Source: Phycisphaerae bacterium (GTDB lineage: Bacteria > Planctomycetota > Phycisphaerae > Phycisphaerales > SM1A02). From it: DNA of 64,000 bases. The notes under the pieces are model-generated. The model was not told where the DNA came from and did no database searches. It saw nothing but the letters and a program-made list of their open reading frames with translations. Positions 1 through 64,000 of the stretch are shown one piece after another (positions within the stretch are counted from its first letter, which is position 1; every line of letters begins with the position of its first letter). Both the position numbers and the translations under genes were made by a program. Location of the stretch: contig PKCS01000039.1 in NCBI GenBank assembly GCA_002862305.1, positions 1-64,000 on the forward strand. The letters are read 5' to 3'.

Positions 1-164
1 GCACTCACCCGGACGCAGATGACGTGCCGTCCCCCGTCCTCCGGGCCGGTCTCGCAGCAGCCGGTCCGGAAGAATCCGGTGAGGGGATCGAGGGAGCAGG
101 GAGCAAGCCGTCCGCCGAGGACGTTTCGCGGTCCGGGTTCGGTCTTTGAATCGGTCGAGATCAC
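1..164 (-). CDS. DUF2237 family protein, N-terminal part (cut by window edge)
   Basis: Reading the minus strand from a GTG at 164 gives an open frame to the window edge (about 54 codons). It contains NVLGGRLAPCS, DPLTGFFRTGCCETGPEDGG and RHVICVRVS, which match the opening of the DUF2237 family (small proteins of unknown function with conserved Cys in 'GCC.TGPED'). The GTG shares two bases with the TGA stop of thrS (GTGA overlap), so the gene is probably translationally coupled to thrS. The usual thrS neighbour infC is not the next gene here. The function of the family is unknown; the family assignment is fairly secure from the motif. Confidence 0.8.
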   Translation of the reverse strand, partial: MISTDSKTEPGPRNVLGGRLAPCSLDPLTGFFRTGCCETGPEDGGRHVICVRVS

Positions 165-2239
165 GTGCCCACCTCCTCGAAGTGTTCCATCAGGGAGGAC
201 GCGCCGCGGGACTCGGACTCCCGTGCGACCGAATCGACGAAGGTGTCCAGGGGCAGCGCCCCGAGGTTCTGTTCCCTGCCGAACGCCCGCACCGAGACCG
301 AGCCCTGTTCCGCATCCCGCGGGCCGACCACCGCGAGGTAGGGGATCTTGAGGTCCGCGGCCACCTTGACCTTGGCCTGGATCCGGTCCGATCCGTGATC
401 GACGGTGGCGCGGATGCCACGGTCCTTGAGCATCCCGAGCAGGTCGTTCGCGTAGTCCGCGCTCTTCTCGCTGATCGGGAGCACCCGGACCTGTTCCGGA
501 GCGAGCCAGCAGGGGAAGGCGCCCGCGAAGTGCTCGATCAGCACCCCGATGAAGCGTTCCATGGACCCGAAGGGGGCCCGGTGGATCATCACCGGCCGGT
601 GTCGCTGGTTGTCGGCCCCGATGTACTCGAGGTCGAATCGCTCCGGGAGGTTGTAGTCGACCTGGATCGTCCCCAGCTGCCACTCGCGACCGATGACGTC
701 CTTGACCACGAAGTCGATCTTCGGGCCGTAGAAGGCGGCTTCCCCGGGCTCCTCGCTGAAGGGGACTCCAAGGGTCGCGGCCGCCTCCCGGCAGGCCTGC
801 TCCGCCCGGTCCCACTTCCCGGGATCGCCGACGTACTTGGTGCCGTCGGGATCGCGCAGTCCCACCCGGACCCGGTACTCGGTCATCCCCAGGGTCGAGA
901 AGATGAGCTTGACGATGTGCAGGCAGCCCTGGACCTCGTCCGCGATCTGGTCCTCCCGGCAGAAGAGGTGCGCGTCGTCCTGGGTGAAGCCACGGACCCG
1001 GGTCATGCCCCCGATCTCCCCCGACTGCTCCCAGCGATAGACGGTGCCGAACTCCGCGAGGCGGACCGGGAGGTCCCGGTAGGACCGCTGCTCGCTGGCG
1101 TAGATCTTGATGTGGTGGGGGCAGTTCATGGGCTTGAGGAGGTATCCGTCGATCTCTCCCTCGTCCATCCGGTTGGCCAGTTCCCCGCAGCTGCAGCCCT
1201 CCTCCGCGAGGCCCGCCAGCGTCTCGCGGTCGATGATGGGGGTGTACTGGCTCTCCTGGTAGTAGGGGTAGTGCCCCGAGGTCCGGTACAGGTCGAGCTT
1301 GCCGATGTGGGGGGTGAAGACCTGGGCGTAGCCCTGTCGGGTGAGTTCCTCGGAGATGAAGTTCTGGAGCAGCTGGCGGACCATCGCCCCGGCCGGCTTC
1401 CAGAGGATGAGGCCCTGCCCGACCTGCTCGTCGATGGTGAACAGCTGCAGCTTCCGACCGAGGACGCGGTGATCGCGCTTCTGTGCCTCCTCGAGCCTCG
1501 CGAGGTGCGCCTTGAGCTGCTTCTTGTCCGCGAAGGCGGTGCCGTAGACCCGGGTGAGCCGGTCGGACCGCTCGTCCCCGTGCCAGTAGCTGGAGGCGAT
1601 GCTCATCAGCTTGAAGGCCCCGATCCGCCCGGTCGAAGGTACGTGGGGACCGCGGCAGAGGTCCTCCCAGTCGGTCCCCGGGGTTCCGGTGGCGTACCAG
1701 GTCAGTTCGTCGGATCCCGCCTCGATCGCCCGCTCCGCGTTGTCGATCTTGTACTTCGATCCCTCCGCCCGGAGCTTCTCCAGGCCGTCCGCGCAGGACA
1801 GTGCATAGCGGTTGAAGGCCCGATCCTCCTTGATGATCCGCTTCATGACCTCCTCCACGCGGCTGAAGTCGTCGCTCGAGATCATGCTGCCCTCGGGGAA
1901 GGCGATGTCGTAGTAGAAGCCGTTCTCGACCGGGGGGCCGTAGACCAGCCGGGCTCCCGGGAAGAGTTCCTCGATCGCCTCCGCCATCACGTGGGCACAG
2001 GAGTGGCGCATCAGGTACTGGGCGTCCTCGTCCGGGTCGCCCTCGCGATCCTTCGCGGTCACCAGTGCCAGCTCGGCGTCCTCGGTGATCGGGGCCGAGA
2101 GGTCCGCCAGCTCGCCGTCGATCCGCGCCCCCAGGGCCGCCTTCGCGAGCCCCGGGCCGATGTCCGCCGCCACCTGCGCCGGGGTGACGTCGTCCTGGTA
2201 CTCGCGGGTGGTTCCGTCGGGGAGGGTGATCAGGGGCAT
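161..2239 (-). CDS. thrS: Threonine--tRNA ligase
   Basis: Charges tRNA-Thr with threonine in the cytoplasm and edits mis-charged serine. The 692-residue product has full-length bacterial ThrRS layout: TGS domain (about 1-62), editing domain with HSCAH (79-83) and the CRGPH zinc/editing motif, then the class II core with MNCPHH (catalytic zinc), motif 3-like HRAPFGSMERF, and a C-terminal anticodon-binding domain. The frame stays open upstream, but the ATG at 2239 gives the normal TGS N-terminus (MPLITLPDG). It also lies 7 nt downstream of a TACACT -10-like box, so the mRNA may be leaderless. The stop overlaps the GTG start of the DUF2237 gene. Confidence 0.97.
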   Translation of the reverse strand: MPLITLPDGTTREYQDDVTPAQVAADIGPGLAKAALGARIDGELADLSAPITEDAELALVTAKDREGDPDEDAQYLMRHSCAHVMAEAIEELFPGARLVYGPPVENGFYYDIAFPEGSMISSDDFSRVEEVMKRIIKEDRAFNRYALSCADGLEKLRAEGSKYKIDNAERAIEAGSDELTWYATGTPGTDWEDLCRGPHVPSTGRIGAFKLMSIASSYWHGDERSDRLTRVYGTAFADKKQLKAHLARLEEAQKRDHRVLGRKLQLFTIDEQVGQGLILWKPAGAMVRQLLQNFISEELTRQGYAQVFTPHIGKLDLYRTSGHYPYYQESQYTPIIDRETLAGLAEEGCSCGELANRMDEGEIDGYLLKPMNCPHHIKIYASEQRSYRDLPVRLAEFGTVYRWEQSGEIGGMTRVRGFTQDDAHLFCREDQIADEVQGCLHIVKLIFSTLGMTEYRVRVGLRDPDGTKYVGDPGKWDRAEQACREAAATLGVPFSEEPGEAAFYGPKIDFVVKDVIGREWQLGTIQVDYNLPERFDLEYIGADNQRHRPVMIHRAPFGSMERFIGVLIEHFAGAFPCWLAPEQVRVLPISEKSADYANDLLGMLKDRGIRATVDHGSDRIQAKVKVAADLKIPYLAVVGPRDAEQGSVSVRAFGREQNLGALPLDTFVDSVARESESRGASSLMEHFEEVGT

Positions 2240-2246
2240 GAGAGGA

Positions 2247-2252
2247 AGTGTA
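2247..2252 (-). promoter_or_regulatory. Putative -10 box (TACACT) of a leaderless thrS promoter
   Basis: TACACT on the minus strand ends 7 nt before the thrS ATG, so transcription would begin at or next to the start codon. No Shine-Dalgarno sequence is visible. The same TAnnnT plus 6-8 nt arrangement recurs before nine other genes in the window. No good -35 is recognisable. Confidence 0.5.
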
Positions 2253-2267
2253 CGCGAAGATGATCCC

Positions 2268-2765
2268 TCATTCAGAGGGGAAGAGCTCGTTCTGTCCCTC
2301 CACCGGGGGAGGCATGTCCTTGAGTTCCTTGATCGTCTCCTCCACGTCCTCGATCGAGTCGAACGACTGGTACTCGCTGGCATAGCGCACGAAGGCGATC
2401 TGGTCGGTGGTCCGCAGCAGGCCGGCCACCAGCTGGCCGATCTCCATCGACTGGACCTCCCGTTCGTGGAGTCGGTACACGGTCTCCTCGACCTCCCGGA
2501 CGATCTGCAGCTTGCGCTCCTCGGGAATCGGTCGCTTGCCGCAGGCGGCCTGGATGCCGATGAGAATCTTCTGGCTGGCGAAGGGGACCCGGCTGCCGTC
2601 CTTCTTGATCACCATGAGTCGGCCGGTCTTCTCCACCCGCTCGTAGGAGGTGAACCGCCCGCCGCACTTGAGACACTCCCTCCGCCGGCGGATGGAGCAT
2701 CCACCCTCGCTCGACCTGCTGTCGATCACCTTGGAGCCGTAGGCCTCGCAATAGGGGCACTGCAT
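2268..2765 (-). CDS. nrdR: Transcriptional repressor NrdR
   Basis: Represses ribonucleotide reductase genes by binding NrdR boxes when its ATP-cone is loaded with dATP/ATP. The 165-residue product shows the N-terminal zinc ribbon (C3, C6, C31, C34 in MQCPYC and CLKC), the RRRRECLKC basic stretch, and an ATP-cone from about residue 49 (VMVIKKDGSR-like start of the cone) to 139, the standard size and order. An AGGTG stretch precedes the ATG by 5 nt. It sits 28 nt upstream of thrS, whose own putative promoter overlaps this gap. No ribonucleotide reductase gene is in the window. Confidence 0.96.
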   Translation of the reverse strand: MQCPYCEAYGSKVIDSRSSEGGCSIRRRRECLKCGGRFTSYERVEKTGRLMVIKKDGSRVPFASQKILIGIQAACGKRPIPEERKLQIVREVEETVYRLHEREVQSMEIGQLVAGLLRTTDQIAFVRYASEYQSFDSIEDVEETIKELKDMPPPVEGQNELFPSE

Positions 2766-2877
2766 GATTCACCTATCGTCCGATGGATCCCGGGAAGCCC
2801 AAATCTCGGGGAACGCCACCCGGACCCCACCCGGAACCGGGCCTGCCCGGGGGGAGCGGCCGGCCGGACGCCCGGAC

Positions 2878-3438
2878 TCAGATCTCCTCGACCTCGCGGG
2901 CCTTCTTCGCGACCATCTCGTCGATCTTCGCGTTGCCGGCCTTGGTGGAGTCGTCGACGCTCTCCTTGGCCCCCTTGATCTCGTCGTCCCCGAGCTTGTG
3001 CTCGCTCTGGGCCGCATCAAGGTTCTTGTTGGCGTCACGCCGCTCGTTCCGGATCGCGACCTTGGCGTTCTCGCCCAGCTTCTTGACCTGCGCGACCAGC
3101 TGCTTCCGCCGCTCGGCGGTGGGGGAGGGCACGCTGATGCGGATCGTCCCTCCGTCGCTCTGGGGGTTCAGCCCGAGGTCGGAGCTCTCGATCGCCTTGA
3201 TGATCTCGTTCTTGGCCCCGGGATCGAACGGCTTGACCACCAGGGTGGTCGCCTCCGCCACGCTGACCGCCGCGAGCTCCCGGAGATCGGTCGAGGCCCC
3301 GTAGTAGTCGACCTTGAGGTACTCGATCAGGGCGGTGTTCGCCCGACCGGTGCGGATCCCCTTCAGCTCGCTGCCGAGGTGCTCGAGGGTCTTTTCCATT
3401 CGCTCTTCGCATTCGAGCAGGATCTCGTCGACGTCCAT
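2878..3438 (-). CDS. frr: Ribosome recycling factor
   Basis: Splits post-termination ribosomes together with EF-G in the cytoplasm. The 186-residue product is normal length, with the family signatures LKGIRTGRAN near the N-terminus, LVVKPFDPGAKNEIIKAIESSDLGLNPQSDG in the centre (only quoted in part) and ISVPSPTAERRKQLV. The ATG at 3438 is chosen over the longer open frame because it starts the family-typical MDVDEILLE and has a GGAGG ribosome binding site 8-9 nt upstream. It lies 59 nt downstream of pyrH, the usual bacterial order pyrH-frr, so the two are probably co-transcribed. Confidence 0.96.
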   Translation of the reverse strand: MDVDEILLECEERMEKTLEHLGSELKGIRTGRANTALIEYLKVDYYGASTDLRELAAVSVAEATTLVVKPFDPGAKNEIIKAIESSDLGLNPQSDGGTIRISVPSPTAERRKQLVAQVKKLGENAKVAIRNERRDANKNLDAAQSEHKLGDDEIKGAKESVDDSTKAGNAKIDEMVAKKAREVEEI

Positions 3439-3497
3439 CGTGGTTCCTCCATGCCGGCTCCCCGCCGGCTCGGTTCTCTCGGGACTACGGCCCCGAC

Positions 3498-4238
3498 TCA
3501 GTCGTCCTTGCCGGCCTCCGGCGCGGTCACCAGGGTGCCGATGCTGGTGTCCCCCGCGACCACCCGCTGGATGTTCCCCTGCTTCTTGAAGTCGAACACG
3601 CAGATCGGCATCCGATGCTCCATGCACATGGTCATCGCGGTGAGGTCCATGACCTTGAGCCGCCGCTTGATGGCGTCGTTGAAGGTCAGGTCCTCGAAGC
3701 GGGTCGCGTCGGGGTTGGTCGCCGGATCCTTGTCGTAGATCCCGTCGACCTTGGTGGCCTTGAGCAGGATGTCCGCCCCCAGCTCGATCGATCGCAACGC
3801 CGCGCAGGTGTCGGTGGTGAAGAACGGGTTCCCGGTGCCCGCGACCAGGATGACGATGCGGTTCTTCTCCAGGTGGCGAAGCGCGCGGGCCCGGATGAAG
3901 GATTCCGCCACCGAGCTCAGGTTGATGGCGCTCATCACCCGGGCCTCGTGGTTCCTGCTCTCGAGGGCCTCCTTCAGGGCGAGCCCGTTGATCACGGTCC
4001 CCAGCATGCCCATGTAGTCGGAGGTGGACTGGTCGAATCCGCTCTCGGTGGCGAGGGCCGCGCCGCGGATGATGTTCCCCCCGCCGACCACCACCGCGAT
4101 CTCCGCGCCCTGCTTGTGCGCCTCGGAGATCTCGTCCGCGATGATCATGAGTTCCTCGGGGGAGATGCCCAGGGAGCCCTCGGCGGCGAAGCTCTCCCCG
4201 CTGATCTTCAGGACCACTCGATGGTGCTTTCTACTCAT
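3498..4238 (-). CDS. pyrH: Uridylate (UMP) kinase
   Basis: Phosphorylates UMP to UDP with ATP, in pyrimidine nucleotide synthesis. The 246-residue product has the amino-acid-kinase fold motifs VVLKISGESF at the N-terminus, VVVGGGNIIRG for the phosphate loop, and ILLKATKVDGIYDKDP for UMP/ATP binding, all typical of bacterial PyrH. GAGG lies 8 nt before the ATG. The common upstream neighbours rpsB and tsf are not adjacent: the gene is divergent from the VWA/Exb cluster. It probably heads an operon with frr. Confidence 0.97.
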   Translation of the reverse strand: MSRKHHRVVLKISGESFAAEGSLGISPEELMIIADEISEAHKQGAEIAVVVGGGNIIRGAALATESGFDQSTSDYMGMLGTVINGLALKEALESRNHEARVMSAINLSSVAESFIRARALRHLEKNRIVILVAGTGNPFFTTDTCAALRSIELGADILLKATKVDGIYDKDPATNPDATRFEDLTFNDAIKRRLKVMDLTAMTMCMEHRMPICVFDFKKQGNIQRVVAGDTSIGTLVTAPEAGKDD

Positions 4239-4288
4239 GGGGGTGCCTCATCAGGTAGGCGGGCGTCCGGGGGCTCTCTCGATCAGCG

Positions 4289-4294
4289 ATCATA
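4289..4294 (-). promoter_or_regulatory. Possible -10 box (TATGAT) for pyrH-frr
   Basis: TATGAT on the minus strand lies 50 nt before the pyrH ATG in the 168-nt divergent gap. The gene has a ribosome binding site, so a leadered transcript is expected. No -35 at good spacing is evident. Confidence 0.3.
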
Positions 4295-4406
4295 GACTGG
4301 AATCGTCTCGGGCACCGCCAATTGCCTGTTCTCGGGGGGGAGCAACGTAGAATATCCTGAGGACCGGAACAAGGACCCCGCTCCCATCCGTATTCCATAC
4401 TACACC

Positions 4407-5456
4407 GTGCACCAGACACCCCCAAACCCGAGTTCGACGCGGACCTCGCACCTGGAGGCGGAGGTGGCATCCCTCCGGGAGCAGCTCGACGAGCTGCGGG
4501 AGCTGCGCCGCCGCCGGAACCTCCGGAAGCTGGTGCTCCTCGGGCTGGCGGTCTCCATTCCCTTCCACCTCATGATCATCGCCTACCTCGCCAGCTACCG
4601 GACCGGCGGCTCCGGCAGCGGACCGGATGCCGGAGACGGGATCGAGTTCACGGTGCTCTCCTCCAGCGAACTCGAGGAGCTGCAGCAGGAGATCGAGCTC
4701 GAGGACGCGGTCACCAGCGAGCTGGAGCTCGATGAGTCGATGAGCTCGATGCTGGCCAGGCTCGACGACCAGATCGCGGCCGCCAGCCTCACCGAGCTCG
4801 ACGTCTCGGGTTCGATGGCCTCCCCCGGGGGCCTGGTGGGGTTCTCCGATTCGATGAAGGCCGACTCCGGGCTGCTCGGCTCGGCCTCGTTCTTCGGGAT
4901 CGGCTCCCGCGGACGCCGCTTCGGCTTCATCATCGACCTCTCCACCTCCATGCGGAACCCCATCTCCCGGTCGGGGGGGATCGGCTCCGAGCCGGAGCTG
5001 ACCAAGTTCGACCTCGCGGTTCGCCAGTTCTCGCAGACCATCGGCCGGCTCCCCGACTACGTGCAGGTCTACATGCTGCTCTTCGCCGGCAGCCTCGACA
5101 GCCTCAAGGCCCCGGCCTTCCAGCAGTCCTGGCTGTCGATGAACGACCGCAACAAGGAGCGACTCATGGCCTGGCTCTCCGAGCGGGTGCCGGAGGGCAG
5201 CACCGAACCCTACAAGGCCTTCCAGAGGATCTTCTCCCTGCGCAACCGTCCCGACGTGATCTTCTTCCTCACCGACGGCATCTTCGATGCGGACGTTCCC
5301 GACAAGATCGCCTCCCTCAACGGGAAGGGGCGACGGGTGGTGATCAACACCATCGCGCTCGGCGGGGGGGCGGATCTCGCCACCCTCGAGAAGATCGCCC
5401 GGGAAAGCGGGGGCCAGTGCGTCCGCTACCCACCCCGGCGGGAGGCGACACCATGA
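4407..5456 (+). CDS. Membrane-anchored von Willebrand factor A domain protein
   Basis: First gene of the eight-gene 4.4-14.6 kb cluster. The 349-residue product begins with a charged coiled-coil-like stretch (about 15-40), one membrane segment (about 41-63), an acidic Glu/Ser-rich spacer (80-130), and a VWA domain. The MIDAS metal-site motif DLSTS (177-181) and a later FLTDGIFD strand are visible, so metal-dependent ligand binding is plausible. Start is GTG at 4407; an in-frame ATG alternative lies only inside the membrane segment. Its stop overlaps the next ATG (ATGA). The N-terminal anchor suggests the VWA domain is periplasmic. The family occurs beside ExbB/ExbD genes in planctomycetes; its precise job is unknown. 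Confidence 0.85.
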   Translation: MHQTPPNPSSTRTSHLEAEVASLREQLDELRELRRRRNLRKLVLLGLAVSIPFHLMIIAYLASYRTGGSGSGPDAGDGIEFTVLSSSELEELQQEIELEDAVTSELELDESMSSMLARLDDQIAAASLTELDVSGSMASPGGLVGFSDSMKADSGLLGSASFFGIGSRGRRFGFIIDLSTSMRNPISRSGGIGSEPELTKFDLAVRQFSQTIGRLPDYVQVYMLLFAGSLDSLKAPAFQQSWLSMNDRNKERLMAWLSERVPEGSTEPYKAFQRIFSLRNRPDVIFFLTDGIFDADVPDKIASLNGKGRRVVINTIALGGGADLATLEKIARESGGQCVRYPPRREATP

Positions 5457-6637
5457 CGCACCTCCTGCTGGCCGGCCTGGTCGGTCTGCTGCCCCACGTG
5501 GTCGAGGCCCCGGCGGAGACGATCCTCCTCCGGGATCGCCTGGGAACGATCGAGGCCCGGCTGGTCGGGTTCGAGCCCGGCGGGGCCAGGATCCTGGTCG
5601 ACGCCCCGTCGCCCGCCGTCCCCCTCGAGGACGATCCCGCCGCCACGGTGCCCGAGCCACCGCCCGCGGTGGCACGCGTGGTCCCGTGGGACCGGATCCG
5701 GGGGATCGAGGGGATCGAGGACCCGGTCCTCGAGTCCCAGTGGGAAACCCGATGGCGTGCGGTCTCGGAGGATCTCTGGCGCGCCAGGAGTCGACTCCAG
5801 CGTGGCGATCGAGCCCTCGCGGAGCCGCTCTTCGCCCGCCATTTCGACCTGGTGACCTCGGATCCCGAGGGCAGCGAGCTCGCCCTCGTCGTCGCGGAAG
5901 GCCTCCTTCGCAGTCGTCTCCGCTCGGGCGAGGTCGAGTCCCTGGTGCCCGCCGCCCTCGAGACCGTCCGGCTGCGGCGCGCGGGCTTCGAGACCGATCG
6001 CTACCAGGCACTGCCTCCCGTCATCGACGAACGCCTCTGGCTGGTGCCCCGGCTGGCCCCGGTCCCCACCCGGGTCGATCTCGACCCGACGAGCATGCGG
6101 TCGATGGTCCGGCGCTGGTCGGAGGACCCCGACGAGGTGGTCTCGGGTCTCGCCCGGGCCTACGCGCGCATGCACGATCCCCCCGATGCCCTCCTGCTCG
6201 GTGGCGTGGACCCCGCCGGCCCCTCGCTGGTCCTCGCCGCCCTCGCGACCCGCTCCTCGGATCCCACCCAGCGGGCCGCCGCCCGCGAGCGCTTCCGGTC
6301 GCTGGTGCCCGGGGTGGACTCCGATCCCGCGTACGGACCGTGGCGAGGCTGGTTCCTCGGGACCTCCGCCCTGCTCGAGGAGGACCGACTGCTCGACCCC
6401 GCCCTGCTGGAGCTCCTCGCGCTCCCGGCGGAGCACCTCCACCACGATCCCGCCCTCGCCATCCGGGCCCTCTCGGTCGGCGCCGACGCCCTGGACGCCG
6501 CGGGGCGCGGTGGGGAGGCCGCGGTGCTCCGGCGGGAGATCACTCGACTTGACTTCACGGTCGCACCGGCACTCCCGGCGGCCCTCGGCAACGACCTCCC
6601 AGCATCGGACGCGCCGTCCGAGGAAGAGACCAGGTGA
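5453..6637 (+). CDS. Exported helical protein of the Exb/VWA cluster, function unknown
   Basis: Encodes 394 residues starting at an ATG that overlaps the VWA stop. Residues 1-19 form a signal peptide (hydrophobic LLLAGLVGLL, then VVEA). Residues 22-60 resemble a short beta-rich segment, followed by an Ala/Leu/Arg-rich, mostly helical region (about 100-380) that could be a TPR-like solenoid, although no repeat was delimited. The C-terminal tail is acidic. I do not recognise the family. Position between the VWA and the channel gene, with coupled starts, says it works with them, probably in the periplasm. Confidence 0.75.
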   Translation: MTHLLLAGLVGLLPHVVEAPAETILLRDRLGTIEARLVGFEPGGARILVDAPSPAVPLEDDPAATVPEPPPAVARVVPWDRIRGIEGIEDPVLESQWETRWRAVSEDLWRARSRLQRGDRALAEPLFARHFDLVTSDPEGSELALVVAEGLLRSRLRSGEVESLVPAALETVRLRRAGFETDRYQALPPVIDERLWLVPRLAPVPTRVDLDPTSMRSMVRRWSEDPDEVVSGLARAYARMHDPPDALLLGGVDPAGPSLVLAALATRSSDPTQRAAARERFRSLVPGVDSDPAYGPWRGWFLGTSALLEEDRLLDPALLELLALPAEHLHHDPALAIRALSVGADALDAAGRGGEAAVLRREITRLDFTVAPALPAALGNDLPASDAPSEEETR

Positions 6638-6644
6638 GCGAACC

Positions 6645-7388
6645 ATGAACCACCTCCAGACCCTGATCGTCTCCGCGGCACCCGCCGGCGGAAGCGGTTC
6701 CACCCTGTTGAAGTTCATCACGGACGGGGGGGTGATCGGCTACCTGCTGATCCTGCTCTCGGTGATCGCGCTGGTGCTGGTCGTGGTGCACGCGATCCAG
6801 ATCCGGAGGTCCCAGCTCATTCCCGAGGACCAGATCGAGGACCTCCAGGAACTGCTCGCCCGCGGTGCCTCCCAGCAGGCCCTCGACTACTGCCTCGAAC
6901 CCGCCAACGACAGCTTCCTGACCCGGGTCCTGGCCCCGGGCCTCACCCGCTTCCTGGGCTCGCCCTTCGGCGCCTTCGAGATCAAGACCGCCATCGAGGA
7001 CGCTGGCTCCGAGCAGACCGAACGGCTCTACCGATCCACCGACGCCCTGGGCGTCATCGGCGCGATCGCGCCCCTGCTCGGCCTGCTGGGCACGGTCTAC
7101 GGGATGATCAGCGCCTTCTCGACCATCGGCAGCGGGGGGGGCGGGCCCACCAACCACGAGCAGCTCGCCGCCAACATCAGCCTCGCGCTGGTGACCACCA
7201 TGCAGGGACTCGTGGTGGCGATCCCCTGCGTGATCCTGTACTCCTTCTTCCGCAACCGCATCGACGCGATCGCCGCCGATGCCGGGAGTCGACTCGACTC
7301 GCTCACCATGCTCCTCGAGTCCTCCCGGGCCCCGGTTCCGGACGCCGGGAACGGTCCGGCGAACCCCGGCAGCGGAGCGGGACGGTGA
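6645..7388 (+). CDS. MotA/TolQ/ExbB-type proton channel protein
   Basis: Inner-membrane channel subunit that, with ExbD/TolR partners, converts proton flow into movement of a periplasmic element. The 247-residue product has a first membrane segment at about 30-52 (YLLILLSVIALVLVVVHAI). A cytoplasmic loop follows, then the family core APLLGLLGTVYGMISAF and the third segment ISLALVTTMQGLVVAIP, with the conserved Thr residues. The ATG at 6645 is the first in-frame start after the upstream stop. Its TGA overlaps the GTG start of the next gene. It could serve as TolQ, ExbB or a planctomycete-specific analogue; there is no TonB or TolA in this cluster. Confidence 0.92.
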   Translation: MNHLQTLIVSAAPAGGSGSTLLKFITDGGVIGYLLILLSVIALVLVVVHAIQIRRSQLIPEDQIEDLQELLARGASQQALDYCLEPANDSFLTRVLAPGLTRFLGSPFGAFEIKTAIEDAGSEQTERLYRSTDALGVIGAIAPLLGLLGTVYGMISAFSTIGSGGGGPTNHEQLAANISLALVTTMQGLVVAIPCVILYSFFRNRIDAIAADAGSRLDSLTMLLESSRAPVPDAGNGPANPGSGAGR

Positions 7389-7807
7389 GGTTCTCCCGAA
7401 GCAGGCGCCACGGCGGATTCCTCTCGCTCGACATGACCCCCATGATCGACATCGTGTTCCTCCTGCTCATCTTCTTCCTCTGGACCATGCAGCTGGTCCA
7501 GGACTCGCGGACCGAACTGGAGCTTCCCCGGGAGGCCGGTGACCAGTCGGCCCGGACCGAACCGGCGGGGCTGATCGTGAACCTGCTGGCCGACGGCACC
7601 ATCGTGGAGGGCGACGAACCCATCAGCCTCGATCGACTCCGCATCCTCGCGCTGTCCACCTCGTCGACCCCGGGGGACGAGCGTCGTCCCCGTCCCCTGA
7701 TCCGCGCGGACCGCAACGCACCGGCCGAGCGGCTCAACCAGATCATGAACGTCCTCAGGCAGTCGGGACTCTCCGGGATCCGCCTCGCCACCAGTCCGAA
7801 CAGCTGA
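7385..7807 (+). CDS. ExbD/TolR-type protein, copy 1
   Basis: Partner of the ExbB/TolQ-like channel. The 140-residue product has a short basic cytoplasmic N-terminus, then SLDMTPMIDIVFLLLIFFLW, one membrane helix carrying the essential proton-coupling Asp (D22), and a periplasmic domain of about 95 residues ending in SGIRLATSPNS. GTG start, overlapping the channel gene's TGA (GTGA). Copy 2 follows after 14 nt, so the complex may contain two different ExbD-like subunits. Confidence 0.92.
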   Translation: MRFSRSRRHGGFLSLDMTPMIDIVFLLLIFFLWTMQLVQDSRTELELPREAGDQSARTEPAGLIVNLLADGTIVEGDEPISLDRLRILALSTSSTPGDERRPRPLIRADRNAPAERLNQIMNVLRQSGLSGIRLATSPNS

Positions 7808-7821
7808 ACGAGTACCCGACC

Positions 7822-8247
7822 TTGCGCATCAAGACCAGGACCAACCGACGACGCAGCGCACGACTCACCCTGAACATGGCGAGCATGATCGACTGCACGT
7901 TCCTCCTGCTGGCGTACTTCCTGCTGACCATCGTGGTGCTCGAGCCGGAGGACCAGCTGGCCTCCAACCTGCAACCCGACCGGACCTCCGCCTCCGGGTC
8001 GAACTCGGACTTCCAGCCCCAGATCATCGACGTGGAGCTGGTCGATTCCCAGCCCGGCTACCGGCTGGGCTCCCGGCTCTTCCGCGATCCCGACTCGCTC
8101 CGACAGGCGCTCGAGCAGCTGCACCGGGATTCGGGGCTCTTCGTCCGCGTGCATCCCGGACCCGACGTCGGGTTCGCCGCCTCGGCGATGCAGGCGGGCC
8201 GGGACGCGGGATTCACCAGCGTCACCTACGTTCCCGAGGGTGGGTGA
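7822..8247 (+). CDS. ExbD/TolR-type protein, copy 2
   Basis: Second ExbD-like gene: 141 residues with a very basic N-terminus, membrane helix ASMIDCTFLLLAYFLLTIVV carrying the conserved Asp (D24), and a periplasmic domain that ends in FTSVTYVPEGG. It is clearly diverged from copy 1, with little similarity outside the helix. The start is TTG at 7822, the only start that keeps the whole basic N-terminus; an unusual start may lower its yield relative to copy 1. Three bases separate it from the next gene. Confidence 0.88.
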   Translation: MRIKTRTNRRRSARLTLNMASMIDCTFLLLAYFLLTIVVLEPEDQLASNLQPDRTSASGSNSDFQPQIIDVELVDSQPGYRLGSRLFRDPDSLRQALEQLHRDSGLFVRVHPGPDVGFAASAMQAGRDAGFTSVTYVPEGG

Positions 8248-8250
8248 ACG

Positions 8251-10866
8251 ATGGCTGGCCGCCCCTTCGTCCGCATCCTCGCACCGCTGCTCTCGATCCT
8301 GGTGGGCCTTCCCGCGATCGCCGTCCCCGCCCCGCAGGAGACCGTCGACACCTGGCTCGAGGAACGGGGCCTCGATCGACTGCGCATGCACGCGCTCCGA
8401 GCGCGGGTCGCGGACCGTTCCCTGCGCGATGACCAGCGTGAACGGCTCACCGAGCAGCTGCTGGCGGTCTACCGCAAGTTGCTCGCCGAATCACCGGATC
8501 CCGCCTTCCGCGATGAACTCACGGAGCTCATCGGCCTCATCCTCGATGAGATCAGCGTGGTGCAGGGAGACCCCATCCGCCTTGACCTCTACACCTCGGA
8601 GTGGCGGGCACTGATCACCTCCGGGCTCAACGCCCTCCTGCTGCGCCGGGGCGGGGAGGTCGACGACCAGGCCCTCCTGGCGTCGATGCTCGACCTGTCC
8701 GACCGCATCGACGAGCTGCTGCGTCGCACCACCACCCGATCCCGTCGGGCGAACCAGGAGCTCCGGGAGGCCCAGGGAGCCGAGGTCCTCCGTCGCACTC
8801 GTTCCTTCGACGAGCTCGAGGACACCCTGCGCAAGCTTCGAAGCCTCAGTGGGTGGGTGCACGCCTACCTCGGCTGGTTCACCGACGACGTGGCCCACGC
8901 CAACGTCGCCCAGAGGATGTTCGCCTCCCTCCTCTCGAGCGACGGCTCGCCCTTCGTGGTGCCTTCCGACGGCGAGGTCTCCGTCCAGCGCCGATCGGAG
9001 GACTGGTACGCCGAACTGATCATCGGGATGGCGATCGCCCAGGCCCCGGAGGCGTCCTTCGCCACCGTCGAGGCCTGGCTCGACCTGCTTGCCATCGAGT
9101 CCGCCTCCGAATCCGCGCGTCGGCAGGTGCCCTTCTACCGGCTGGCCCTGCTGCTCGGTGGCGACGACCCGGATCGCTTCCGGGAGGCGGAGCGCCTGCT
9201 CGGCGAACTCGGCCCCGCGGCCTCCTCCGACTGCCTCCGACTCGCCTGCATCGAGGCGCTGGTGCACGCCGAGGATGATCCCGGGGCGGCCGCGATGGTG
9301 CCGGCGCTGCTGGAGCGACTCGCCGACCGCGGGGAGATCCTCGAGCTGGTGGATCTCTCCACCCGCTTCCCGATCGACTCGCTGCCCCCGGAGACGTCGC
9401 TCTTCCACTTCATGCGTGGCTGCCGTTCCGCGATCCAGTCACGTTCGGAGGACGCCCGCGGCGAGGACGCCGCGGCCCGGGGGACGGCCCTCGCCGCCCT
9501 CGCGGATCTCGACCTCGTCCTCGAGGATGCCGGCGAGGCGACCGATCCCCTGGCCCGGCAGGCCCTGGTGCTCCGCGCCGAACTCAACCAGTTCCTGGGT
9601 CGACCGCTGGCCGCCGCCCGCGATTTCTCGTCCGCGGCGGGGCGTGCCGAGGGAACGGAGGCGGGGGACCTGCTCTGGCGAGGGATCGCGGCGCTCCCGC
9701 CCACCGACCCGCCCGCCGCCGACCCCGAGGTCGATCCGCTGAGGACCAGCCTCATCGACCGGCTGCTCTCCGCGCACCCCACCCACCCGAGGGCCCAGGC
9801 CGCGCGGCTGCTTCGGCTCGAGATGCAACAGGAGTACGGATTGCGGGACGCCGAGGAACTGCTCCAGACGACCAACGACCCCGCCACCAGCGGGCTGGCA
9901 CTTCGGAAGGCCGCCTCGATCCTGTACCAGGCCTGGTCCGAGGCCTCGGGGGCCCTGCGTGCGGAACTCGGGGCACGGTTCATCGAACTCGTGGACCAGC
10001 CGGAGGTGGTCTCCGCCGAGGGACGGTTCGCGGAGCCCGACCTCGGGCTCCTGCTCGCCCTCCTCAGGGTCTCCCTGCAGTCCGAGCCCCCCGATCTCGC
10101 CCGGTCCCGCGGGGTCATCGACGCCATCGACCTCGCCTCCGCCGAGCGACCCGCGATCCTCGCGGATCGCGGGCTCGAGTTCGAGGCGCTCCGCTTCGAG
10201 CACGACCTGCTCGCTCCCACCCCCGACCTGTCCCTCGTCGTGGAGCGGCTCGGCCGTTTCGCGGAGTCGCCCGAGGATCCCGCCTCCAGGCGCTGTGCCC
10301 TGCTCGCGGTCCTCGCCGCGAACCGCCACCTCGACGGGAATCCCACGCCGCCCTGGACCTCCCGGCATCGCGCCGCGCTCTCGGCCACCCGGACCGCCGT
10401 GGCGATGCTCGTCGGCGAATCACCCTCCGTCGAGCAGGTGTCAGACCCCAGGAACTGGCAGCTCGTCCGCTCCCTCGCGGCCGCGGAGTACCTCGCGCAC
10501 CTCGGGGACGGCGACCAGGCCTCGTTGCTCCGCGCCCACGACCTCTACGCCGTCCTGCTGGAGGAACGTCCCATGGAACGCAGTGCGCTCTCGGGTTACG
10601 CCAGGGCGTCGACCGCGCTGGGCCGGGACGCCGAGGCGCTTCGCGCCTGGCGAGTCCTGATGAACAACACCCCCGAGGGAAGTGACGAGTTCCTGGAGAG
10701 CAAGTACCACACCCTGAGCCTCCTCGCCGAGACCGACCGCGAACTCGTCCGATCGATCCTCGAGCAGCACCTCGTCCTCTACCCCGACTACGGCCCATCC
10801 CCCTGGGGGCCGGAGCTGGCATCCCTCCACCGTGCGCTCGGGACACGCGGAAGGGGGGGGCCATGA
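8251..10866 (+). CDS. Large exported helical (TPR-like) protein, function unknown
   Basis: Encodes 871 residues: signal peptide at 1-26 (LAPLLSILVGLPAIA, then VPA), then an almost entirely helical, Leu/Ala/Glu/Arg-rich protein. Stretches near the C-terminus such as LYAVLLEERPMERSALSGYARASTALGRDAEALRAW (quoted in part) look like tetratricopeptide units, so a scaffold role is likely. No catalytic motif was found. The ATG is 3 nt after the ExbD-like gene, and its TGA overlaps the next ATG. Probably a periplasmic or outer-membrane-associated element of the same machine. Confidence 0.75.
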   Translation: MAGRPFVRILAPLLSILVGLPAIAVPAPQETVDTWLEERGLDRLRMHALRARVADRSLRDDQRERLTEQLLAVYRKLLAESPDPAFRDELTELIGLILDEISVVQGDPIRLDLYTSEWRALITSGLNALLLRRGGEVDDQALLASMLDLSDRIDELLRRTTTRSRRANQELREAQGAEVLRRTRSFDELEDTLRKLRSLSGWVHAYLGWFTDDVAHANVAQRMFASLLSSDGSPFVVPSDGEVSVQRRSEDWYAELIIGMAIAQAPEASFATVEAWLDLLAIESASESARRQVPFYRLALLLGGDDPDRFREAERLLGELGPAASSDCLRLACIEALVHAEDDPGAAAMVPALLERLADRGEILELVDLSTRFPIDSLPPETSLFHFMRGCRSAIQSRSEDARGEDAAARGTALAALADLDLVLEDAGEATDPLARQALVLRAELNQFLGRPLAAARDFSSAAGRAEGTEAGDLLWRGIAALPPTDPPAADPEVDPLRTSLIDRLLSAHPTHPRAQAARLLRLEMQQEYGLRDAEELLQTTNDPATSGLALRKAASILYQAWSEASGALRAELGARFIELVDQPEVVSAEGRFAEPDLGLLLALLRVSLQSEPPDLARSRGVIDAIDLASAERPAILADRGLEFEALRFEHDLLAPTPDLSLVVERLGRFAESPEDPASRRCALLAVLAANRHLDGNPTPPWTSRHRAALSATRTAVAMLVGESPSVEQVSDPRNWQLVRSLAAAEYLAHLGDGDQASLLRAHDLYAVLLEERPMERSALSGYARASTALGRDAEALRAWRVLMNNTPEGSDEFLESKYHTLSLLAETDRELVRSILEQHLVLYPDYGPSPWGPELASLHRALGTRGRGGP

Positions 10867-13826
10867 CGCATTCGCCACGCATGCGGTTCCTCGGCCTGGG
10901 CGAGGACGCGACCGACCACCAACTGCTCGGACTCCCCGCCGGGTCGACGCCTTCGGAGGCCGAGATCCGCGACGCCCTCCAGTCCCGACTGCGGTACCTC
11001 GATCGTCACCCCGGGGGGACCGGGGAGGACGCCATCGTGGTCCGGGAGGCCTTGCTGACGGCCGCCCTCAGGATCGCCGGCCTCCGTCCGGACTCCCCGT
11101 CCCTCCCGGATCCGCCGTCGGCCCGTCCCTCCCCGGCCCCGCCCCCGGGTCCCGGCGCCCCCGGCGCGATCACCGACTTCGACCGGGAGATCCTCGCCAT
11201 CCTGGTCGGCAACGGCGGGTGGAACCCCGCGAGTCGCGGGAGCCTCGTCGCGCTCGCCGCTCGCCACGGCGTCCACCCCTCCGCCTTCCTGAGGATCATC
11301 CAGGGATTGTCCAGGATGCTCCACGACGGCCAGTTCGCCCAGTTGCTCGGACCCGAGGTCGCCTCACGGCAGAGTGGAGCGACCGCGCTGCCCGCCCGCA
11401 GGCAGCCCTTGACCGACCCGGAGCCAACGAGCCTCACGCCGAGGTCCGGTGCTCGCGGCCGACGCGGTCGATCATCGACGCCATGGCTGCTGCTGCTGCC
11501 ATTGCTCCTGGCGGGCACGATGGCCCTGGTCGCTGCCATGCTCCTGCGATCCCGTTCCACGCCTCCCGCGGCGATTCCGGTTCCGGTCGATCCGGTCCTT
11601 CCCGTGGAGGCTCCGGTCGCGACCGAGGCCCCGATCGATCCCGGGGTGCTCCCGGTCGATCCGGTTCGTCCAGGTCCGGCCGCCGCGTCGATGCCCACGG
11701 TGGGGGAGATCCTCTGGTCTCCCTACCCCGCCTTCGACTCCGCGGGTACGAGTCCGCTCGCCCCGACCCCCCTCGAACTCCAGGAGCGGCGTGCCGCCCT
11801 CGATCGCCTGGCGGGCCGGATCGAGATCACCCGTGGCCTGGTGGGCCGGGAAGTGCTGGAGGAGTACGGGACGCTGGTCCTCGAGTCGGGGAACCAGTGG
11901 CCGCTGCTCGACTCCGGCCCTCGCTACCAGCTGATCCGCTCGAGTCGCGGACCGCTGCTGGCCGCCCGGGATCCGGCGGTCCGGGTGCAGCTGCTGGAGG
12001 TGCTCGAGGCACGCCTCGAGGACGCCTCCGGCGCCCTCGATCCCGCCTCGCTCTGGCTGCGAGGCTGGATCAGTGGGTTGCTGGGAACCCTGGTCGGCGA
12101 TCCCGACCAGCCCAAGGAGTTTCGCTGGCGGATTCGCCGGATCATCGGCGGTGCGGACCTCGATGCGCGGTCCACCACCCTCGGGGTGCAGGCCGGATTC
12201 GATCGCCACGCCGGCCGGTCGCTCGATGACTCGTTCGAGGACGTGCTCGGCTCCGCGATCGCCCGCCGTCCGGACACCGGTCGGCTCCTGGAGTCATGGC
12301 TGCTCGCGGAACGGGCCGTGCAGCATCCGGCGGTGTTCGAATCGGTGCTCCTGGATGCGATCACCCTCATCCTCTCCGGGGGGACCTTCTCCCCGGGGGA
12401 TGGTGTGGTCACCCTGCTGGCGGCCCTGGTCCGGGAGCTCGAGCTTCGTCGGGCGACGAATCCCGAGCTGGTGCTGCTGAACTTCGAGGACTGGTTCGGG
12501 GACCCCGAACTCGATTCCCGGAACCTCAACATCCTGACCAACCTGGTGCGCGCCTCGGGCACCGCACCCTGGTGGGACGCCTCGATGGTGCTCGAGGCCG
12601 ATGCCGGACCGGCGCGTCGGGAGGCGTTCGTCGCCACCCTCCGGGGGGCGTGGCCGCGATCCGGTGCGGGCGGGGGCTCGCGTGGCGTCCCGATCGAGGT
12701 GGGGGACCTGCTCAGGATCGACGAGCTGATGCGCCTCACCGAACGGCAACGCACCACCGACCTCGACCAGATGCGGAGGCTGCTGGTCAGCGGCGAGGTG
12801 TCCGCGGCGACTTCCGCCTTCGTGGAGGGGGATCGCCAGCTCGGACTCCGGCTCCTTGCTCGCGCCGAGGCCCTCTGGAACCAGCCACCGGTCGCCGACG
12901 GGATCTACGAACCCCTGCGGGGTTCCGGCACCGACGGATCGAGGGACCTCGGTTCCGCGGGGGATCCGCGCTTCCGCGTCGACGGCTCCTGGCGAAGGGC
13001 GTGGACCGCGGCCGGCAGCGACCTCTCCGCCCGGCGGGCCACCCTTCGCGAGCTGGGACAGTTCCCACCCGATACCGGGCTCGGACCTCGGGACGCCGGG
13101 GCCCTCGCGGAAGCCGCACTCCGGTACCACCCCACCACGCGGTCCATCGCCCAGGAGGTGATCCTCGAGCACTTCCCCCAGAGCGAGGCCATCATGCTCG
13201 GGTTGCTGAACGCCTTCGAGGGACGCCGGAACCGCGACGTCGCGGAGTTCCTGGACCGACTGCTCGCCCGGGAATCCCTTCCCGAGCGGGACTCCGAGCT
13301 CTGGGCGCAGCGGGTACGCGTCGCCCTGGTGAGGAACGCACTGCTGCTGCAGACCTCCGACCTGCACGATGTCGAGAACCTCTCCGACCTCTACGTGCGG
13401 CAGCTGGTCCGCAGGCTCGAGCAGGCCTCCAACGGCCTGCTCGCGGTCGGACTCGACGAATCACCCCAGGAACTCCTCGCTCAGTACGCCGCGCTGCTGC
13501 TGGAGCGGGCACGCGCGGTCTACGTCACCGAACCCGTCCCCGCGACGCTCGAGGAACTCGCCCGCCGCAAGGTGCTCCACCGCTCCACCGCGGACACCCC
13601 CCTCAAGCTGGTGGTCGCGGAACTCCTGGACGTCGCCGGGCTCTCCGCGTACCTGACCGCGGCCCTCCGACCGGACCTGGGACCGGAACTCGAGCGGATG
13701 CACCGGCAGCTGCTGCGGGAGGCGAGGACCGCCTCCAGCGTCCTCGAGCAGATGATCATCCTCGAGCGAGCGATCGCCCGATACACCTCGATGCAGCTGC
13801 AGGCCACCGGGGAGGCCGCCCGGTGA
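10863..13826 (+). CDS. Membrane protein with cytoplasmic J-like N-terminus and large exported region
   Basis: Encodes 987 residues. Residues 1-75 (FLGLGEDATDHQLLGL and following helices) resemble the degenerate J-domain-like opening of many planctomycete proteins, but there is no HPD motif. Pro-rich linker 76-102; a small helical module 103-160; one membrane segment at about 207-229 (LLLLPLLLAGTMALVAAMLL); then a Pro/Val-rich linker and about 700 helical residues without a recognised domain. The predicted topology is cytoplasmic N-terminus and periplasmic C-terminus, so it could carry signals across the inner membrane. ATG overlaps the previous stop; its stop overlaps the next GTG. Confidence 0.75.
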   Translation: MTHSPRMRFLGLGEDATDHQLLGLPAGSTPSEAEIRDALQSRLRYLDRHPGGTGEDAIVVREALLTAALRIAGLRPDSPSLPDPPSARPSPAPPPGPGAPGAITDFDREILAILVGNGGWNPASRGSLVALAARHGVHPSAFLRIIQGLSRMLHDGQFAQLLGPEVASRQSGATALPARRQPLTDPEPTSLTPRSGARGRRGRSSTPWLLLLPLLLAGTMALVAAMLLRSRSTPPAAIPVPVDPVLPVEAPVATEAPIDPGVLPVDPVRPGPAAASMPTVGEILWSPYPAFDSAGTSPLAPTPLELQERRAALDRLAGRIEITRGLVGREVLEEYGTLVLESGNQWPLLDSGPRYQLIRSSRGPLLAARDPAVRVQLLEVLEARLEDASGALDPASLWLRGWISGLLGTLVGDPDQPKEFRWRIRRIIGGADLDARSTTLGVQAGFDRHAGRSLDDSFEDVLGSAIARRPDTGRLLESWLLAERAVQHPAVFESVLLDAITLILSGGTFSPGDGVVTLLAALVRELELRRATNPELVLLNFEDWFGDPELDSRNLNILTNLVRASGTAPWWDASMVLEADAGPARREAFVATLRGAWPRSGAGGGSRGVPIEVGDLLRIDELMRLTERQRTTDLDQMRRLLVSGEVSAATSAFVEGDRQLGLRLLARAEALWNQPPVADGIYEPLRGSGTDGSRDLGSAGDPRFRVDGSWRRAWTAAGSDLSARRATLRELGQFPPDTGLGPRDAGALAEAALRYHPTTRSIAQEVILEHFPQSEAIMLGLLNAFEGRRNRDVAEFLDRLLARESLPERDSELWAQRVRVALVRNALLLQTSDLHDVENLSDLYVRQLVRRLEQASNGLLAVGLDESPQELLAQYAALLLERARAVYVTEPVPATLEELARRKVLHRSTADTPLKLVVAELLDVAGLSAYLTAALRPDLGPELERMHRQLLREARTASSVLEQMIILERAIARYTSMQLQATGEAAR

Positions 13827-14593
13827 GGGGGGGTGCCACGACGTTCCTCGCGTGCGGCGGCCTGCTGCTGGGCGCGACGGCACCGCGACCCCTCGCGATC
13901 CCCGACCCGGACTGGTCGGTGCGCCTCGAGCGCCTCGAGCCCTCGCGCCCCCTTGAGTACTTCGAGCTCGCGGAGGAGATCTGCGACGCCTCCGACGATC
14001 CCCGCGAGACCGGACTCGCCCTGCAGCTCTTCGCCCTCGCCGGGCAGCTGGACTTCGAGTCGCTGGGCTACAGCTCGATCCTCGCCATCCGGCACCACAC
14101 CACGGATCCCGACAAGAAGGCCTACCTCGAGGTGGCCGCAGGCCTCCTCTCGAATCGCGACCTGTTCGAACCGCCCGCCGGATTCCTCCCCCTGGTCTCG
14201 GAGGAGGATCGCATCGCCTTCGGCCGGATGCTCGCCGCGTGGCGCATGGGGCGACAGCCCGAGGTCTCCAAGCTGGTCCAGGTACCCGGGGTCCGTGCCC
14301 TGCTCGAGCGCTACGCCGAGGTGCTGGGCCGCGATCCCCTGACCCTGGTCGAGCAGCTCTCCTCGCGGCTGCCCTCGCTCGATGCACGCCAGCTTCGTCG
14401 CCAGCTGCTTCTGGAGTGGGCGGTCCTCGACCGGGGCGGACTCAACTGGTCCGCGGAACTCTCCTTCAGCGGGGGTGCGCCCCTGCAGATCATCGACCTC
14501 ATCGACTTCCAGGAACTCCTCGGCGTGGACGTCGGGCTCCCGTACTGGCGGGAGGGTGGATGGACCTCGGGGGCCACGCCCGGCGAGGCGTGA
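13823..14593 (+). CDS. Exported protein closing the Exb/VWA cluster, function unknown
   Basis: 256 residues from a GTG that overlaps the upstream stop (GTGA). The start VRGGATTFLACGGLLLGATA is a signal peptide; the rest is helical and rich in Leu, Ala and Glu with no recognised domain, ending GGWTSGATPGEA. The open frame continues far upstream, but that part is antisense-like sequence inside the previous gene and is ignored. Last gene of the cluster; it converges with the VKOR gene 30 nt away, where no clear terminator hairpin is seen. Confidence 0.7.
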   Translation: MRGGATTFLACGGLLLGATAPRPLAIPDPDWSVRLERLEPSRPLEYFELAEEICDASDDPRETGLALQLFALAGQLDFESLGYSSILAIRHHTTDPDKKAYLEVAAGLLSNRDLFEPPAGFLPLVSEEDRIAFGRMLAAWRMGRQPEVSKLVQVPGVRALLERYAEVLGRDPLTLVEQLSSRLPSLDARQLRRQLLLEWAVLDRGGLNWSAELSFSGGAPLQIIDLIDFQELLGVDVGLPYWREGGWTSGATPGEA

Positions 14594-14623
14594 ATCCCGG
14601 TCCGCTCGCAGTGGGGGGGTGGA

Positions 14624-16498
14624 TCACCCGGGGCCGGAGGACATCGGTTCCTCGGAGGCGGAGAGGATCAGGGCCTCGATGAACCCCTGGGAGTCGATCC
14701 CGGGATCCTTCCAGCGAGGGACGTGCCGCTGGTCGATCAGGATCACCGGGTTGTGGGATCGCCAGGTCCGCTTCTTGTCCTGCTCGTCCCGCTGGAGCTT
14801 GTTCTTGATCTTCGGCGAGGACATCGTCGCGAACACCTCCGCGGCGGGGAGCCCCGCGGCCTGGGCGATGCCCTTCGCGATGTCCTCCTGGCTCATCCGC
14901 CCACCGTTGGTGATCGCCCAGTCATGTGCCCGCCAGCGGGCCTCCTCGCCACCCAGCTCCCGGGCGGCCTCCACCCCGCGAGCGAGGTTCTTGGAATCGA
15001 CGACCAGCCAGGGGCTCTCCCCCCGGGACTCCCACGGGGCGTGTCGCCAGGCGTACTTGAACTCATGCCCCTTGGCCTGCAGGTCCTTCAGGATCTGTTC
15101 CGCCTGTCGAGCGGACTGGTGCTGGTAGTCCCCGAAGATCACCACTTCCACGGGGCCCTCGCCCCGCCAGGGCTCGAGGCGGTTGCCGGCGGTCGACCGG
15201 TTTCGTCCATACTTCCAGTCGTCGAAGAGCTTCTGGTTCCGTTCGGTCGGCCGGACCGACCTGCCGCCCGATTCCGCGGCGATGTTCACCGTCTTCCGGA
15301 CGTTGTTGATGTCGCCGCCCCCGTAGTACCACTTGAACTCGACCCCGTTGATGAACATCATCGGGGTGTAGAACAGGCCCAGCTGGTACCCGTCCTCCGC
15401 GTCGGCCCGGACGTCCTCCAGGACCTCGTCGCTGGTCATGATCTCGAGGAACTGCTGCGGGTCGAATCCCAGCTCCGCCAGGCCCTGGGCCAGCTGGACC
15501 TGGGTGAACGACCCCCCCCGGTCGAACAGCCAGTTGTGCATCCGCTCGAAGCCCTCCGGCCCGCCGATGATCCCCGCCGCCTCGGCGGCCCTCGCCGCCC
15601 AGCAGGCGTTCGGGTGCGCGGTGCGGAACGCCCGGTCGTTGCATTCCGTGCAGTAGGGGTAGTGCTTGATCGCGATCGACATGTCCTCGCGTTCCCCCTG
15701 GATGGTCGCGAGCAGCTTCTCGGTCTTCTTGCAGTCGGGGCACTGGTAGTCGGTGAAGAGCACCACCTGGACCGCGGCATCCTCGGGTCCGATCACGTTC
15801 CTGGCCTTGAGCCGCGAGATCGCCGCCTGGTCCGTGGTCCCCGCGGCGATCTCGGACTGGTTCGCGAGAAGACCCTCCGCGTTCCGTGCCCGCTCCCGCG
15901 AATTCTGCACCGCCAGCGCGACCACCAGCACCAGGGTGAGGGCGACGAAGGTGAGTCCGCCCACCGGATCGCCGGTCCGGACGACCTCCCCGTCCCGTCC
16001 GCCCCGCCGGATCAGCCAGTGGTTGCGAAGCGCTCCCGGGAGCCTCGGCTCGCGGGTGCCCCAGAGCAGGAACTCGGCGCAGCTCCAGGCCACGAGGTTG
16101 CCGACGTGGGAGACCAGGCACCACTTGCACAGGGCCTGTTCGCTGATCATGATCACCACGAATCCGACCGAGCAGAGCATCCCCAGCCGCATGATCCAGA
16201 GGTAGTAGCGGGAGAGCCCGCCCCGGAGCCAGATCACCAGCATCGAGGTGAAGTAGCACAGTCCGATGAAGGAGACCGGCCAGCCGATCCAGGGGATCGA
16301 TCCCCAGATGCCCGAGGTCACCTTGTCGCACCCGCTTTCCGGTCCGCAGCCGGGCAGGGTGGGGAAGAACTTCAGGGCGACGAGGGTCAGCATCAGGGTC
16401 GCCACGACCGAGGTCAGCAGCCCCAGCAGTCCCAGTACCCTGGCCACCATGGCGCCCGACCCGCCTTCGCCTTCCGGTATCTGATCGGTAGTGCTCAT
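14624..16498 (-). CDS. VKOR-DsbA-DsbA fusion: disulfide-bond formation protein
   Basis: Makes disulfides in exported proteins: VKOR takes over the DsbB role (quinone-linked) and DsbA oxidises clients. The about 624-residue product starts with a VKOR domain (about 18-160, several membrane helices) holding the loop cysteines C51/C57 and the CKWC pair (124-127). A further membrane segment (about 180-197) leads to a periplasmic DsbA-like domain with FTDYQCPDC (active CPDC 253-256) and cis-Pro in TP (378). A second DsbA-like domain from about 445 aligns as FGDYQHQSA, so the CxxC is replaced by HQSA (459-462), while an NP pair near 582 keeps the cis-Pro position. It therefore cannot exchange thiols and may bind substrate. 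A TACTAT box 6 nt upstream suggests a leaderless mRNA. Confidence 0.9.
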   Translation of the reverse strand: MSTTDQIPEGEGGSGAMVARVLGLLGLLTSVVATLMLTLVALKFFPTLPGCGPESGCDKVTSGIWGSIPWIGWPVSFIGLCYFTSMLVIWLRGGLSRYYLWIMRLGMLCSVGFVVIMISEQALCKWCLVSHVGNLVAWSCAEFLLWGTREPRLPGALRNHWLIRRGGRDGEVVRTGDPVGGLTFVALTLVLVVALAVQNSRERARNAEGLLANQSEIAAGTTDQAAISRLKARNVIGPEDAAVQVVLFTDYQCPDCKKTEKLLATIQGEREDMSIAIKHYPYCTECNDRAFRTAHPNACWAARAAEAAGIIGGPEGFERMHNWLFDRGGSFTQVQLAQGLAELGFDPQQFLEIMTSDEVLEDVRADAEDGYQLGLFYTPMMFINGVEFKWYYGGGDINNVRKTVNIAAESGGRSVRPTERNQKLFDDWKYGRNRSTAGNRLEPWRGEGPVEVVIFGDYQHQSARQAEQILKDLQAKGHEFKYAWRHAPWESRGESPWLVVDSKNLARGVEAARELGGEEARWRAHDWAITNGGRMSQEDIAKGIAQAAGLPAAEVFATMSSPKIKNKLQRDEQDKKRTWRSHNPVILIDQRHVPRWKDPGIDSQGFIEALILSASEEPMSSGPG

Positions 16499-16504
16499 GC
16501 CTTC

Positions 16505-16510
16505 ATAGTA
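16505..16510 (-). promoter_or_regulatory. Putative -10 box (TACTAT) of a leaderless promoter for the VKOR fusion
   Basis: TACTAT on the minus strand ends 6 nt before the ATG at 16498. GAAGG lies between them but too close to the start to act as a normal ribosome binding site. Fits the recurrent leaderless pattern of the window. Confidence 0.5.
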
Positions 16511-16567
16511 CGGTTCGCATGGACGTTTCTCCCCACAAAAAACCCATCTGGGGGCGGTGGTGGCGGT

Positions 16568-18163
16568 TCAGCCCGCCGGCTCGCGTCGATCGACGGCCCG
16601 GCTGAGCCTCCTCCCGAATCGGTCCTGGAGGAATTCCACGAGCGTCCTCAACCACCGGTCCCGTACCCCGAGGTCGTCACTGAATCCACCCTCGCCGATC
16701 GTCGCCCGTGCGGTGGGGCGGTAGCCCGGAAGCTCGCTGGTGCCCTGGCTCGAGGCGACGGTGGTCCAGATCAGTCGCCATGCCTCCTCGGCCCAGAAGT
16801 GCCCCGGTTCGCTCAGGGTCGACCATGACGGGGTCTCGAGGTTGAAGCAGCTGCTGATCTGCTGGCTCCAGTAGAAGTTCCAGACCAGGTAGCCGATCGG
16901 GTCGCAGCCCTCGAACGCCTCGATCAGCGCCCGATCCACCTGTTCCCGGGGGATGATGGCACCCTGCTCGGGGATGCCTTCCTTGTCGGTGTAGGTCCAG
17001 CTCGTCACCACCACCACCGGAGGGACGAGCCGGCCGGCCGCCCGCGCCCGCTTGAGCGCCTCGCCGAGGTCGACCGCACGCTGGTTCTTGTGGTCGATCG
17101 GCTCTCCCTGCCGGACCACGTTCTGCTGCTGGGCGTTCAGCTCGATGAAGTCCAGGCCCGGATACGCGACCTCCTCCCCGGGGAAGACGCCTCCCTCCAG
17201 GATCGACCTGCCGTTCGTGAGCATCCGGTCCAGGACCATCCGCTTCTGCTCGTCCGTGAGGTCCACCCAGTCGGTGTTCGGGGAGGTGTTGCCGGATCCG
17301 TCGAGCCGACCATCCTCGTCGAGCCGGATCCTGCGCGGCGGCCCCAGCACGTTCCACCATCCGATCCGGGGCGCCTCGCCGTAGCGTCTCCTCCATTCAC
17401 GCCGAACCAGCTCCGCGAGCTTGCACATCTGGAGCTGCAGCCGCTGCCCGCGCAGGAAGCTCTCCCGGCTGCAGTTCAACGGGCTGTCGGGATCGTCCTG
17501 GTCGTAGTAGATCGTTCCCGACCGGAAGATGCCCGGGATCGTCCCGCTTGGCGCCTCCTCGTTCCAGTCCCATCCGAAGAACCCGTTCTCGATGTCTATG
17601 GAGAGGAACGCCCCCCGGAGGTCCGGCGGTGCCCGGTTCGGTGCGAGGATCCTCCCGAAGAGGTCCGTGACCAGTGCCTGGTAGTCGAATTCGTCGAACC
17701 TGGGGACGTTGTCGTACCCGTTCGCCCGGACGTCCCGGGGTTCGTCGTGGTGGTAGGTCCTGAGGTTCCGGCCCGGCGGAAGCTGGATGCCGTGCTTCAC
17801 GACCGCATGGTTGCGGTAGGCCTGCAGGAATTCGGGCGATGGACGGCTCTCGGCCTCGCCGTTGGTCCAGACCACTGCCGGCCTCGCCCCGTCGGCATCG
17901 AAGAACATGTGGTGCATGAACAGGAACCCGCTGTCCAGGTCGGTGAACCTGAACCAGGTGCGCCAGTCCTCCGCCTGCGACCTCCCGGCTGTTCCATCCT
18001 GTTCGGCCATCGGCACCGGGTGCTCCACGTCGGGGGTGCCGCCCCACGCGAGCAGGGCGCAGGTCCCCGCGAGCATCGACGCCGCGAGGCGTCCCCCGGG
18101 TCGAGCCCGGCCGGCACGTCGTGGTCCGTCGTGGTCGGCGTCCGGGCCCCGCTCAGCAGGCAT
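16568..18163 (-). CDS. Exported protein of unknown family, possibly a TIM-barrel-like enzyme
   Basis: 531 residues. A long basic N-terminus (1-28) precedes a hydrophobic stretch (ASMLAGTCALLAWGG), so export is likely; a shorter start at Met30 is possible. The mature part has many Trp, Tyr, Asp and Glu residues. Segments such as AFLSIDIENGFFGWDWNEE, GWWNVLGPPRR, PGLDFIELNAQQQN, VVVVTSWTYTDKEG and GYLVWNFYWSQQ look like successive beta-strand ends of a glycoside-hydrolase-type barrel with acidic residues. I do not recognise the family, and no substrate can be named. It overlaps the end of the upstream cystathionine lyase gene by 11 nt, yet nothing links it to sulfur metabolism. Confidence 0.75.
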   Translation of the reverse strand: MPAERGPDADHDGPRRAGRARPGGRLAASMLAGTCALLAWGGTPDVEHPVPMAEQDGTAGRSQAEDWRTWFRFTDLDSGFLFMHHMFFDADGARPAVVWTNGEAESRPSPEFLQAYRNHAVVKHGIQLPPGRNLRTYHHDEPRDVRANGYDNVPRFDEFDYQALVTDLFGRILAPNRAPPDLRGAFLSIDIENGFFGWDWNEEAPSGTIPGIFRSGTIYYDQDDPDSPLNCSRESFLRGQRLQLQMCKLAELVRREWRRRYGEAPRIGWWNVLGPPRRIRLDEDGRLDGSGNTSPNTDWVDLTDEQKRMVLDRMLTNGRSILEGGVFPGEEVAYPGLDFIELNAQQQNVVRQGEPIDHKNQRAVDLGEALKRARAAGRLVPPVVVVTSWTYTDKEGIPEQGAIIPREQVDRALIEAFEGCDPIGYLVWNFYWSQQISSCFNLETPSWSTLSEPGHFWAEEAWRLIWTTVASSQGTSELPGYRPTARATIGEGGFSDDLGVRDRWLRTLVEFLQDRFGRRLSRAVDRREPAG

Positions 18164-19358
18164 CCAGGGCGCTCTTCACGTCCGCCATCAGGTCCTCGAG
18201 GTCCTCGATCCCCACCGACAGCCTGACCAGGGTGTCGCTGATCCCGAGCTTGGCCCGGGATTCCGGGGGGACCGAGGCGTGGGTCATGATCGCGGGATGC
18301 TCGATGAGGCTCTCCACGCCCCCGAGGCTCTCGGCGAGGGCGAAGACGCGGACGTTCTCGAGGAACCGGCGAGCGGTCTCGATGTCGCCCTTGAGGTACA
18401 TCGTGATCATGCCCCCGAAGCCGGGTCCGTCCGGGAGCCCCATCTGCCGGGCGGCGACCTCGTGCTGGGGGTGGCTGGGAAGTCCCGGGTAGACCACTCG
18501 TTCGACCTTCTCGTGGGCCTCGAGCATCCGGGCGATCTCCATGGCGCTCCGACTGTGGCGCTCCATGCGGATGCCCAGGGTCTTGATGCCGCGCAGGCAG
18601 AGGTAGGCATCGAAGGGACCGAGGATCGAGCCGATCGAGTTCTGGAGGAATCGCAGTCGCTCCGCGATCTCCGGGACCCGGGTGGCGAGGACCCCGCCCA
18701 CCACGTCGCTGTGACCGCCGAGGTACTTCGTGGCCGAATGCATCACGACGTGCATGCCGAGGTCGAGCGGACGCTGCAGGATGGGGGAGCAGAAGGTGTT
18801 GTCCGCGATCGCGATCGCCCCGTGGTCCTCGGCGATCCTCGCGATGCGGGCCAGGTCCGACACCTTCAGGGTGGGATTGGTCGGAGACTCGACCCACACC
18901 ATGCGGGGGCGGTGTTCCTTGAAGGCCGATTCCACCGCGGTGAAGTCCGACATGTCGACGTAGACCGGTCGGATCCCCTGGCTGCGCTCCCGGACCATCG
19001 ACATCAGTCGATAGGTCCCGCCGTACATGTCGTCCATCGCCAGCAGGCAGTCACCGCTGTCGAGCATCTCCAGGCAGGTCGCGGTGGCCGCCAGCCCCGA
19101 GGCGAAGGCGAAGCCCCCGCAGGTGGTGTCCTGTTCCTCGGTGAGGCCGGTGTTCTCGAGGCTCGCCACCGCGCGCTCGAAGCTGAACCGGGTCAGGTTG
19201 TGGCTGCGCGAGTACTCGTAGCCCTTGTGGATCCCCGGCGACTCCTGCGCGAAGGTGCTGGAGGTGTAGATCGCGGGCATGACCGCCCCGGTGACCTCGC
19301 AGTTCCGCTGGCCGCCGTGAATGCATCGGGTGAATAGTCCCTGGTTCTCCTCGTTCAT
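18153..19358 (-). CDS. Cystathionine gamma-lyase / gamma-synthase family PLP enzyme
   Basis: Cys/Met-metabolism PLP enzyme of 401 residues, normal length. Visible are the family motifs SGLAATATCLEML, YGGTYRLM, VWVESPTNPTLKVSDL, ADNTFCSPILQRPLDLG and the PLP lysine in HSATKYLGGHSDVVGG. Because a cystathionine beta-synthase lies 28 nt upstream in the same direction, the likely role is cystathionine gamma-lyase (cystathionine to cysteine, 2-oxobutyrate and ammonia) in reverse transsulfuration. Cystathionine gamma-synthase cannot be excluded, since the family does not separate by motif. A weak AAGGCGAG precedes the ATG. Confidence 0.9.
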   Translation of the reverse strand: MNEENQGLFTRCIHGGQRNCEVTGAVMPAIYTSSTFAQESPGIHKGYEYSRSHNLTRFSFERAVASLENTGLTEEQDTTCGGFAFASGLAATATCLEMLDSGDCLLAMDDMYGGTYRLMSMVRERSQGIRPVYVDMSDFTAVESAFKEHRPRMVWVESPTNPTLKVSDLARIARIAEDHGAIAIADNTFCSPILQRPLDLGMHVVMHSATKYLGGHSDVVGGVLATRVPEIAERLRFLQNSIGSILGPFDAYLCLRGIKTLGIRMERHSRSAMEIARMLEAHEKVERVVYPGLPSHPQHEVAARQMGLPDGPGFGGMITMYLKGDIETARRFLENVRVFALAESLGGVESLIEHPAIMTHASVPPESRAKLGISDTLVRLSVGIEDLEDLMADVKSALDAC

Positions 19359-19386
19359 CTTGGTCTCGCCTTGGGTGTCGTCGCGG

Positions 19387-20784
19387 TCATGGAAGCTGCT
19401 CTCGCAGGAAGTGGATGACGTCTATCCGGGTGATCAGTCCGTAGTACTGGTCCTCGTCGCACACGATCGCCACCATGCCGTCCTCGAGGATCTCCAGCAC
19501 CTTCTCGAGGGTCGCGTCGGGGGTGATCGTCTCGAGCTTGCGGGTCATGAACTCGGAGACCGGGGAATGGGGATCCGCCTTCCGGCCGGTCAGGGCCACC
19601 AGCACGTCCGATTCGTCGAGGATGCCCGCCACCCTGCCGTGCTCGTCGAGGACCGCCATCTGGCTCACGTCGTACATGCGCATCCTGCGGACCGCCTGCG
19701 CGAGGGGTTCCCCGGGCTCGAGGGTGAAATCCTCCCCGTCGAGGTGGCGACGCGAGATCAGGTCGCGGATGTTGCCGTGCTTGGTTCGCTCGATGAATCC
19801 CTGGTCGGTCATCCAGTGGTCGTTGAACATCTTGGAGAGGTACTTGGCTCCGTGATCGCAGATCAGGGTCACCACGTTCTTCGCCTCCTTCTGTTCACGG
19901 CAGTACCGCAGGGCGGCGCACAGCAGGGTGCCCACGCTGGAGCCCGCCAGCACCCCCTCGTCCCGCAGCAGCTGCCGCGCGGTGAGCAGGGCGTCCCGGT
20001 CGTCGATGCGGTAGGCCTTGTCGACCACCTCCAGCTCCAGGATGTCCGGGACGAAGTCCTCCCCGATGCCTTCCACGATCCACGACCCCGGTTCCACCTC
20101 GCGGCCCTCGTTCACCAGCGGCTCGAGGATCGAACCGGTCGGATCCGCGAGGACGATCTCGATCGAGTCGTCCTGTTCCTTGAGGTAGCTGCCGACCCCG
20201 CTGATGGTCCCGCCGGAACCGACCCCCGCGACGAAGGCGTCCACCTTCCCCTCCAGCTGGGCCCAGATCTCCGGGCCCGTGGTGGTGTAGTGGGCCTCGC
20301 GATTCGCCGCGTTGGCGAACTGGTTGATGTAGAACGCCCCCGGCCGGCTCGCCGCCAGTCGGGCCGCGACGTTCTGGTAGTAGTCGGGGTGTTCCTTGGT
20401 GACGTCGGACCGGCTCAGCACGACTTCCGCACCCACCGCCTTGAGGTGGGAGATCTTCTCGTGGGACATCTTGTCCGGCACCACCACCACGACCGTGTAC
20501 CCCTTCTGGCTGCCGACCAGCGCGAGGGCGAGGCCGGTGTTCCCGGCGGTGGCCTCGACGATCAGGCCACCGGGCTTCAGGAGTCCCTTGGACTCCGCCG
20601 CCTCGATCATCGAGACCGCGATCCGGTCCTTGATCGAGTTACCGGGGTTCATCGACTCCATCTTGACGAACAGCCTGCACGGCCCGGTGTCCATCCGGGT
20701 CACCTCGAGCATCGGCGTGTTGCCGATCATCTCGAGCATGTTCCCGTAGATCGGGGCGGTCCTGGCGTGGCGGGTCTCTGTCAT
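19387..20784 (-). CDS. Cystathionine beta-synthase with CBS-domain pair
   Basis: Condenses serine and homocysteine to cystathionine (PLP-dependent). The 465-residue product has the fold-type II core with the PLP lysine in NPGNSIKDRIAV, the phosphate-binding ATAGNTGLALAL, and VAGVGSGGTISGVG, followed by SSVGTLLCAAL. The C-terminal part (about 337-465) is a pair of CBS domains, which in known CBS enzymes regulate activity by binding adenosyl ligands. The full-length CBS-pair architecture and the adjacent lyase favour CBS over cysteine synthase. A GGAG motif lies about 10 nt before the ATG; a TACCAT box at 20805-20810 could be its -10. Confidence 0.92.
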   Translation of the reverse strand: MTETRHARTAPIYGNMLEMIGNTPMLEVTRMDTGPCRLFVKMESMNPGNSIKDRIAVSMIEAAESKGLLKPGGLIVEATAGNTGLALALVGSQKGYTVVVVVPDKMSHEKISHLKAVGAEVVLSRSDVTKEHPDYYQNVAARLAASRPGAFYINQFANAANREAHYTTTGPEIWAQLEGKVDAFVAGVGSGGTISGVGSYLKEQDDSIEIVLADPTGSILEPLVNEGREVEPGSWIVEGIGEDFVPDILELEVVDKAYRIDDRDALLTARQLLRDEGVLAGSSVGTLLCAALRYCREQKEAKNVVTLICDHGAKYLSKMFNDHWMTDQGFIERTKHGNIRDLISRRHLDGEDFTLEPGEPLAQAVRRMRMYDVSQMAVLDEHGRVAGILDESDVLVALTGRKADPHSPVSEFMTRKLETITPDATLEKVLEILEDGMVAIVCDEDQYYGLITRIDVIHFLREQLP

Positions 20785-20830
20785 GGGGTGGTCTCCGGCA
20801 TGACATGGTACGGGACCGGGGCTGTTTCGT

Positions 20831-20836
20831 TACGCT
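20831..20836 (+). promoter_or_regulatory. Possible -10 box (TACGCT) for rsmJ
   Basis: TACGCT lies 10 nt before the ATG at 20847, so the transcript would have a leader of only a few nucleotides. It lies in the 62-nt gap divergent from the cystathionine beta-synthase gene. Confidence 0.35.
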
Positions 20837-20846
20837 TGAATCCTCC

Positions 20847-21485
20847 ATGAGCCGATCATCCGCGATAACCCTCCAGCCGGGCCCGGACGGCCTCGAACTG
20901 CGGACGCCTCGGGACCGGCCCGGGCGTGGTGTCCGTGCCAGTCTGGACGGAATATCGGTCACAGGGCATCCACTCGTTCGCCTGCTTCGTGGATGCGGTG
21001 GGGGGCCCGTGGTCGACGCCACCGCCGGCCTCGGCGGGGATGCCGGGGTGGTCGCCGCCCTGGGTCACGAGGTCCTCGCGATCGAGCGGGACCCGGATCT
21101 GGTGCGCCTCCTCGGCGAGGCACACCAGCGGATCCGCGATCCCGAGGTGGCGGCCAGGATCACCCTGCTCCCGGGCGACGCGATGGAGCTGCTCCCGAAG
21201 CTCGCCGAGACCCATGGCCGCCTCCTCGCGATCATCCTCGATCCGATGTTTCCCCCTCGCCGGAGCCGTTCGGCGCTGCCGCCCAAGCCCATGCAGGCGC
21301 TTCGACTGCTCCTCGAGGACCGGCCCGCGGATCCCCTGGGTCCCCTGCTGGAGGCGGCGTTCGCGGCTCGCCCGCGCCGGGTCCTGCTCAAGCGTCCCCC
21401 CGAGGCGCCCCTGGTCGGTGACCGACCCCCGACCTTCTCGGTCGGTTCGAAGCTGCTGCGGTGGGACGCCTGGGAGCTCGGTTGA
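20847..21485 (+). CDS. rsmJ: 16S rRNA (guanine-N2) methyltransferase, RsmJ family
   Basis: SAM-dependent methyltransferase that in E. coli modifies G1516 of 16S rRNA. The 212-residue product carries VVDATAGLGGDAGVVAALGHEVLAIERDP (quoted here as the SAM-binding loop DATAGLGGDA and the acidic IERDP end) and the RsmJ-specific ILDPMFPPRRSRSALPPKPM segment. The start at 20847 is preferred to an upstream in-frame ATG (20805) because it lies next to the putative promoter and fits the family length. Its TGA directly abuts the stop of the convergent DUF4149 gene. Confidence 0.88.
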   Translation: MSRSSAITLQPGPDGLELRTPRDRPGRGVRASLDGISVTGHPLVRLLRGCGGGPVVDATAGLGGDAGVVAALGHEVLAIERDPDLVRLLGEAHQRIRDPEVAARITLLPGDAMELLPKLAETHGRLLAIILDPMFPPRRSRSALPPKPMQALRLLLEDRPADPLGPLLEAAFAARPRRVLLKRPPEAPLVGDRPPTFSVGSKLLRWDAWELG

Positions 21486-21884
21486 TCAACTCGCCGGGGT
21501 GGCCGGGACCAGGGGGATCGCGATGTTGGAGAGCAGGACCAGCACGGTCAGCAGCACGCTGAGCGTGTGCAGCCGCTTGAAGGTCCGTTCATCACCGGCG
21601 TCGGTCGCCCGATTGGTGGCGGGGACCATCAGCCAGCAGACCAGGGGCAGGAGGATGGTCACCGCCGCCAGCACGACCTGGGCGATCGACCCGGACTCCG
21701 ACGCGAACGAGCACGCCAGGGTCACGACCCCCAGGGCCGCCAGGATCAGGAAGAACTTCGGAAACAGCGCCCGGAGGAGCTTGCCCGCGTGCTCCAGTTC
21801 GATGGTCCGGAAGAGGGTGGGAGCCAGCACCATGGTCTGCAGGACGATGATTCCCACGGTGAGGCCGGCGAAGAAGTTCTGCAT
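21486..21884 (-). CDS. DUF4149/TMEM205-like small membrane protein
   Basis: 132 residues with four hydrophobic segments: FFAGLTVGIIVLQTMVLAPTL, FFLILAALGVVTLACSFA, VVLAAVTILLPLVCWLMV and LHTLSVLLTVLVLLSNIAI. Layout and composition match the DUF4149 (TMEM205-like) family of unknown function. The ATG at 21884 has AGAGGAG 6 nt upstream, and an earlier in-frame ATG at 21902 has none, so the shorter start is chosen. Stop abuts that of convergent rsmJ with no room for a separate terminator. Confidence 0.7.
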   Translation of the reverse strand: MQNFFAGLTVGIIVLQTMVLAPTLFRTIELEHAGKLLRALFPKFFLILAALGVVTLACSFASESGSIAQVVLAAVTILLPLVCWLMVPATNRATDAGDERTFKRLHTLSVLLTVLVLLSNIAIPLVPATPAS

Positions 21885-22060
21885 GTCGTCTCCTCTGGTC
21901 ATGTCGACCCGGCCGGGCTCGTCGGGTGGAGGCCACCACCGTCATGCCCCCGCCGGGATCTGCGGTCCTCCCGGGTCCCGGGACGGCCGGAGAATCGTGC
22001 CTGTGATGTTCTGGACCGGACCCTGCGAAGGCTGCGGGTCGATGGGGACCAACCGCTCCC

Positions 22061-22276
22061 TCAGGTCTCTTCCGGGTGCCGGGCTTCGTAGATCTCGGCG
22101 CACCGGGACATGAACCAGGCGATCGAGACCGGGACCACCACGAAGGCTCCGATGATGATGAATGCGCGAATCGCGCTTGGAAGTGTCTCTTCCTCGTGGA
22201 TGGTCGGCTGCGTGTATTCAGCCAGAGCTGCCCCGAGGTGGCCTGCGTGGTCGATCAACGATGGAAGAATGCTCAT
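22061..22276 (-). CDS. Small single-pass membrane protein, unknown
   Basis: 71 residues: polar N-terminus with HEEETLPSA, one membrane helix (about 37-56, AFIIIGAFVVVPVSIAWFM), and a charged tail EIYEARHPEET. A clear AAGGAG lies 8 nt before the ATG, which supports that it is real. It is divergent from another tiny membrane-protein gene at 22384, and the two may share a control region (22277-22383). The family is not recognised. About 175 nt separate it from the DUF4149 gene. Confidence 0.6.
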   Translation of the reverse strand: MSILPSLIDHAGHLGAALAEYTQPTIHEEETLPSAIRAFIIIGAFVVVPVSIAWFMSRCAEIYEARHPEET

Positions 22277-22332
22277 TCAGAGGCTCCTTGACCCTAGGAA
22301 TACCCGCTTGGGGCCTTGAAGTCCAGCACCTG

Positions 22333-22362
22333 TTGAACCAGACCCCCCGGATGGGGTAGCCT
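22333..22362 (+). promoter_or_regulatory. Promoter (TTGAAC - 18 nt - TAGCCT) for the 50-residue membrane protein
   Basis: TTGAAC at 22333-22338 and TAGCCT at 22357-22362, spaced by 18 nt, lie just before an AGGAGA ribosome binding site and the ATG at 22384. This is one of the few promoters in the window with both hexamers recognisable. Confidence 0.5.
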
Positions 22363-22383
22363 GAGCATTCAGGAGACGAACCA

Positions 22384-22536
22384 ATGGAACCCTTCCTCAC
22401 CCAAGCCCTGTCGCAGACCACCATGTTCTACATCTTCATGGGGATCATGGTGCTGCTGTCGCTCGTCTCGGGGATCTTCGTCTACCACAGCATCTTCATG
22501 GCCCACACCCAGCACGGCCACGACGACGACCACTGA
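22384..22536 (+). CDS. Very small membrane protein with His/Asp tail, unknown
   Basis: 50 codons starting at ATG 22384 and ending at TGA 22534-22536. The product has a hydrophobic helix (about 15-38: FYIFMGIMVLLSLVSGIFVY) and a histidine-rich end HTQHGHDDDH that could bind a metal. AGGAGA is spaced 7-8 nt from the ATG and a promoter-like pair lies upstream. The gene is divergent from the 71-residue membrane protein. Codon use is like the neighbours (G/C third positions). No family recognised; partners of small-subunit type in a respiratory or transport complex are possible but unproven. Confidence 0.6.
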   Translation: MEPFLTQALSQTTMFYIFMGIMVLLSLVSGIFVYHSIFMAHTQHGHDDDH

Positions 22537-22602
22537 CGGCCCCTGACGATCGTCGACGACCCCTCGTCCGACCCGTCCCCGGGGGCGGCGCGGCGGTCCA
22601 TC

Positions 22603-22643
22603 AAAAGAGGTGGACTGGATGCCTCAGGCACCCAGCCCACCTC
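22603..22643 (-). terminator. Intrinsic terminator of the CBM2/dockerin gene
   Basis: On the minus strand an 18-bp stem (GAGGTGGGCTGGGTGCCT pairing with AGGCATCCAGTCCACCTC, two G-T wobbles) spans 22607-22643 and is followed by TTTT. It lies about 66 nt past the stop of the gene at 22710. The wobbles pair only in minus-strand RNA, so the direction is clear. Confidence 0.75.
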
Positions 22644-22709
22644 GCTGCACCCGACACGACCCGGGTGCGCTGGTTCCTCACCGCCCGTGGACGGTGCACC
22701 CGGACTGCG

Positions 22710-24146
22710 TCACATGTTCTGGCCCACCGGGTTGCCCAGGGTGACCATGCTCTGGAAGTACTCGATGACGCCGGAATCCGAGACGTCCAGCGCGGGCCAC
22801 TGCGGCCAGTCGAACGTGTCGTTCATGAAAGGCTGCATCTGGTCCCAGCTCAGCACCGTCAGGTGGTTGATGTCGTGGTTGATCGCGACACCCTCGATGC
22901 TTCGGAACCCGTGGGTCCTGCCGTGCATCCATCCACCGTAGTGGGGTTCCATCTTCAGGGTGTTGATGAAGGTGTCCACCTTGCCGTTGTCCTCGAGGAA
23001 GTCCGCGAAGCCGGGGTGGCCGAATTCACGCACCATGTCCATGACCAGGCCGCGCATCTGGGCCTCGTTCTGGACGGTGCGAGCGGTGCGCTGGATGTCG
23101 GCGAGGATCTGGGGGTCGTAGGCGTCATCGCTGATCCATCCCACCTTGGCACCCTGCATGGCGTAGTAGAGTCCGACCCCGAGCAGGTCGTTGCCCCAGG
23201 CGGTGCTGTTGTTGGTGAGTGACTCGTCGAACGCCCATTGCCCGACCTGCTCGATGCTCCGGCCCGGGAGGCCGATGAACGCCCGCAGGTCGTTGTAGGC
23301 GAGCATCGCCTCGGTGGTGATCGCGGTCCGTCCCCCGACCAGCTCGTAGTCGTGGGAGTTGTTGTTCGAGCCGTGGAAGTTGCCCCAGCAGGTGATGTCG
23401 ACGAACTCGCCCGAGCAGGGGTCGCCGTCACCGCCGCCATGATCGTCGCCGTGGTCGTCACCGCCACCATCCCCGTCGCCGGGGTCGTCGTCACCGCCAC
23501 CGTCGCCGTCCCCGGGGTCGTCGTCACCGCCACCGTGGCCGTCGCCATGACCCTCGCACATGCCCCACTTCGAGAGCAGGAGGGTCACGTCCGCCCCGTC
23601 CACCGATCCGGACTGGTTCATGTCGGCCAGCTGGTCGGGCTGGCCCCACCGGGCGAGCATGAAGGTGAGGTCCTCGCCGTTGACCATCATGTCCCCGGTC
23701 AGGTCACCCATGCAGCCCATGCCGGGCTCGCCCGGCTCGATGACCACGCCCTCGATCCTGACCTCGACCAGCTCGCCGTTGAGGCGCACGTCGCCCGGAG
23801 CGGGGGGCCACGACCCGACCCCGGTGTACCCGAGGGTCACCGAATTGCCGGGCTGGATGGTCTCGTTGTACCACTCGTTGTCGAGGACGGTCCGTTCACC
23901 GTCCTGCGAGGGGATGCATCGCCAGGCGTAGAGGACCTCCGGGCTGCCGGTCCAGGACAGCTGCCAGCCATCCAGCTCCGAGCCGCCCTGGTCGGCCACC
24001 ACCACGATGTCGGCGTTGTAACCGCCTTCCCAGAGGGTCTGGACCTGAAAGTCGACCGAGTGCTGCGCCATGGCCATGCCTGCGCAGAACAGCGGTGCGG
24101 ATGCAATGACAGCTGACGATCGATATCGATTCGATTCCGGTTTCAT
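22710..24146 (-). CDS. Secreted CBM2 / dockerin-like multidomain protein
   Basis: 478 residues: signal peptide 1-27 (FCAGMAMAQ); a CBM2-type carbohydrate-binding domain (about 28-130) with the typical GGYNADIVV, LDGWQLSW, WYNETIQPGNSVTLGYTG and RLNGELVEV segments and aromatic residues W61, W65, W75. A tandem dockerin/EF-hand-like pair (148-196, DLTGDMMVNGEDLTFML and DMNQSGSVDGADVTLLL) and an Asp/Gly linker of 11-residue repeats (205-242) follow. The C-terminal domain of 230 residues (CWGNFHGSNNNSHDYE to the end) is not recognised. The ATG at 24146 has AAGGAAA 7 nt upstream. Probably cell-surface or secreted, binding polysaccharide; no hydrolase motif seen. Confidence 0.85.
   Translation of the reverse strand: MKPESNRYRSSAVIASAPLFCAGMAMAQHSVDFQVQTLWEGGYNADIVVVADQGGSELDGWQLSWTGSPEVLYAWRCIPSQDGERTVLDNEWYNETIQPGNSVTLGYTGVGSWPPAPGDVRLNGELVEVRIEGVVIEPGEPGMGCMGDLTGDMMVNGEDLTFMLARWGQPDQLADMNQSGSVDGADVTLLLSKWGMCEGHGDGHGGGDDDPGDGDGGGDDDPGDGDGGGDDHGDDHGGGDGDPCSGEFVDITCWGNFHGSNNNSHDYELVGGRTAITTEAMLAYNDLRAFIGLPGRSIEQVGQWAFDESLTNNSTAWGNDLLGVGLYYAMQGAKVGWISDDAYDPQILADIQRTARTVQNEAQMRGLVMDMVREFGHPGFADFLEDNGKVDTFINTLKMEPHYGGWMHGRTHGFRSIEGVAINHDINHLTVLSWDQMQPFMNDTFDWPQWPALDVSDSGVIEYFQSMVTLGNPVGQNM
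23421..23534 (-). repeat. 33-bp coding repeats (Asp/Gly linker)
   Basis: Encodes residues 205-242 of the CBM2 protein: two perfect copies of GGGDDDPGDGD followed by two shorter variants (GGGDDHGDDH, GGGDGD). A flexible acidic linker, possibly calcium-binding, and a likely site of slippage. Confidence 0.85.
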
Positions 24147-24480
24147 GCAAGTTTCCTTAAGTGCCCCGTCTCTGGATCTCTCGCAGAGCAATACGAGCTG
24201 GTGAATGTGAAGGTTCCCCAGCTTTTCAAGCAGATTCGGTTCCGGGGACCACTCGTTCGGAAAACCGCGCAAAGCGCGCTCTAAACGCCTTCATCTCCCG
24301 TGCAAACCGTGCAAAACGAACACCATTCCCGCTCGGTTTCCACCCGCCTGGTTCCCCGGTGGGCGAGGCTGCGCCGTCACCGTGTCCGGCGGGGTCACTT
24401 CGTGACAAAGTGCACAGGTCGACCCGCAGTGTGGGTCGGGGGGCCGTTGGTGTCGGGGCGGCGATCGGGGCGTGGGTGGA
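24147..24480. other. 334-nt gap upstream of the CBM2 gene
   Basis: Non-coding region between Dps (ends 24481) and the CBM2 gene start. It is less G+C-rich than its surroundings and should hold the CBM2 promoter, although no convincing pair of hexamers was found. It contains CCGYGCAAA repeats (separate entry). A small hairpin with 6-bp stem CGACCC/GGGTCG (24420-24438) may help end Dps transcription but has no T run. Confidence 0.5.
24265..24315. repeat. Three CCGYGCAAA repeats upstream of the CBM2 gene
   Basis: CCGTGCAAA occurs twice in direct tandem (24298-24306, 24307-24315) and as CCGCGCAAA at 24265-24273, 33 bp away, about three helical turns. They lie about 120-170 nt before the CBM2 start. 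This may be a regulator binding site; no known consensus is matched. Confidence 0.4.
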
Positions 24481-24993
24481 TCAGTGCCCGGTGTGATCGC
24501 CCGCGCGGCTGGCCTCGTAGAGGAACCAGGTCCTGCGCTCGGTCTCGTCGATCCAGTTCTCGATCAGGCTCGAGCTGGCGATGTCGCGGTGGCGATCGGT
24601 CACGTCGTGGGCGGACCGAAGCGCGGCGGCGAGGTGCTTGTTGTCCTCGCAGAGTTCCCCCAGCATGTGGAGGGGTTCCACGAACGACTCGTCGTTGTCC
24701 TTGACCCGCTGTCGCCGACCGATGTCGCCGATCGACCTCAGGGTGGTCCCCCCGATCTTGCGGATCCGCTCCGCGATCGCGTCGGTCATGTCGAAGAGCT
24801 GTTCCCCCTGCTCGTCCAGCAGCAGGTGGTAGTCCCGGAAGTGGGGGCCGCTCACGTGCCAGTGGAAGTTCTTGGTCTTGAGGTACAGGGCGAAGACGTC
24901 GGCCAGCAGGGGGTTGAGCGCGGCCGAGATCTCCTCGGTGGCCTGCGGCTGAAGGTCCGTCGGGGTCGCGAGTGGCTGGTCGTTCTTTGACAT
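24481..24993 (-). CDS. Dps-type ferritin-like DNA-protection protein
   Basis: 170 residues with the Dps core: LYLKTKNFHWHVSGPHFRDYHLLLDEQGEQLFDMTDAIAERI (quoted for its His, Asp and Glu residues, which form the inter-subunit ferroxidase site), then LLGELCEDN-type helix and a C-terminal ferritin helix with the EETERRTWFL-like signature. Dps dodecamers oxidise Fe(II) with peroxide, store iron and protect DNA in the cytoplasm. A GGAG lies before the ATG; a TACCCT sequence about 70 nt upstream could be the -10. It is the first gene after tRNA-Ala on this strand. Confidence 0.92.
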   Translation of the reverse strand: MSKNDQPLATPTDLQPQATEEISAALNPLLADVFALYLKTKNFHWHVSGPHFRDYHLLLDEQGEQLFDMTDAIAERIRKIGGTTLRSIGDIGRRQRVKDNDESFVEPLHMLGELCEDNKHLAAALRSAHDVTDRHRDIASSSLIENWIDETERRTWFLYEASRAGDHTGH

Positions 24994-25140
24994 GCTTGGT
25001 CTCCGGTCACGCTGCGCACAGCTGGATTCGTCCCCCGGGTCCGGCCCCGGGGAGGTCTAGGGTACCGGATCGGGTTCCTCGGGGTTCCCGATCCGGGGGA
25101 CGCCGGCACCCCGCGGCGGACGCAGGGTGCCGGGCGATCA

Positions 25141-25213
25141 TGGAGCGTACCGGGCTCGAACCGGTAACCCCTGCCTTGCAAAGGCAGTGCTCTCCCAATT
25201 GAGCTAACGCCCC
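25141..25213 (-). tRNA. tRNA-Ala (anticodon UGC)
   Basis: Minus-strand sequence from GGGGCGT (25213) to ACGCTCC plus discriminator A (25141) folds as a standard tRNA: acceptor stem with one G-U pair, D arm GCTC/GAGC, anticodon stem CTGCC/GGCAG with loop TTTGCAA (anticodon TGC), T arm CCGG/CCGG with TTCGAGC. The 3' CCA is not encoded. Confidence 0.96.
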
Positions 25214-25226
25214 GGGGGAAGCCGTG

Positions 25227-25232
25227 AGTATA
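25227..25232 (-). promoter_or_regulatory. -10 box (TATACT) of the tRNA-Ala promoter
   Basis: TATACT on the minus strand lies 13 nt before the mature tRNA 5' end, right for a short precursor leader. The -35 region is weak. Confidence 0.5.
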
Positions 25233-25257
25233 CCGCGAGCCAACGCTCGAGGAACGG

Positions 25258-26736
25258 TCAGTCGGTCCCGTCGTCCGTGGTTGCCTCCACGACCGCCTCG
25301 TCGGTCGCCGGCGCCGGCTCCTTCGAGGCATCGTCGGTGTCGGACTCCCGGGTCGCGCCGCCGGTCACCTGGTCGGTGCCCGCGGTCTGCTTCGCGAGCA
25401 GGTCGATCCGCCTCGGGCGAACCACGTTCAGCTGGAGTGCCTCGTCGTATTCCACCGACCCGATGATGCCCACCGAGAGTCCCGTCCAGCTCGCCATGTC
25501 GTAGCGCTTGTCCGGGACCACGTAGGCGATGGTGTGTCCGCCGGCCATGTCCTGCAGCCGGAAGAGCTGGGGCATGGTGTTCGAGCCGCTGAACACCACC
25601 GAGGCGTTGAGCTGCCCCACGATGTCGAAGGGGGCCCGGGTGTCCATCGCCATCCTGGTGGCGTTGATGTTGTCGCCGTCGATGCGCGTCCGCTCCCTCA
25701 TCGCCTTGAGGCGGGCCAGTCGATCCTGCACGTCGCCCTTGATCTCGAGCACGTCGATGCGGCTCTGCACGGTCGCCTTCTGGACATCGGTGATGTCGGG
25801 ATCCTCGGCCAGCTTCGCGAACTCCCGCTGCAGGGTCTGCAGCTCCGCGGACTCGATGTCCTCCCGCAGGACCTCCCTGAAGGCATCGTCCAGCTCGGCG
25901 AGTCTCTCGGCCCGCATCGCCGCGGGACTGAGGGCCTCCTCCTCGACCGCGACGGCGGTCACCGTCTCCTCGGTCTCCTCGTTCTCCCCGGTCGTCTCGG
26001 CGGCGGCCCCGTCGTCCCCGGTCGGGGTCGGCGCGGGGGTGGTCCCGAGGGTGATCACCTCACCACCAGACGCGGGGGTCGGCTCCTGCGAGGCGTCGGC
26101 CTCGGTGGGTTTCGCCTCGGCGTCCTGCTTCGCCATCACCGGCATGATCGCGGCGATCTCCTCGGCGCTCGCCTTGCGCAGCATCTTCGCATTGATCCAG
26201 GCCAGCTGGTCGTGGGGGAGCTGCACCTTCCAGTTGCCGGGATCATTGGCTCGCGTGCCCGGAATCCGTTCGATGAGCACGAGTTCCGTGCCCGAGTCGA
26301 GTGCGGGATCGAGGGCTTCGAAGCTGGCGCTGGGGCGACCGTCCTTGTTGAGGTTCGGCGCCCGCAGCGAGGTGCGTCGGAGCACGGTCCCGGTCATCCC
26401 GTCGGCCTCGATCGCGTCGGTCCGCACGTAGCCGTAGGCCGACTCGAAGGCGGGCGTGGCGGTCCGGACCCGCGCCCAGCCGTAGCGCTCGTCGATGACC
26501 TCGACCACCGCCCCCCTGGACAGTTGGAAGAAGGGATAGCCGCCCTCCACGCTGGCCGCGGTCCGGACGTTGATGTTCCCGTCCCGATCGACCACGAAGA
26601 ACCGATCCGCACCCGGCGTGGTGGCCGTGGCGGACGCGGGGTCGGCGGGTGGTGCCGCCGATTCCTGGGCGGAGGCGAACGAAGCGGTGAGGAGGCCTGA
26701 AAGACCCATGACGGCGAGGGTGGTTTTCATCTGCAT
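25258..26736 (-). CDS. Exported bacterial SH3-domain protein
   Basis: 492 residues: signal peptide 1-23 (GLLTASFASA), SH3-like domain about 33-90 (FFVVDRDGNINVRTAASVEGG), a second SH3-like segment to about 170, an acidic Glu/Thr/Ala-rich linker (about 195-255), a coiled coil (about 260-335, rich in Glu/Arg/Leu), and a C-terminal beta-rich domain. Bacterial SH3 domains often bind peptidoglycan, so an envelope role is plausible. The open frame continues upstream, but the ATG at 26736 lies 6 nt after a TACCAT box and opens the signal peptide. Divergent from the TolC-like gene by 46 nt. Confidence 0.8.
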   Translation of the reverse strand: MQMKTTLAVMGLSGLLTASFASAQESAAPPADPASATATTPGADRFFVVDRDGNINVRTAASVEGGYPFFQLSRGAVVEVIDERYGWARVRTATPAFESAYGYVRTDAIEADGMTGTVLRRTSLRAPNLNKDGRPSASFEALDPALDSGTELVLIERIPGTRANDPGNWKVQLPHDQLAWINAKMLRKASAEEIAAIMPVMAKQDAEAKPTEADASQEPTPASGGEVITLGTTPAPTPTGDDGAAAETTGENEETEETVTAVAVEEEALSPAAMRAERLAELDDAFREVLREDIESAELQTLQREFAKLAEDPDITDVQKATVQSRIDVLEIKGDVQDRLARLKAMRERTRIDGDNINATRMAMDTRAPFDIVGQLNASVVFSGSNTMPQLFRLQDMAGGHTIAYVVPDKRYDMASWTGLSVGIIGSVEYDEALQLNVVRPRRIDLLAKQTAGTDQVTGGATRESDTDDASKEPAPATDEAVVEATTDDGTD

Positions 26737-26742
26737 GGAACC

Positions 26743-26748
26743 ATGGTA
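26743..26748 (-). promoter_or_regulatory. Putative -10 box (TACCAT) of leaderless promoter, SH3 protein
   Basis: TACCAT on the minus strand ends 6 nt before the ATG at 26736. A GGAGG further upstream sits at correct spacing for an out-of-frame ATG inside the box itself, not for this gene. Confidence 0.45.
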
Positions 26749-26768
26749 CCTCCCCGCCCGGAGGCTGC

Positions 26769-26774
26769 TAGCAT
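26769..26774 (+). promoter_or_regulatory. Putative -10 box (TAGCAT) of leaderless promoter, TolC-like gene
   Basis: TAGCAT ends 8 nt before the ATG at 26783; no ribosome binding site is visible. Lies in the same 46-nt gap as the opposing box for the SH3 gene. Confidence 0.45.
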
Positions 26775-26782
26775 TCGCTCTC

Positions 26783-28612
26783 ATGGCAGGGTTTTCCACC
26801 AGAAACGTCAACCACCTCCTCCTGCTCGCCTCGCTCCTCGCGTCGGGATGTGCGGAGCCGTACGCCCGGGATGACGGCGACCGGCGCCTCCAGGCCGCCC
26901 TCGAGGGTGCGATCCAGCGCGAACTCGCGGTGCAGGCGTCGGGTGCGCCCCTCCAGACCACCCCGACCCTCGATTCGCAGGTCGAGACCACCCTGGCTGC
27001 CCGTCGGACGGAGCTCGACGGGATCGGCCCGACGCTCGCCCGCGGGGGCGAGCCGCTCGACCTCGGCGAGGACCTGCTCGGGCAGCCCCAGGAACAGTTC
27101 TTCATCACCCTGCGCGCCGCCCTCGAGAGCGCGATCACCCACAACCTGCTCGGGCAGAACGCCCGGCTCGCCCAGGGCATCAGCGAGACCCGCATCGTCG
27201 AGGCGGAGGCCGCCTTCGATGCGGTCTTCTTCTCGGATTTCGAGTTCACCAGGCTGCAGCAACCCGAGGTCGTGCCGAGGATCGAGCTGGCCCCCGGGTT
27301 CGCCCGGGACATCTCGCCGTCGGTCCGCAACGTCAAGCGTTGGGAGGTCGAGACGGGCCTCCGCAGCCTGCTGACCTCCGGCGGGTCGGTCGAGGTCTCG
27401 ACTTCCGTGGGATACGACGACATCGCGGATTCCGACGGCATCACCTACCAGCCGGACCCCGCCTGGAACTCCGCGATCAGCCTGGGCATCACCCAGCCCC
27501 TCCTTCGCGGGTTCGGCACCGAGGTGGCGCTCTCGCAGGTCAGGCTCGCGCGGAACGCGGCCCGCTCCTCGACCGAGGACGTCCGCGAGCAGCTGCTGGC
27601 GGTGGTCGCGAACGTGGAGGCGGCCTACTGGCAGCTGGTGCTGGCCCGCCAGCGCCTTTCCGCCGCCGAATGGCTGCTCGAGGTCGGGGTGGAGATCCGC
27701 GACGTGCTCGCCAAGCGTCGGGACATCGACACCACCGCGGCGAACTACGCCGACGCGGTCGCGACGGTCGAGCGACGACGCGGGGACCTCATCGTCGCCC
27801 AGCGGGACATCCGCTTCTCCAGCGATGCCCTGAAGGTGATCATGAACGACCCCCGGCTGCCCGTCGGGGAGGAGATCCTGATCGCGCCCGCGGACTGGAT
27901 GACCGACGAACCGATGCGATACAACCTCGGGGAGGCGATCGCGGTCTCGATCGACCGGTCGCCCTCGGTCCGTCGGGCGCTGCTGCTCATCGACGACGCG
28001 TCCATCGGCATCGACGTCGCGGACAACGGCCGGTTGCCCCAGCTGGACCTCGCGGGACAGATGCGGTGGAACGGACTCGAGGGGGGCCTCGGCTCGAGCT
28101 ACGACAACCTCGTCGAGGGCGGACTGGTCGACTACCTGCTGGGGGTCCAGTTCTCCCAGGCGATCGGCAACCAGGCCGCGGAGGCGGTCTACCGGCGTTC
28201 CCGGCTGGAACGATCGGCCGCGGTGGTCGCCTACCAGAGGGCGATCCAGCAGACCGTCCTCCAGGTCAAGAACGCACTGCGGGACGTCCGCACCAGCTCG
28301 CTGCTGATCGGACAGACCCGGGCCCTGCGCCTCGCGCAGGCCGAGAACCTCCGTGCCCTGCGGGTGACGCAGAAGACCATGGCCCAGCTCACCCCCGAAT
28401 TCCTCGCCCTGAAGTTCCAGCGACAGGACGGCCTTGCCACCGCCCGGGTGCGCGAGGTGCAGGCCCTGGTGGAGTACAACACCGCGATCGCGAGGCTGTT
28501 CCAGTCGATGGGGATCGGCCTCCAGATGAATCGAATCGAACTTCAGATCGATTCCGGTACGATTCCGCTGGAGTCTGCGGTATCCTCGATGGTCCGGAAC
28601 CCCTCCACATGA
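26783..28612 (+). CDS. TolC-family outer-membrane efflux lipoprotein
   Basis: 609 residues. The N-terminus ends in LASLLASGC (lipobox-like, C23), so it is probably lipid-anchored like OprM-type factors. Two halves of long amphipathic helices follow the TolC pattern: GITQPLLRGFGTEVALSQVRLARNAA, YWQLVLARQRLSAAEWLLEVG, and the second half QFSQAIGNQAAEAVYRRSRLERSAAVV (quoted in part) with EYNTAIARLFQSMG at the end. It forms a trimeric outer-membrane channel for an efflux or secretion system; no pump or membrane-fusion partner is adjacent. Its stop overlaps the ATG of the Sua5 gene. Confidence 0.88.
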   Translation: MAGFSTRNVNHLLLLASLLASGCAEPYARDDGDRRLQAALEGAIQRELAVQASGAPLQTTPTLDSQVETTLAARRTELDGIGPTLARGGEPLDLGEDLLGQPQEQFFITLRAALESAITHNLLGQNARLAQGISETRIVEAEAAFDAVFFSDFEFTRLQQPEVVPRIELAPGFARDISPSVRNVKRWEVETGLRSLLTSGGSVEVSTSVGYDDIADSDGITYQPDPAWNSAISLGITQPLLRGFGTEVALSQVRLARNAARSSTEDVREQLLAVVANVEAAYWQLVLARQRLSAAEWLLEVGVEIRDVLAKRRDIDTTAANYADAVATVERRRGDLIVAQRDIRFSSDALKVIMNDPRLPVGEEILIAPADWMTDEPMRYNLGEAIAVSIDRSPSVRRALLLIDDASIGIDVADNGRLPQLDLAGQMRWNGLEGGLGSSYDNLVEGGLVDYLLGVQFSQAIGNQAAEAVYRRSRLERSAAVVAYQRAIQQTVLQVKNALRDVRTSSLLIGQTRALRLAQAENLRALRVTQKTMAQLTPEFLALKFQRQDGLATARVREVQALVEYNTAIARLFQSMGIGLQMNRIELQIDSGTIPLESAVSSMVRNPST

Positions 28613-29592
28613 ACTCCGATCGAATCCTCGAGCCCACCCCCGAACACGTCGAACGCTGTGCCAGGCACCTGCGGGAGGGGGGGCTCGTGGGCATGCCGAC
28701 CGAGACCGTCTACGGCCTTGCCGCCGACGCCTGCGACCAGGAGGCGGTCCGGCGGATCTACCGGGCCAAGTCCCGCCCCGCGGGCAATCCGCTGATCGTG
28801 CACGTCGCGCGGGCGGAGCAGGCACGCTCCTTCTGCGAGCAGTGGGACGACCGGTGCCAGCAGCTGGCCGACGCCTTCTGGCCGGGCCCGCTGACCCTGG
28901 TGCTCAAGCGCAGCGCGCTCGCCAGCGACTCGATCACCGCGGGCCAGTCCACGGTGGCGGTCCGCTCCCCGGCCCACGACGTCGCACGCGCCCTGATCGA
29001 GGCCGCCGATCGCGCCCTCGTGGCCCCGAGCGCCAACCAGAGCGGCCACGTCTCCTCGACCACCGCGGCCCACGTGATCACCGAGTTCCCGGAGCTCGAG
29101 TTCCCGGTCCTCGACGGGGGGATGTGCGCACTGGGCATCGAGTCCACGGTGCTGGACCTGACCGGGGACCACCCGATCGTCCTGCGCCCCGGCGCGGTCA
29201 CCGCGCGCGCGCTTCGCAACGTGCTGCCGGACCTCGAGGTGCCGGTCATCGGCGAGCAGGGGGCCTCACCCGGGACCGCGCCCCGGCACTACGCCCCGCA
29301 CACGCCCACCGAGCTGGTCACCGGCGGCGAGATCCAGGATCGCCTGGCGGGCTGTTCGGCCCCCATCACCGTGCTCTCGATCGGCCCCCGCCGGGTCGGG
29401 GTGCCGCACGCCTCGGTCGAGATGCCCGACGACCCGGATGCGTACGCACGCAAGCTCTACGCCGGCCTCCGCGAGGCGGACGAGTCCGACGGCTCGTTGA
29501 TTCTCATCGAGTCCCCACCCTGGACCGACGGGCTCTGGCGGGCGATCAACGACCGCCTGCAGCGCGCCTGCGCCCCGCCGGTCAGCTCGTGA
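28609..29592 (+). CDS. L-threonylcarbamoyladenylate synthase (Sua5 type)
   Basis: Makes threonylcarbamoyl-AMP from threonine, bicarbonate and ATP for the t6A37 modification of ANN-decoding tRNAs. The 327-residue product has the YrdC-like domain (about 1-190: [67 protein letters not shown]) and the extra C-terminal Sua5 domain (about 210-327, [14 protein letters not shown] hinge), which distinguishes it from TsaC. ATG overlaps the upstream TGA. Its end overlaps the convergent hutU by 11 nt. Confidence 0.93.
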
Positions 29593-31255
29593 AGTCTTCC
29601 ATCGGCATGTCCACCCCGAGCCTGCCCGCGCAGTCCCGTGCCACGTCGTAGCCCGCGTCGGCGTGCCGGAAGACGCCCATCATCGGGTCGTTGGTGAGCA
29701 CCCGGCGAAGCCTGGCCTCCGCGGCGGGGGTCCCGTCCGCCACGATCACCTGTCCCGCGTGCTGCGAGAAGCCGATGCCCACGCCGCCCCCGTGGTGGAA
29801 GCTGACCCAGCTCGCCCCCGAGGCGATGTTGGTGGCGAAGTTCAGGATCGGCCAGTCGCTCACCGCGTCGGTGCCGTCGATCATCGCCTCCGTCTCGCGG
29901 TTCGGGCTCGCGACGCTGCCGCAGTCGAGGTGGTCCCGTCCGATCACCAGCGGCGCGGACACCTTGCCCGAGGCGACCAGCTCGTTGAAGAGCACGCCTG
30001 CCTTGTCGCGTTCCCCGAGGCCCAGCCAGCAGATCCGGCAGGGGAGTCCCTGGTAGGCGACGCGGTCCTCGGCCATGGTCAGCCACCGGCGCAGCGACTC
30101 GTCCTCGGGGAAGAGTTCCATGAGCGCCCGGTCGGTGACCGCGATGTCCTTCGGGTCCCCGGAGAGGGCGCACCAGCGGAAGGGGCCCCGGCCCACGCAG
30201 AACTGGGGCCGGATGTACTCGGGCACGAAGCCGGGGAAGGCGAAGGCGTCCTCGAAGCCGTTGTCCAGGGCCCGCTGCCGGATGTTGTTCCCGTAGTCGA
30301 AGGTCTTCGCCCCCGCGGACTGCATCTTGACCATCAGGCGCACGTGCTCCTCCATGGTGTCCATCGAATGGGAGGTGTACCCCTCGGGGTCGGTGTCCCG
30401 CAGCGAGTCGGCGGACCCGCGGTCCATGTCGACCGGGTAGTACCCCACCAGGGGGTCGTGCGCGGAGGTCTGGTCGGTCAGGGTGTCGGGGACGATGCCC
30501 CGTTCGTCGAGCCGGCGCAGCAGGTCCACCGCGTTGCCCAGGTAGCCGATCGACAGCGCCTTGCGCTGGTCCCGGTACTCGACGGCCCGGTCGATGGCCG
30601 CGTCGAGGTCCTCCTCGATCTCGTCGAGGTAGCGGTCGTGCACCCGCTTCTCGAGTCGCTCCCGGCAGACTTCGGCGATCAGGCAGGTCCCTTCGTTCAT
30701 GGTGATCGCGAGCGGCTGGGCCCCGCCCATGCCGCCGCATCCCCCGGTGACGTTGAGGGTCCCGGCGAGGGTGCCGCCGAAGTGCTGGCGAGCGCATTCG
30801 GCGTAGGTCTCGTAGGTCCCCTGGAGGATTCCCTGGGTCCCGATGTAGATCCAGGACCCCGCGGTCATCTGCCCGAACATCATCAGCCCGCGGGCCACGA
30901 GATCGTCGAAGTGTTCCTGCGTGGCCCAGTGGGGGACGAGGTTCGAGTTGGCGATCATCACCCTCGGCGCGTCCTCGTGGGTCCTGATCACCCCGACCGG
31001 CTTGCCGGACTGCACCAGCATCGTCTCGTCGGGTTCGAGTCGCTGCAGGGTCTCGATCATCGCGTCGAGCGCCTCCCAGCTGCGAGCGGCCTGTCCGCGG
31101 CCTCCGTAGACCACCAGGTCCTCGGGTCGCTCGGCGACCTCGGGATCGAGGTTGTTCATCAGCATCCGCATCGCCCCCTCTGCCTGCCAGCTCTTGCAGG
31201 AGCGTTCGGAGCCGCGGGGGGCGGTGATCACACGATTCTGGGTGTTGGTGCTCAT
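29582..31255 (-). CDS. hutU: Urocanate hydratase
   Basis: Second step of histidine degradation: urocanate plus water to 4-imidazolone-5-propionate, NAD+-dependent. The 557-residue product is normal length and shows [18 protein letters not shown] (NAD binding), [21 protein letters not shown], and the urocanase signature around [11 protein letters not shown]. hutH lies 19 nt upstream on the same strand, but a TAGAAT box 6 nt before the ATG suggests a separate leaderless start as well. No hutI or hutG is nearby. Confidence 0.97.
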
Positions 31256-31261
31256 GCGGCC

Positions 31262-31267
31262 ATTCTA
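31262..31267 (-). promoter_or_regulatory. Putative -10 box (TAGAAT) of leaderless promoter, hutU
   Basis: TAGAAT on the minus strand ends 6 nt before the hutU ATG, within the 19-nt gap after hutH. It would allow hutU transcription independent of hutH. Confidence 0.5.
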
Positions 31268-31274
31268 GGGGGGT

Positions 31275-32801
31275 TCAGACCCCGCCGGCAGCGATGAGTT
31301 CCGCGATTCGTGCAATGTCCGGGGCGGGGGGACGGTCCGTGGTGAGGGGGGTCACCTCCCCGCGGACGGCCTCCACGGTGCGCTCCACCCCGGTTCCCGA
31401 CCGCAGGGGGCGCTGGTGCTCCATCGCCTCGGTCATCACCAGCAGCTCGATCGCCACCACGTCCCGGGCCAGCCGGATCGACTGGCGAGCGAGGTTCGCG
31501 GACGTGGCTCCCATCGAGTTGTAGTCCTCGATGCCCGCCGAGGTGGGGACGTTGCCGACGCTGGCGGGATTCGCGAGGGTCTGCAGCTCGTTGCAGCAGG
31601 CCGCCGCGGTGTACTGCGCGATCATGTACCCCGAATGGAGCCCCGGCTCGGGAGCGAGGTAGGTGGTGACGGGGTTCTGGTCGTCGTGCCCCGACAGCAG
31701 CCAGAACACCCGGCGTTCGGCGATGCCCGCCACGTGCACCAGCGCGATGCGCAGGGAGTCCAGCGCGATCGCGAGGGGCATGCCGTGGAAGTTGCCGCCG
31801 GAGAGGATCGACCCGTCCTCGGGCATGACCAGCGGGTTGTCGGTCACCGCCCCGAGTTCCCGCTCGACGATCGTCCGCACCTGGTCGATCGCATCGACCG
31901 CCGCGCCCAGGACCTGCGGGGCCGCACGCAGGCAGTAGGGATCCTGCACCCGCGGGTCGTCCTCGAGGTGGTCGAGCACGATCGTGGATCCCTCCAGTCG
32001 CTCGAGGACCTCGCGTGCCACCATGGTCTGTCCCTGCTGTCGTCGAAGTTCGTGGATCCGCGGATCGAAGGGGCCGTGCGACGCCCGGCACGCGTCCACG
32101 GACAGCGCGGTCCCCGCGATCGCGGCCCGGACCAGGGTCCCGGCATCCTCCAGGCACAGGGCCGCGGTCGCGGCCATCAGGTGGGTGCCGTTCAGCAGGG
32201 CGAGCCCTTCCTTGGCCTCCAGCTGGAGCGGTCGTTCCCCCAGCTCCTCGAGGAGGGCGCCGGTCGCCCGCTCCGTTCCCCGGTGGAGGCATGAACCCTC
32301 CCCGATGAGTGCGAGGGCGATGTGGGACAGGGGGGCCAGGTCCCCGGAGGCACCCACCGAGCCGCGGGAGGGCACCACCGGCAGCACGTCGTGCTCGAGG
32401 TGCCAGAGGAGCCGGTCGATGGTGCGGGGCTCGACCCCGGAGTGGCCGCGTGCGAGGCTCGCGGCCAGCAGCAGCATCGTGCCCCGGACCACGTCCGCGG
32501 GCAGGGGGTCGCCCACGCCCGCCGCGTGGCTCCGGACGATGTTCCGCTGGATCTCGTGGACCTGTTCCACCGAGATCCGCACCTTGGAGAGCGAGCCGAA
32601 GCCCGTGTTCAGGCCGTAGATCGGATCGACGTGGTCCGCCGCGGCCGCGACGACCGCCCGGGCCGCCGCCACGCGCTCGCGGGCCGGGTCGGCGAGGCTG
32701 ACGGGCGCGTGCCCGCGGGCCACGGCCACGACCTCCCCGGTCGTCAGCGGACTTCCATCGAGGGTCACCGGGATCGGCGGGCTGGCTTCGCGTCGGCTCA
32801 T
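31275..32801 (-). CDS. hutH: Histidine ammonia-lyase
   Basis: First step of histidine degradation: L-histidine to urocanate and ammonia. The 508-residue product has the self-cyclising Ala-Ser-Gly triad (A151-S152-G153 in GSVGASGDLAPLSH) that forms the MIO cofactor, YGLNTGFGSL near the N-terminus, and NGTHLMAA, AVTDNPLV and GNFHGMPLA in the core. Normal family length. The frame continues upstream, but the ATG at 32801 gives the expected N-terminus and lies 10 nt after a TAGTCT box. Confidence 0.97.
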   Translation of the reverse strand: MSRREASPPIPVTLDGSPLTTGEVVAVARGHAPVSLADPARERVAAARAVVAAAADHVDPIYGLNTGFGSLSKVRISVEQVHEIQRNIVRSHAAGVGDPLPADVVRGTMLLLAASLARGHSGVEPRTIDRLLWHLEHDVLPVVPSRGSVGASGDLAPLSHIALALIGEGSCLHRGTERATGALLEELGERPLQLEAKEGLALLNGTHLMAATAALCLEDAGTLVRAAIAGTALSVDACRASHGPFDPRIHELRRQQGQTMVAREVLERLEGSTIVLDHLEDDPRVQDPYCLRAAPQVLGAAVDAIDQVRTIVERELGAVTDNPLVMPEDGSILSGGNFHGMPLAIALDSLRIALVHVAGIAERRVFWLLSGHDDQNPVTTYLAPEPGLHSGYMIAQYTAAACCNELQTLANPASVGNVPTSAGIEDYNSMGATSANLARQSIRLARDVVAIELLVMTEAMEHQRPLRSGTGVERTVEAVRGEVTPLTTDRPPAPDIARIAELIAAGGV

Positions 32802-32811
32802 CGGTCTCGAC

Positions 32812-32817
32812 AGACTA
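32812..32817 (-). promoter_or_regulatory. Possible -10 box (TAGTCT) for hutH
   Basis: TAGTCT on the minus strand ends 10 nt before the hutH ATG; the predicted leader would be only a few bases. No operator-like palindrome was recognised beside it. Confidence 0.4.
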
Positions 32818-33014
32818 GGGGGGATCCATGGTCCCCGCCAGCCGCCGATCCTCCCGACGCGGCCCCCGGGGCCCGCCCGGCCCGGCTCGGCGAGATTCCC
32901 GTGAACCGCCCCCACCACGGGGGTCCGGGGCCGCTGGGGGCGCCGCGTCCCGGCTCCCTCCAGATTCCTCGTGGATTACCCGTCCATCACTGAGACAACC
33001 TCGAGGAGCTCGTC

Positions 33015-33020
33015 TACACT
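33015..33020 (+). promoter_or_regulatory. Possible -10 box (TACACT) for the 33.1-33.6 kb gene pair
   Basis: TACACT, preceded at about 18 nt by a TGAGAC stretch as a weak -35, lies 53 nt before the ATG at 33074. The predicted transcript has a leader containing GGAG. Confidence 0.35.
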
Positions 33021-33073
33021 TGGCTTCCCTCCCGGGGACAACCATCACCCATCGACGAATCATGGAGAATTCG

Positions 33074-33277
33074 ATGACCTCATCCGAGACCCACAACTGG
33101 CCCGACCTTGCGATCGGACTCTACGAACGACTCACCGGCTCCAACGCCGAGATCATCTACCAGTTCGACAACATGACCATCGAGATCCCCAGCGGCACCG
33201 GCCCCGAGGCCCGGCACGCCCCCTGGCGTCTCAACGGCACCCTGCGCATCCGGACCCGGTCCCACGACGGCTCCTGA
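33074..33277 (+). CDS. Small protein of unknown function, 67 residues
   Basis: Start chosen at ATG 33074, which has GGAG 6-7 nt upstream; an in-frame ATG at 33062 has none. The product reads MTSSETHNWPDLAIGLYERL, then GSNAEIIYQFDNMTIEIPSG and a basic end LRIRTRSHDGS. Soluble, no membrane segment, no recognised family. Three bases separate it from the next gene, so the two are probably made together. Confidence 0.6.
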   Translation: MTSSETHNWPDLAIGLYERLTGSNAEIIYQFDNMTIEIPSGTGPEARHAPWRLNGTLRIRTRSHDGS

Positions 33278-33280
33278 TCG

Positions 33281-33598
33281 ATGTCCCTGCACATCGAATC
33301 CGACCTACGCCTCGAGTTCGAGGGGCATGAGCTGTCCCTCCGCGATGACGGGGACGAGCTGGTCGCCGAGTTCAGCTCGCTGTCCGCGGTTCGACGACTG
33401 AAGCGCACCCTCAAGGTCCGGCCCGGCCCGCTACCGCCCGTCTGTCGGCTCCCGGGCCTCGACGAGATCACGGCTCGCGTCGTGGTCCGTGGCCGGACGG
33501 TGGCCGTGCTCGACACCCGGGGTCACTCCGCCAACGTCAAGCCGGTCTGGCTGGGGTTGATCGCTACCCTGCTGCACCTTCCGGCTTCAGGCGCCTGA
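33281..33598 (+). CDS. Small protein of unknown function, 105 residues
   Basis: 105 residues, N-terminal half rich in beta-strand-type alternation (MSLHIESDLRLEFEGHELSL), then RRLKRTLKVRPG, and a hydrophobic end VKPVWLGLIATLLHLPASG that could sit on or in the membrane. Starts 3 nt after the 67-residue gene. Its last 35 nt run opposite the end of the SDR gene, so the two genes overlap tail to tail. No family recognised. Confidence 0.6.
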   Translation: MSLHIESDLRLEFEGHELSLRDDGDELVAEFSSLSAVRRLKRTLKVRPGPLPPVCRLPGLDEITARVVVRGRTVAVLDTRGHSANVKPVWLGLIATLLHLPASGA

Positions 33599-35063
33599 TC
33601 CGGCGACGAAGCCACCCCCGGAAGGCTCGCATCACCATCAGGTGCACCAGCGCCTGGGTGAACTCGTAGAGGTACCAGGGGATGCTCGGGGCGTAGTCGT
33701 GCAGCACCGCCACGACGGTGTCGGATTCCCCGGTGACCCGGCGGAACTCGAATCGCCCCTTCCCGTGCGGGGTGTTGCGGACCAGGAGTCCGCCCTTGAT
33801 GGCGAGCACGTCCGACTTCCCACTGCACCGTGCATGGTCGCGTTCGAGGGCCAGCAGGCGGATCCCGCCCAGCAGGTGCACCTCGACCTGCTCCAGCTCG
33901 TCGGTGCCCGGGCGGACCTCCAGCCTGGTCGTGAGCAGCGGGCGGCCCCAGGTCCCCAGCCACTCCCAGTACTTCCGGCAGATCAGCGCCGCCGACCAGT
34001 CGGGCGGGGCGATCATCCGCTGGACCGATCGGACGAGGCTGAGTCGGTTGATGATCACGCGGTCCTTCCGCCGCATCTCACGGCGGGGATCCTCGTCCCG
34101 CTTCCCGACCGAGATCGCCTCGTCGAGCGCCTCGTCGAAGCCCTGCAGTTCCGGGGTGAGGGTGTCCAGCAGCGCGTTCGGGCGCGCCACGGTGGGGGAG
34201 GCGAGGCTCGAGACCAGGGGGAACACCAGGCTCTTGGGTTCCCCGCTGAAGAGCATGATCCAGAGGGTGGAGACCTTGGGGGAGGAGATCGGCACGTGGA
34301 AGGTCACCGGCGCCCGACCGAGGTGCTTCGCGGTGCGCATGATCATGTCGCCGTAGGTCATCTCCTCCGCGATCCCGAGGTCGTACTCGCCCACCCAGCG
34401 ATCCGAGTCCTCCAGGACCAGCTGGAACGCGCGAACCACGTCCTTGATGCTCACCGGCTGGGTGGGGGTCGAGGTCCAGCGGGGCAGCACCATCATCGGC
34501 AGCCGCTTGATCAACCTGGTCAGCATCCGCAGCGACGAGCCACCACGTCCGATCACCACCCCCGCCCCGAGCTGGGTGACCGCGGGACCCCCGGAGGCGA
34601 GCACCAGGCCCACCTCGCGGCGGGACTGGAGGTGGCGCGAGAGCCCCTCCTTCTCGATCGCGGAGGAGAGTCCCCCGAGGTAGACGATCCGCTTCACGCC
34701 GGTCGCCTCGCAGGCAGTCCGCATGTTGTCGGCGAGCAGGAGGTCGAGGTCCTCGAATCCCGCCTGGGTGAGCCGGGACTGTGGGGACATCGAGTGCACG
34801 AGGTAGATCACCAGGTCCACGTCGACGAGCGATCGCTTGATCTCCTCGATGTCGAAGAGGTCGCACTGGCACCAGGTCACGCCCTCGGATTCCATCTGGT
34901 CGCCCGCCCCGGACTGGCTTCGGGTCAGTGCGATCAGGTCGTACTGGGCCGAAAGACTGCGTCGCAGCGCCCGCCCGACGAATCCGCTGGCGCCGGCGAT
35001 GGCCACCCGGGTCCTTCTCGGGGACGGGCGGTGGGTCGTGGCTGCATGATCCATGGTGTCCAT
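33564..35063 (-). CDS. NAD(P)-binding SDR-type protein with C-terminal extension
   Basis: 499 residues. The N-terminus has an atypical-SDR Rossmann fold (GASGFVGRAL, G24-G30) with VDLVIYLVHSM and GVKRIVYLGGL strands like YcbU/NAD(P)H-binding family proteins. The catalytic Tyr-Lys pair is not obvious. Residues about 345-499 form a second region (WSAALICRKYWEWLG, RRRIRRLKPEGAAG end) resembling DUF2867-type tails. Likely cytoplasmic, acting as oxidoreductase, epimerase or nucleotide-sensing protein; the substrate is unknown. Start at ATG 35063 is 8 nt after TACCAT; a second ATG lies at 35054. Confidence 0.75.
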   Translation of the reverse strand: MDTMDHAATTHRPSPRRTRVAIAGASGFVGRALRRSLSAQYDLIALTRSQSGAGDQMESEGVTWCQCDLFDIEEIKRSLVDVDLVIYLVHSMSPQSRLTQAGFEDLDLLLADNMRTACEATGVKRIVYLGGLSSAIEKEGLSRHLQSRREVGLVLASGGPAVTQLGAGVVIGRGGSSLRMLTRLIKRLPMMVLPRWTSTPTQPVSIKDVVRAFQLVLEDSDRWVGEYDLGIAEEMTYGDMIMRTAKHLGRAPVTFHVPISSPKVSTLWIMLFSGEPKSLVFPLVSSLASPTVARPNALLDTLTPELQGFDEALDEAISVGKRDEDPRREMRRKDRVIINRLSLVRSVQRMIAPPDWSAALICRKYWEWLGTWGRPLLTTRLEVRPGTDELEQVEVHLLGGIRLLALERDHARCSGKSDVLAIKGGLLVRNTPHGKGRFEFRRVTGESDTVVAVLHDYAPSIPWYLYEFTQALVHLMVMRAFRGWLRRRIRRLKPEGAAG

Positions 35064-35071
35064 CGTCAGTC

Positions 35072-35077
35072 ATGGTA
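35072..35077 (-). promoter_or_regulatory. Putative -10 box (TACCAT) of leaderless promoter, SDR gene
   Basis: TACCAT on the minus strand ends 8 nt before the ATG at 35063. No ribosome binding site precedes that start. Confidence 0.45.
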
Positions 35078-35141
35078 GCCCCCCGGAGGTCCGCCAGCCT
35101 CCCCGACCTCCGGGGGCGCCCCCCGGGGGGCCGCGGCCGGG

Positions 35142-35147
35142 TAGGAT
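35142..35147 (+). promoter_or_regulatory. Putative -10 box (TAGGAT) of leaderless promoter, 291-residue membrane protein
   Basis: TAGGAT ends 7 nt before the ATG at 35155. It follows a very G+C-rich palindromic stretch (about 35110-35130) that may end transcription from elsewhere or insulate the divergent promoters. Confidence 0.5.
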
Positions 35148-35154
35148 CGTCCCC

Positions 35155-36030
35155 ATGCGCGAGGCACTCATCCGCTACTGCACGCTCTTCGGATCGCTGG
35201 CCCTGGTCTCCGTCGCGGCGGTTCCGATCCTGGCCGTCCGGAGTTCGTCGCTGGGGGTCCCCGCCCCGGTGGGCCTCGGGGCGACCTCCCCGGTCCTGGC
35301 CCTTGGAGCGGTCCTCCTGGCCTTCGCGCTGTTCGCCGCCGTGGCGGCGTTCGTCGCCCGCATCCTCAACATCGCGGTCGCGCTGTTCGTCGCCGGCTGG
35401 GGCTTCTCGGTCGTCGCCCTCGCCTGCGGCAACGTCCAGTCCTTCCTGTGGTCGGGGGGAGCGCCTGCCACCCAGGCGATCGAGACCCTGGTCTCGAGCG
35501 TCCCCGTCGCGGTGGTGGTGATCGTCCTCTTCCTGGGTTCCGGCGGCCTGAAGGAACTGCATGGCTCAGACCACCCGCTGGCCCGCCCGACCCTCGGGAC
35601 CCTTCGCGCCCCGCAGTCGCTGCTCTTCCTCGCCTTCGGCTTCATCGCCGTGGCGGCGAGCTGGGGCCTGCTCTCGAGCATGCGCACCGGACAGGTGCTG
35701 GGTGCGGTCTTCGTCGGGTGCTGGGTCGCCGGGACCGTGGCCCGGCTCGCCCTCCCCTCGGCACAGCCCGTGCTGCTCTTCGTGGGGCCCGTCCTCTGCG
35801 GGGGGCTGGTCCAGTTGGTGCTCGCCCTGGGCACCTCGGGGGACCTCGCGGATGCCCTGGTGGCGGGTGACTACCCCAGGCTGCTGTGGGTGATGCCGCT
35901 GGACTGGGTCGGCGGTTCACTGGCCGGCACCGCCTTCGGACTCGGCTTCGCGAAGATGTTCTTCGAGAACAGCCTCGCCGAGAAGTCCTCGGGTTCCAAG
36001 GAGTGGGGGCCCGCGGGCTCGGGATCCTGA
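35155..36030 (+). CDS. Polytopic membrane protein, unknown
   Basis: 291 residues with about seven hydrophobic segments (for example LFGSLALVSVAAVPILAV, VLALGAVLLAFALFAAVAAF, VPVAVVVIVLFLGS, LFLAFGFIAVAASWGLL, LLFVGPVLCGGLVQLVLAL) and a short charged C-terminus. No transporter motif is recognised. ATG at 35155 follows a TAGGAT box by 7 nt, so the transcript is probably leaderless. The longer open frame upstream is ignored because it crosses the divergent SDR start. Confidence 0.7.
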   Translation: MREALIRYCTLFGSLALVSVAAVPILAVRSSSLGVPAPVGLGATSPVLALGAVLLAFALFAAVAAFVARILNIAVALFVAGWGFSVVALACGNVQSFLWSGGAPATQAIETLVSSVPVAVVVIVLFLGSGGLKELHGSDHPLARPTLGTLRAPQSLLFLAFGFIAVAASWGLLSSMRTGQVLGAVFVGCWVAGTVARLALPSAQPVLLFVGPVLCGGLVQLVLALGTSGDLADALVAGDYPRLLWVMPLDWVGGSLAGTAFGLGFAKMFFENSLAEKSSGSKEWGPAGSGS

Positions 36031-36079
36031 GTGAGCCCGGAATCATGGAACCGGGCCGGATGACTTCAGCCGCAGGGTG

Positions 36080-36085
36080 TAGACT
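36080..36085 (+). promoter_or_regulatory. Putative -10 box (TAGACT) of leaderless promoter, sugar kinase operon
   Basis: TAGACT ends 6 nt before the ATG at 36092, with no ribosome binding site between them. It would drive the kinase, peptidase and murQ genes. Confidence 0.5.
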
Positions 36086-36091
36086 CTGGGC

Positions 36092-37006
36092 ATGTCACTC
36101 ATCGTCACCGGAACACTTGGAATCGACTCCGTCGAGACCCCGACCGGATCCGCCGAGCGGGTCCCGGGGGGCTCCGCCGCCTACTTCTGCGCCGCCGCCA
36201 GCGCCCAGGGACCGGTCCGGTTGGTGGGGGTGGTCGGCGGCGACTGGCCCGAGGAACACCATGCCGCCCTGCGCGGCTTCGAGGGCATCGACCTGTCCGG
36301 CCTCGAGCGCCGGGAGGACTCCAGCACCTTCGCGTGGGGTGGTCGGTACCTCGAGAACATGAACGAGCGGGAGACGCTCTTCACCGAGCTCGGGGTGCTC
36401 GAGGAGGCGCCGCCCTCGATCCCGGACTCGTTCGTCGACAGCGAGCTGGTCTTCCTGGCCAATTCGCACCCCGCCGTCCAGAAGTCGTTCCTCGAGCAGT
36501 TCGCCAGGCGGCGCCTCTCGGTCGTGGACTCCATGGACCTCTGGATCAACATCGCGAGGCCGGAACTCGACGAGGTGATCTCCGCGGTCGACGGGGTGCT
36601 GCTCAACGACTCCGAGGTCCAGCAGCTCACCGGGATCGGGAACCCCTATTCCGCGGCCCGCGAGATCCTTCAGATGGGGCCCAGCTTCGTGATCGTCAAG
36701 AAGGGCGAGCACGGCGCGGTGCTGGTGCACCGCGACGGAACGGTGGTGGTGCCCGCCTTCCCGGTGCCCCTGGAGGGCGTCGTCGACCCGACCGGCGCCG
36801 GGGACAGCTTCGCCGGGGGATTCATGGGCTACCTCGAGCGGACCGGGCGCCTGGACTTCGAGGCGTTGCGCGCCGCCCTCGGCTGGGGCACGGTCACGGC
36901 CAGCTTCACCCTGGAGCGCTTCGGCCTCGAGGGCCTGCGCGGCCTCGACCTTCCCCGCCTCGAGGACCGTTTCGACCAACTGGTCCGGATGACCAGACTC
37001 ACCTGA
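36092..37006 (+). CDS. PfkB/ribokinase-family carbohydrate kinase
   Basis: Phosphorylates a sugar or nucleoside with ATP. The 304-residue product has VPGGSAAYFCAAAS (glycine-rich substrate loop), LLNDSEVQQLTG, FVIVKKGEHGAVLVH and the signature DPTGAGDSFAGGFMGYL, with the catalytic Asp in GAGD. The exact substrate cannot be read from motifs; the family includes ribokinase, fructokinase and adenosine kinase. First of three genes in a row; the S9 peptidase follows after 50 nt. Confidence 0.88.
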   Translation: MSLIVTGTLGIDSVETPTGSAERVPGGSAAYFCAAASAQGPVRLVGVVGGDWPEEHHAALRGFEGIDLSGLERREDSSTFAWGGRYLENMNERETLFTELGVLEEAPPSIPDSFVDSELVFLANSHPAVQKSFLEQFARRRLSVVDSMDLWINIARPELDEVISAVDGVLLNDSEVQQLTGIGNPYSAAREILQMGPSFVIVKKGEHGAVLVHRDGTVVVPAFPVPLEGVVDPTGAGDSFAGGFMGYLERTGRLDFEALRAALGWGTVTASFTLERFGLEGLRGLDLPRLEDRFDQLVRMTRLT

Positions 37007-37056
37007 TCGGTGCGCCGACGTCGATCCCCGACTCGCGGCGTGCCGGGAGCCCCCGC

Positions 37057-39183
37057 ATGCGTTTCCACCCCCTCGGCTCGATCGCCTTCCTGCTGCTCGC
37101 CACCTCGATCGCCCCCGCGGACCCCGGGGCCGGCTGGGATCCCTTCTCGGAGATCCCGGGCGCCGACCAGGTCCAGCGGGCCTCCACCGCCGGTCGGAGC
37201 CTGATCCGTCCGCCCCGGCCCCGCTCGGTGCGCTGGGACCTCGACCGCGGCCTCGCCTTCGTGCGCTCCGGGTCCGAGTGGCTGGTCGTGGACCTCGAGC
37301 AGTGCGTGCGCCTCACCGGCGACGACCTCCCCTCGCCCCCACGCGTCGAGGCCTCCGGGGAGGAGCCCCGCACCCGTCGCCGGGGCCGCCGCGCCGCCGC
37401 CCCCGCCCGCGGACGACAGGCCACCACCTCCTACTCGCCCGACGGGAACTGGACCGCACGCCACGAGGACTTCAACGTGGTGCTCGAGGGGCCCGACGGT
37501 ACGCAGCGCCAGGTCACCACGGACGGGGACGCCCGCGAGCGGTACGGGACCGCCAGCTGGGTCTACGGCGAGGAACTCGGCCAGCAGACCGCGATGTGGT
37601 TCTCGCCGGACAGCCGTCAGCTCGCCTTCTACGCCTTCGACGTGACCGAGGTGCCCGACTACTTCCTGCTGGACGGGCTCACCAGCCTCCGGACCGAGGT
37701 CATGGACGAGGCGTATCCGAAGCCCGGCGACCCCAACCCCATCGCGGGACTTCGCATCCACGACCTCGATTCCGGGGAGACGATCACGGTGGACGTGGGG
37801 GAGGAGCCCGACCAGTACGTCTTCGACGTCGACTACACCCCTGACTCGCGCTACCTCACCTTCCTCAGGATGAACCGCCTGCAGAACCGGCTCGAGCTGG
37901 TCCTCGGCGACCCCGCGACCGGCCGGTCCCGCACCCTCATCGAGGAGACGCAACCGACCTGGGTGGCCCACGACCCCGAGCTCAGGTGGCTCGAGGACGG
38001 GCGCCGCTTCCTGTGGTCCAGCGAGCGTTCGGGGTTCCGGACCTACGAGCTCTGGGACGTCGACGCCGGACGCCTCGCGGTCCTGGGCCCCGGCAGCTTC
38101 CCTTCGGGGTCGGTGCTGTCGCTGGAGGAGGACCCCGGCCTGCCCGGGGGGGGGCGACTGCTGTTCACGGGTCGCAGCGAGCGGGCCCCCCTCAACCAGC
38201 AGCTCTACGCGGTCAACCTCGACGGCTCCGGCTTCCGACAGCTCACGGGAGACGACCTCACGCACTCCGGCTTCCAGGTCGCCCCCGACGGCTCCGCGGT
38301 GGTCGCGATCGGCGAGGCGTGGGACCAGGCCCCTCGCCTGCTGGCGTACTGCGGGGGGGCGGCCGATCCGGTGGTGCTCCGCGAAACCGACCTCGAGCCC
38401 CTCGCCAGCTCCGGGTTCCGGCCTTCCGAACTGTTCTCCTTCACCACCGAGGACGGATCGGCCACCTGCTTCGGTCGGATCCACTACCCCTCGGGGTTCG
38501 ATCCCTCCCGGCGCTGGCCGGTCCTGGTCGACGTCTACGGAGGGCCCGAATCCAGCGCGGTCCGCAACCGCTTCTCGATGTCCAGCCCCATGACCGAGTT
38601 CGGCTTCGTGGTGGTGCAGATCGACAACCGGGGGACCGAGGGTCGTGGCAAGGCCTTCGAGGGCGCCACCTACCTCAAGCTCGGCCTCGTCGACCTCGAC
38701 GACCAGGCCCACGGGGTCCGCACCCTGCTCGAGCGCCATGAATTCCTGGACGGCGAGCGGGTCGGCATCACCGGCCACTCCTACGGGGGCTACCTCAGCG
38801 CCCTCGCGCTCCTGCGCCACCCCGACCTCTTCACGGTGGCGGTCGCCGGGGCCCCGGTCACGGACTGGCGCAACTACGACACCATCTACACCGAACGCTA
38901 CATGCGCACCCCCGACGCCAACCGCGAGAACTACGACGCCTCGAGCTGCGTGGAGCTGGCGGGCAACCTGGAGGGGGAGCTGCTGCTGCTGCACGGGATG
39001 GTGGACGACAACGTGCACCCCTCGAACTCCTGGCAGCTGGTGAACCGGTTGCAGGGCCTGGACCGCCCGTTCGAGATGCTGTTCTTCCCCAACAGCGCCC
39101 ACGGGATCTGGTCGCCCGCCTCCCGGTCGGCGAAGTGGTCGTTCCTCGTCGAGCGGCTGGTCCCCGAAGGGTCGGGCACGTGA
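37057..39183 (+). CDS. Exported S9 family (dipeptidyl peptidase IV-like) serine peptidase
   Basis: 708 residues. Signal peptide 1-22 (LGSIAFLLLATSIAPA), an N-terminal beta-propeller (about 60-450, with repeated SPD.R.LAF / DPELRWLEDGRRF-type blades), and a C-terminal alpha/beta hydrolase with nucleophile in GHSYGGYLSAL, Asp in GMVDDNVHPSNS and His in FFPNSAHGIWS. The nucleophile elbow is GHSYGG, where most DPP-IV enzymes have GWSYGG. The family removes N-terminal dipeptides, usually X-Pro, in the periplasm. Residues 125-145 are an Arg-rich insertion. Its TGA overlaps the murQ GTG. Confidence 0.9.
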   Translation: MRFHPLGSIAFLLLATSIAPADPGAGWDPFSEIPGADQVQRASTAGRSLIRPPRPRSVRWDLDRGLAFVRSGSEWLVVDLEQCVRLTGDDLPSPPRVEASGEEPRTRRRGRRAAAPARGRQATTSYSPDGNWTARHEDFNVVLEGPDGTQRQVTTDGDARERYGTASWVYGEELGQQTAMWFSPDSRQLAFYAFDVTEVPDYFLLDGLTSLRTEVMDEAYPKPGDPNPIAGLRIHDLDSGETITVDVGEEPDQYVFDVDYTPDSRYLTFLRMNRLQNRLELVLGDPATGRSRTLIEETQPTWVAHDPELRWLEDGRRFLWSSERSGFRTYELWDVDAGRLAVLGPGSFPSGSVLSLEEDPGLPGGGRLLFTGRSERAPLNQQLYAVNLDGSGFRQLTGDDLTHSGFQVAPDGSAVVAIGEAWDQAPRLLAYCGGAADPVVLRETDLEPLASSGFRPSELFSFTTEDGSATCFGRIHYPSGFDPSRRWPVLVDVYGGPESSAVRNRFSMSSPMTEFGFVVVQIDNRGTEGRGKAFEGATYLKLGLVDLDDQAHGVRTLLERHEFLDGERVGITGHSYGGYLSALALLRHPDLFTVAVAGAPVTDWRNYDTIYTERYMRTPDANRENYDASSCVELAGNLEGELLLLHGMVDDNVHPSNSWQLVNRLQGLDRPFEMLFFPNSAHGIWSPASRSAKWSFLVERLVPEGSGT

Positions 39184-40028
39184 GCAGTCGGTTGCCGCCC
39201 GATCGTTCGGACGTCCTGACCGAGGTGGAACATCCGAGTGGACGGGACCTCGGCACCGCCTCCATCTCCGAATCCATCGAATGGATCGCCGAGGACCACC
39301 ACCGGGTGGTCGAGGCGATCCTCGCCGCCGCCCCCCGACTCGAGGGGCTGGTCGAGGCGGTCACCCACGCGCTCGGCACCGGTGGTCGACTGGTCTACGT
39401 CGGGGCGGGGACCAGCGGCCGGCTCGGGGTGCTCGACGCCTCGGAATGCCCCCCGACGTTCAATTCCAGCCCCGACGCGGTCCTGGGGTTGATCGCGGGC
39501 GGGGACGTTGCACTTCGTCGCTCGAGCGAGGGGTGCGAGGATGATCCCGCCGGCGCCCACCCCGAGCTCGATCGCTGCTCGGTGGGCCCGGGCGACGTGG
39601 TGCTCGGCATCGCCGCGGGGGGCACGACTCCCTACGTGCTCGGCGCGATCGAGGAGTCCGCCCGACGCGGCGCGACCACGGGCCTGCTCTGCTGCGCCCC
39701 CCGGACCCCGCCCCCGGGCTGCGACCACCTGGTGGTCCTGGAGACCGGACCCGAGCTGCTCACCGGCTCGACCCGACTCAAGGCGGGATCCGTCACCAAG
39801 CTCGCCCTGAACATCATCACCACCGTGGCGTTCGCCCGTCTCGGGAAGGTCCGCCGGGGGATGATGATCGACCTCCGGGCGACCAACGAGAAGCTGCACG
39901 ATCGCGCGATCAGGATCCTGCGGACGCTCTTCCCCGATCGTTCCCGGGAGGAGGCCGCCCGGGAACTCGCCGCCCACGAGGGGTGCCTGCGCACCACCGT
40001 CGAGTCCATCGAACGCCGCGGTGCATGA
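39180..40028 (+). CDS. murQ: N-acetylmuramic acid 6-phosphate etherase
   Basis: Cleaves the lactyl ether of MurNAc-6-phosphate to GlcNAc-6-phosphate and D-lactate in cell-wall recycling. The 282-residue product has the MurQ/SIS signatures GRLVYVGAGTSGRLGVLDASECPPTF, LIAGGD, GIAAGGTTPYVLGA, LKAGSVTKLALNIITT and MMIDLRATNEKL (quoted as separate short segments). Start is GTG, overlapping the peptidase stop (GTGA). Its presence is direct evidence of muropeptide turnover. No murP/nagE transporter is adjacent, and the kinase two genes upstream might supply the phosphate, though AnmK motifs are absent. Confidence 0.95.
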   Translation: MSSRLPPDRSDVLTEVEHPSGRDLGTASISESIEWIAEDHHRVVEAILAAAPRLEGLVEAVTHALGTGGRLVYVGAGTSGRLGVLDASECPPTFNSSPDAVLGLIAGGDVALRRSSEGCEDDPAGAHPELDRCSVGPGDVVLGIAAGGTTPYVLGAIEESARRGATTGLLCCAPRTPPPGCDHLVVLETGPELLTGSTRLKAGSVTKLALNIITTVAFARLGKVRRGMMIDLRATNEKLHDRAIRILRTLFPDRSREEAARELAAHEGCLRTTVESIERRGA

Positions 40029-40066
40029 CGCCGGCGGTCCTTGAATCGCGCGACGAGACCGAAGCA

Positions 40067-40096
40067 ACACGGCTCCGCGCGAGCGCGGAGCCGTGT
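40067..40096. terminator. Strong hairpin between murQ and the HU gene
   Basis: Perfect 13-bp stem ACACGGCTCCGCG / CGCGGAGCCGTGT with loop CGAG, midway between convergent genes. No T run on either side, so termination may be hairpin-only or Rho-assisted, in both directions. Confidence 0.65.
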
Positions 40097-40136
40097 GGTG
40101 TCCTGTCCGATTCCCGGCGAATGTCGCCGGAGCGGG

Positions 40137-40607
40137 TCAGATCTGGTCGTTGAGCTTCTTGAGCGCGCGGGCCCGGACCTTCTTCGAGGCGGGCTTCGCG
40201 GCGAACCACTGTTCCTCGCCGGTGAAGGGGTTGATGCCCTTGCGGCGCGGCTTCGCGGGTGCCTTCTTGACCGTGAGCTTCATGCCCATGAACTTGACGA
40301 CCCCGCACTTCTTGAGGTCCGCGACGCACATCTGCTCGAGGGCGTCGAACACGTGCATGACTTCCTTGCGGGTCATGTCGCAGGACTCCGCCACCGCGGT
40401 GAGCTGCTGGCTCCTGGTGCGGGGATCCGCGGAACCGGTGATCTTCTTGGGACCTGCCGGCTTGGCCTTGGCCTTCGCGGTGGTCTTGCGCGCCGTGGTG
40501 CGACGGGTGGTCTTCTTCTTGGTGGTCGTGCGCTTCGCGGTCTTCTTGGCGGGACGGCGAGCTGCCTTGCGGGTCGTGGTTTTCTTCTTCGTGGTCTTCT
40601 TAGCCAT
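40137..40607 (-). CDS. HU/IHF-type nucleoid protein with N-terminal histone H1-like tail
   Basis: 156 residues. Residues 1-58 are a Lys/Arg/Thr/Ala tail (MAKKTTKKKTTTRKAARRP and similar) like eukaryotic H1 or bacterial Hc1/AlgP repeats. Residues 59-156 are an HU-fold domain (RTRSQQLTAVAESCDMTRKE, MGMKLTVKKAPAKPRRKGIN, FTGEEQWFAAKPASKKV). It should bend or compact DNA, with the tail binding non-specifically. In mycobacterial HupB the tail is C-terminal; here it is N-terminal as in Deinococcus HU. The ATG at 40607 is preferred because it starts the tail; AAGGA lies about 11 nt upstream. Confidence 0.9.
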   Translation of the reverse strand: MAKKTTKKKTTTRKAARRPAKKTAKRTTTKKKTTRRTTARKTTAKAKAKPAGPKKITGSADPRTRSQQLTAVAESCDMTRKEVMHVFDALEQMCVADLKKCGVVKFMGMKLTVKKAPAKPRRKGINPFTGEEQWFAAKPASKKVRARALKKLNDQI

Positions 40608-40945
40608 TGTGCTGAATCCTTTCGCGTGTATCCCTTCCATGACGTCATGACGGGAGCGCGCGCAAAGTACGCCAGCCCGCCACGGACCACAAGCGAATCG
40701 ACCATGAAAAACAGGGGTTTTTCGATCTTTCCTCGACGCCGAGTCCGCGCGGTCGGCAGGGCCGTGCCCGGACTTCGTCGTGAATCACCCTTGTTTTCAA
40801 GCGATTTCCACCTGCCGGGGCGGCTTCCCGGGGGGAGGGGTGGTCCGCCCGACCGAAGGACGGACCCCGGTGAAATTCCCCGAAAATACCTGAAATCACG
40901 CGTGGAATACCGCTTCCGGCGCACGGTCGGCGCCGGCGCAGGGGC
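40608..40945. other. 338-nt gap upstream of the HU gene
   Basis: Control region of the HU gene and 3' region of the UDP-glucose dehydrogenase gene. It holds a possible minus-strand -10 box TACTTT (40664-40669), a perfect palindrome just downstream (separate entry), and, beyond the dehydrogenase stop, a 7-bp hairpin CCGGCGC/GCGCCGG (40916-40936) that may end its transcript although no T run follows. The middle is less G+C-rich than genes here; no credible coding frame. Confidence 0.5.
40638..40649. promoter_or_regulatory. Perfect palindrome CATGACGTCATG in the HU leader
   Basis: Twelve-base perfect inverted repeat between the putative HU -10 box and the start codon, the right place for an operator. 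It matches no bacterial consensus that I can name. Confidence 0.35.
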
Positions 40946-42295
40946 TCATTCGCTGGTGGATCCCGCCATCGGGTGCACGACCGGCCGGCCCACCGAGTAG
41001 TAGGTGAACCCGAGTTCCCGCATCAGCCGGGACTTGAAGAGGTTCCGGCCGTCGAAGACCACCGGGGCCTCCAGCCTCGTCCGGATCTGGTCGAAGTCCG
41101 GCGAACGGAACTGGTTCCACTCGGTGCAGATGACCAGCGCGTCGCAGCCGTCGATGCACTCGTACATCTCGTCGCACCGCTGCACCGAGGGAAGCTCGCC
41201 CTCGAGGTTCTCCAGGGCGACGGGGTCGTAGGCCCGGCATTCCGCCCCGGCCTCCATGGCACGCTGCATGATGGTCAGCGCGGGGGCCTCCCGGATGTCG
41301 TCGGTGTTCGGCTTGAACGCCACCCCCCAGAAGCCGAGGGTCCTGCCCGCGAGGCTGCCCTCGAAGTGCCGGGAGATCTTCTCCCAGAAACGGACTCGGT
41401 GGCTCTGGTTGACCCGGTGCACCGCCTCGTTGAGCTCGCAGTCGAACCCGACGGCCCGACCCATCCCGCAGACCGCGAGGGTGTCCTTCGGGAAGCAGCT
41501 CCCGCCGTATCCCAGCCCGGGGTAGAGGAACTGGTTGCCGATCCTGCTGTCGGCGCACATGCCCTCCCGGACCTGCTTGACGTCCGCCTCGTAGTGCTCG
41601 CACAGGGTCGCGAGCTCGTTCACGAAGGAGATCTTGCAGGCCAGCATCGCGTTCGAGGCGTACTTGACCATCTCCGCGCTGCGGACGTCCATGATGAAGA
41701 TCGGGTTGCCCTGCCGGACGAACGGCTCGTAGAGCTCGCGCATCATGTTCCCCGCCTCCTCCGACTCCACCCCGCAGACCACCCGATCCGGCTTCATGAA
41801 GTCGTCGATCGCGGCCCCTTCCTTGAGGAATTCGGGGTTGTCGGCGATGTGGAAGGGGGCGTCGGTCCGTTCGCGGATCAGGTCGCGGACCTTGTGGCTG
41901 GTGCCCACCGGGACCGTGCTCTTGACCACCACCATCTTCGGGGTCTGGTCCGGGCCGAGCCGGTCGAGGGTCCCGGCGATGTCCCCGGCGACCTCGAGCA
42001 CGTACTTCAGGTCCGCGGAACCGTCCACGTCGCTGGGGGTCCCGACGCAGATGAAGATCGCCTCCGCGGTCTCGTAGGCCTGGTCGGCCTGCGTGGTGAA
42101 GTGGAGCCGTCCCGCCGCCACGTTCCGCGTGATCATCTCGCTGAGTCCGGGCTCGTAGATGGGGCTCTCGCCCCGCTTGAGCATCTCGATCTTCTTCTCG
42201 TCGACGTCCAGGCAGGTGACGTCGTTGCCACACTCCGCGAAGCACGCCCCGGTGACCAGTCCGACATATCCAGTTCCAACCATCGTCAATCGCAT
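40946..42295 (-). CDS. UDP-glucose 6-dehydrogenase
   Basis: Oxidises UDP-glucose to UDP-glucuronate with two NAD+, for polysaccharide synthesis. The 449-residue product has the GTGYVGLVTGACFAE dinucleotide-binding loop at the N-terminus, the catalytic Cys in YGGSCFPKDT, NAMLACKISFVNE, and GFWGVAFKPNTDDIREAP. It could in principle be a GDP-mannose dehydrogenase; the length and motifs favour UDP-glucose. AAGGAG lies 9 nt before the ATG. Its start overlaps the end of the alkyltransferase gene by 10 nt, so that gene's 3' end contains this ribosome binding site. Confidence 0.92.
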   Translation of the reverse strand: MRLTMVGTGYVGLVTGACFAECGNDVTCLDVDEKKIEMLKRGESPIYEPGLSEMITRNVAAGRLHFTTQADQAYETAEAIFICVGTPSDVDGSADLKYVLEVAGDIAGTLDRLGPDQTPKMVVVKSTVPVGTSHKVRDLIRERTDAPFHIADNPEFLKEGAAIDDFMKPDRVVCGVESEEAGNMMRELYEPFVRQGNPIFIMDVRSAEMVKYASNAMLACKISFVNELATLCEHYEADVKQVREGMCADSRIGNQFLYPGLGYGGSCFPKDTLAVCGMGRAVGFDCELNEAVHRVNQSHRVRFWEKISRHFEGSLAGRTLGFWGVAFKPNTDDIREAPALTIMQRAMEAGAECRAYDPVALENLEGELPSVQRCDEMYECIDGCDALVICTEWNQFRSPDFDQIRTRLEAPVVFDGRNLFKSRLMRELGFTYYSVGRPVVHPMAGSTSE

Positions 42296-42918
42296 CGTGC
42301 TCGGCTCCTTGCTGCTGCGCCTCGTGGCGTGAGTCCCGGATTGTACGCCTTGGTGGATCGAGCGTGCCTGAGGGATCCGGTCGATTTGGCTCTTTTTGAA
42401 GTCCCGCCCGACAACTGATGTTCGCGGGCCAGAAGACGGCTCTTTACCAGAACCGCGGGATCGTCCGCCCCGGCGGCTCCGCAGAATCCACCCGTCCCGC
42501 CCGCGGTTCGAACCACCCGGTGGCACGGGACCACCAGGGGCAGCGGGTTGGCCCGCAGCGCCTGCCCGGCCGCCCGGGCGGCTCCCGGCCGGCCCACCTC
42601 GCCTGCGAGCTCGCCGTAGGTGAGGGTGGTGCCCGCGGGGATGCCGCGGGTCCGGGCCCAGCAGTCCCGTTGGAACGGGGTGCCTTCGGGCAGCGGGACG
42701 TCCCGGTAGTCGTGGTCGATCCCCGACAGCGACTCGACCAGTCGCTGCGCGAGTCCCGGTACCAGGTCCTTCGACTCCCACGCCCCGGCCGGTGGCGCGG
42801 CCCCGAGGCATCGCCACCCGATCCGGGTCACCAGTCCGTCGGCGACCACCACCAGGAGCTCATCGAGTCCTCCGGCGAGCCACCGGTAGCACGTTCCCAC
42901 GGGGGCGGGCCGGTTCAC
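42286..42918 (-). CDS. Methylated-DNA--[protein]-cysteine S-methyltransferase (Ogt/AGT type)
   Basis: Suicide repair of O6-alkylguanine. The 210-residue product has FQRDCWARTRGIPAGTTLTYGELA, then the active-site PCHR (131-134, C132) in VVPCHRVVRTAGGTGGF and the closing VKSRLLAREH. Start is GTG at 42918, overlapping the upstream TGA (GTGA), which is more economical than the longer frame that would overlap the EEP gene by over 100 nt. About 40 residues after the normal end (171-210) are low-complexity and basic and overlap the leader of the next gene, so they may be a non-functional read-on. Confidence 0.88.
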   Translation of the reverse strand: MNRPAPVGTCYRWLAGGLDELLVVVADGLVTRIGWRCLGAAPPAGAWESKDLVPGLAQRLVESLSGIDHDYRDVPLPEGTPFQRDCWARTRGIPAGTTLTYGELAGEVGRPGAARAAGQALRANPLPLVVPCHRVVRTAGGTGGFCGAAGADDPAVLVKSRLLAREHQLSGGTSKRAKSTGSLRHARSTKAYNPGLTPRGAAARSRARCD

Positions 42919-44369
42919 GACCCGGTGGAGCCCGCGCCGGCCGGCGCGGCCTCCCAGCTCAGGTCCAGCTTGAGGGGGAGGTGGTCGCTCGGTGGCTCCG
43001 CGGGGATCCCGTGGGTGCGTCGCCACCTCGGTCCGAGCTGCTCGACGTCCACCACGTCCGCCGCGGTGGCCCGGAGCCCCTGGTCATGGAGGATGAAGTC
43101 GAGTCGGCCCGGTACGAAGGACTCCCCCTCCCGTCCCCAGGTGGTCACGTCGTCACCGAGGGGGCGCATGGGTTCCGCGACCACCAGGTCGCCTCCCCCG
43201 GGGGCGAGGTCCCGGACCAGCGCCTCGAGCACCCCGGGTCCCCCGACGAGGTTGAGGTCCCCGCCGATGACCAGTGAATCCGGCTTCAAGCGCGCGGTCG
43301 CCCGACGCACCGCCTCGTGGATCGCCTCCACCTCGCTCCGTCGCTTCTGGTCCTCGGTCGATCCCAGCCGTCCGCAGCACTTGAGGTGGATCGAGACCGC
43401 CAGGATCCGTCGAGTCCCGAAGCTGACCAGCCCCCCGGTCGCGCGCACCACCGACCCGCTCGGGGCGGACTTCCGGACCGGCGCCAGTTCGGGCACCGGT
43501 TCCATGGGGTGGGGGGTCACCACCGCCACGCACAGCGATCGGCCGCCGACCACCGCGTTCCACGCTCGCTTCGGTTCCAGGCCCCCGAACCAGCCGCCCA
43601 GCCTGGAGGGCTCGACGGGATCGGGCAGTTCCTGCAGGAGGACGATGTCGGGGTCCAGCGCCTCGAAGGTCCGCGCGAAGGGGATCGGGTTCTTGAAGAG
43701 CGCCCCGAATTCCGCGTTCCAGCTGACCACCCGGACCTCGGCGGGATCCTTCGCCGCCGCGGGATCGTTCCCGGCGGGCTCCGGCCGCGAACTCCGCTTG
43801 GTGCCGAATTCGTACTCCACCACCGGGGTGCGATCCACCACCCCCGCCCGGTCCCGGGCGAGGAACTGGAGCCGCATCCCGCCGCCGCGGAAGGCGGGCG
43901 ACCGGTCCAGCCGGATCTCGAAACGGTCCCCGGAATGGGTCGGGAGCGCGACCACCCCGAGTTCGTCCGCGGTGCTCTGCACCGCCTCCCCGTTGCGGTT
44001 CACCCCGTAGAGCGTGGTCCCGGGACGGGTCCGCCCGCTCTCCTGGTCGAGGGGGCTGAAGAGCACCACCGCCTCGACCCCCTCCATGCCCCCGAATCCC
44101 CGCAATCCGGTGCCGGGTCGTCCATCGAGGTCCAGCTCGAGCCTCAGCTCCTGCTCCAGCCACTGGAGGGTCCGGGGTCGGTCGAGGTCGATCTGCACGA
44201 AGACGTGCCTCGGTGAATCCGTCACCCGGACCGCCCGGATCAGGCCCGATCCATCGTCGGGGGCCTGCGCGGCCGCGCTCCAGTCGTCGAACCGACCGTC
44301 CATGACCGGGGGGGCGTCGGTGGACTGGGCGAAAAAGGTGAGGGCCAATACGGCGATGAGTTCGGGCAT
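42915..44369 (-). CDS. Exported endonuclease/exonuclease/phosphatase-family protein with CBM9-like N-terminus
   Basis: 484 residues. Signal peptide at 1-18 (MPELIAVLALTFFAQS); an N-terminal domain to about 195 with DGRFDDWSAA and FVQIDLDRP segments like the CBM9-type/DOMON-like sugar-binding fold. An EEP domain (about 210-470) follows, with SWNAEFGALF, IVLLQELPDP, VIGGDLNLVG, GRLDFILHD and PPSDHLPLKLDL, including the catalytic Asn, Asp and His. The family contains nucleases and phosphodiesterases; target unknown. A TAGGCT box 7 nt before the ATG suggests a leaderless mRNA. It precedes the DNA-repair alkyltransferase with a GTGA overlap. Confidence 0.82.
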   Translation of the reverse strand: MPELIAVLALTFFAQSTDAPPVMDGRFDDWSAAAQAPDDGSGLIRAVRVTDSPRHVFVQIDLDRPRTLQWLEQELRLELDLDGRPGTGLRGFGGMEGVEAVVLFSPLDQESGRTRPGTTLYGVNRNGEAVQSTADELGVVALPTHSGDRFEIRLDRSPAFRGGGMRLQFLARDRAGVVDRTPVVEYEFGTKRSSRPEPAGNDPAAAKDPAEVRVVSWNAEFGALFKNPIPFARTFEALDPDIVLLQELPDPVEPSRLGGWFGGLEPKRAWNAVVGGRSLCVAVVTPHPMEPVPELAPVRKSAPSGSVVRATGGLVSFGTRRILAVSIHLKCCGRLGSTEDQKRRSEVEAIHEAVRRATARLKPDSLVIGGDLNLVGGPGVLEALVRDLAPGGGDLVVAEPMRPLGDDVTTWGREGESFVPGRLDFILHDQGLRATAADVVDVEQLGPRWRRTHGIPAEPPSDHLPLKLDLSWEAAPAGAGSTGS

Positions 44370-44376
44370 GGGCCCA

Positions 44377-44382
44377 AGCCTA
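44377..44382 (-). promoter_or_regulatory. Putative -10 box (TAGGCT) of leaderless promoter, EEP gene
   Basis: TAGGCT on the minus strand ends 7 nt before the ATG at 44369. It overlaps by two bases an alternative plus-strand hexamer TAGCGT (44381-44386). Confidence 0.5.
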
Positions 44383-44386
44383 GCGT

Positions 44387-44392
44387 TACGAT
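44387..44392 (+). promoter_or_regulatory. Putative -10 box (TACGAT) of leaderless promoter, glyA
   Basis: TACGAT ends 6 nt before the glyA ATG at 44399. The whole divergent gap is 29 nt, so both genes must start transcription at or near their start codons. Confidence 0.5.
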
Positions 44393-44398
44393 GAAGGC

Positions 44399-45715
44399 AT
44401 GAACACTTCCACCGCGTCCAATTCCGATCAACAGGTCCCCGATTCCCTCGATCCCCTGGCCGGCGAGGTCCTCGCCATGCTGCGCCAGCACGACCCCGAG
44501 GCCGCCGACATCATGGCCGGGGAAGCGCAGCGACAGGCGAGCACCCTGGAGCTCATCGCCAGTGAGAACCACGTCTCCCCGGTGGTCATGCACGCGGTCG
44601 GCACGTGGCTCACCAACAAGTACGCGGAGGGCTATCCCGGCAAGCGCTACTACGGTGGCTGCGAATGGCACGACCAGATCGAGGATCTCGCCCGGGAGCG
44701 CGCGAAGTCCCTCTTCGGATGCGGGTTCGCCAACGTGCAGCCGCACTGCGGCGCCAACGCCAACATCGCGGCGTTCATGGCGCTGATCAAGCCCGGGGAC
44801 ACCGTGCTCAGCCTGCCCATCAAGTCCGGCGGCCACCTCAGCCACGGCCTCAAGCCGAACTTCTCGGGGACCTTCTACAACATCGTCGAGTACGACCTCG
44901 ACCCCGAGACCGAGCGGCTCGACTTCGACGAGATCGCGAGGATCGCCCGGGAGTGCAAGCCCGACCTGATCATCTGCGGCTTCTCGGCGTATTCGAGGAT
45001 CATCGACTTCGCGGCGTTCCGCGCGATCGCGGACGAGGTCGGGGCCTACCTCCTGGCCGACATCGCCCACATCGCCGGCCTGGTCGCCGCCGGCGTGCAT
45101 CCCTCGCCGTTCCCCCACGCGCACGTGGTGACCACCACCACCCACAAGACCCTCCGCGGCCCGCGTGGCGGCCTCGCGCTGTCCGACGACCCGGAGATCG
45201 CGAAGCTGATCGACCGGAAGGTGTTCCCCGGTTCCCAGGGCGGCCCCCTGATGCACGTGATCGGTGCCAAGGCGGTCGCGTTCGGCGAGGCGCTCAAGCC
45301 CGGGTTCCGGACGTACCAGGAGCAGGTGGTGCGCAACGCCGCGACGCTCGCCGGGGCCCTGGTCGAGAAGGGCTACCGGCTCTGCTCCGGCGGCACCGAG
45401 AACCACCTGATGCTGGTCGACCTCCGTCCCCGCGACGCGGAGCTCACCGGTTCCGATGCCCAGGACTGGCTGGAGCACGCGGGGATCATCGTCAACAAGA
45501 ACGGCATCCCGAACGACCCCCGTCCCCCGATGGTGACCAGCGGACTCCGCCTCGGCACCCCCGCACTCACCACCCGCGGCCTCTGCGAGGCGGAGATGCA
45601 CACCGTGGCGGACTGGCTCGACGAGGTCATGAGCAGTGGGGGCGATGCCGCGACCTGCTCCCGGGTCCGCTCCGAGATCGCCGAGTTCTGTCGATCGTTC
45701 CCACTTCCCCACTGA
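44399..45715 (+). CDS. glyA: Serine hydroxymethyltransferase
   Basis: Converts serine and tetrahydrofolate to glycine and 5,10-methylene-tetrahydrofolate (PLP-dependent). The 438-residue product has [49 protein letters not shown] and the PLP lysine in [17 protein letters not shown], typical of bacterial SHMT, in full length. ATG at 44399 lies 6 nt after a TACGAT box; no ribosome binding site fits. A conserved small protein gene follows 42 nt later. Confidence 0.97.
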
Positions 45716-45757
45716 TGCGTCGTCACCCGATGCGCACCGGACCGCGTGAAGAGCACC

Positions 45758-46270
45758 ATGCCCGTGGATGACCCAGCCCCCGATCCCGTGGACGACCCGA
45801 TCTTCATCAACGCCCGGCTGGAGACTCCGCCGGAAGTCGAGCTCGCGGACTCGATGCTGCTCCCGATCGTGGTCGGCGCGCACCTGCGGGCCGAACTCGC
45901 GGATCGTCCCCTCGCCGACCGGCTCGCCCGCCGGATCCGCGCCATCCGCCGTCGCGACGACCTCTCCCGGGAGGAGGGGCTGCTCCCCGTGGTGGTCACC
46001 GACATCTGGTACCTGAACACCCCCGACCTGATGCTGCAGCCCGCGGTGGTGATCGGGGAACCGGCACTCAACGCCGCGACCGCACACTGGGCGAACCGCC
46101 TGCCCAAGGCGTTCGTGGTCGACGGGTCGCACCAGGTGCTGCTCGACCTCGAGGGTCCGGACCGCGTGGCCTGCATGTGGGGTCTCGGACCCTCGGGTAC
46201 CGAGGCCGCCGCGGATCGCTTCGAGGCTCGCTACCTCGAGCCGTGGCTGGAATCCGTGGCGGCCCTCTGA
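45758..46270 (+). CDS. Conserved-looking soluble protein, unknown (170 residues)
   Basis: Acidic start (MPVDDPAPDPVDDP), then a compact domain with FINARLETPPEVE, LLPVVVTDIWYLNTPDLML, PAVVIGEPALNAATAHWANRL and VLLDLEGPDRVACMWG. No signal peptide or membrane segment. ATG at 45758 is used; a GTG at 45746 would add four residues. Probably co-transcribed with glyA. I do not recognise the family; strong G/C third-position use supports it as a real gene. Confidence 0.65.
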   Translation: MPVDDPAPDPVDDPIFINARLETPPEVELADSMLLPIVVGAHLRAELADRPLADRLARRIRAIRRRDDLSREEGLLPVVVTDIWYLNTPDLMLQPAVVIGEPALNAATAHWANRLPKAFVVDGSHQVLLDLEGPDRVACMWGLGPSGTEAAADRFEARYLEPWLESVAAL

Positions 46271-46330
46271 CTTCGATCCCCGCTTCCGGAGCCTCCTGCG
46301 GGGTACCGCATCGATTACGCCCTTTTGCTG

Positions 46331-46358
46331 TGACGCTACCACCTCCAGTGTGTAGCTT
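46331..46358 (+). promoter_or_regulatory. Possible promoter (TGACGC - 16 nt - TAGCTT) for the kelch-like gene
   Basis: TGACGC at 46331-46336 and TAGCTT at 46353-46358 with a 16-nt spacer. The leader of about 50 nt contains GGAG 8 nt before the ATG at 46413. Confidence 0.4.
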
Positions 46359-46412
46359 GGCCGGGTTGCTTCCGTGTCCCGGTTTCAAGTGCATCGTCCT
46401 GGAGAACACGTC

Positions 46413-48089
46413 ATGGGTGGATACCCCTCGCACCGATCGATGTTCGCATGCCTGCTCCTCCTGTCCTGGTTGCCCGCAGCCTCCCCGGCGCAGGATCCCA
46501 ACCAGACCACCAGCCTCAGTCCCGTCTATGCCAGCGGCATGCCATTCCGGATCGAGGTTCGTCAGCTCGAGACCGAACTCAAGGGACTGCCGGGACTGCA
46601 CTCGGGGTGTTCGGCGATCCTCGAGTCCCAGCCGGAGCTCCTGGTGTTCTTCGGCGGGCGATCCAACCTCGCCGGCATGCACGGCTTCGATTGTGGCGAC
46701 GGCAGCTTCGCCAAGGACGACTTCAACCGAAGCATGTTCCTGGCCAACGTCGAGACCGGCGAGGTCTGGGAACGATCGGTCGACGACCCCGAAAGCGGAC
46801 TCAGCACGAAGCAGGCCGACCAGCTCTCCGCCGTGAACTACCTCGACAACCAGCTGGGTGATCACCTCATCTCGATCGGGGGATATGGTTATTCGCGCGA
46901 GGACCAGGACTGGGTGACCTTCGACACCCTGGCATTGATCGAGATCCAGGGGCTCGCGGACTGGATTCGCGGGCGTTCGACACCCCTCGCGGAATCGATT
47001 CGGTTCCTCGATCCTCCCGGGGGTGCGCCCGGCGACCTCTACACGAACACCGGGGGCAAGCTTCACCTTCCCTACGACGAGATGTGGATCTGCCTCGGCC
47101 AGGAGTTCCAGGGCCGCTACGATCCCTGCGACCCCTCCGTCGCCCGACAGACCTACAAGAAGGACTTCTTCAGGCTCCGGGTCGAGGAGGGGCGCGACGG
47201 CTGGCCGATCTTCACCTACCTCGGGAACTCTCCCGAGTCCCAGGAGGCCTTCGCCCGACGCCGCGACCTCAACATCCTGCCCGCGGTGGTCGATGCGAAG
47301 GGTGGAATCGGCATGGCCGCCCTCTCCGGGGTCTTCACCGAGGCCGACGGCTGCTGGACCGTGCCGATCCTGCTTGGCCGTGACGGCTCGATGATTCAGG
47401 CCGATCCCGCATCACCCCGCAGCTTCAAGCAGGGCTACAACGTCTATTCCTCCGCGGCGATGACCGCATGGTCGGAGAGCGAGGGAGTGAACTGGTTCAT
47501 CATCGGGGGAGGGATCAGCTACCAGCTGCTCGACCATGGCCGGTTCTCGATCCCCGGTGGATTCCCGTACTCGACCAACCTCTCCGCGATCCGATTCGAT
47601 CCCGCCTCCGACGAATGGGCCCAGTTCTTCCTCAACGAATCGTTCCCCCGCATTCCTGCCGGTCCCGAGGACCAGGCCTACTGGAGGTTCGGATCGGAGA
47701 TGTACATGTTCCCGGTGGGGGATGCCTGGAGTTCGCTCACCAAGGGTGCATTCCTCCGGATCCTCGACCTTGATGCGATCACCGAACCGACCACCATCGG
47801 ATACCTCTATGGAGGCATCGCCGCCCTCGGGTCCGATTTCGACGCTCCCAACTTCGCGACGGTCGCCTCACCGTACGGATTCGAGGTCATCCTGGTCCCA
47901 GGGCCCGGTTGTCCCGCGGATTTCACTGATTCCGGCGTGGTGGGCGGTCAGGATCTCGGGGCACTGCTCGCGGCGTGGGGCCAGTTGCCGATCGGGACCT
48001 CCGCGATCGAGGATCTCAACGACGATGGCTGGGTGAGCGGCATCGATCTCGCAATGCTCCTGCAGGCATGGGGTCCCTGTTCGAACTGA
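46413..48089 (+). CDS. Exported kelch-like protein with C-terminal dockerin-like repeats
   Basis: 558 residues: signal peptide about 1-27 (CLLLLSWLPAASPA), then repeated beta-segments with paired glycines after hydrophobic strands (LLVFFGGRSN, HLISIGGYGYS, WFIIGGGISY, IGYLYGGIAAL), typical of kelch/galactose-oxidase-type propellers. The last about 55 residues are two dockerin/EF-hand-like units (CPADFTDSGVVGGQDLGALL, DLNDDGWVSGIDLAMLLQAWG). ATG at 46413 has GGAG upstream. It sits directly before the TonB operon but has its own 400-nt gap to it. Likely a surface glycan- or metal-binding protein; ligand unknown. Confidence 0.78.
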   Translation: MGGYPSHRSMFACLLLLSWLPAASPAQDPNQTTSLSPVYASGMPFRIEVRQLETELKGLPGLHSGCSAILESQPELLVFFGGRSNLAGMHGFDCGDGSFAKDDFNRSMFLANVETGEVWERSVDDPESGLSTKQADQLSAVNYLDNQLGDHLISIGGYGYSREDQDWVTFDTLALIEIQGLADWIRGRSTPLAESIRFLDPPGGAPGDLYTNTGGKLHLPYDEMWICLGQEFQGRYDPCDPSVARQTYKKDFFRLRVEEGRDGWPIFTYLGNSPESQEAFARRRDLNILPAVVDAKGGIGMAALSGVFTEADGCWTVPILLGRDGSMIQADPASPRSFKQGYNVYSSAAMTAWSESEGVNWFIIGGGISYQLLDHGRFSIPGGFPYSTNLSAIRFDPASDEWAQFFLNESFPRIPAGPEDQAYWRFGSEMYMFPVGDAWSSLTKGAFLRILDLDAITEPTTIGYLYGGIAALGSDFDAPNFATVASPYGFEVILVPGPGCPADFTDSGVVGGQDLGALLAAWGQLPIGTSAIEDLNDDGWVSGIDLAMLLQAWGPCSN

Positions 48090-48491
48090 GCGTGAACCGG
48101 AGGTTCCTGGGGACGTTTGCGTACGGCCTCTAGGCCCCGCGAACCGCCTCGCATTCAGGGACCTGGGACGATGGCTTGCATCAGACGCCTGGCCTTGATC
48201 GCTTCACAGAGTCTGCAGGGCAATCAGATTACGGGCGGTTTCTGCCTTCCGCCTCCTGGCTCCGGATTCGCGGGGCTTCGGCGACTCCAAACGCTTTCTT
48301 TACAACCGAGGGTGCCTGAACACGATCCTTACACGATCGCCGGTGCTTCTTCGCAAATCGTTAACGACAACTTCCCCGTACCTCGCGATCGTTTTGACGT
48401 TCCGTCAGCGGGGCTGATGGAGATAGGGTCCGTCTCACGCATCGTGAGGGGCATTTCTGTTCCCTTTCAGCCAGAGAAGCGATGTTCATTC
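48090..48491. other. 402-nt gap: control region of the TonB operon
   Basis: Clearly less G+C-rich than neighbouring genes. It holds two ACACGATC direct repeats 11 bp apart (separate entry), a TAGGGT -10-like hexamer (48424-48429), a TTGACG at 48394-48399 (spaced too far, 24 nt, for a standard promoter), and a small hairpin CTCACG-CAT-CGTGAG (48434-48448). No convincing coding frame. Confidence 0.55.
48320..48338. repeat. ACACGATC direct repeats, one helical turn apart
   Basis: ACACGATC at 48320-48327 and 48331-48338, 11 bp start to start. Direct half-sites at 11-bp pitch are typical of OmpR/PhoB-type response regulators, so this may be the operator of the TonB operon. Confidence 0.4.
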
Positions 48492-49778
48492 ATGCTCAGA
48501 TCAAAAATTCAAGCCATCGTTGTCTTCACCTTATCTGTTTGGGTCTCATGTGGGATCTCGGGTCCCTCGTTGACGTCGGGTGCCCAGGACACCGAATTCG
48601 ACAATGGCGATCCAGCGAATGATGCGACGGTGCTGGGGCCACTTGGTACGGGCACCCTGAAGGACCTGCCGATCAACCCGATCCACGTCGAGTTGCTCGA
48701 CCTCGCGTTCCAGGCCCCTTCCCTGATGCCTCGAAATCCCCACATCAAGAATCGATGTCGGGCCCAGGAACGGGTGGTGGGCTTTGCGCTCGAGCTCGGG
48801 CAGCCTTCCAGGGCGATCCGCTACACCACCGAGATCGACAATTGGCGACGTGCCCTCGCTTACACGGACTTCCTTGAGTACGCGATCAGGCACGGTGCTC
48901 CCGAACTTGCACCCGAGTACCTGCGACGAGCAAGGCTGGTCTCCGAGGGCGCGGAAGACTGGCGACTCGAGCGAATTCTTGCCGGGATCGCCCGTGTTCA
49001 GCTCATGCTCGGCGATATCGAACAGTCTCAGGAGACCGGCGAGGGGGTGACCGGATCCGATCGGGGGGCGATCAACGCGGTTGTCAGCGGACCCGATGAT
49101 GCAAAGGCATACGCGCGACAACTCGCCCTCGTGGATGCCGCGATCGAGGCCTCGGACTTCGAACTCATCCGGAGCTCCGTCAAGGGGATCACCGAGTTCT
49201 ACGAGAGTACCTATTCCGACCTCGATCGTCGTACCGAAATCGAGGGTCGGATCCAGCGGGTCGTCGGGCTCAAACTGCCCGAACCGGTCAAGGTCGAGGT
49301 GCTGGTCGGCATGGGTGAGGCAGCTGCCGCGAACGGTGACCTCCAGAAGACCGGGCAGTTCGCGGATCAGGCGTTCGAAATCACCCAGGCCATCGGCTAC
49401 CGGGCCGAGATTCTGGTGCCGATGCTCGGCGATGTCGGGCGAATCACCGCCCTGGCCGGAAACAAGGGCGCGGCCGAGGAGCGACTGGCTGCCGGACTCG
49501 AGGCGTACGAGCGGGGCAAGCCCACGATCATGGGGATCTTCCGGACCGAGGCCCTCGAGCCCGTTGCGCGGGGGTACATGGCTCTAGGCGATTCATCCAC
49601 TGCCGAGACGGTCTACCTGTCCGCATTGAATGAAGCGATCGACAATCCCAATTCCCGACCGCGGGCGGAGGACTTCTCCGCCCTGTGCTGTTCCATGGCG
49701 GTCTCCCGTTTCGAACCCGATGCGGACCTCATGGAGCGGCTGCGCACGATCTGCCGGGAATTGGGAGATCCGTGGTAG
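48492..49778 (+). CDS. Exported TPR-like protein heading the TonB operon
   Basis: 428 residues: signal peptide about 1-31 (AIVVFTLSVWVSCGISG), then a helical solenoid with TPR-like pairs (RVVGFALELGQPSRAIRYT, LVGMGEAAAANGDLQKTGQF, AEERLAAGLEAYERGKPTI, GYMALGDSSTAETVYLSAL). The start at ATG 48492 begins the signal peptide. Its end overlaps the receptor gene by 7 nt, so the two are coupled. Probably periplasmic, interacting with the transport complex; no enzyme motif. Confidence 0.75.
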   Translation: MLRSKIQAIVVFTLSVWVSCGISGPSLTSGAQDTEFDNGDPANDATVLGPLGTGTLKDLPINPIHVELLDLAFQAPSLMPRNPHIKNRCRAQERVVGFALELGQPSRAIRYTTEIDNWRRALAYTDFLEYAIRHGAPELAPEYLRRARLVSEGAEDWRLERILAGIARVQLMLGDIEQSQETGEGVTGSDRGAINAVVSGPDDAKAYARQLALVDAAIEASDFELIRSSVKGITEFYESTYSDLDRRTEIEGRIQRVVGLKLPEPVKVEVLVGMGEAAAANGDLQKTGQFADQAFEITQAIGYRAEILVPMLGDVGRITALAGNKGAAEERLAAGLEAYERGKPTIMGIFRTEALEPVARGYMALGDSSTAETVYLSALNEAIDNPNSRPRAEDFSALCCSMAVSRFEPDADLMERLRTICRELGDPW

Positions 49779-52700
49779 CGTTCTCGCCACTACTCCAAGT
49801 TGGTTTCGTCCTGTTGCTGATCGTCACCCTGAGTGCTCACGCGCATGCCCAGGAGAACGGTTCGATCCGCGGTACCGTCACCGATCAGGACTTCGACCAG
49901 TCTCTGGGTCTGGTGGAAGTCAGCATCATCGAGACCCAGCAGACGGTCGCCACGACGCCGGAGGGGAACTACGTGTTTCCCGAGGTCGAACCCGGGACCT
50001 ACACCTTGATATTCAACAAGTCGGGATACACCCGGCGATTGCGGGGTGACGTACTGGTCCAGAGCGGCAAGGTCACCGAGGTCAACGCCGACCTCGCAGG
50101 TGAATTCACCGAAATGGAGGAGTTCATCGTCGAGGAGCTGAGCCTGGGTGGCGCCACCGAGCTCGGCTTGCTGCGCCTGCGCCTCGAGAGCCCCGCCTTG
50201 CTCGATTCGATCAGTTCCGAATTCATGTCCAAGGCCGGAGCCAGTGATGCAGCCAGTGCGTTGAAACTGGTTTCAGGCGCCTCGGTCCAGGACGGCAAGT
50301 ACGCAGTGGTTCGCGGGCTCCCCGACCGGTACGTCAATTCCCAGCTCAACGGGGTGCGGATGCCCACTTCGGATGCGGAAAAACGTGCGGTTCAGCTCGA
50401 CCAGTTCCCCAGTTCCGTCATCGAGAGCATCCAGGTCTCCAAGACCTTCACTCCCGACCAGCAGGGTGATGCGTCCGGCGGTGCAGTCGACATCATCCTC
50501 AAGGGTATTCCCGACCAGACGTTCATTTCGCTGAAGAGCGAGTACACCTGGAACAGCAACACCAGTGGACGAAGCGACTTCCTGAGTTACCGGGGCGCCG
50601 GGTTCAACTTCTGGGGCGATCCAACCCGACCGGTCGGTCCGTTCCCCGCCGGCACGGTCTGGCCCGGTGCGGTCGGGGTCTCCACCACCAATGCGCCCAT
50701 CGATTACAAGTGGGAACTCGCCACCGGAGGCCGTCTGGAACTTGAGGATGGCGTCACCGTCGGTGGCATGATGAGTTTCGTCAACAAGCACGAGAGTCAG
50801 CTCATCGATGATGGAATCCAGGACGGGTGGGGTGTGCGCAAGAGTCCGGTCGCCGGTCAGCCGGCGGTGAACCCCCAGTGGGAACCGCTGCCCTGGCAGA
50901 AGGATGGGACCGACTTCTACACCGAGCTCTACGACTGGAAGCAGGGGACCCGGACGACGCAGTGGGGGACGATGCTCAGTGGAGGCTTCGATTCCGAGCT
51001 GTTCACGTTCAGTGCCACGTACCTCAGCACCAAGATCGACGAGGACCAGGCGACCCAGCTCGACAACACCCGTGGCAAGGAATACTTCTTTCCCGGCTAC
51101 AGCATCTCGGACCCGGTGGCCAACTGGGATGCGGTCCAGAGCGGTAACGCCAACATCTCGCCCTGGACCCGCCTGCAGACGATCGGATACACCCAGCGCA
51201 CCACCGAGACCCGGATCTTCACCGGCAGGAACGTCATACCCCTTGGTGAAACAGAGGCGTTCTTCTCCAAGAACGACCAGTTCGTATTCCTCAATCCCAC
51301 GATCGACTGGCAGTTCTCGACCAGCGAGGCCCGGTTCTACCAACCTGACAAGACCCAGTTCGCCGCCACCTGGCAGCCGGGGTACACCCGGCCCATAGGG
51401 CAAGGGGCGGCGTGGCTCGCGGTGGGTAACGCGTGGACCGGCCTGCCTCCGGTTCCCAACATCAACTTCGGATACATCCAGCGGATCTACAAGGAGATCA
51501 CCGAGAAGAGCAGCCAGAGCGAGGGTGAACTCACCCTTCCCTTCCTGATCGACCAGGAGCTGGAGGGTGAGTTCAAGATCGGCATCTTCGATGACAAGGT
51601 CACCCGGAACTACTCCCAGCAGACGTTCCAGGTCAACGCGGGCGCGAACGTGCCGGTCGGGCAGTGGACGGTGGGAGCGAACGTTTTTCCGGGGACCCAG
51701 GGGAACCCGCCTCCGCCGGCAGCCGTCGACTGGGCTGGATCGACCCCTTCGTTCGAGGACAACTGGGCGGATGTCTGGCCCGGAATCACCCCTGGCGGTG
51801 GGGTCAACGACGCGGTGATGGTGGATCCGGGAATCGACGTCGACTACACGGGCGAACAGCGGGTCAAGGGTTTCTTCGGCATGATGGAGTTGCCCCTCAG
51901 TGACACCCTAGACATCATCGGCGGTGCCCGTGTCGAAACCACCCGGCTCAAGACCACCGTGATTCCCGAGGCGAACGTCCAGTGGGTGCCGGACCCCTTC
52001 AACCAGACGCAAGGTCTGGTCCAGCTCAATCCGGGGGATGCCGATGTCGACTACGTGCAGTCCCGGATCCTGCCGTCCATCGCCCTCCAGTACGACAATG
52101 GTGAGGACCTGGTCCTCCGCCTCGCGTACAACGAGACGATCGCCCGACAGACCTTTCGTGAGATCACACCGGTCATCCAGCAGGAGTATGCCGGGGGACC
52201 GATCTTCGTCGGCAACGCGGATCTGGTCGAAACCACCCTCCAGAACTTCGATGCCCGCCTCGACATCACGCCCTACGAAGGTGGATTGATCTCGCTGAGC
52301 GGTTTCTACAAGTACATGGTCGAACCGATCGAAAACATCTCCCTTCAGGTGGTCGGGCTCGGCAGCGTGACCACGCCCGTCAACTACCCTGATGGCTACT
52401 TGTACGGATTCGAGTTCGAATGCCGACAGGACCTAGGCGTGCTCTTCGGCCTCGAGGGCCTGTCGGTCGGAGGCAACTTCACCAAGATCAACTCCCAGGT
52501 CACCCTCTCGAACGTCGAGCGGGAAAACCTCGTACTGGCCGGGTATCCGGCGACGACCCGCCAGATGACCGGCGCGCCCGACTACCTCCTGAACGCGTTC
52601 CTCAACTTCAGCCTCGAGGAGACCGGTACCAACTTCTCGATCTTCTACACCCTCAAGGGCCAGACCCTGCAGTCCGGGGGAGCGGCGGCTCGTGGTCGCC

Positions 52701-52927
52701 AGTTCTACACGCCCAGCATCTACGAAGCACCGATCGACACCCTCAACGTGACGATCTCGCAGGAGATCTTCGGGCCCCTGACTCTGGACCTGAAGTTCAG
52801 GAACCTCACCAACCCCGATTTCAGGACGTTCTACCAGGACCCGAACATCTCCGGTACCAGAACCTACACCTCCTACACCCGAGGCATCGACGTGTCGGTG
52901 GGCCTCAATCTCTCCTTTGACTTCTGA
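49772..52927 (+). CDS. TonB-dependent outer-membrane receptor with carboxypeptidase-regulatory-like N-domain
   Basis: 1051 residues from a GTG with GGGAG 4-5 nt upstream; signal peptide about 1-27 (VLLLIVTLSAHAHA). Residues 29-110 are a CarboxypepD_reg-like beta-sandwich (GSIRGTVTDQDFDQSLGLVE, TPEGNYVFPEVEPGTYTL). EEFIV (116-120) is a likely TonB box. The plug (about 150-270) contains GKYAVVRGLPDRYVNSQLNG and PSSVIESIQVSKTFTPDQQGD; the rest is a 22-strand-type barrel ending in GLNLSFDF with the terminal Phe. This receptor class imports large substrates such as oligosaccharides, metal chelates or phosphorylated compounds; the ligand is unknown. Confidence 0.92.
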   Translation: MVAFSPLLQVGFVLLLIVTLSAHAHAQENGSIRGTVTDQDFDQSLGLVEVSIIETQQTVATTPEGNYVFPEVEPGTYTLIFNKSGYTRRLRGDVLVQSGKVTEVNADLAGEFTEMEEFIVEELSLGGATELGLLRLRLESPALLDSISSEFMSKAGASDAASALKLVSGASVQDGKYAVVRGLPDRYVNSQLNGVRMPTSDAEKRAVQLDQFPSSVIESIQVSKTFTPDQQGDASGGAVDIILKGIPDQTFISLKSEYTWNSNTSGRSDFLSYRGAGFNFWGDPTRPVGPFPAGTVWPGAVGVSTTNAPIDYKWELATGGRLELEDGVTVGGMMSFVNKHESQLIDDGIQDGWGVRKSPVAGQPAVNPQWEPLPWQKDGTDFYTELYDWKQGTRTTQWGTMLSGGFDSELFTFSATYLSTKIDEDQATQLDNTRGKEYFFPGYSISDPVANWDAVQSGNANISPWTRLQTIGYTQRTTETRIFTGRNVIPLGETEAFFSKNDQFVFLNPTIDWQFSTSEARFYQPDKTQFAATWQPGYTRPIGQGAAWLAVGNAWTGLPPVPNINFGYIQRIYKEITEKSSQSEGELTLPFLIDQELEGEFKIGIFDDKVTRNYSQQTFQVNAGANVPVGQWTVGANVFPGTQGNPPPPAAVDWAGSTPSFEDNWADVWPGITPGGGVNDAVMVDPGIDVDYTGEQRVKGFFGMMELPLSDTLDIIGGARVETTRLKTTVIPEANVQWVPDPFNQTQGLVQLNPGDADVDYVQSRILPSIALQYDNGEDLVLRLAYNETIARQTFREITPVIQQEYAGGPIFVGNADLVETTLQNFDARLDITPYEGGLISLSGFYKYMVEPIENISLQVVGLGSVTTPVNYPDGYLYGFEFECRQDLGVLFGLEGLSVGGNFTKINSQVTLSNVERENLVLAGYPATTRQMTGAPDYLLNAFLNFSLEETGTNFSIFYTLKGQTLQSGGAAARGRQFYTPSIYEAPIDTLNVTISQEIFGPLTLDLKFRNLTNPDFRTFYQDPNISGTRTYTSYTRGIDVSVGLNLSFDF

Positions 52928-52951
52928 CCCTCGAATGAAAGGCTCCTTGCT

Positions 52952-53791
52952 ATGAGTCCCAAGAACGAACTCCTGCGCCCGACGGACCGCGACCCTTCGG
53001 AACACCGCGCCTCGCCCAAGGCCATGGCGTGCCTTGCCGGCATCTTGTCGTTGTTCATGATGGGGGGGGGCGCTGCCGCAGGACCGGTACAGGATTCCGT
53101 GGATGTCGAGGACACCCGAGCCACGCTTTCCGAATGGATCGAGACCAAGCGGCTCATATCCAAGGAAAAGAAGGATTGGAAGCTGTCCCGGGAGGTCCTT
53201 TCGGATCGCATCGAGCTGGTGCGGAGGGAGATCGAGGCCACCCGGGGGAAGATCCGGGATGCGGAGGAGAGCGTCTCGACGGCCGACGCGAAGCGCGTGG
53301 AGCTGATGACCGAGGAGGAACGACTCAAGGAGACGGCGAAGCTGCTGGAGGACCTGATTGCCGGCTACGAGCAGCGAACTCGCACGTTGCTGCCGAGGCT
53401 TCCACAACACGTCCGCCAGCACCTCAAGCCGATCACCCAGGAGCTTCCCGAGGAAGGTGAGGAGACAACCCTTTCCCTGACCAAGCGCTACCAGAACGTG
53501 GTCGGAATCCTCGACCAGATCAACAAGTTCAATCGCGAGGTGAAGGTGACGAGCGAGGTTCGCGACCTGGGAGGCGGGACGAAGTCCGAAGTGACCGTGA
53601 TCTACCTCGGCATCGCGTACGGCTTCTACGTCAATGGCAACGAGGACGTATCGGGTGTCGGAACTGGAAACGAGACGGTCTGGGAATGGTCCCCCGACAA
53701 CGACATCGCACCCGAGGTCGCTTCAGCCGTGCGGATTCTCAACAACGAGGAGGTCGCTTCCTTCGTTCCCCTCCCGGTCGAGATCAAGTGA
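52952..53791 (+). CDS. DUF3450 family exported coiled-coil protein
   Basis: 279 residues. Hydrophobic export segment at about 24-43 (AMACLAGILSLFMMGGGAAA) after a 23-residue polar start. A coiled coil follows (about 58-140, KRLISKEKKDWKLSREVL, EEERLKETAKLLEDL), then a C-terminal beta domain with TVIYLGIAYGFYVNGNEDVSG. This matches DUF3450, which in many Gram-negatives precedes the TtpC/ExbB genes of TonB2-type systems, exactly as here. Role unproven; probably periplasmic assistance of the motor. Confidence 0.88.
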   Translation: MSPKNELLRPTDRDPSEHRASPKAMACLAGILSLFMMGGGAAAGPVQDSVDVEDTRATLSEWIETKRLISKEKKDWKLSREVLSDRIELVRREIEATRGKIRDAEESVSTADAKRVELMTEEERLKETAKLLEDLIAGYEQRTRTLLPRLPQHVRQHLKPITQELPEEGEETTLSLTKRYQNVVGILDQINKFNREVKVTSEVRDLGGGTKSEVTVIYLGIAYGFYVNGNEDVSGVGTGNETVWEWSPDNDIAPEVASAVRILNNEEVASFVPLPVEIK

Positions 53792-53802
53792 GGAGCCCCG
53801 TC

Positions 53803-55485
53803 ATGAACCACATTCCACGAATTCAATTCGCCACCTGGATCACCGTGATCACCTCGGTGTTCGCTTCCCCCGTGTTGCAGGCCCACTCGGCACCCGGCGG
53901 GCAATCCACGGAGGAATCGCCCCGGGGGGAGGCAGCACCGGCTTCTCAGGAATCGCCACGCCGGGATCTCGCCCAGGCCACTTCCGACATCCAGCATCGC
54001 CTCGATGAGAGCGTCAAGGAGCTCGATGCACTTCGCAAGCAGATCGTCGAGGAGACGCTGCCGATGAGCAGGGAGCTTCGGGATCTCGAGGGGCAGCTGA
54101 GCGAGGTCCGTCGCGAGTACCAGCAGGTGAGCAGGTTGCTTGACTCGCGCACCCTGGACGTCGCGAATCTCACCCGGCGTATCGAGGATCGTTCAGCCAC
54201 CACCTCGTATCTTTCCAACCTCCTCGGCGAGTACATCCGCAATCTCCAGACCCGTCTGCACATCGTCGAGATGCAGCGCTATCGGGACGAACTCGATGCC
54301 GCCAACCTGGCCCCTGAGAACGAGGCGCTCAACGAGGACGAGGTCTTCAACGTCCAGGCCGAGGTGCTCGGTCTTTCCCTCGATCGGCTGGAGGATGCGA
54401 TCGGCGGGACCCGTTTCGCAGGGAGTGCAGTCGACGGAAGTGGGATCGTGCGCAACGGCGAGTTCGTCCTCATCGGTCCCTCGGCCTTGTTCAAGGCCTC
54501 CGACTCCGACCTCGCCGGAACCGCCGAGGAGCGGTTGGGGTCCACCGAACCCACTGAACTGTCCTTCATGGCTCCGGGGCAGGGTGAGCTGGCCGCTGCA
54601 TTCGTGGAGAATTCCGGAGGTCAGTTCCTCTTCGACCCCACCCTTGGAAACGCCCACAAGGTCGAGGCCACGGAGGAGACCGTCTGGGAGCACATCCAGA
54701 AGGCGGGACCCGTCGGGATTCCGATCGTGGTCATGGCGGGCCTTGCCCTGCTGGTCGCATTCTGGAAGTGGGCAAGCCTGTCCATGGTCCGCAAACCGTC
54801 GAAGCGGGCGCAGAAGGCGATGCTCGCCGCCCTCGGCGAGCGGGACGTCACCGAAGCCACCGCCCAGGTCAGGCGGGTGGGCGGGCCGACCGGGCACATG
54901 CTCGAGCTGGGCATCGAGAACCGTGAACACGATCCCGCTCTGGTCGAGGAGATCATGTTCGAGCAGGTGCTCGAGACCAAGTCGAGGTTGAACAAGTGGT
55001 TGCCCTTCATCGCGATATGCGCGGCTTCCGCCCCGCTGCTGGGGCTGCTTGGCACGGTCACCGGGATCATCGAGACCTTCAAGATGATCACGATCTTCGG
55101 TTCCGGGGATGTGAAATCGCTCTCGGGCGGAATCTCCGCGGCGCTCATCACCACCGAATTCGGGCTGATCGTCGCGATACCCTCCCTGATTCTCCACGCC
55201 TGGCTCTCCCGCAAGGCACGTGGCTTCACGGACACCATGGAGCGATCCGCGATTGCATTCATGAACCAGCTTGGAAGGACACCCTACTACGCCGGACCAA
55301 GCCGTGGTAGTGACTCGAAGATAGAGGTGGCGGATGCCGAACAGTTGAGGCATCTCGTGACCAAGGACCTTGCCGCACTTGTGCAGAAGCTCGTCGACGA
55401 GGCGGTCGCCTCACGAAACCCGGCCCCGAAGCCGGTGGCAGATCAAGCTGATTCGACCCCGATTCCACCACCTGAGGGTGCATGA
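53803..55485 (+). CDS. Long ExbB/TtpC-type protein with periplasmic coiled coil
   Basis: 560 residues: signal peptide 1-27, a periplasmic coiled coil (about 55-165), a linker domain to about 300, then the MotA/TolQ/ExbB core with membrane helices at about 302-324, 401-425 (ASAPLLGLLGTVTGIIETF) and 445-468 (ISAALITTEFGLIVAIPSL). This is the TtpC layout described for Vibrio TonB2 systems, in which the coiled coil reaches into the periplasm. GAGGAG lies 8 nt before the ATG. Its stop overlaps the next ATG (ATGA). Confidence 0.92.
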   Translation: MNHIPRIQFATWITVITSVFASPVLQAHSAPGGQSTEESPRGEAAPASQESPRRDLAQATSDIQHRLDESVKELDALRKQIVEETLPMSRELRDLEGQLSEVRREYQQVSRLLDSRTLDVANLTRRIEDRSATTSYLSNLLGEYIRNLQTRLHIVEMQRYRDELDAANLAPENEALNEDEVFNVQAEVLGLSLDRLEDAIGGTRFAGSAVDGSGIVRNGEFVLIGPSALFKASDSDLAGTAEERLGSTEPTELSFMAPGQGELAAAFVENSGGQFLFDPTLGNAHKVEATEETVWEHIQKAGPVGIPIVVMAGLALLVAFWKWASLSMVRKPSKRAQKAMLAALGERDVTEATAQVRRVGGPTGHMLELGIENREHDPALVEEIMFEQVLETKSRLNKWLPFIAICAASAPLLGLLGTVTGIIETFKMITIFGSGDVKSLSGGISAALITTEFGLIVAIPSLILHAWLSRKARGFTDTMERSAIAFMNQLGRTPYYAGPSRGSDSKIEVADAEQLRHLVTKDLAALVQKLVDEAVASRNPAPKPVADQADSTPIPPPEGA

Positions 55486-56159
55486 AGATGAACACCGATC
55501 CCAACATCCCGGTGGATGATGCAGGGGCGACTGGCTTCCCGACGGCCCTCGAGACGCTCGTGGGCGAGGGCATCCAGATGTGGCTGGGTGGTGGCTGGGG
55601 CATGATCGCCCTGTCCATCGTCGCATTCGTGATGTTCTGCGTCGGCCTGAGCGTGTTGCTCAAGATCTATCGTGCGGGCCTCTTCCGCGTCCCGGCCCGA
55701 ACATGGGTCAAGTGGCTCGATCACCCCGAACAGAGACAGGGCTCGGTGGGTCGACTCATCCAGGGCCTGGCCGGCAAGACCAGGCTCAAGGACGTCGCGC
55801 ACGCGATCGATGCGATTCGAATCGGCGAGATTGAGCCATTCGACCGTGAACTCAGGGTCATGAAGGTCTGTGTCGGCGCTGCGCCGTTGCTGGGACTCCT
55901 CGGTACCGTCACGGGGATGCTGTCCACCTTCGACGCCCTCTCCACCGGATCCGGGGGCGACAAGACCATGGAGTTGGTTGCAGCCGGCATCTCGGAAGCG
56001 TTGATCACCACCGAGACCGGGCTGGTCATCGCCCTGCCCGGTCTCTTCTTTCACTTCTTCCTAAGCCGCAAGTCCCAGGCGAGCAAGCGTTTCGTCGCGC
56101 AACTCGAATCCGTCTGCAACCAACGTGTCCTCAAGGGCACGGTGGCGGCGGTGAATTGA
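55482..56159 (+). CDS. ExbB-like proton channel protein (short form)
   Basis: 225 residues: membrane helix about 38-60 (GGGWGMIALSIVAFVMFCVG), cytoplasmic loop, then GAAPLLGLLGTVTGMLSTF and ISEALITTETGLVIALPGLFFHFFL with the conserved Thr residues. It forms the proton channel of the TonB2-type motor together with ExbD. Overlaps the long ExbB gene by 4 nt, so the two are made in coupled amounts. Confidence 0.93.
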   Translation: MKMNTDPNIPVDDAGATGFPTALETLVGEGIQMWLGGGWGMIALSIVAFVMFCVGLSVLLKIYRAGLFRVPARTWVKWLDHPEQRQGSVGRLIQGLAGKTRLKDVAHAIDAIRIGEIEPFDRELRVMKVCVGAAPLLGLLGTVTGMLSTFDALSTGSGGDKTMELVAAGISEALITTETGLVIALPGLFFHFFLSRKSQASKRFVAQLESVCNQRVLKGTVAAVN

Positions 56160-56186
56160 CTGCAGTCCCAGTAAGGAGCCTTTCAC

Positions 56187-56594
56187 ATGGGTAGATTCCG
56201 CCAATCAGCAGACGAATCGGATGAGACCAGCGTCGACATATCCCCCCTGATCGACTGCGTGTTCATCCTGCTGATCTTCTTCATCGTCACCACGACCTTC
56301 GTGGAGGAGACCGGGGTCGAGGTCGACAAGCCTCAGGCCGCCGCTTCGGTGCAGTTGGAGAAGCAGAGCATCCTGATCGCGATCACCAACGAGGGCGATG
56401 TGGTCCATGCCGGAAAGAACATCGGGGTGGGGGGGGTGCAGCCAGTGGTCAAGCGCGCCCTTCAGGCGGAGGATGTTCCCGTGATCATCCAGGCTGATCG
56501 CGTCGCCCAGTCCGGCCTGATGGTCGAGGTCATCGGTGAGGCCAAGCTGGCAGGTGCCCGAAAGGTCAGCATCTCCACGAGGACCGGAAGCTGA
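56187..56594 (+). CDS. ExbD-like protein of the TonB2-type system
   Basis: 135 residues: ETSVDISPLIDCVFILLIFFIV membrane helix with the proton-coupling Asp (D23), then a periplasmic domain ending in AGARKVSISTRTGS. AAGGAG lies 8 nt before the ATG. It is different from the two ExbD-like proteins at 7.4-8.2 kb and belongs to this operon only. Confidence 0.93.
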   Translation: MGRFRQSADESDETSVDISPLIDCVFILLIFFIVTTTFVEETGVEVDKPQAAASVQLEKQSILIAITNEGDVVHAGKNIGVGGVQPVVKRALQAEDVPVIIQADRVAQSGLMVEVIGEAKLAGARKVSISTRTGS

Positions 56595-56613
56595 GCCGGG
56601 AGTGCCACTGTCC

Positions 56614-57273
56614 ATGAAGATCACCAAGCTCATCATCGGATTCCTCCTCCAGCGCACGTTCGTGCTTCTGGGGGCCTTGCTGCTGACCCTGGGTATCTTC
56701 ATGCTGCTGCCGATCCTCCAGGCGGTCACCGGTTCCAAGCCGCCAGGCATGGACCTGGTGGACGTCTCGACCGTGAACCTGCCGCCTCCTCCTCCCCCGG
56801 TCGAGGAAGAGGAGGAGGAAGAGGAGCCCGAAGAGGAGCCTCCACCCCCCCAGATGGATGCGGAGGTCCCTCCACTGAGCCTCGACCAGCTGAGTCTCGC
56901 TCTCAACCCGGGGTTCGGAGAGTTCATGGGTGGTGATTTCAAGGTCGACCTGCGATCGACCTCGACCACCGCCCGGCAGGCCCAGCAGCTGTTCAGTCTT
57001 GCCGACCTGGACCAGGAACCCCGGGCGATCTTCCGGGGCAGTCCGAAGATCACCAGCAAGATGAGACGACGTACCCCCGGGACGGTGTACGTCATCTTCA
57101 CCGTGGGTACGGAGGGGAAGGTCGAGGAGGCCAAGGTCCAACGATCGACCGATCCGGTCTTCGAGCGGGCCGCCCTCGATGCGGTCAGGAAATGGAAGTT
57201 CGAGCCCGGGAAGCGCGCCGGCAAGCCGGTGAAGTTCAGGATGCGGGTGCCGATCACCTTCGAGAGGAATTGA
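56614..57273 (+). CDS. TonB family energy transducer
   Basis: 219 residues: N-terminal membrane anchor (about 10-37, FVLLGALLLTLGIFMLLPIL), a Pro/Glu spacer (about 50-78: PPPPPPVEEEEEEEEPEEEP) and a C-terminal TonB domain (about 140-219: TPGTVYVIFTVGTEGKVEEAK, FERAALDAVRKWKFEPGKRAGKP). It carries motor force to the receptor across the periplasm. The spacer is short, so the reach is limited, as in TonB2 types that rely on TtpC. An upstream in-frame GTG (56602) is possible; ATG 56614 is used. Confidence 0.93.
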   Translation: MKITKLIIGFLLQRTFVLLGALLLTLGIFMLLPILQAVTGSKPPGMDLVDVSTVNLPPPPPPVEEEEEEEEPEEEPPPPQMDAEVPPLSLDQLSLALNPGFGEFMGGDFKVDLRSTSTTARQAQQLFSLADLDQEPRAIFRGSPKITSKMRRRTPGTVYVIFTVGTEGKVEEAKVQRSTDPVFERAALDAVRKWKFEPGKRAGKPVKFRMRVPITFERN

Positions 57274-57360
57274 CCCGGTCATGGAAGCTCCAATCGATCG
57301 ATACGTCCTAGGATCTCTTCGCACTCGCGGAGATTTGAAATGGAACAGGAGAACCTTCAG

Positions 57361-58827
57361 ATGAATTCGAGACCAAGTACGAAGACCTGCATCCCAATCG
57401 TCCTCACGAGCATGTTCGCGTGTTGTGGCATGCTTCACGGGCAGGATTCAGCGGGGATCTCACTTGATGAGTGGGTTCGATCCAACCAATTGTTCCCGCC
57501 CGGGGAGGAGGGCCGTGCCCGTTCGACCTGGCTCACCTCGGAGGACCTGGCGATCTTCAACGACCCTGCCTTCAAGAAGCGCTTCGCCCAGAGCTACATC
57601 TCCGAAACCGAGATCGAGCCCAAGGTCGACGAGGACGAACGGGAGCTGATCATCAAGATCATGGACCTGATCTCGGAGGACGACCTTGCCGGTGCTGAGT
57701 CCCTGATCCTCGAAAGCAAGGAGGAGGGAAGCTCGGCCATGCTGGACTTCTTCCTCGGCAACATCTACCTGCAGACCGAGCGTTTCACCGAGGCGACCCG
57801 GGCCTACCAGTCCGCGGTGGAGAAGTACCCACGGTTCCGTCGTGCGTGGCGGAACCTCGGACTGGCCGCCGTACAGGATGTCGACTTCGATGCGGCGATT
57901 CCCGCATTCACCGAGGTCATCTCGCTGGGGGGGGGGGATGTCCAGAGCTACGGACTGCTGGGGATGGCGTACAGTCGGGTCGACGACCACATCTCCGCGG
58001 AGACCGCGTTCCGGATGGCGATCCTCCTCGACCCCGTCACCGTGAACTGGAAGCTTGGCATGGCGATGAGTCTGTTCATGCAGGAGCGGTACGCCTCGAC
58101 CGCCGCCCTGGTGAAGAACCTCCTCAAGGACGATCCGGAGAATGCCAAGTTCTGGATGATCCAGGCGAATGCCTTCATCGGCCTCGGCGAGTTCATGAAG
58201 GCTGCTGAGAACTTCGAGATCGTGGACCAGCTGGGCCGGTCCACGCACCTTTCGCTCTGTTCGCTCGCGGACATCTACATGAACGAGGAGCTCTACGAAC
58301 TCGGCGTGGATGCCTACACCAAGGCGATCGCCGGGTTCCCCGAGGCCTCGCCCGCCCGACCTATCCGGGCCTGCAAGATGCTCGTGGCGCGGGGTGCGAA
58401 TGAGGAGGCGGGGACCCTGATCGACCAGCTTGACGCGGTCAAGGGAAGTGACCTGGAGCCCGCGGTCCGAACGGACCTGCTCAAGATTCGTGCCCGCATC
58501 GCCGCTGCCACCGATCAGTCCGAGGAATCGGCGAAGATCCTGCGAAAGATCGTGGAGATCAACCCGCTGGACGGGGACGCACTCATCCTGCTGGGCAACC
58601 ACTGCAAGTCCGAAGGCGATGTCGAGCAGGCGATCTTCTACTACCAGCGCGCCGAAGGACTCGAGGAGTTCGAGGCGGACGCCAAGCTCCAGCACGCTCA
58701 ACTGCTCGTCGACGGATCACGCTACCAGGAGGCAATTCCGCTCCTGAGGCGAGTGCATCAGCTCACCCGACGCAAGGACGTGCAGGACTACCTCGAGACG
58801 GTCGAATGGTTCGCGAAGAACCGCTAA
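57361..58827 (+). CDS. Exported TPR protein closing the TonB operon
   Basis: 488 residues from ATG 57361, which has AGGAG 9 nt upstream (an upstream ATG at 57340 is less well placed). Signal peptide about 1-28; then at least eight TPR units (for example DFFLGNIYLQTERFTEATRA, AWRNLGLAAVQDVDFDAAI, SYGLLGMAYSRVDDHISAE, MIQANAFIGLGEFMKAAE, ILLGNHCKSEGDVEQAIFY). TPR genes close TtpC/TonB2 operons in Vibrio and Alteromonadales in the same way. Likely periplasmic scaffold for the receptor-motor complex. The 87-nt gap before it contains no terminator. Confidence 0.85.
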   Translation: MNSRPSTKTCIPIVLTSMFACCGMLHGQDSAGISLDEWVRSNQLFPPGEEGRARSTWLTSEDLAIFNDPAFKKRFAQSYISETEIEPKVDEDERELIIKIMDLISEDDLAGAESLILESKEEGSSAMLDFFLGNIYLQTERFTEATRAYQSAVEKYPRFRRAWRNLGLAAVQDVDFDAAIPAFTEVISLGGGDVQSYGLLGMAYSRVDDHISAETAFRMAILLDPVTVNWKLGMAMSLFMQERYASTAALVKNLLKDDPENAKFWMIQANAFIGLGEFMKAAENFEIVDQLGRSTHLSLCSLADIYMNEELYELGVDAYTKAIAGFPEASPARPIRACKMLVARGANEEAGTLIDQLDAVKGSDLEPAVRTDLLKIRARIAAATDQSEESAKILRKIVEINPLDGDALILLGNHCKSEGDVEQAIFYYQRAEGLEEFEADAKLQHAQLLVDGSRYQEAIPLLRRVHQLTRRKDVQDYLETVEWFAKNR

Positions 58828-59534
58828 TCGGCATCGACGCAGGCTAGCGCCCCGTCATCGATCAGCTGGGCCGGCGTTTCCGATGCCCGATTCCTGAGCA
58901 GGGCCAGACGCCGGCGAGCGGATTCGATTCCATTCTTCGCAGCCTCCTCCAGCCACCCGATGGTCCGGAGTCCGGGCTGCCCCCCGGGATCCCGTTCGAG
59001 AAGCAGCACCGCCGTGAGGTACTGCGCCCGGTGGTTGCCCAGGACCGCGGCTTCCTCGAGCAGTTGCAGCGCTCGATCCCGATCCTGGGTCACCTCGTGA
59101 CCGAAGAGGTGCATGATCCCGAGATTCGCGAGGCCCGAAGGGTCGTTCTGCCTGGCGGCGGACTCATACAGTTCGAGGGCTCTGGCATGGTCGCGTTCCA
59201 CGCCCCGTCCGGTGAAGTAGAGGAGACCGAGGTTGTTCTGCGCACCGGGGTGGCCCTGCTCGGCCGCCCTGCGATACCAGGCTGCAGCTTCCCCTTCGGC
59301 CAGCGACTGTTCACAGCGCAGACCCATCGCGTGCTGGGCTTCCGGATCGCCTGAATCGGCCTGGGCCTCCAGGGACATCGGCAGCCAGATCAGATCGTCG
59401 TATCGGGCAAGCGAACGGGGCGTGGAACCGGTGCAACCCGTACCAACCAGCGCGATGGCAAGGCCCAGCAGGCCGCTCAGCAAGGCCCGGCTCCCTGCCT
59501 GGGTGTCCCGGATGTGGTGGTGGCGTCTATTCAT
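58824..59534 (-). CDS. Sel1-repeat protein, probable lipoprotein
   Basis: 236 residues: basic start, hydrophobic segment LLSGLLGLAIALVGTGC (C34 is a likely lipidation site, although the lipobox is imperfect), and several Sel1 repeats (about 60-205: AAAWYRRAAEQGHPGAQNNL, YFTGRGVERDHARALELYE, GLANLGIMHLFGHEV). The repeats form helical scaffolds for protein interactions. Convergent with the TonB operon's last gene, with stops overlapping by 4 nt, so it reads from the opposite strand and is separately controlled. Confidence 0.82.
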   Translation of the reverse strand: MNRRHHHIRDTQAGSRALLSGLLGLAIALVGTGCTGSTPRSLARYDDLIWLPMSLEAQADSGDPEAQHAMGLRCEQSLAEGEAAAWYRRAAEQGHPGAQNNLGLLYFTGRGVERDHARALELYESAARQNDPSGLANLGIMHLFGHEVTQDRDRALQLLEEAAVLGNHRAQYLTAVLLLERDPGGQPGLRTIGWLEEAAKNGIESARRRLALLRNRASETPAQLIDDGALACVDAD

Positions 59535-60081
59535 GTTCCTGGATTCGGATCCAGGAGCGACTGGCTGAATCAGTCATGACCGTTTTCAGCTGCCTCGCAC
59601 GCTCCAATTCGGTTTGGGAGGTCTGTCACCTCTGTGTGTTCAGGTTCCGTGAAGTGCGGAAATCGCCTCTAAGTCCCTCTCGGCGTCGATTCAGATCCTT
59701 CCTCCTCCGTGGAGTGCGTTCCCGATGGCTTACGAAGGGGAGTGATGGGCCGCTCTTCCGTTCCAGAGTGGCGCCGGTTGGGATTCGGGTGCTGGATTTC
59801 GAATTTGATTCTCACCGTCGGTTTCCAAGTCCAATTCAGGCAGGGGATTGATGCATCGAACCCGGCCCCTCGCACTAGTGCATTGCTCGTGGAACCAATA
59901 CCCAACGCACGCCGGAAGCACACGGAATCCAAACGATCCCGATTTAGCCTTCGATCCATCAGAGCCGGTGAAACGAGGCGCGGACACACTTCCGTGAGCA
60001 CCTTGATCACTGGATCAAACGCATGTCCCTGTTTCAGAGAACGATCGTATTTCACTTATGACTTTTCTAGGAGTTAAGTTC
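59535..60081. other. 547-nt gap upstream of the duplicated dockerin protein
   Basis: Lower G+C than its neighbours and no credible gene; short open frames on both strands lack ribosome binding sites and export signals. A palindrome TTGATC-ACTG-GATCAA (60003-60018) lies 64 nt before the start of the downstream gene, a possible operator. AGGAGTT lies 8 nt before the ATG at 60082. No clear promoter pair was identified. Confidence 0.5.
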
Positions 60082-63000
60082 ATGAAGAACACCACACGTT
60101 GCATCGGAGCCACACTGGCCACCGGCGCGGCGCTGACCGTCTCAAGCATCGCGCTTGCAGACGAGATCATCGTCAATTCGGATATCACTATTTCGACCAC
60201 CTGGACCGCCGACAACACCTACAACCTCAGCGGCCAGATCTACGTCAGGAACGGCGCCACGCTCACGATCGAGGCCGGTACCGTCGTCGCCAGCAGCCCC
60301 ACCAAGAACGGTTCGGGTTCACTGGCCGTCTGTCGAGGCGCGCAGATCAACGTGCAGGGCACTGCCGATGCACCCGTGATCATGACCTCCACCAACGACG
60401 ACTTCCAGACCTGGCGAGAGGCCTGCAACGAGTGGGGCAACCTCACCATCATGGGCAACGCATTCATCGGCTACAACTACGGTGGCGAGGCGGCCTGGTC
60501 CGGTGCCCAGGCCACCATGGAGGGGCTCGTCCCCGAGTTCGACGGTGACCCCAACGTCATCTACGGCGGCACCAACGACAACGACGACAGCGGTTCGATC
60601 TCCTACCTCTCGCTTCGATACGGTGGACGCGTCGTCGGTCTCACCAACGAGCTCAACGGTCTTTCCCTCGGTGCGATCGGTCGTGCAACGAGCATCAACA
60701 ACGTCGAGATCATGAACAACGTCGATGACGGCATCGAGCTCTGGGGCGGCACCGTCGACCTCAAGAACTGCTCGATCTGGAACATCGGTGACGACAGCGT
60801 CGATGCCGACCAGGGCTACCGGGGCACCATGCAGAACATCTTCGTGGTCCAGGGATTCAGCACCCAGGCGAAGCAGGGATCCGGTGTCGGTGACAACGGT
60901 TTCGAGTTCGACGGCGCCGAGGATTCGGACGCACAGCCCCGGACCCGTGCCGCCATCTACAACGCCACCTTCGTCGGCCAGCCCGACGGTGACGGTGCGA
61001 CCGCATGGCGTGATGGTGCCGGTGTCCAGTACATCAACTGCATCTTCATGGACTGCGGTGAGAAGGTCGTCCGCCCCGACGGTGACGATGGTGACGGTGC
61101 GCAGGGCTACGGCTACAACGGAACCGCGACCTTCGCGGAACTCTGGAACACCAACGCCTCGGTGGCCCCGAGCGTGAACGCCCCTTCGAACCCCGGTGTC
61201 TTCTACACCGCCCAGAACGACGACTACAACGTCTGCGCGATGGTCGGTAGCGTCTTCTACAACAACGCCAACTACTCCGATGCCAACACCTACGGGGTGT
61301 TCGATGCGGCGAACAACAACCTCATCGAGAAGACCACGCCCATCGCGGCGATCACTCGTGCCCCGCTGGAACTGGTCGGCCCGGACTTCAAGGCGCAGGA
61401 GCGCGTCACCTTCATCGATCCGACCCCCGTCGGCGCGGCTGCCGGTGCTCAGGCCCTCCCGACCTCGGAGAACGGCGTGATCTACCAGAACTATTCCGGC
61501 GCCTTCTCTCCCACCGGAGCCAACTGGCTCTGTGGATGGTCCGCGGCAAGTTCCTACGGTTTCATCTCCGATGACTGTGGCAACGAGGTTCTCGTGAGCG
61601 GTGACATCACCACTTCGACCACCTGGTCCGCCGGAAACGTCTACAACCTGCAGGGTCAGGTCAACGTCAAGAACGGCGCCACCCTCACCATCGAGGCCGG
61701 TACCATCGTCGCCAGCACCCCGTCCGTGAACGGTTCCGGTTCACTCGCCATCTGCCGAGGTTCACAGATCAACGTGCAGGGCACTGCCGATGCACCCGTG
61801 ATCATGACCTCCACCAACGACGACTTCGAGAACCTTCGCACCGCCTGCAACGAGTGGGGCAACCTCACCATCATGGGCAACGCATACATCGGCTACAACT
61901 ATGGTGGCGCAGCGCCCTGGTCCGGTGCGCAGGCCACGATGGAAGGCCTGGTCCCCGACTTCGATGGCGATCCCGATGTCATCTACGGTGGTACCGATGA
62001 CGACGACAACAGCGGTACGATCAGCTACCTCAACCTTCGCTACGGCGGTCGGGTGGTCGGTCTCACCAACGAGCTCAACGGTCTGTCCCTCGGTGCGATC
62101 GGTCGTGCAACGACCATCAACAACGTCGAGATCATGAACAACGTCGATGACGGCATCGAGCTCTGGGGCGGTACCGTGAACCTCGAGAACTGCGCGGTCT
62201 GGAACATCGGTGACGACAGCATCGACGCCGACCAGGGCTACCGTGGAACGATCACCAACGTCCTCGTCGTCCAGGGCCACAGCGCGGATGCCAAGCAGGG
62301 CTCCGGATTCGGTGACAATGGTTTCGAGTTCGACGGCGCCGAGGATTCCGATGCGCAGCCTCGTACGCGTGCGGCCGTCTACAACGCCACCTTCATCGGC
62401 CACCTCGACGGTGACGGCGCGACTGCATGGCGTGATGGTGCCGGCGTCCAGTACATCAACTCCATCATCATGGACTGCGGCGAGAAGGTCGTCCGCCCCG
62501 ACGGTGACGATGGTGACGGTGCGCAGGGCTACGGCTACAACGGGACCGCGACCTTCGCGGAGCTCTGGGACACCAACGCCTCGGTCTTCCCGAGCGTGAA
62601 CGCCCCTTCGAACCCCGCTCTCTACTACACCGCCCAGAACACCGACTACAACGTCTGTGCGATGGTCGACAGCGTCTTCTACAACAACGCCAACTACGAC
62701 GATGCCGAGACGTACGGCGTCTTCGATGTTGAGAACAACAACGTCAGGGAGCCTTCGGTGATGCCGATCACCGAACTCGTCCGTGGCGACCTCGTCCTGA
62801 TCGGCCCCAACTTCAAGGCCACCCAGCCGGTCGAGTTCCTCGACCCGCGCCCCGTGGGCACCTCCGCTGGTGCGTTCGATGCCAACAGCAACTGGCTCTG
62901 TGGCTGGTCGACCTCCGATGCATACGGCCTGATCAACTGTGATCTTGATATCCCCTGTCCCGGTGACTTCAACAATGATGGCACGATCAGTGGTGCCGAC

Positions 63001-63123
63001 CTGAGTCAGCTCCTCGGTGCATGGGGCACCATCCGCCCCGAGTTCGACCTGACCGGTGATGACTTCATCAACGGTGCCGACCTGAGCATCCTGCTCGGGG
63101 CCTGGGGCCCGGGCGGCTGCTGA
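60082..63123 (+). CDS. Secreted beta-helix-like protein, internally duplicated, with dockerin-like tail
   Basis: 1013 residues: signal peptide 1-26 (ALTVSSIALA); repeat 1 (about 28-501) and repeat 2 (about 502-955), each opening with a 'TTW.A.N.YNL.GQ..V.NGATLTIEAGT' motif typical of right-handed parallel beta-helix proteins. Each contains DGDGATAWRDGAGVQY and ends in NWLCGWS. The tail (959-1013) has two dockerin/EF-hand-like units (CPGDFNNDGTISGADLSQLL, DLTGDDFINGADLSILLGAWG). ATG at 60082 has AGGAGTT upstream. Probably exported and surface-bound. Polysaccharide binding or lyase activity is possible for the fold, but no catalytic residues are identified. Confidence 0.82.
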   Translation: MKNTTRCIGATLATGAALTVSSIALADEIIVNSDITISTTWTADNTYNLSGQIYVRNGATLTIEAGTVVASSPTKNGSGSLAVCRGAQINVQGTADAPVIMTSTNDDFQTWREACNEWGNLTIMGNAFIGYNYGGEAAWSGAQATMEGLVPEFDGDPNVIYGGTNDNDDSGSISYLSLRYGGRVVGLTNELNGLSLGAIGRATSINNVEIMNNVDDGIELWGGTVDLKNCSIWNIGDDSVDADQGYRGTMQNIFVVQGFSTQAKQGSGVGDNGFEFDGAEDSDAQPRTRAAIYNATFVGQPDGDGATAWRDGAGVQYINCIFMDCGEKVVRPDGDDGDGAQGYGYNGTATFAELWNTNASVAPSVNAPSNPGVFYTAQNDDYNVCAMVGSVFYNNANYSDANTYGVFDAANNNLIEKTTPIAAITRAPLELVGPDFKAQERVTFIDPTPVGAAAGAQALPTSENGVIYQNYSGAFSPTGANWLCGWSAASSYGFISDDCGNEVLVSGDITTSTTWSAGNVYNLQGQVNVKNGATLTIEAGTIVASTPSVNGSGSLAICRGSQINVQGTADAPVIMTSTNDDFENLRTACNEWGNLTIMGNAYIGYNYGGAAPWSGAQATMEGLVPDFDGDPDVIYGGTDDDDNSGTISYLNLRYGGRVVGLTNELNGLSLGAIGRATTINNVEIMNNVDDGIELWGGTVNLENCAVWNIGDDSIDADQGYRGTITNVLVVQGHSADAKQGSGFGDNGFEFDGAEDSDAQPRTRAAVYNATFIGHLDGDGATAWRDGAGVQYINSIIMDCGEKVVRPDGDDGDGAQGYGYNGTATFAELWDTNASVFPSVNAPSNPALYYTAQNTDYNVCAMVDSVFYNNANYDDAETYGVFDVENNNVREPSVMPITELVRGDLVLIGPNFKATQPVEFLDPRPVGTSAGAFDANSNWLCGWSTSDAYGLINCDLDIPCPGDFNNDGTISGADLSQLLGAWGTIRPEFDLTGDDFINGADLSILLGAWGPGGC
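60163..62945 (+). repeat. Tandem 1.4-kb duplication inside the beta-helix gene
   Basis: Copies 60163-61584 and 61585 to about 62945, offset 1422 nt (474 codons) at their start. Long stretches are near-identical at both DNA and protein level (ELNGLSLGAIGRAT and DGDGAQGYGYNGTATFAELW in both), and other parts differ by synonymous changes, so the duplication is old but may be homogenised. Confidence 0.85.
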
Positions 63124-63174
63124 GTCGTCCCGTAGTCATTCCTCCAGGATCCTTCGGTTTGGATCTACGGCACC

Positions 63175-63204
63175 GCCCCCCCGGCCCCCACAGGCCGGGG
63201 GGGC
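63175..63204 (+). terminator. Intrinsic terminator after the beta-helix gene
   Basis: Perfect 12-bp G+C stem GCCCCCCCGGCC / GGCCGGGGGGGC with loop CCCACA, followed by GTTTCGTATT. 51 nt after the stop codon. It also lies 3' of convergent prfA, so it may work for both directions. Confidence 0.85.
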
Positions 63205-63243
63205 GTTTCGTATTCGGTGCGCCGTTCGTATCTGATGGGCCGC

Positions 63244-64000
63244 TCAGAGTGCGGCGAGGCGTCGTGCGACGTCCATCTCGATCAGGGCCTCGACCAGCGG
63301 CTGCAGGCGACCCTGCATCAACTCCCCGAGGTTGAAGGACTGCCCGAGTCGATGATCGACCACGAGGTTCTCCTTCCAGCGATAGGTCCGGATCTTCTCC
63401 GCTCGGCCACCGGAACCGATCATCGAGGCCCGCTCCTCCGCACGTCTGGCGTCGAGTTCCCGCTGCTGTCGTTCGTAGAGTCGCGCACGAAGCAGTCGCC
63501 ATGCCTTCTCACGATTCTGGGCCTGGCTCTTGGTCTCCTGCATCCGGACCTCGATCCCGGTCGGTTCGTGGATCAGGTGCACGGCGGTCGCGACCTTGTT
63601 GACGTTCTGGCCGCCCGGGCCCTGGGCGGTGGTGATCGATTCCTTGACGTCGGACTTCTCGAGCTGCACCGCCACCTCCTCGGGTTGAGCGAGGACCGCG
63701 ACGGTTGCGGTCGAGGTGTGGATGCGGCCCTGTGCCTCCGTCGCCGGCACCCGCTTGACCTGATGGGTGCCGCCTTCGTAGCCCAGCTCGCTCCAGGCGC
63801 CCTCGCCTTCCAGCTCGACGATCACGCTCTTGAATCCCGCGATCTCGCCCGGATGGGCCTCCAGGACCTCGAAACGCCACTGCCGCCCCTGGGCGTAGCG
63901 CTCGTACATCTCGAGCAGGTCGCCCGCCCAGATCCCCGCCTCGTCGCCGCCGACCCCGGCGCGGATCTCGAGGATCATCGCCCCGATCGCCTTGTCCTCC
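63244..64000 (-). CDS. prfA: Peptide chain release factor 1, C-terminal part (cut by window edge)
   Basis: Terminates translation at UAA/UAG. Visible are VPATEAQGRIHTSTATVAVL (the RF1 P-x-T stop-codon recognition tripeptide as PAT, not RF2's SPF) and GPGGQNVNK with the GGQ hydrolysis motif. ILEIRAGVGGDEAGIWAGDL also fits RF1. About 251 codons lie inside the window; the N-terminus (about 100 residues) lies beyond 64000. The stop is 40 nt from the terminator of the beta-helix gene. Confidence 0.95.
   Translation of the reverse strand, partial: EDKAIGAMILEIRAGVGGDEAGIWAGDLLEMYERYAQGRQWRFEVLEAHPGEIAGFKSVIVELEGEGAWSELGYEGGTHQVKRVPATEAQGRIHTSTATVAVLAQPEEVAVQLEKSDVKESITTAQGPGGQNVNKVATAVHLIHEPTGIEVRMQETKSQAQNREKAWRLLRARLYERQQRELDARRAEERASMIGSGGRAEKIRTYRWKENLVVDHRLGQSFNLGELMQGRLQPLVEALIEMDVARRLAAL

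Follow-up and report, generated by a model that had tools for sequence, protein, structure and literature searches.

A conserved eight-gene operon of Phycisphaerales-type planctomycetes encodes a predicted VWA force transducer beside an ExbBD-type motor

The window, which is the whole 64,000-nucleotide stretch of DNA analysed here, contains between positions 4407 and 14593 eight tightly packed genes on the + strand, designated g1 to g8. These genes and the two that adjoin them are:

3498..4235, - strand: pyrH (UMP kinase), divergent neighbour of g1
4407..5456, + strand: g1, predicted VWA force transducer with a MIDAS VWA domain
5453..6637, + strand: g2, exported protein with a small β domain followed by a TPR-like α-solenoid
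6645..7388, + strand: g3, TolQ/ExbB-like channel subunit
7385..7807, + strand: g4, first ExbD/TolR-like subunit, with a conserved Asp in its transmembrane (TM) helix
7822..8247, + strand: g5, second, diverged ExbD/TolR-like subunit, also with a conserved TM Asp
8251..10866, + strand: g6, exported TPR solenoid of 871 aa
10863..13826, + strand: g7, protein of 987 aa with a J-like N-terminus, one TM helix and a periplasmic α-solenoid
13823..14593, + strand: g8, small exported helical protein of 256 aa
14624..16495, - strand: DsbA/VKOR gene, adjoining the g8 end of the operon

From g1 to g8 the successive junctions measure -4, +7, -4, +14, +3, -4 and -4 nt. This bears out the eight-gene cluster with spacings of -4 to +14 nt reported in an earlier note on this DNA, a description that proved accurate in nearly every detail; the junctions are tight and overlapping as it stated, and our count of the 4-nt stop-start overlaps is four (ATGA, GTGA, ATGA and GTGA). 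Pfam matches were obtained for g1 (VWA_3, above cut-off), g3 (MotA_ExbB, 3e-28), g4 (ExbD, 6e-24) and g5 (ExbD, 5e-9), while g2, g6, g7 and g8 gave no confident Pfam family.

Tight gene packing is common in GC-rich bacterial genomes, and the close spacing could in principle reflect an ordinary run of genes, or chance clustering, with no shared function. The synteny rules this out, leaving it a negligible probability: the eight-gene order repeats in dozens of genomes from two classes, and in the more distant family the genes that flank it are different. The complete g1-g8 order was found in 39 of the 65 loci compared, using profiles built from the fetched loci, and extends to two loci (L118 and L120) of family f73, which lies outside the window's class; gene order is therefore conserved beyond close relatives, on which the earlier proposal of an envelope machine depended. 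In two further f73 loci (L117 and L119) the only missing piece is a g7 that passes the profile. Named records carrying the operon are Phycisphaerales and Phycisphaerae metagenome-assembled genomes. A shorter core, g1-g3-g4-g5-g6 (VWA-ExbB-ExbD-ExbD-TPR), reaches more widely into other Planctomycetota. A contig scan with ExbB gave 80 loci, many of them ordinary ExbBD sets, and the ExbD profile was built from motif-anchored sequences. Within the searched set of the window's own genome and 60 relatives, the VWA protein is present in 55 of 61 genomes and g7 in 38 of 61; across the phylum, the spread of g7 is read from the fetched loci only. In the order sample, g6 was matched at E<1e-15 in 27 of the 29 genomes of the window's family (f1) and in all listed genomes of families f2-f4; the f5 and f6 genomes of that sample gave no g6 match below the same threshold. 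Matches resembling g6 in family f32 were set aside, as they covered the C-terminal part only and no motor genes were found nearby. In two other loci (L140 and L144) the operon comprises g2-g6 and g8, with no VWA gene found adjoining.

The chromosomal position of the operon is also conserved. In most relatives, as in the window, it lies divergently beside pyrH, and a homologue of pyrH or one of frr, which encodes the ribosome recycling factor, adjoins it in about 37-41 loci, such that pyrH and its adjoining frr mark a fixed position. This fits vertical inheritance at a single site within the order. The one f73 locus examined for its flanks (L118) has no pyrH or frr there and carries uroporphyrinogen genes instead.

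ExbB (g3) is the most conserved protein of the operon, with a mean column identity of 58%. The pore Thr region, which is invariant, and the Pro of TM3 can both be aligned with TolQ, and an invariant Ser39 in TM1 corresponds roughly, by spacing only, to the position of ExbB Ser34; no equivalent of ExbB Trp38 is conserved in the g3 alignment. The membrane Asp is kept in both g4 and g5. These data, together with the Pfam assignments, confirm the TolQ/ExbB-like channel and two ExbD-like proteins recognised earlier.

The protein encoded by g1 comprises, in order, a coiled cytoplasmic N-terminus, a TM helix, a D-box, a flexible linker and the MIDAS VWA domain. The TM helix reads S50-X3-H54-X6-L61, and thus has Leu at the appropriate position (His+7) of the SHLS motif; the final Ser of that motif has no match in the window protein, which has Arg65. 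It is through this Ser and His that, in E. coli, TonB contacts ExbB and TolA contacts TolQ, and in the Ton system the Leu and last Ser of SHLS are less conserved (PMC12215075). Ser-X3-His occurs in the TM helix of 69 of 72 VWA homologues. In alignment A3, which spans sequences of 21-79% identity to the window protein, Ser50 does not vary and 35 of 36 rows have His54. In two loci of genus g28 (L071 and L254) Asn replaces this motor-binding His, and L254 keeps the motor genes. The D-box of TonB, which is bound by ExbD, has the pattern hydrophobic-polar-hydrophobic-polar-hydrophobic-hydrophobic-polar (PMC10907165). The linker segment I79EFTVLS85 of g1 matches this pattern in full and starts at His+25, the same distance as in E. 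coli TonB (His20+25; QPISVTMVTPAD, residues 43-54), while the D-box of TolA starts at His22+28. The strict pattern, written by us from the published motif, was found in 31 of 69 distinct linkers compared with a mean of 2.5 and a maximum of 7 in 500 shuffles, in a set of related genomes that are not independent.

The VWA domain retains an intact metal site (DxSxS..T..D: D177xS179xS181, T266 and D290), whose residues are invariant in the rows of A3, and the g1 profile matches solved VWA domains. The membrane-anchored VWA protein with an intact site described in the earlier note is thus upheld, while its statement that the cluster lacks a TonB or TolA counterpart is not, as g1 itself carries an SHLS-type Ser-X3-His and a D-box. 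The presence of both coupling elements points to the VWA domain as the business end of a TonB-like protein, and on its sequence g1 is a predicted transducer of the TonB/TolA type in which that domain replaces the TonB C-terminal domain.

Force transducers of this kind have been foreseen. Williams-Jones et al. (2025; PMC12204202) predicted vWA transducers with SHLS and a motor box in the PVC group, Planctomycetes included, whose genes adjoin tolQ, two heterologous tolR and a TPR gene; their role is not known, gliding being among the suggestions. The window operon resembles this family in its g1, with an SHLS-type TM helix, a motor box/D-box and a C-terminal VWA domain, and in the neighbours of that gene, which are tolQ-like, two tolR-like and TPR genes. 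It differs in that the VWA gene comes first, whereas in the PVC group it frequently, although not definingly, follows the TPR and motor genes (PMC12204202). In addition, the window type has four solenoid or helical proteins rather than one TPR gene, a fixed pyrH-frr locus and motor-less derivatives. The operon displays the testable defining features of the predicted family and is placed there by description. The earlier view of an undescribed machine therefore holds in part: the core idea was already predicted in 2025, as a VWA transducer with a TPR gene, tolQ and two tolR alongside (PMC12204202), while the novelty lies in the eight-gene form and its four solenoid or helical members, the fixed position, the near-universality in four families and the series of motor losses.

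The four additional proteins are predominantly solenoids. Members of the g6 family have matches among TPR families and among TPR proteins of solved structure. An AlphaFold2 model of g2 (pLDDT 88) comprises a small β domain and a TPR-like solenoid, for which a Foldseek search of the PDB returned generic TPR matches only, none below E 1e-3. The model of g7 contains an N-terminal J-like fold, a helical domain, a TM helix (208-228), a disordered linker and an α-solenoid (303-976); its pLDDT of 81 and pTM of 0.43 indicate that the overall arrangement is uncertain, and the fold search of the PDB gave generic HEAT/ARM matches only, none below E 1e-3. The single membrane crossing and J-like end noted previously for this 987-aa protein are therefore reproduced by the model, and the structure prediction that had been suggested adds the solenoid without a specific structural relative. 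The HPD motif is absent from the window protein, and among 29 sequences HP is often kept and D is present in few; judged by its sequence, the J-like end is not a working J domain. The small g8 protein looks exported and helical; in some families it carries a four-Cys insert resembling a zinc ribbon (L068, L069, L075 and L079).

The motor residues, both coupling motifs, the intact metal site and the conserved operon can be read directly from the sequences, and lead us to propose, with a probability of about 0.7, that the operon encodes a proton-powered trans-envelope pulling machine in which a VWA-tipped transducer works on an ExbBD-type motor. In this model g3 would assemble into a ring of the ExbB/TolQ type, and g4 and g5 would supply a dimeric, probably heterodimeric, ExbD axle. 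The Ser-X3-His helix of the transducer would dock it on this ring, and the ExbD periplasmic domains would hold it at the D-box, as with TonB and TolA, while its MIDAS tip would use a metal ion to grip a partner in the periplasm or outer membrane. The periplasmic g2, g6 and g8 and the membrane-anchored g7 would then be scaffold or target proteins. We infer that the proteins form a complex, that it pulls, and which solenoid it grips.

Natural variation in the operon bears on this model. Motor genes are missing from the operon in five loci overall, with most of the remaining genes kept. This tells against the model, since the operon evidently does not always require a motor of its own; the unconserved Trp38 position of g3 and the absence of an adjoining VWA gene in L140 and L144 also weigh against it. 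In four f2 loci (L079, L133, L244 and L245) g3-g5 are gone and g1, g2, g6, g7 and g8 remain; in a quick g6 tree these represent at least three separate losses. Ser-X3-His is kept in all four, suggesting continued docking of another motor. By contrast, the D-box is present in none of the four motor-less f2 loci compared with 20 of 22 with a motor (Fisher P=0.001, with one widened residue class; 19 of 22 and P=0.0023 without it, both P values being optimistic owing to the relatedness of the genomes). Two loci (L250 and L251) have the motor and lack the strict D-box. Of the four f2 genomes with a motor-less operon, three have no ExbB copies other than lower-scoring ones (about 133 bits), and the fourth (G470) has an ExbB of 219 bits elsewhere. 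An f1 genome whose operon lacks the motor (G028), and which has an ExbB-ExbD-ExbD set on another contig, keeps the D-box. The decay in f2 and the retention in G028 indicate that the D-box seems to be tied to a dedicated ExbD pair. These repeated losses provide a natural experiment on transducer-motor coevolution. In L072, g2 and g6 share one open frame (5771-10024) after loss of g3-g5, possibly a gene fusion.

The same losses raise the view that the locus is a sensor of tension or envelope state, in which the motor primes or tunes a VWA/solenoid scaffold and g7 signals to its cytoplasmic J-like end. Retention of g1, g2, g6, g7 and g8 after several motor losses favours a sensor, as does the way g7 links a cytoplasmic domain with a periplasmic solenoid. 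The persistence of the motor-docking motif in motor-less loci and the second ExbB-ExbD-ExbD set of G028 argue against it, and we consider a sensor unlikely.

The proposed pulling machine differs from the known systems that use such motors. It shares with the Ton system the motor type, the Ser-X3-His docking motif and a D-box at equal distance from the His, but has two different ExbD proteins, and no TonB C-terminal domain or TonB-dependent receptor family was detected among the eight proteins with Pfam and NCBIfam. Its TonB-type coupling motifs would also suit Ton-like uptake or export, with the VWA tip opening an outer-membrane gate or moving a polymer and the TPR proteins handling cargo. Such a role appears quite improbable: the operon contains no receptor or barrel, and the same genome has a receptor-bearing Ton-type cluster of its own elsewhere (49.7-58.8 kb). 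That cluster (49685-58827 of the window) comprises a TonB-dependent receptor, DUF3450, two ExbB, one of which is much extended at its N-terminus, ExbD and a TPR protein.

The operon shares with Tol-Pal a TolQ/TolR-like motor, TolA-like coupling and a periplasmic TPR protein, CpoB of Tol-Pal being also TPR-like. No TolB or Pal family was found in the eight proteins with Pfam, and a TolB_N profile, which a diverged TolB may escape, matched none of 101 genomes of the order. Gene content and synteny rule out a standard Ton or Tol system, and a proton-motor envelope machine distinct from both, as first proposed from the sequence, is well supported. Three OmpA-domain proteins are encoded elsewhere in the window's genome (G000), two, possibly Pal-like, on contig C26 and a third on C36 beside a MotA-like gene.

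The motor make-up, one TolQ-like and two TolR-like proteins, resembles AglR-AglQ-AglS of Myxococcus gliding, in which one ring protein is combined with two TolR-like proteins (PMC9389320). Together with the TPR and VWA parts, and the suggestion of Williams-Jones et al. (PMC12204202), this would accommodate an Agl/Glt-like gliding or surface-adhesion motor that moves a periplasmic TPR/VWA scaffold. In contrast to AglRQS-Glt, however, the window operon is a widespread core locus. It is near-universal in four families, is carried by genomes as small as 1.9-2.4 Mb and occupies a fixed housekeeping position, all of which fit a core function over a lifestyle function; Pfam and NCBIfam, read by family name, gave no Glt-named family among the eight proteins. 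Gliding is thus an improbable role.

For the proposed pulling machine we tentatively favour a Tol-Pal-like role in envelope upkeep, as suggested by a core, fixed and widely kept force machine in genomes with no TolB detected. A more specific proposal, doubtful as a whole, is that in Phycisphaerales-type planctomycetes the operon is a core envelope-coupling machine standing in for Tol-Pal, in which the VWA domain would grip a four-protein solenoid scaffold and the motor could be exchanged for another ExbBD set. If Tol-Pal is indeed replaced, the operon would explain how proton force is coupled to the outer envelope in an order with no detectable TolB. In any case the sequences of dozens of genomes lend support to a class of transducer that had only been predicted, and place it as a core locus, held in position, in a large bacterial group with unusual envelopes.

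At the far end of the window lies a 1021-aa open reading frame (60058-63123) with no NCBIfam match. Between 48000 and 64000 the GC content falls from about 0.69 to 0.62, coding GC3 also drops and the AT skew changes; this part of the window is possibly acquired DNA.
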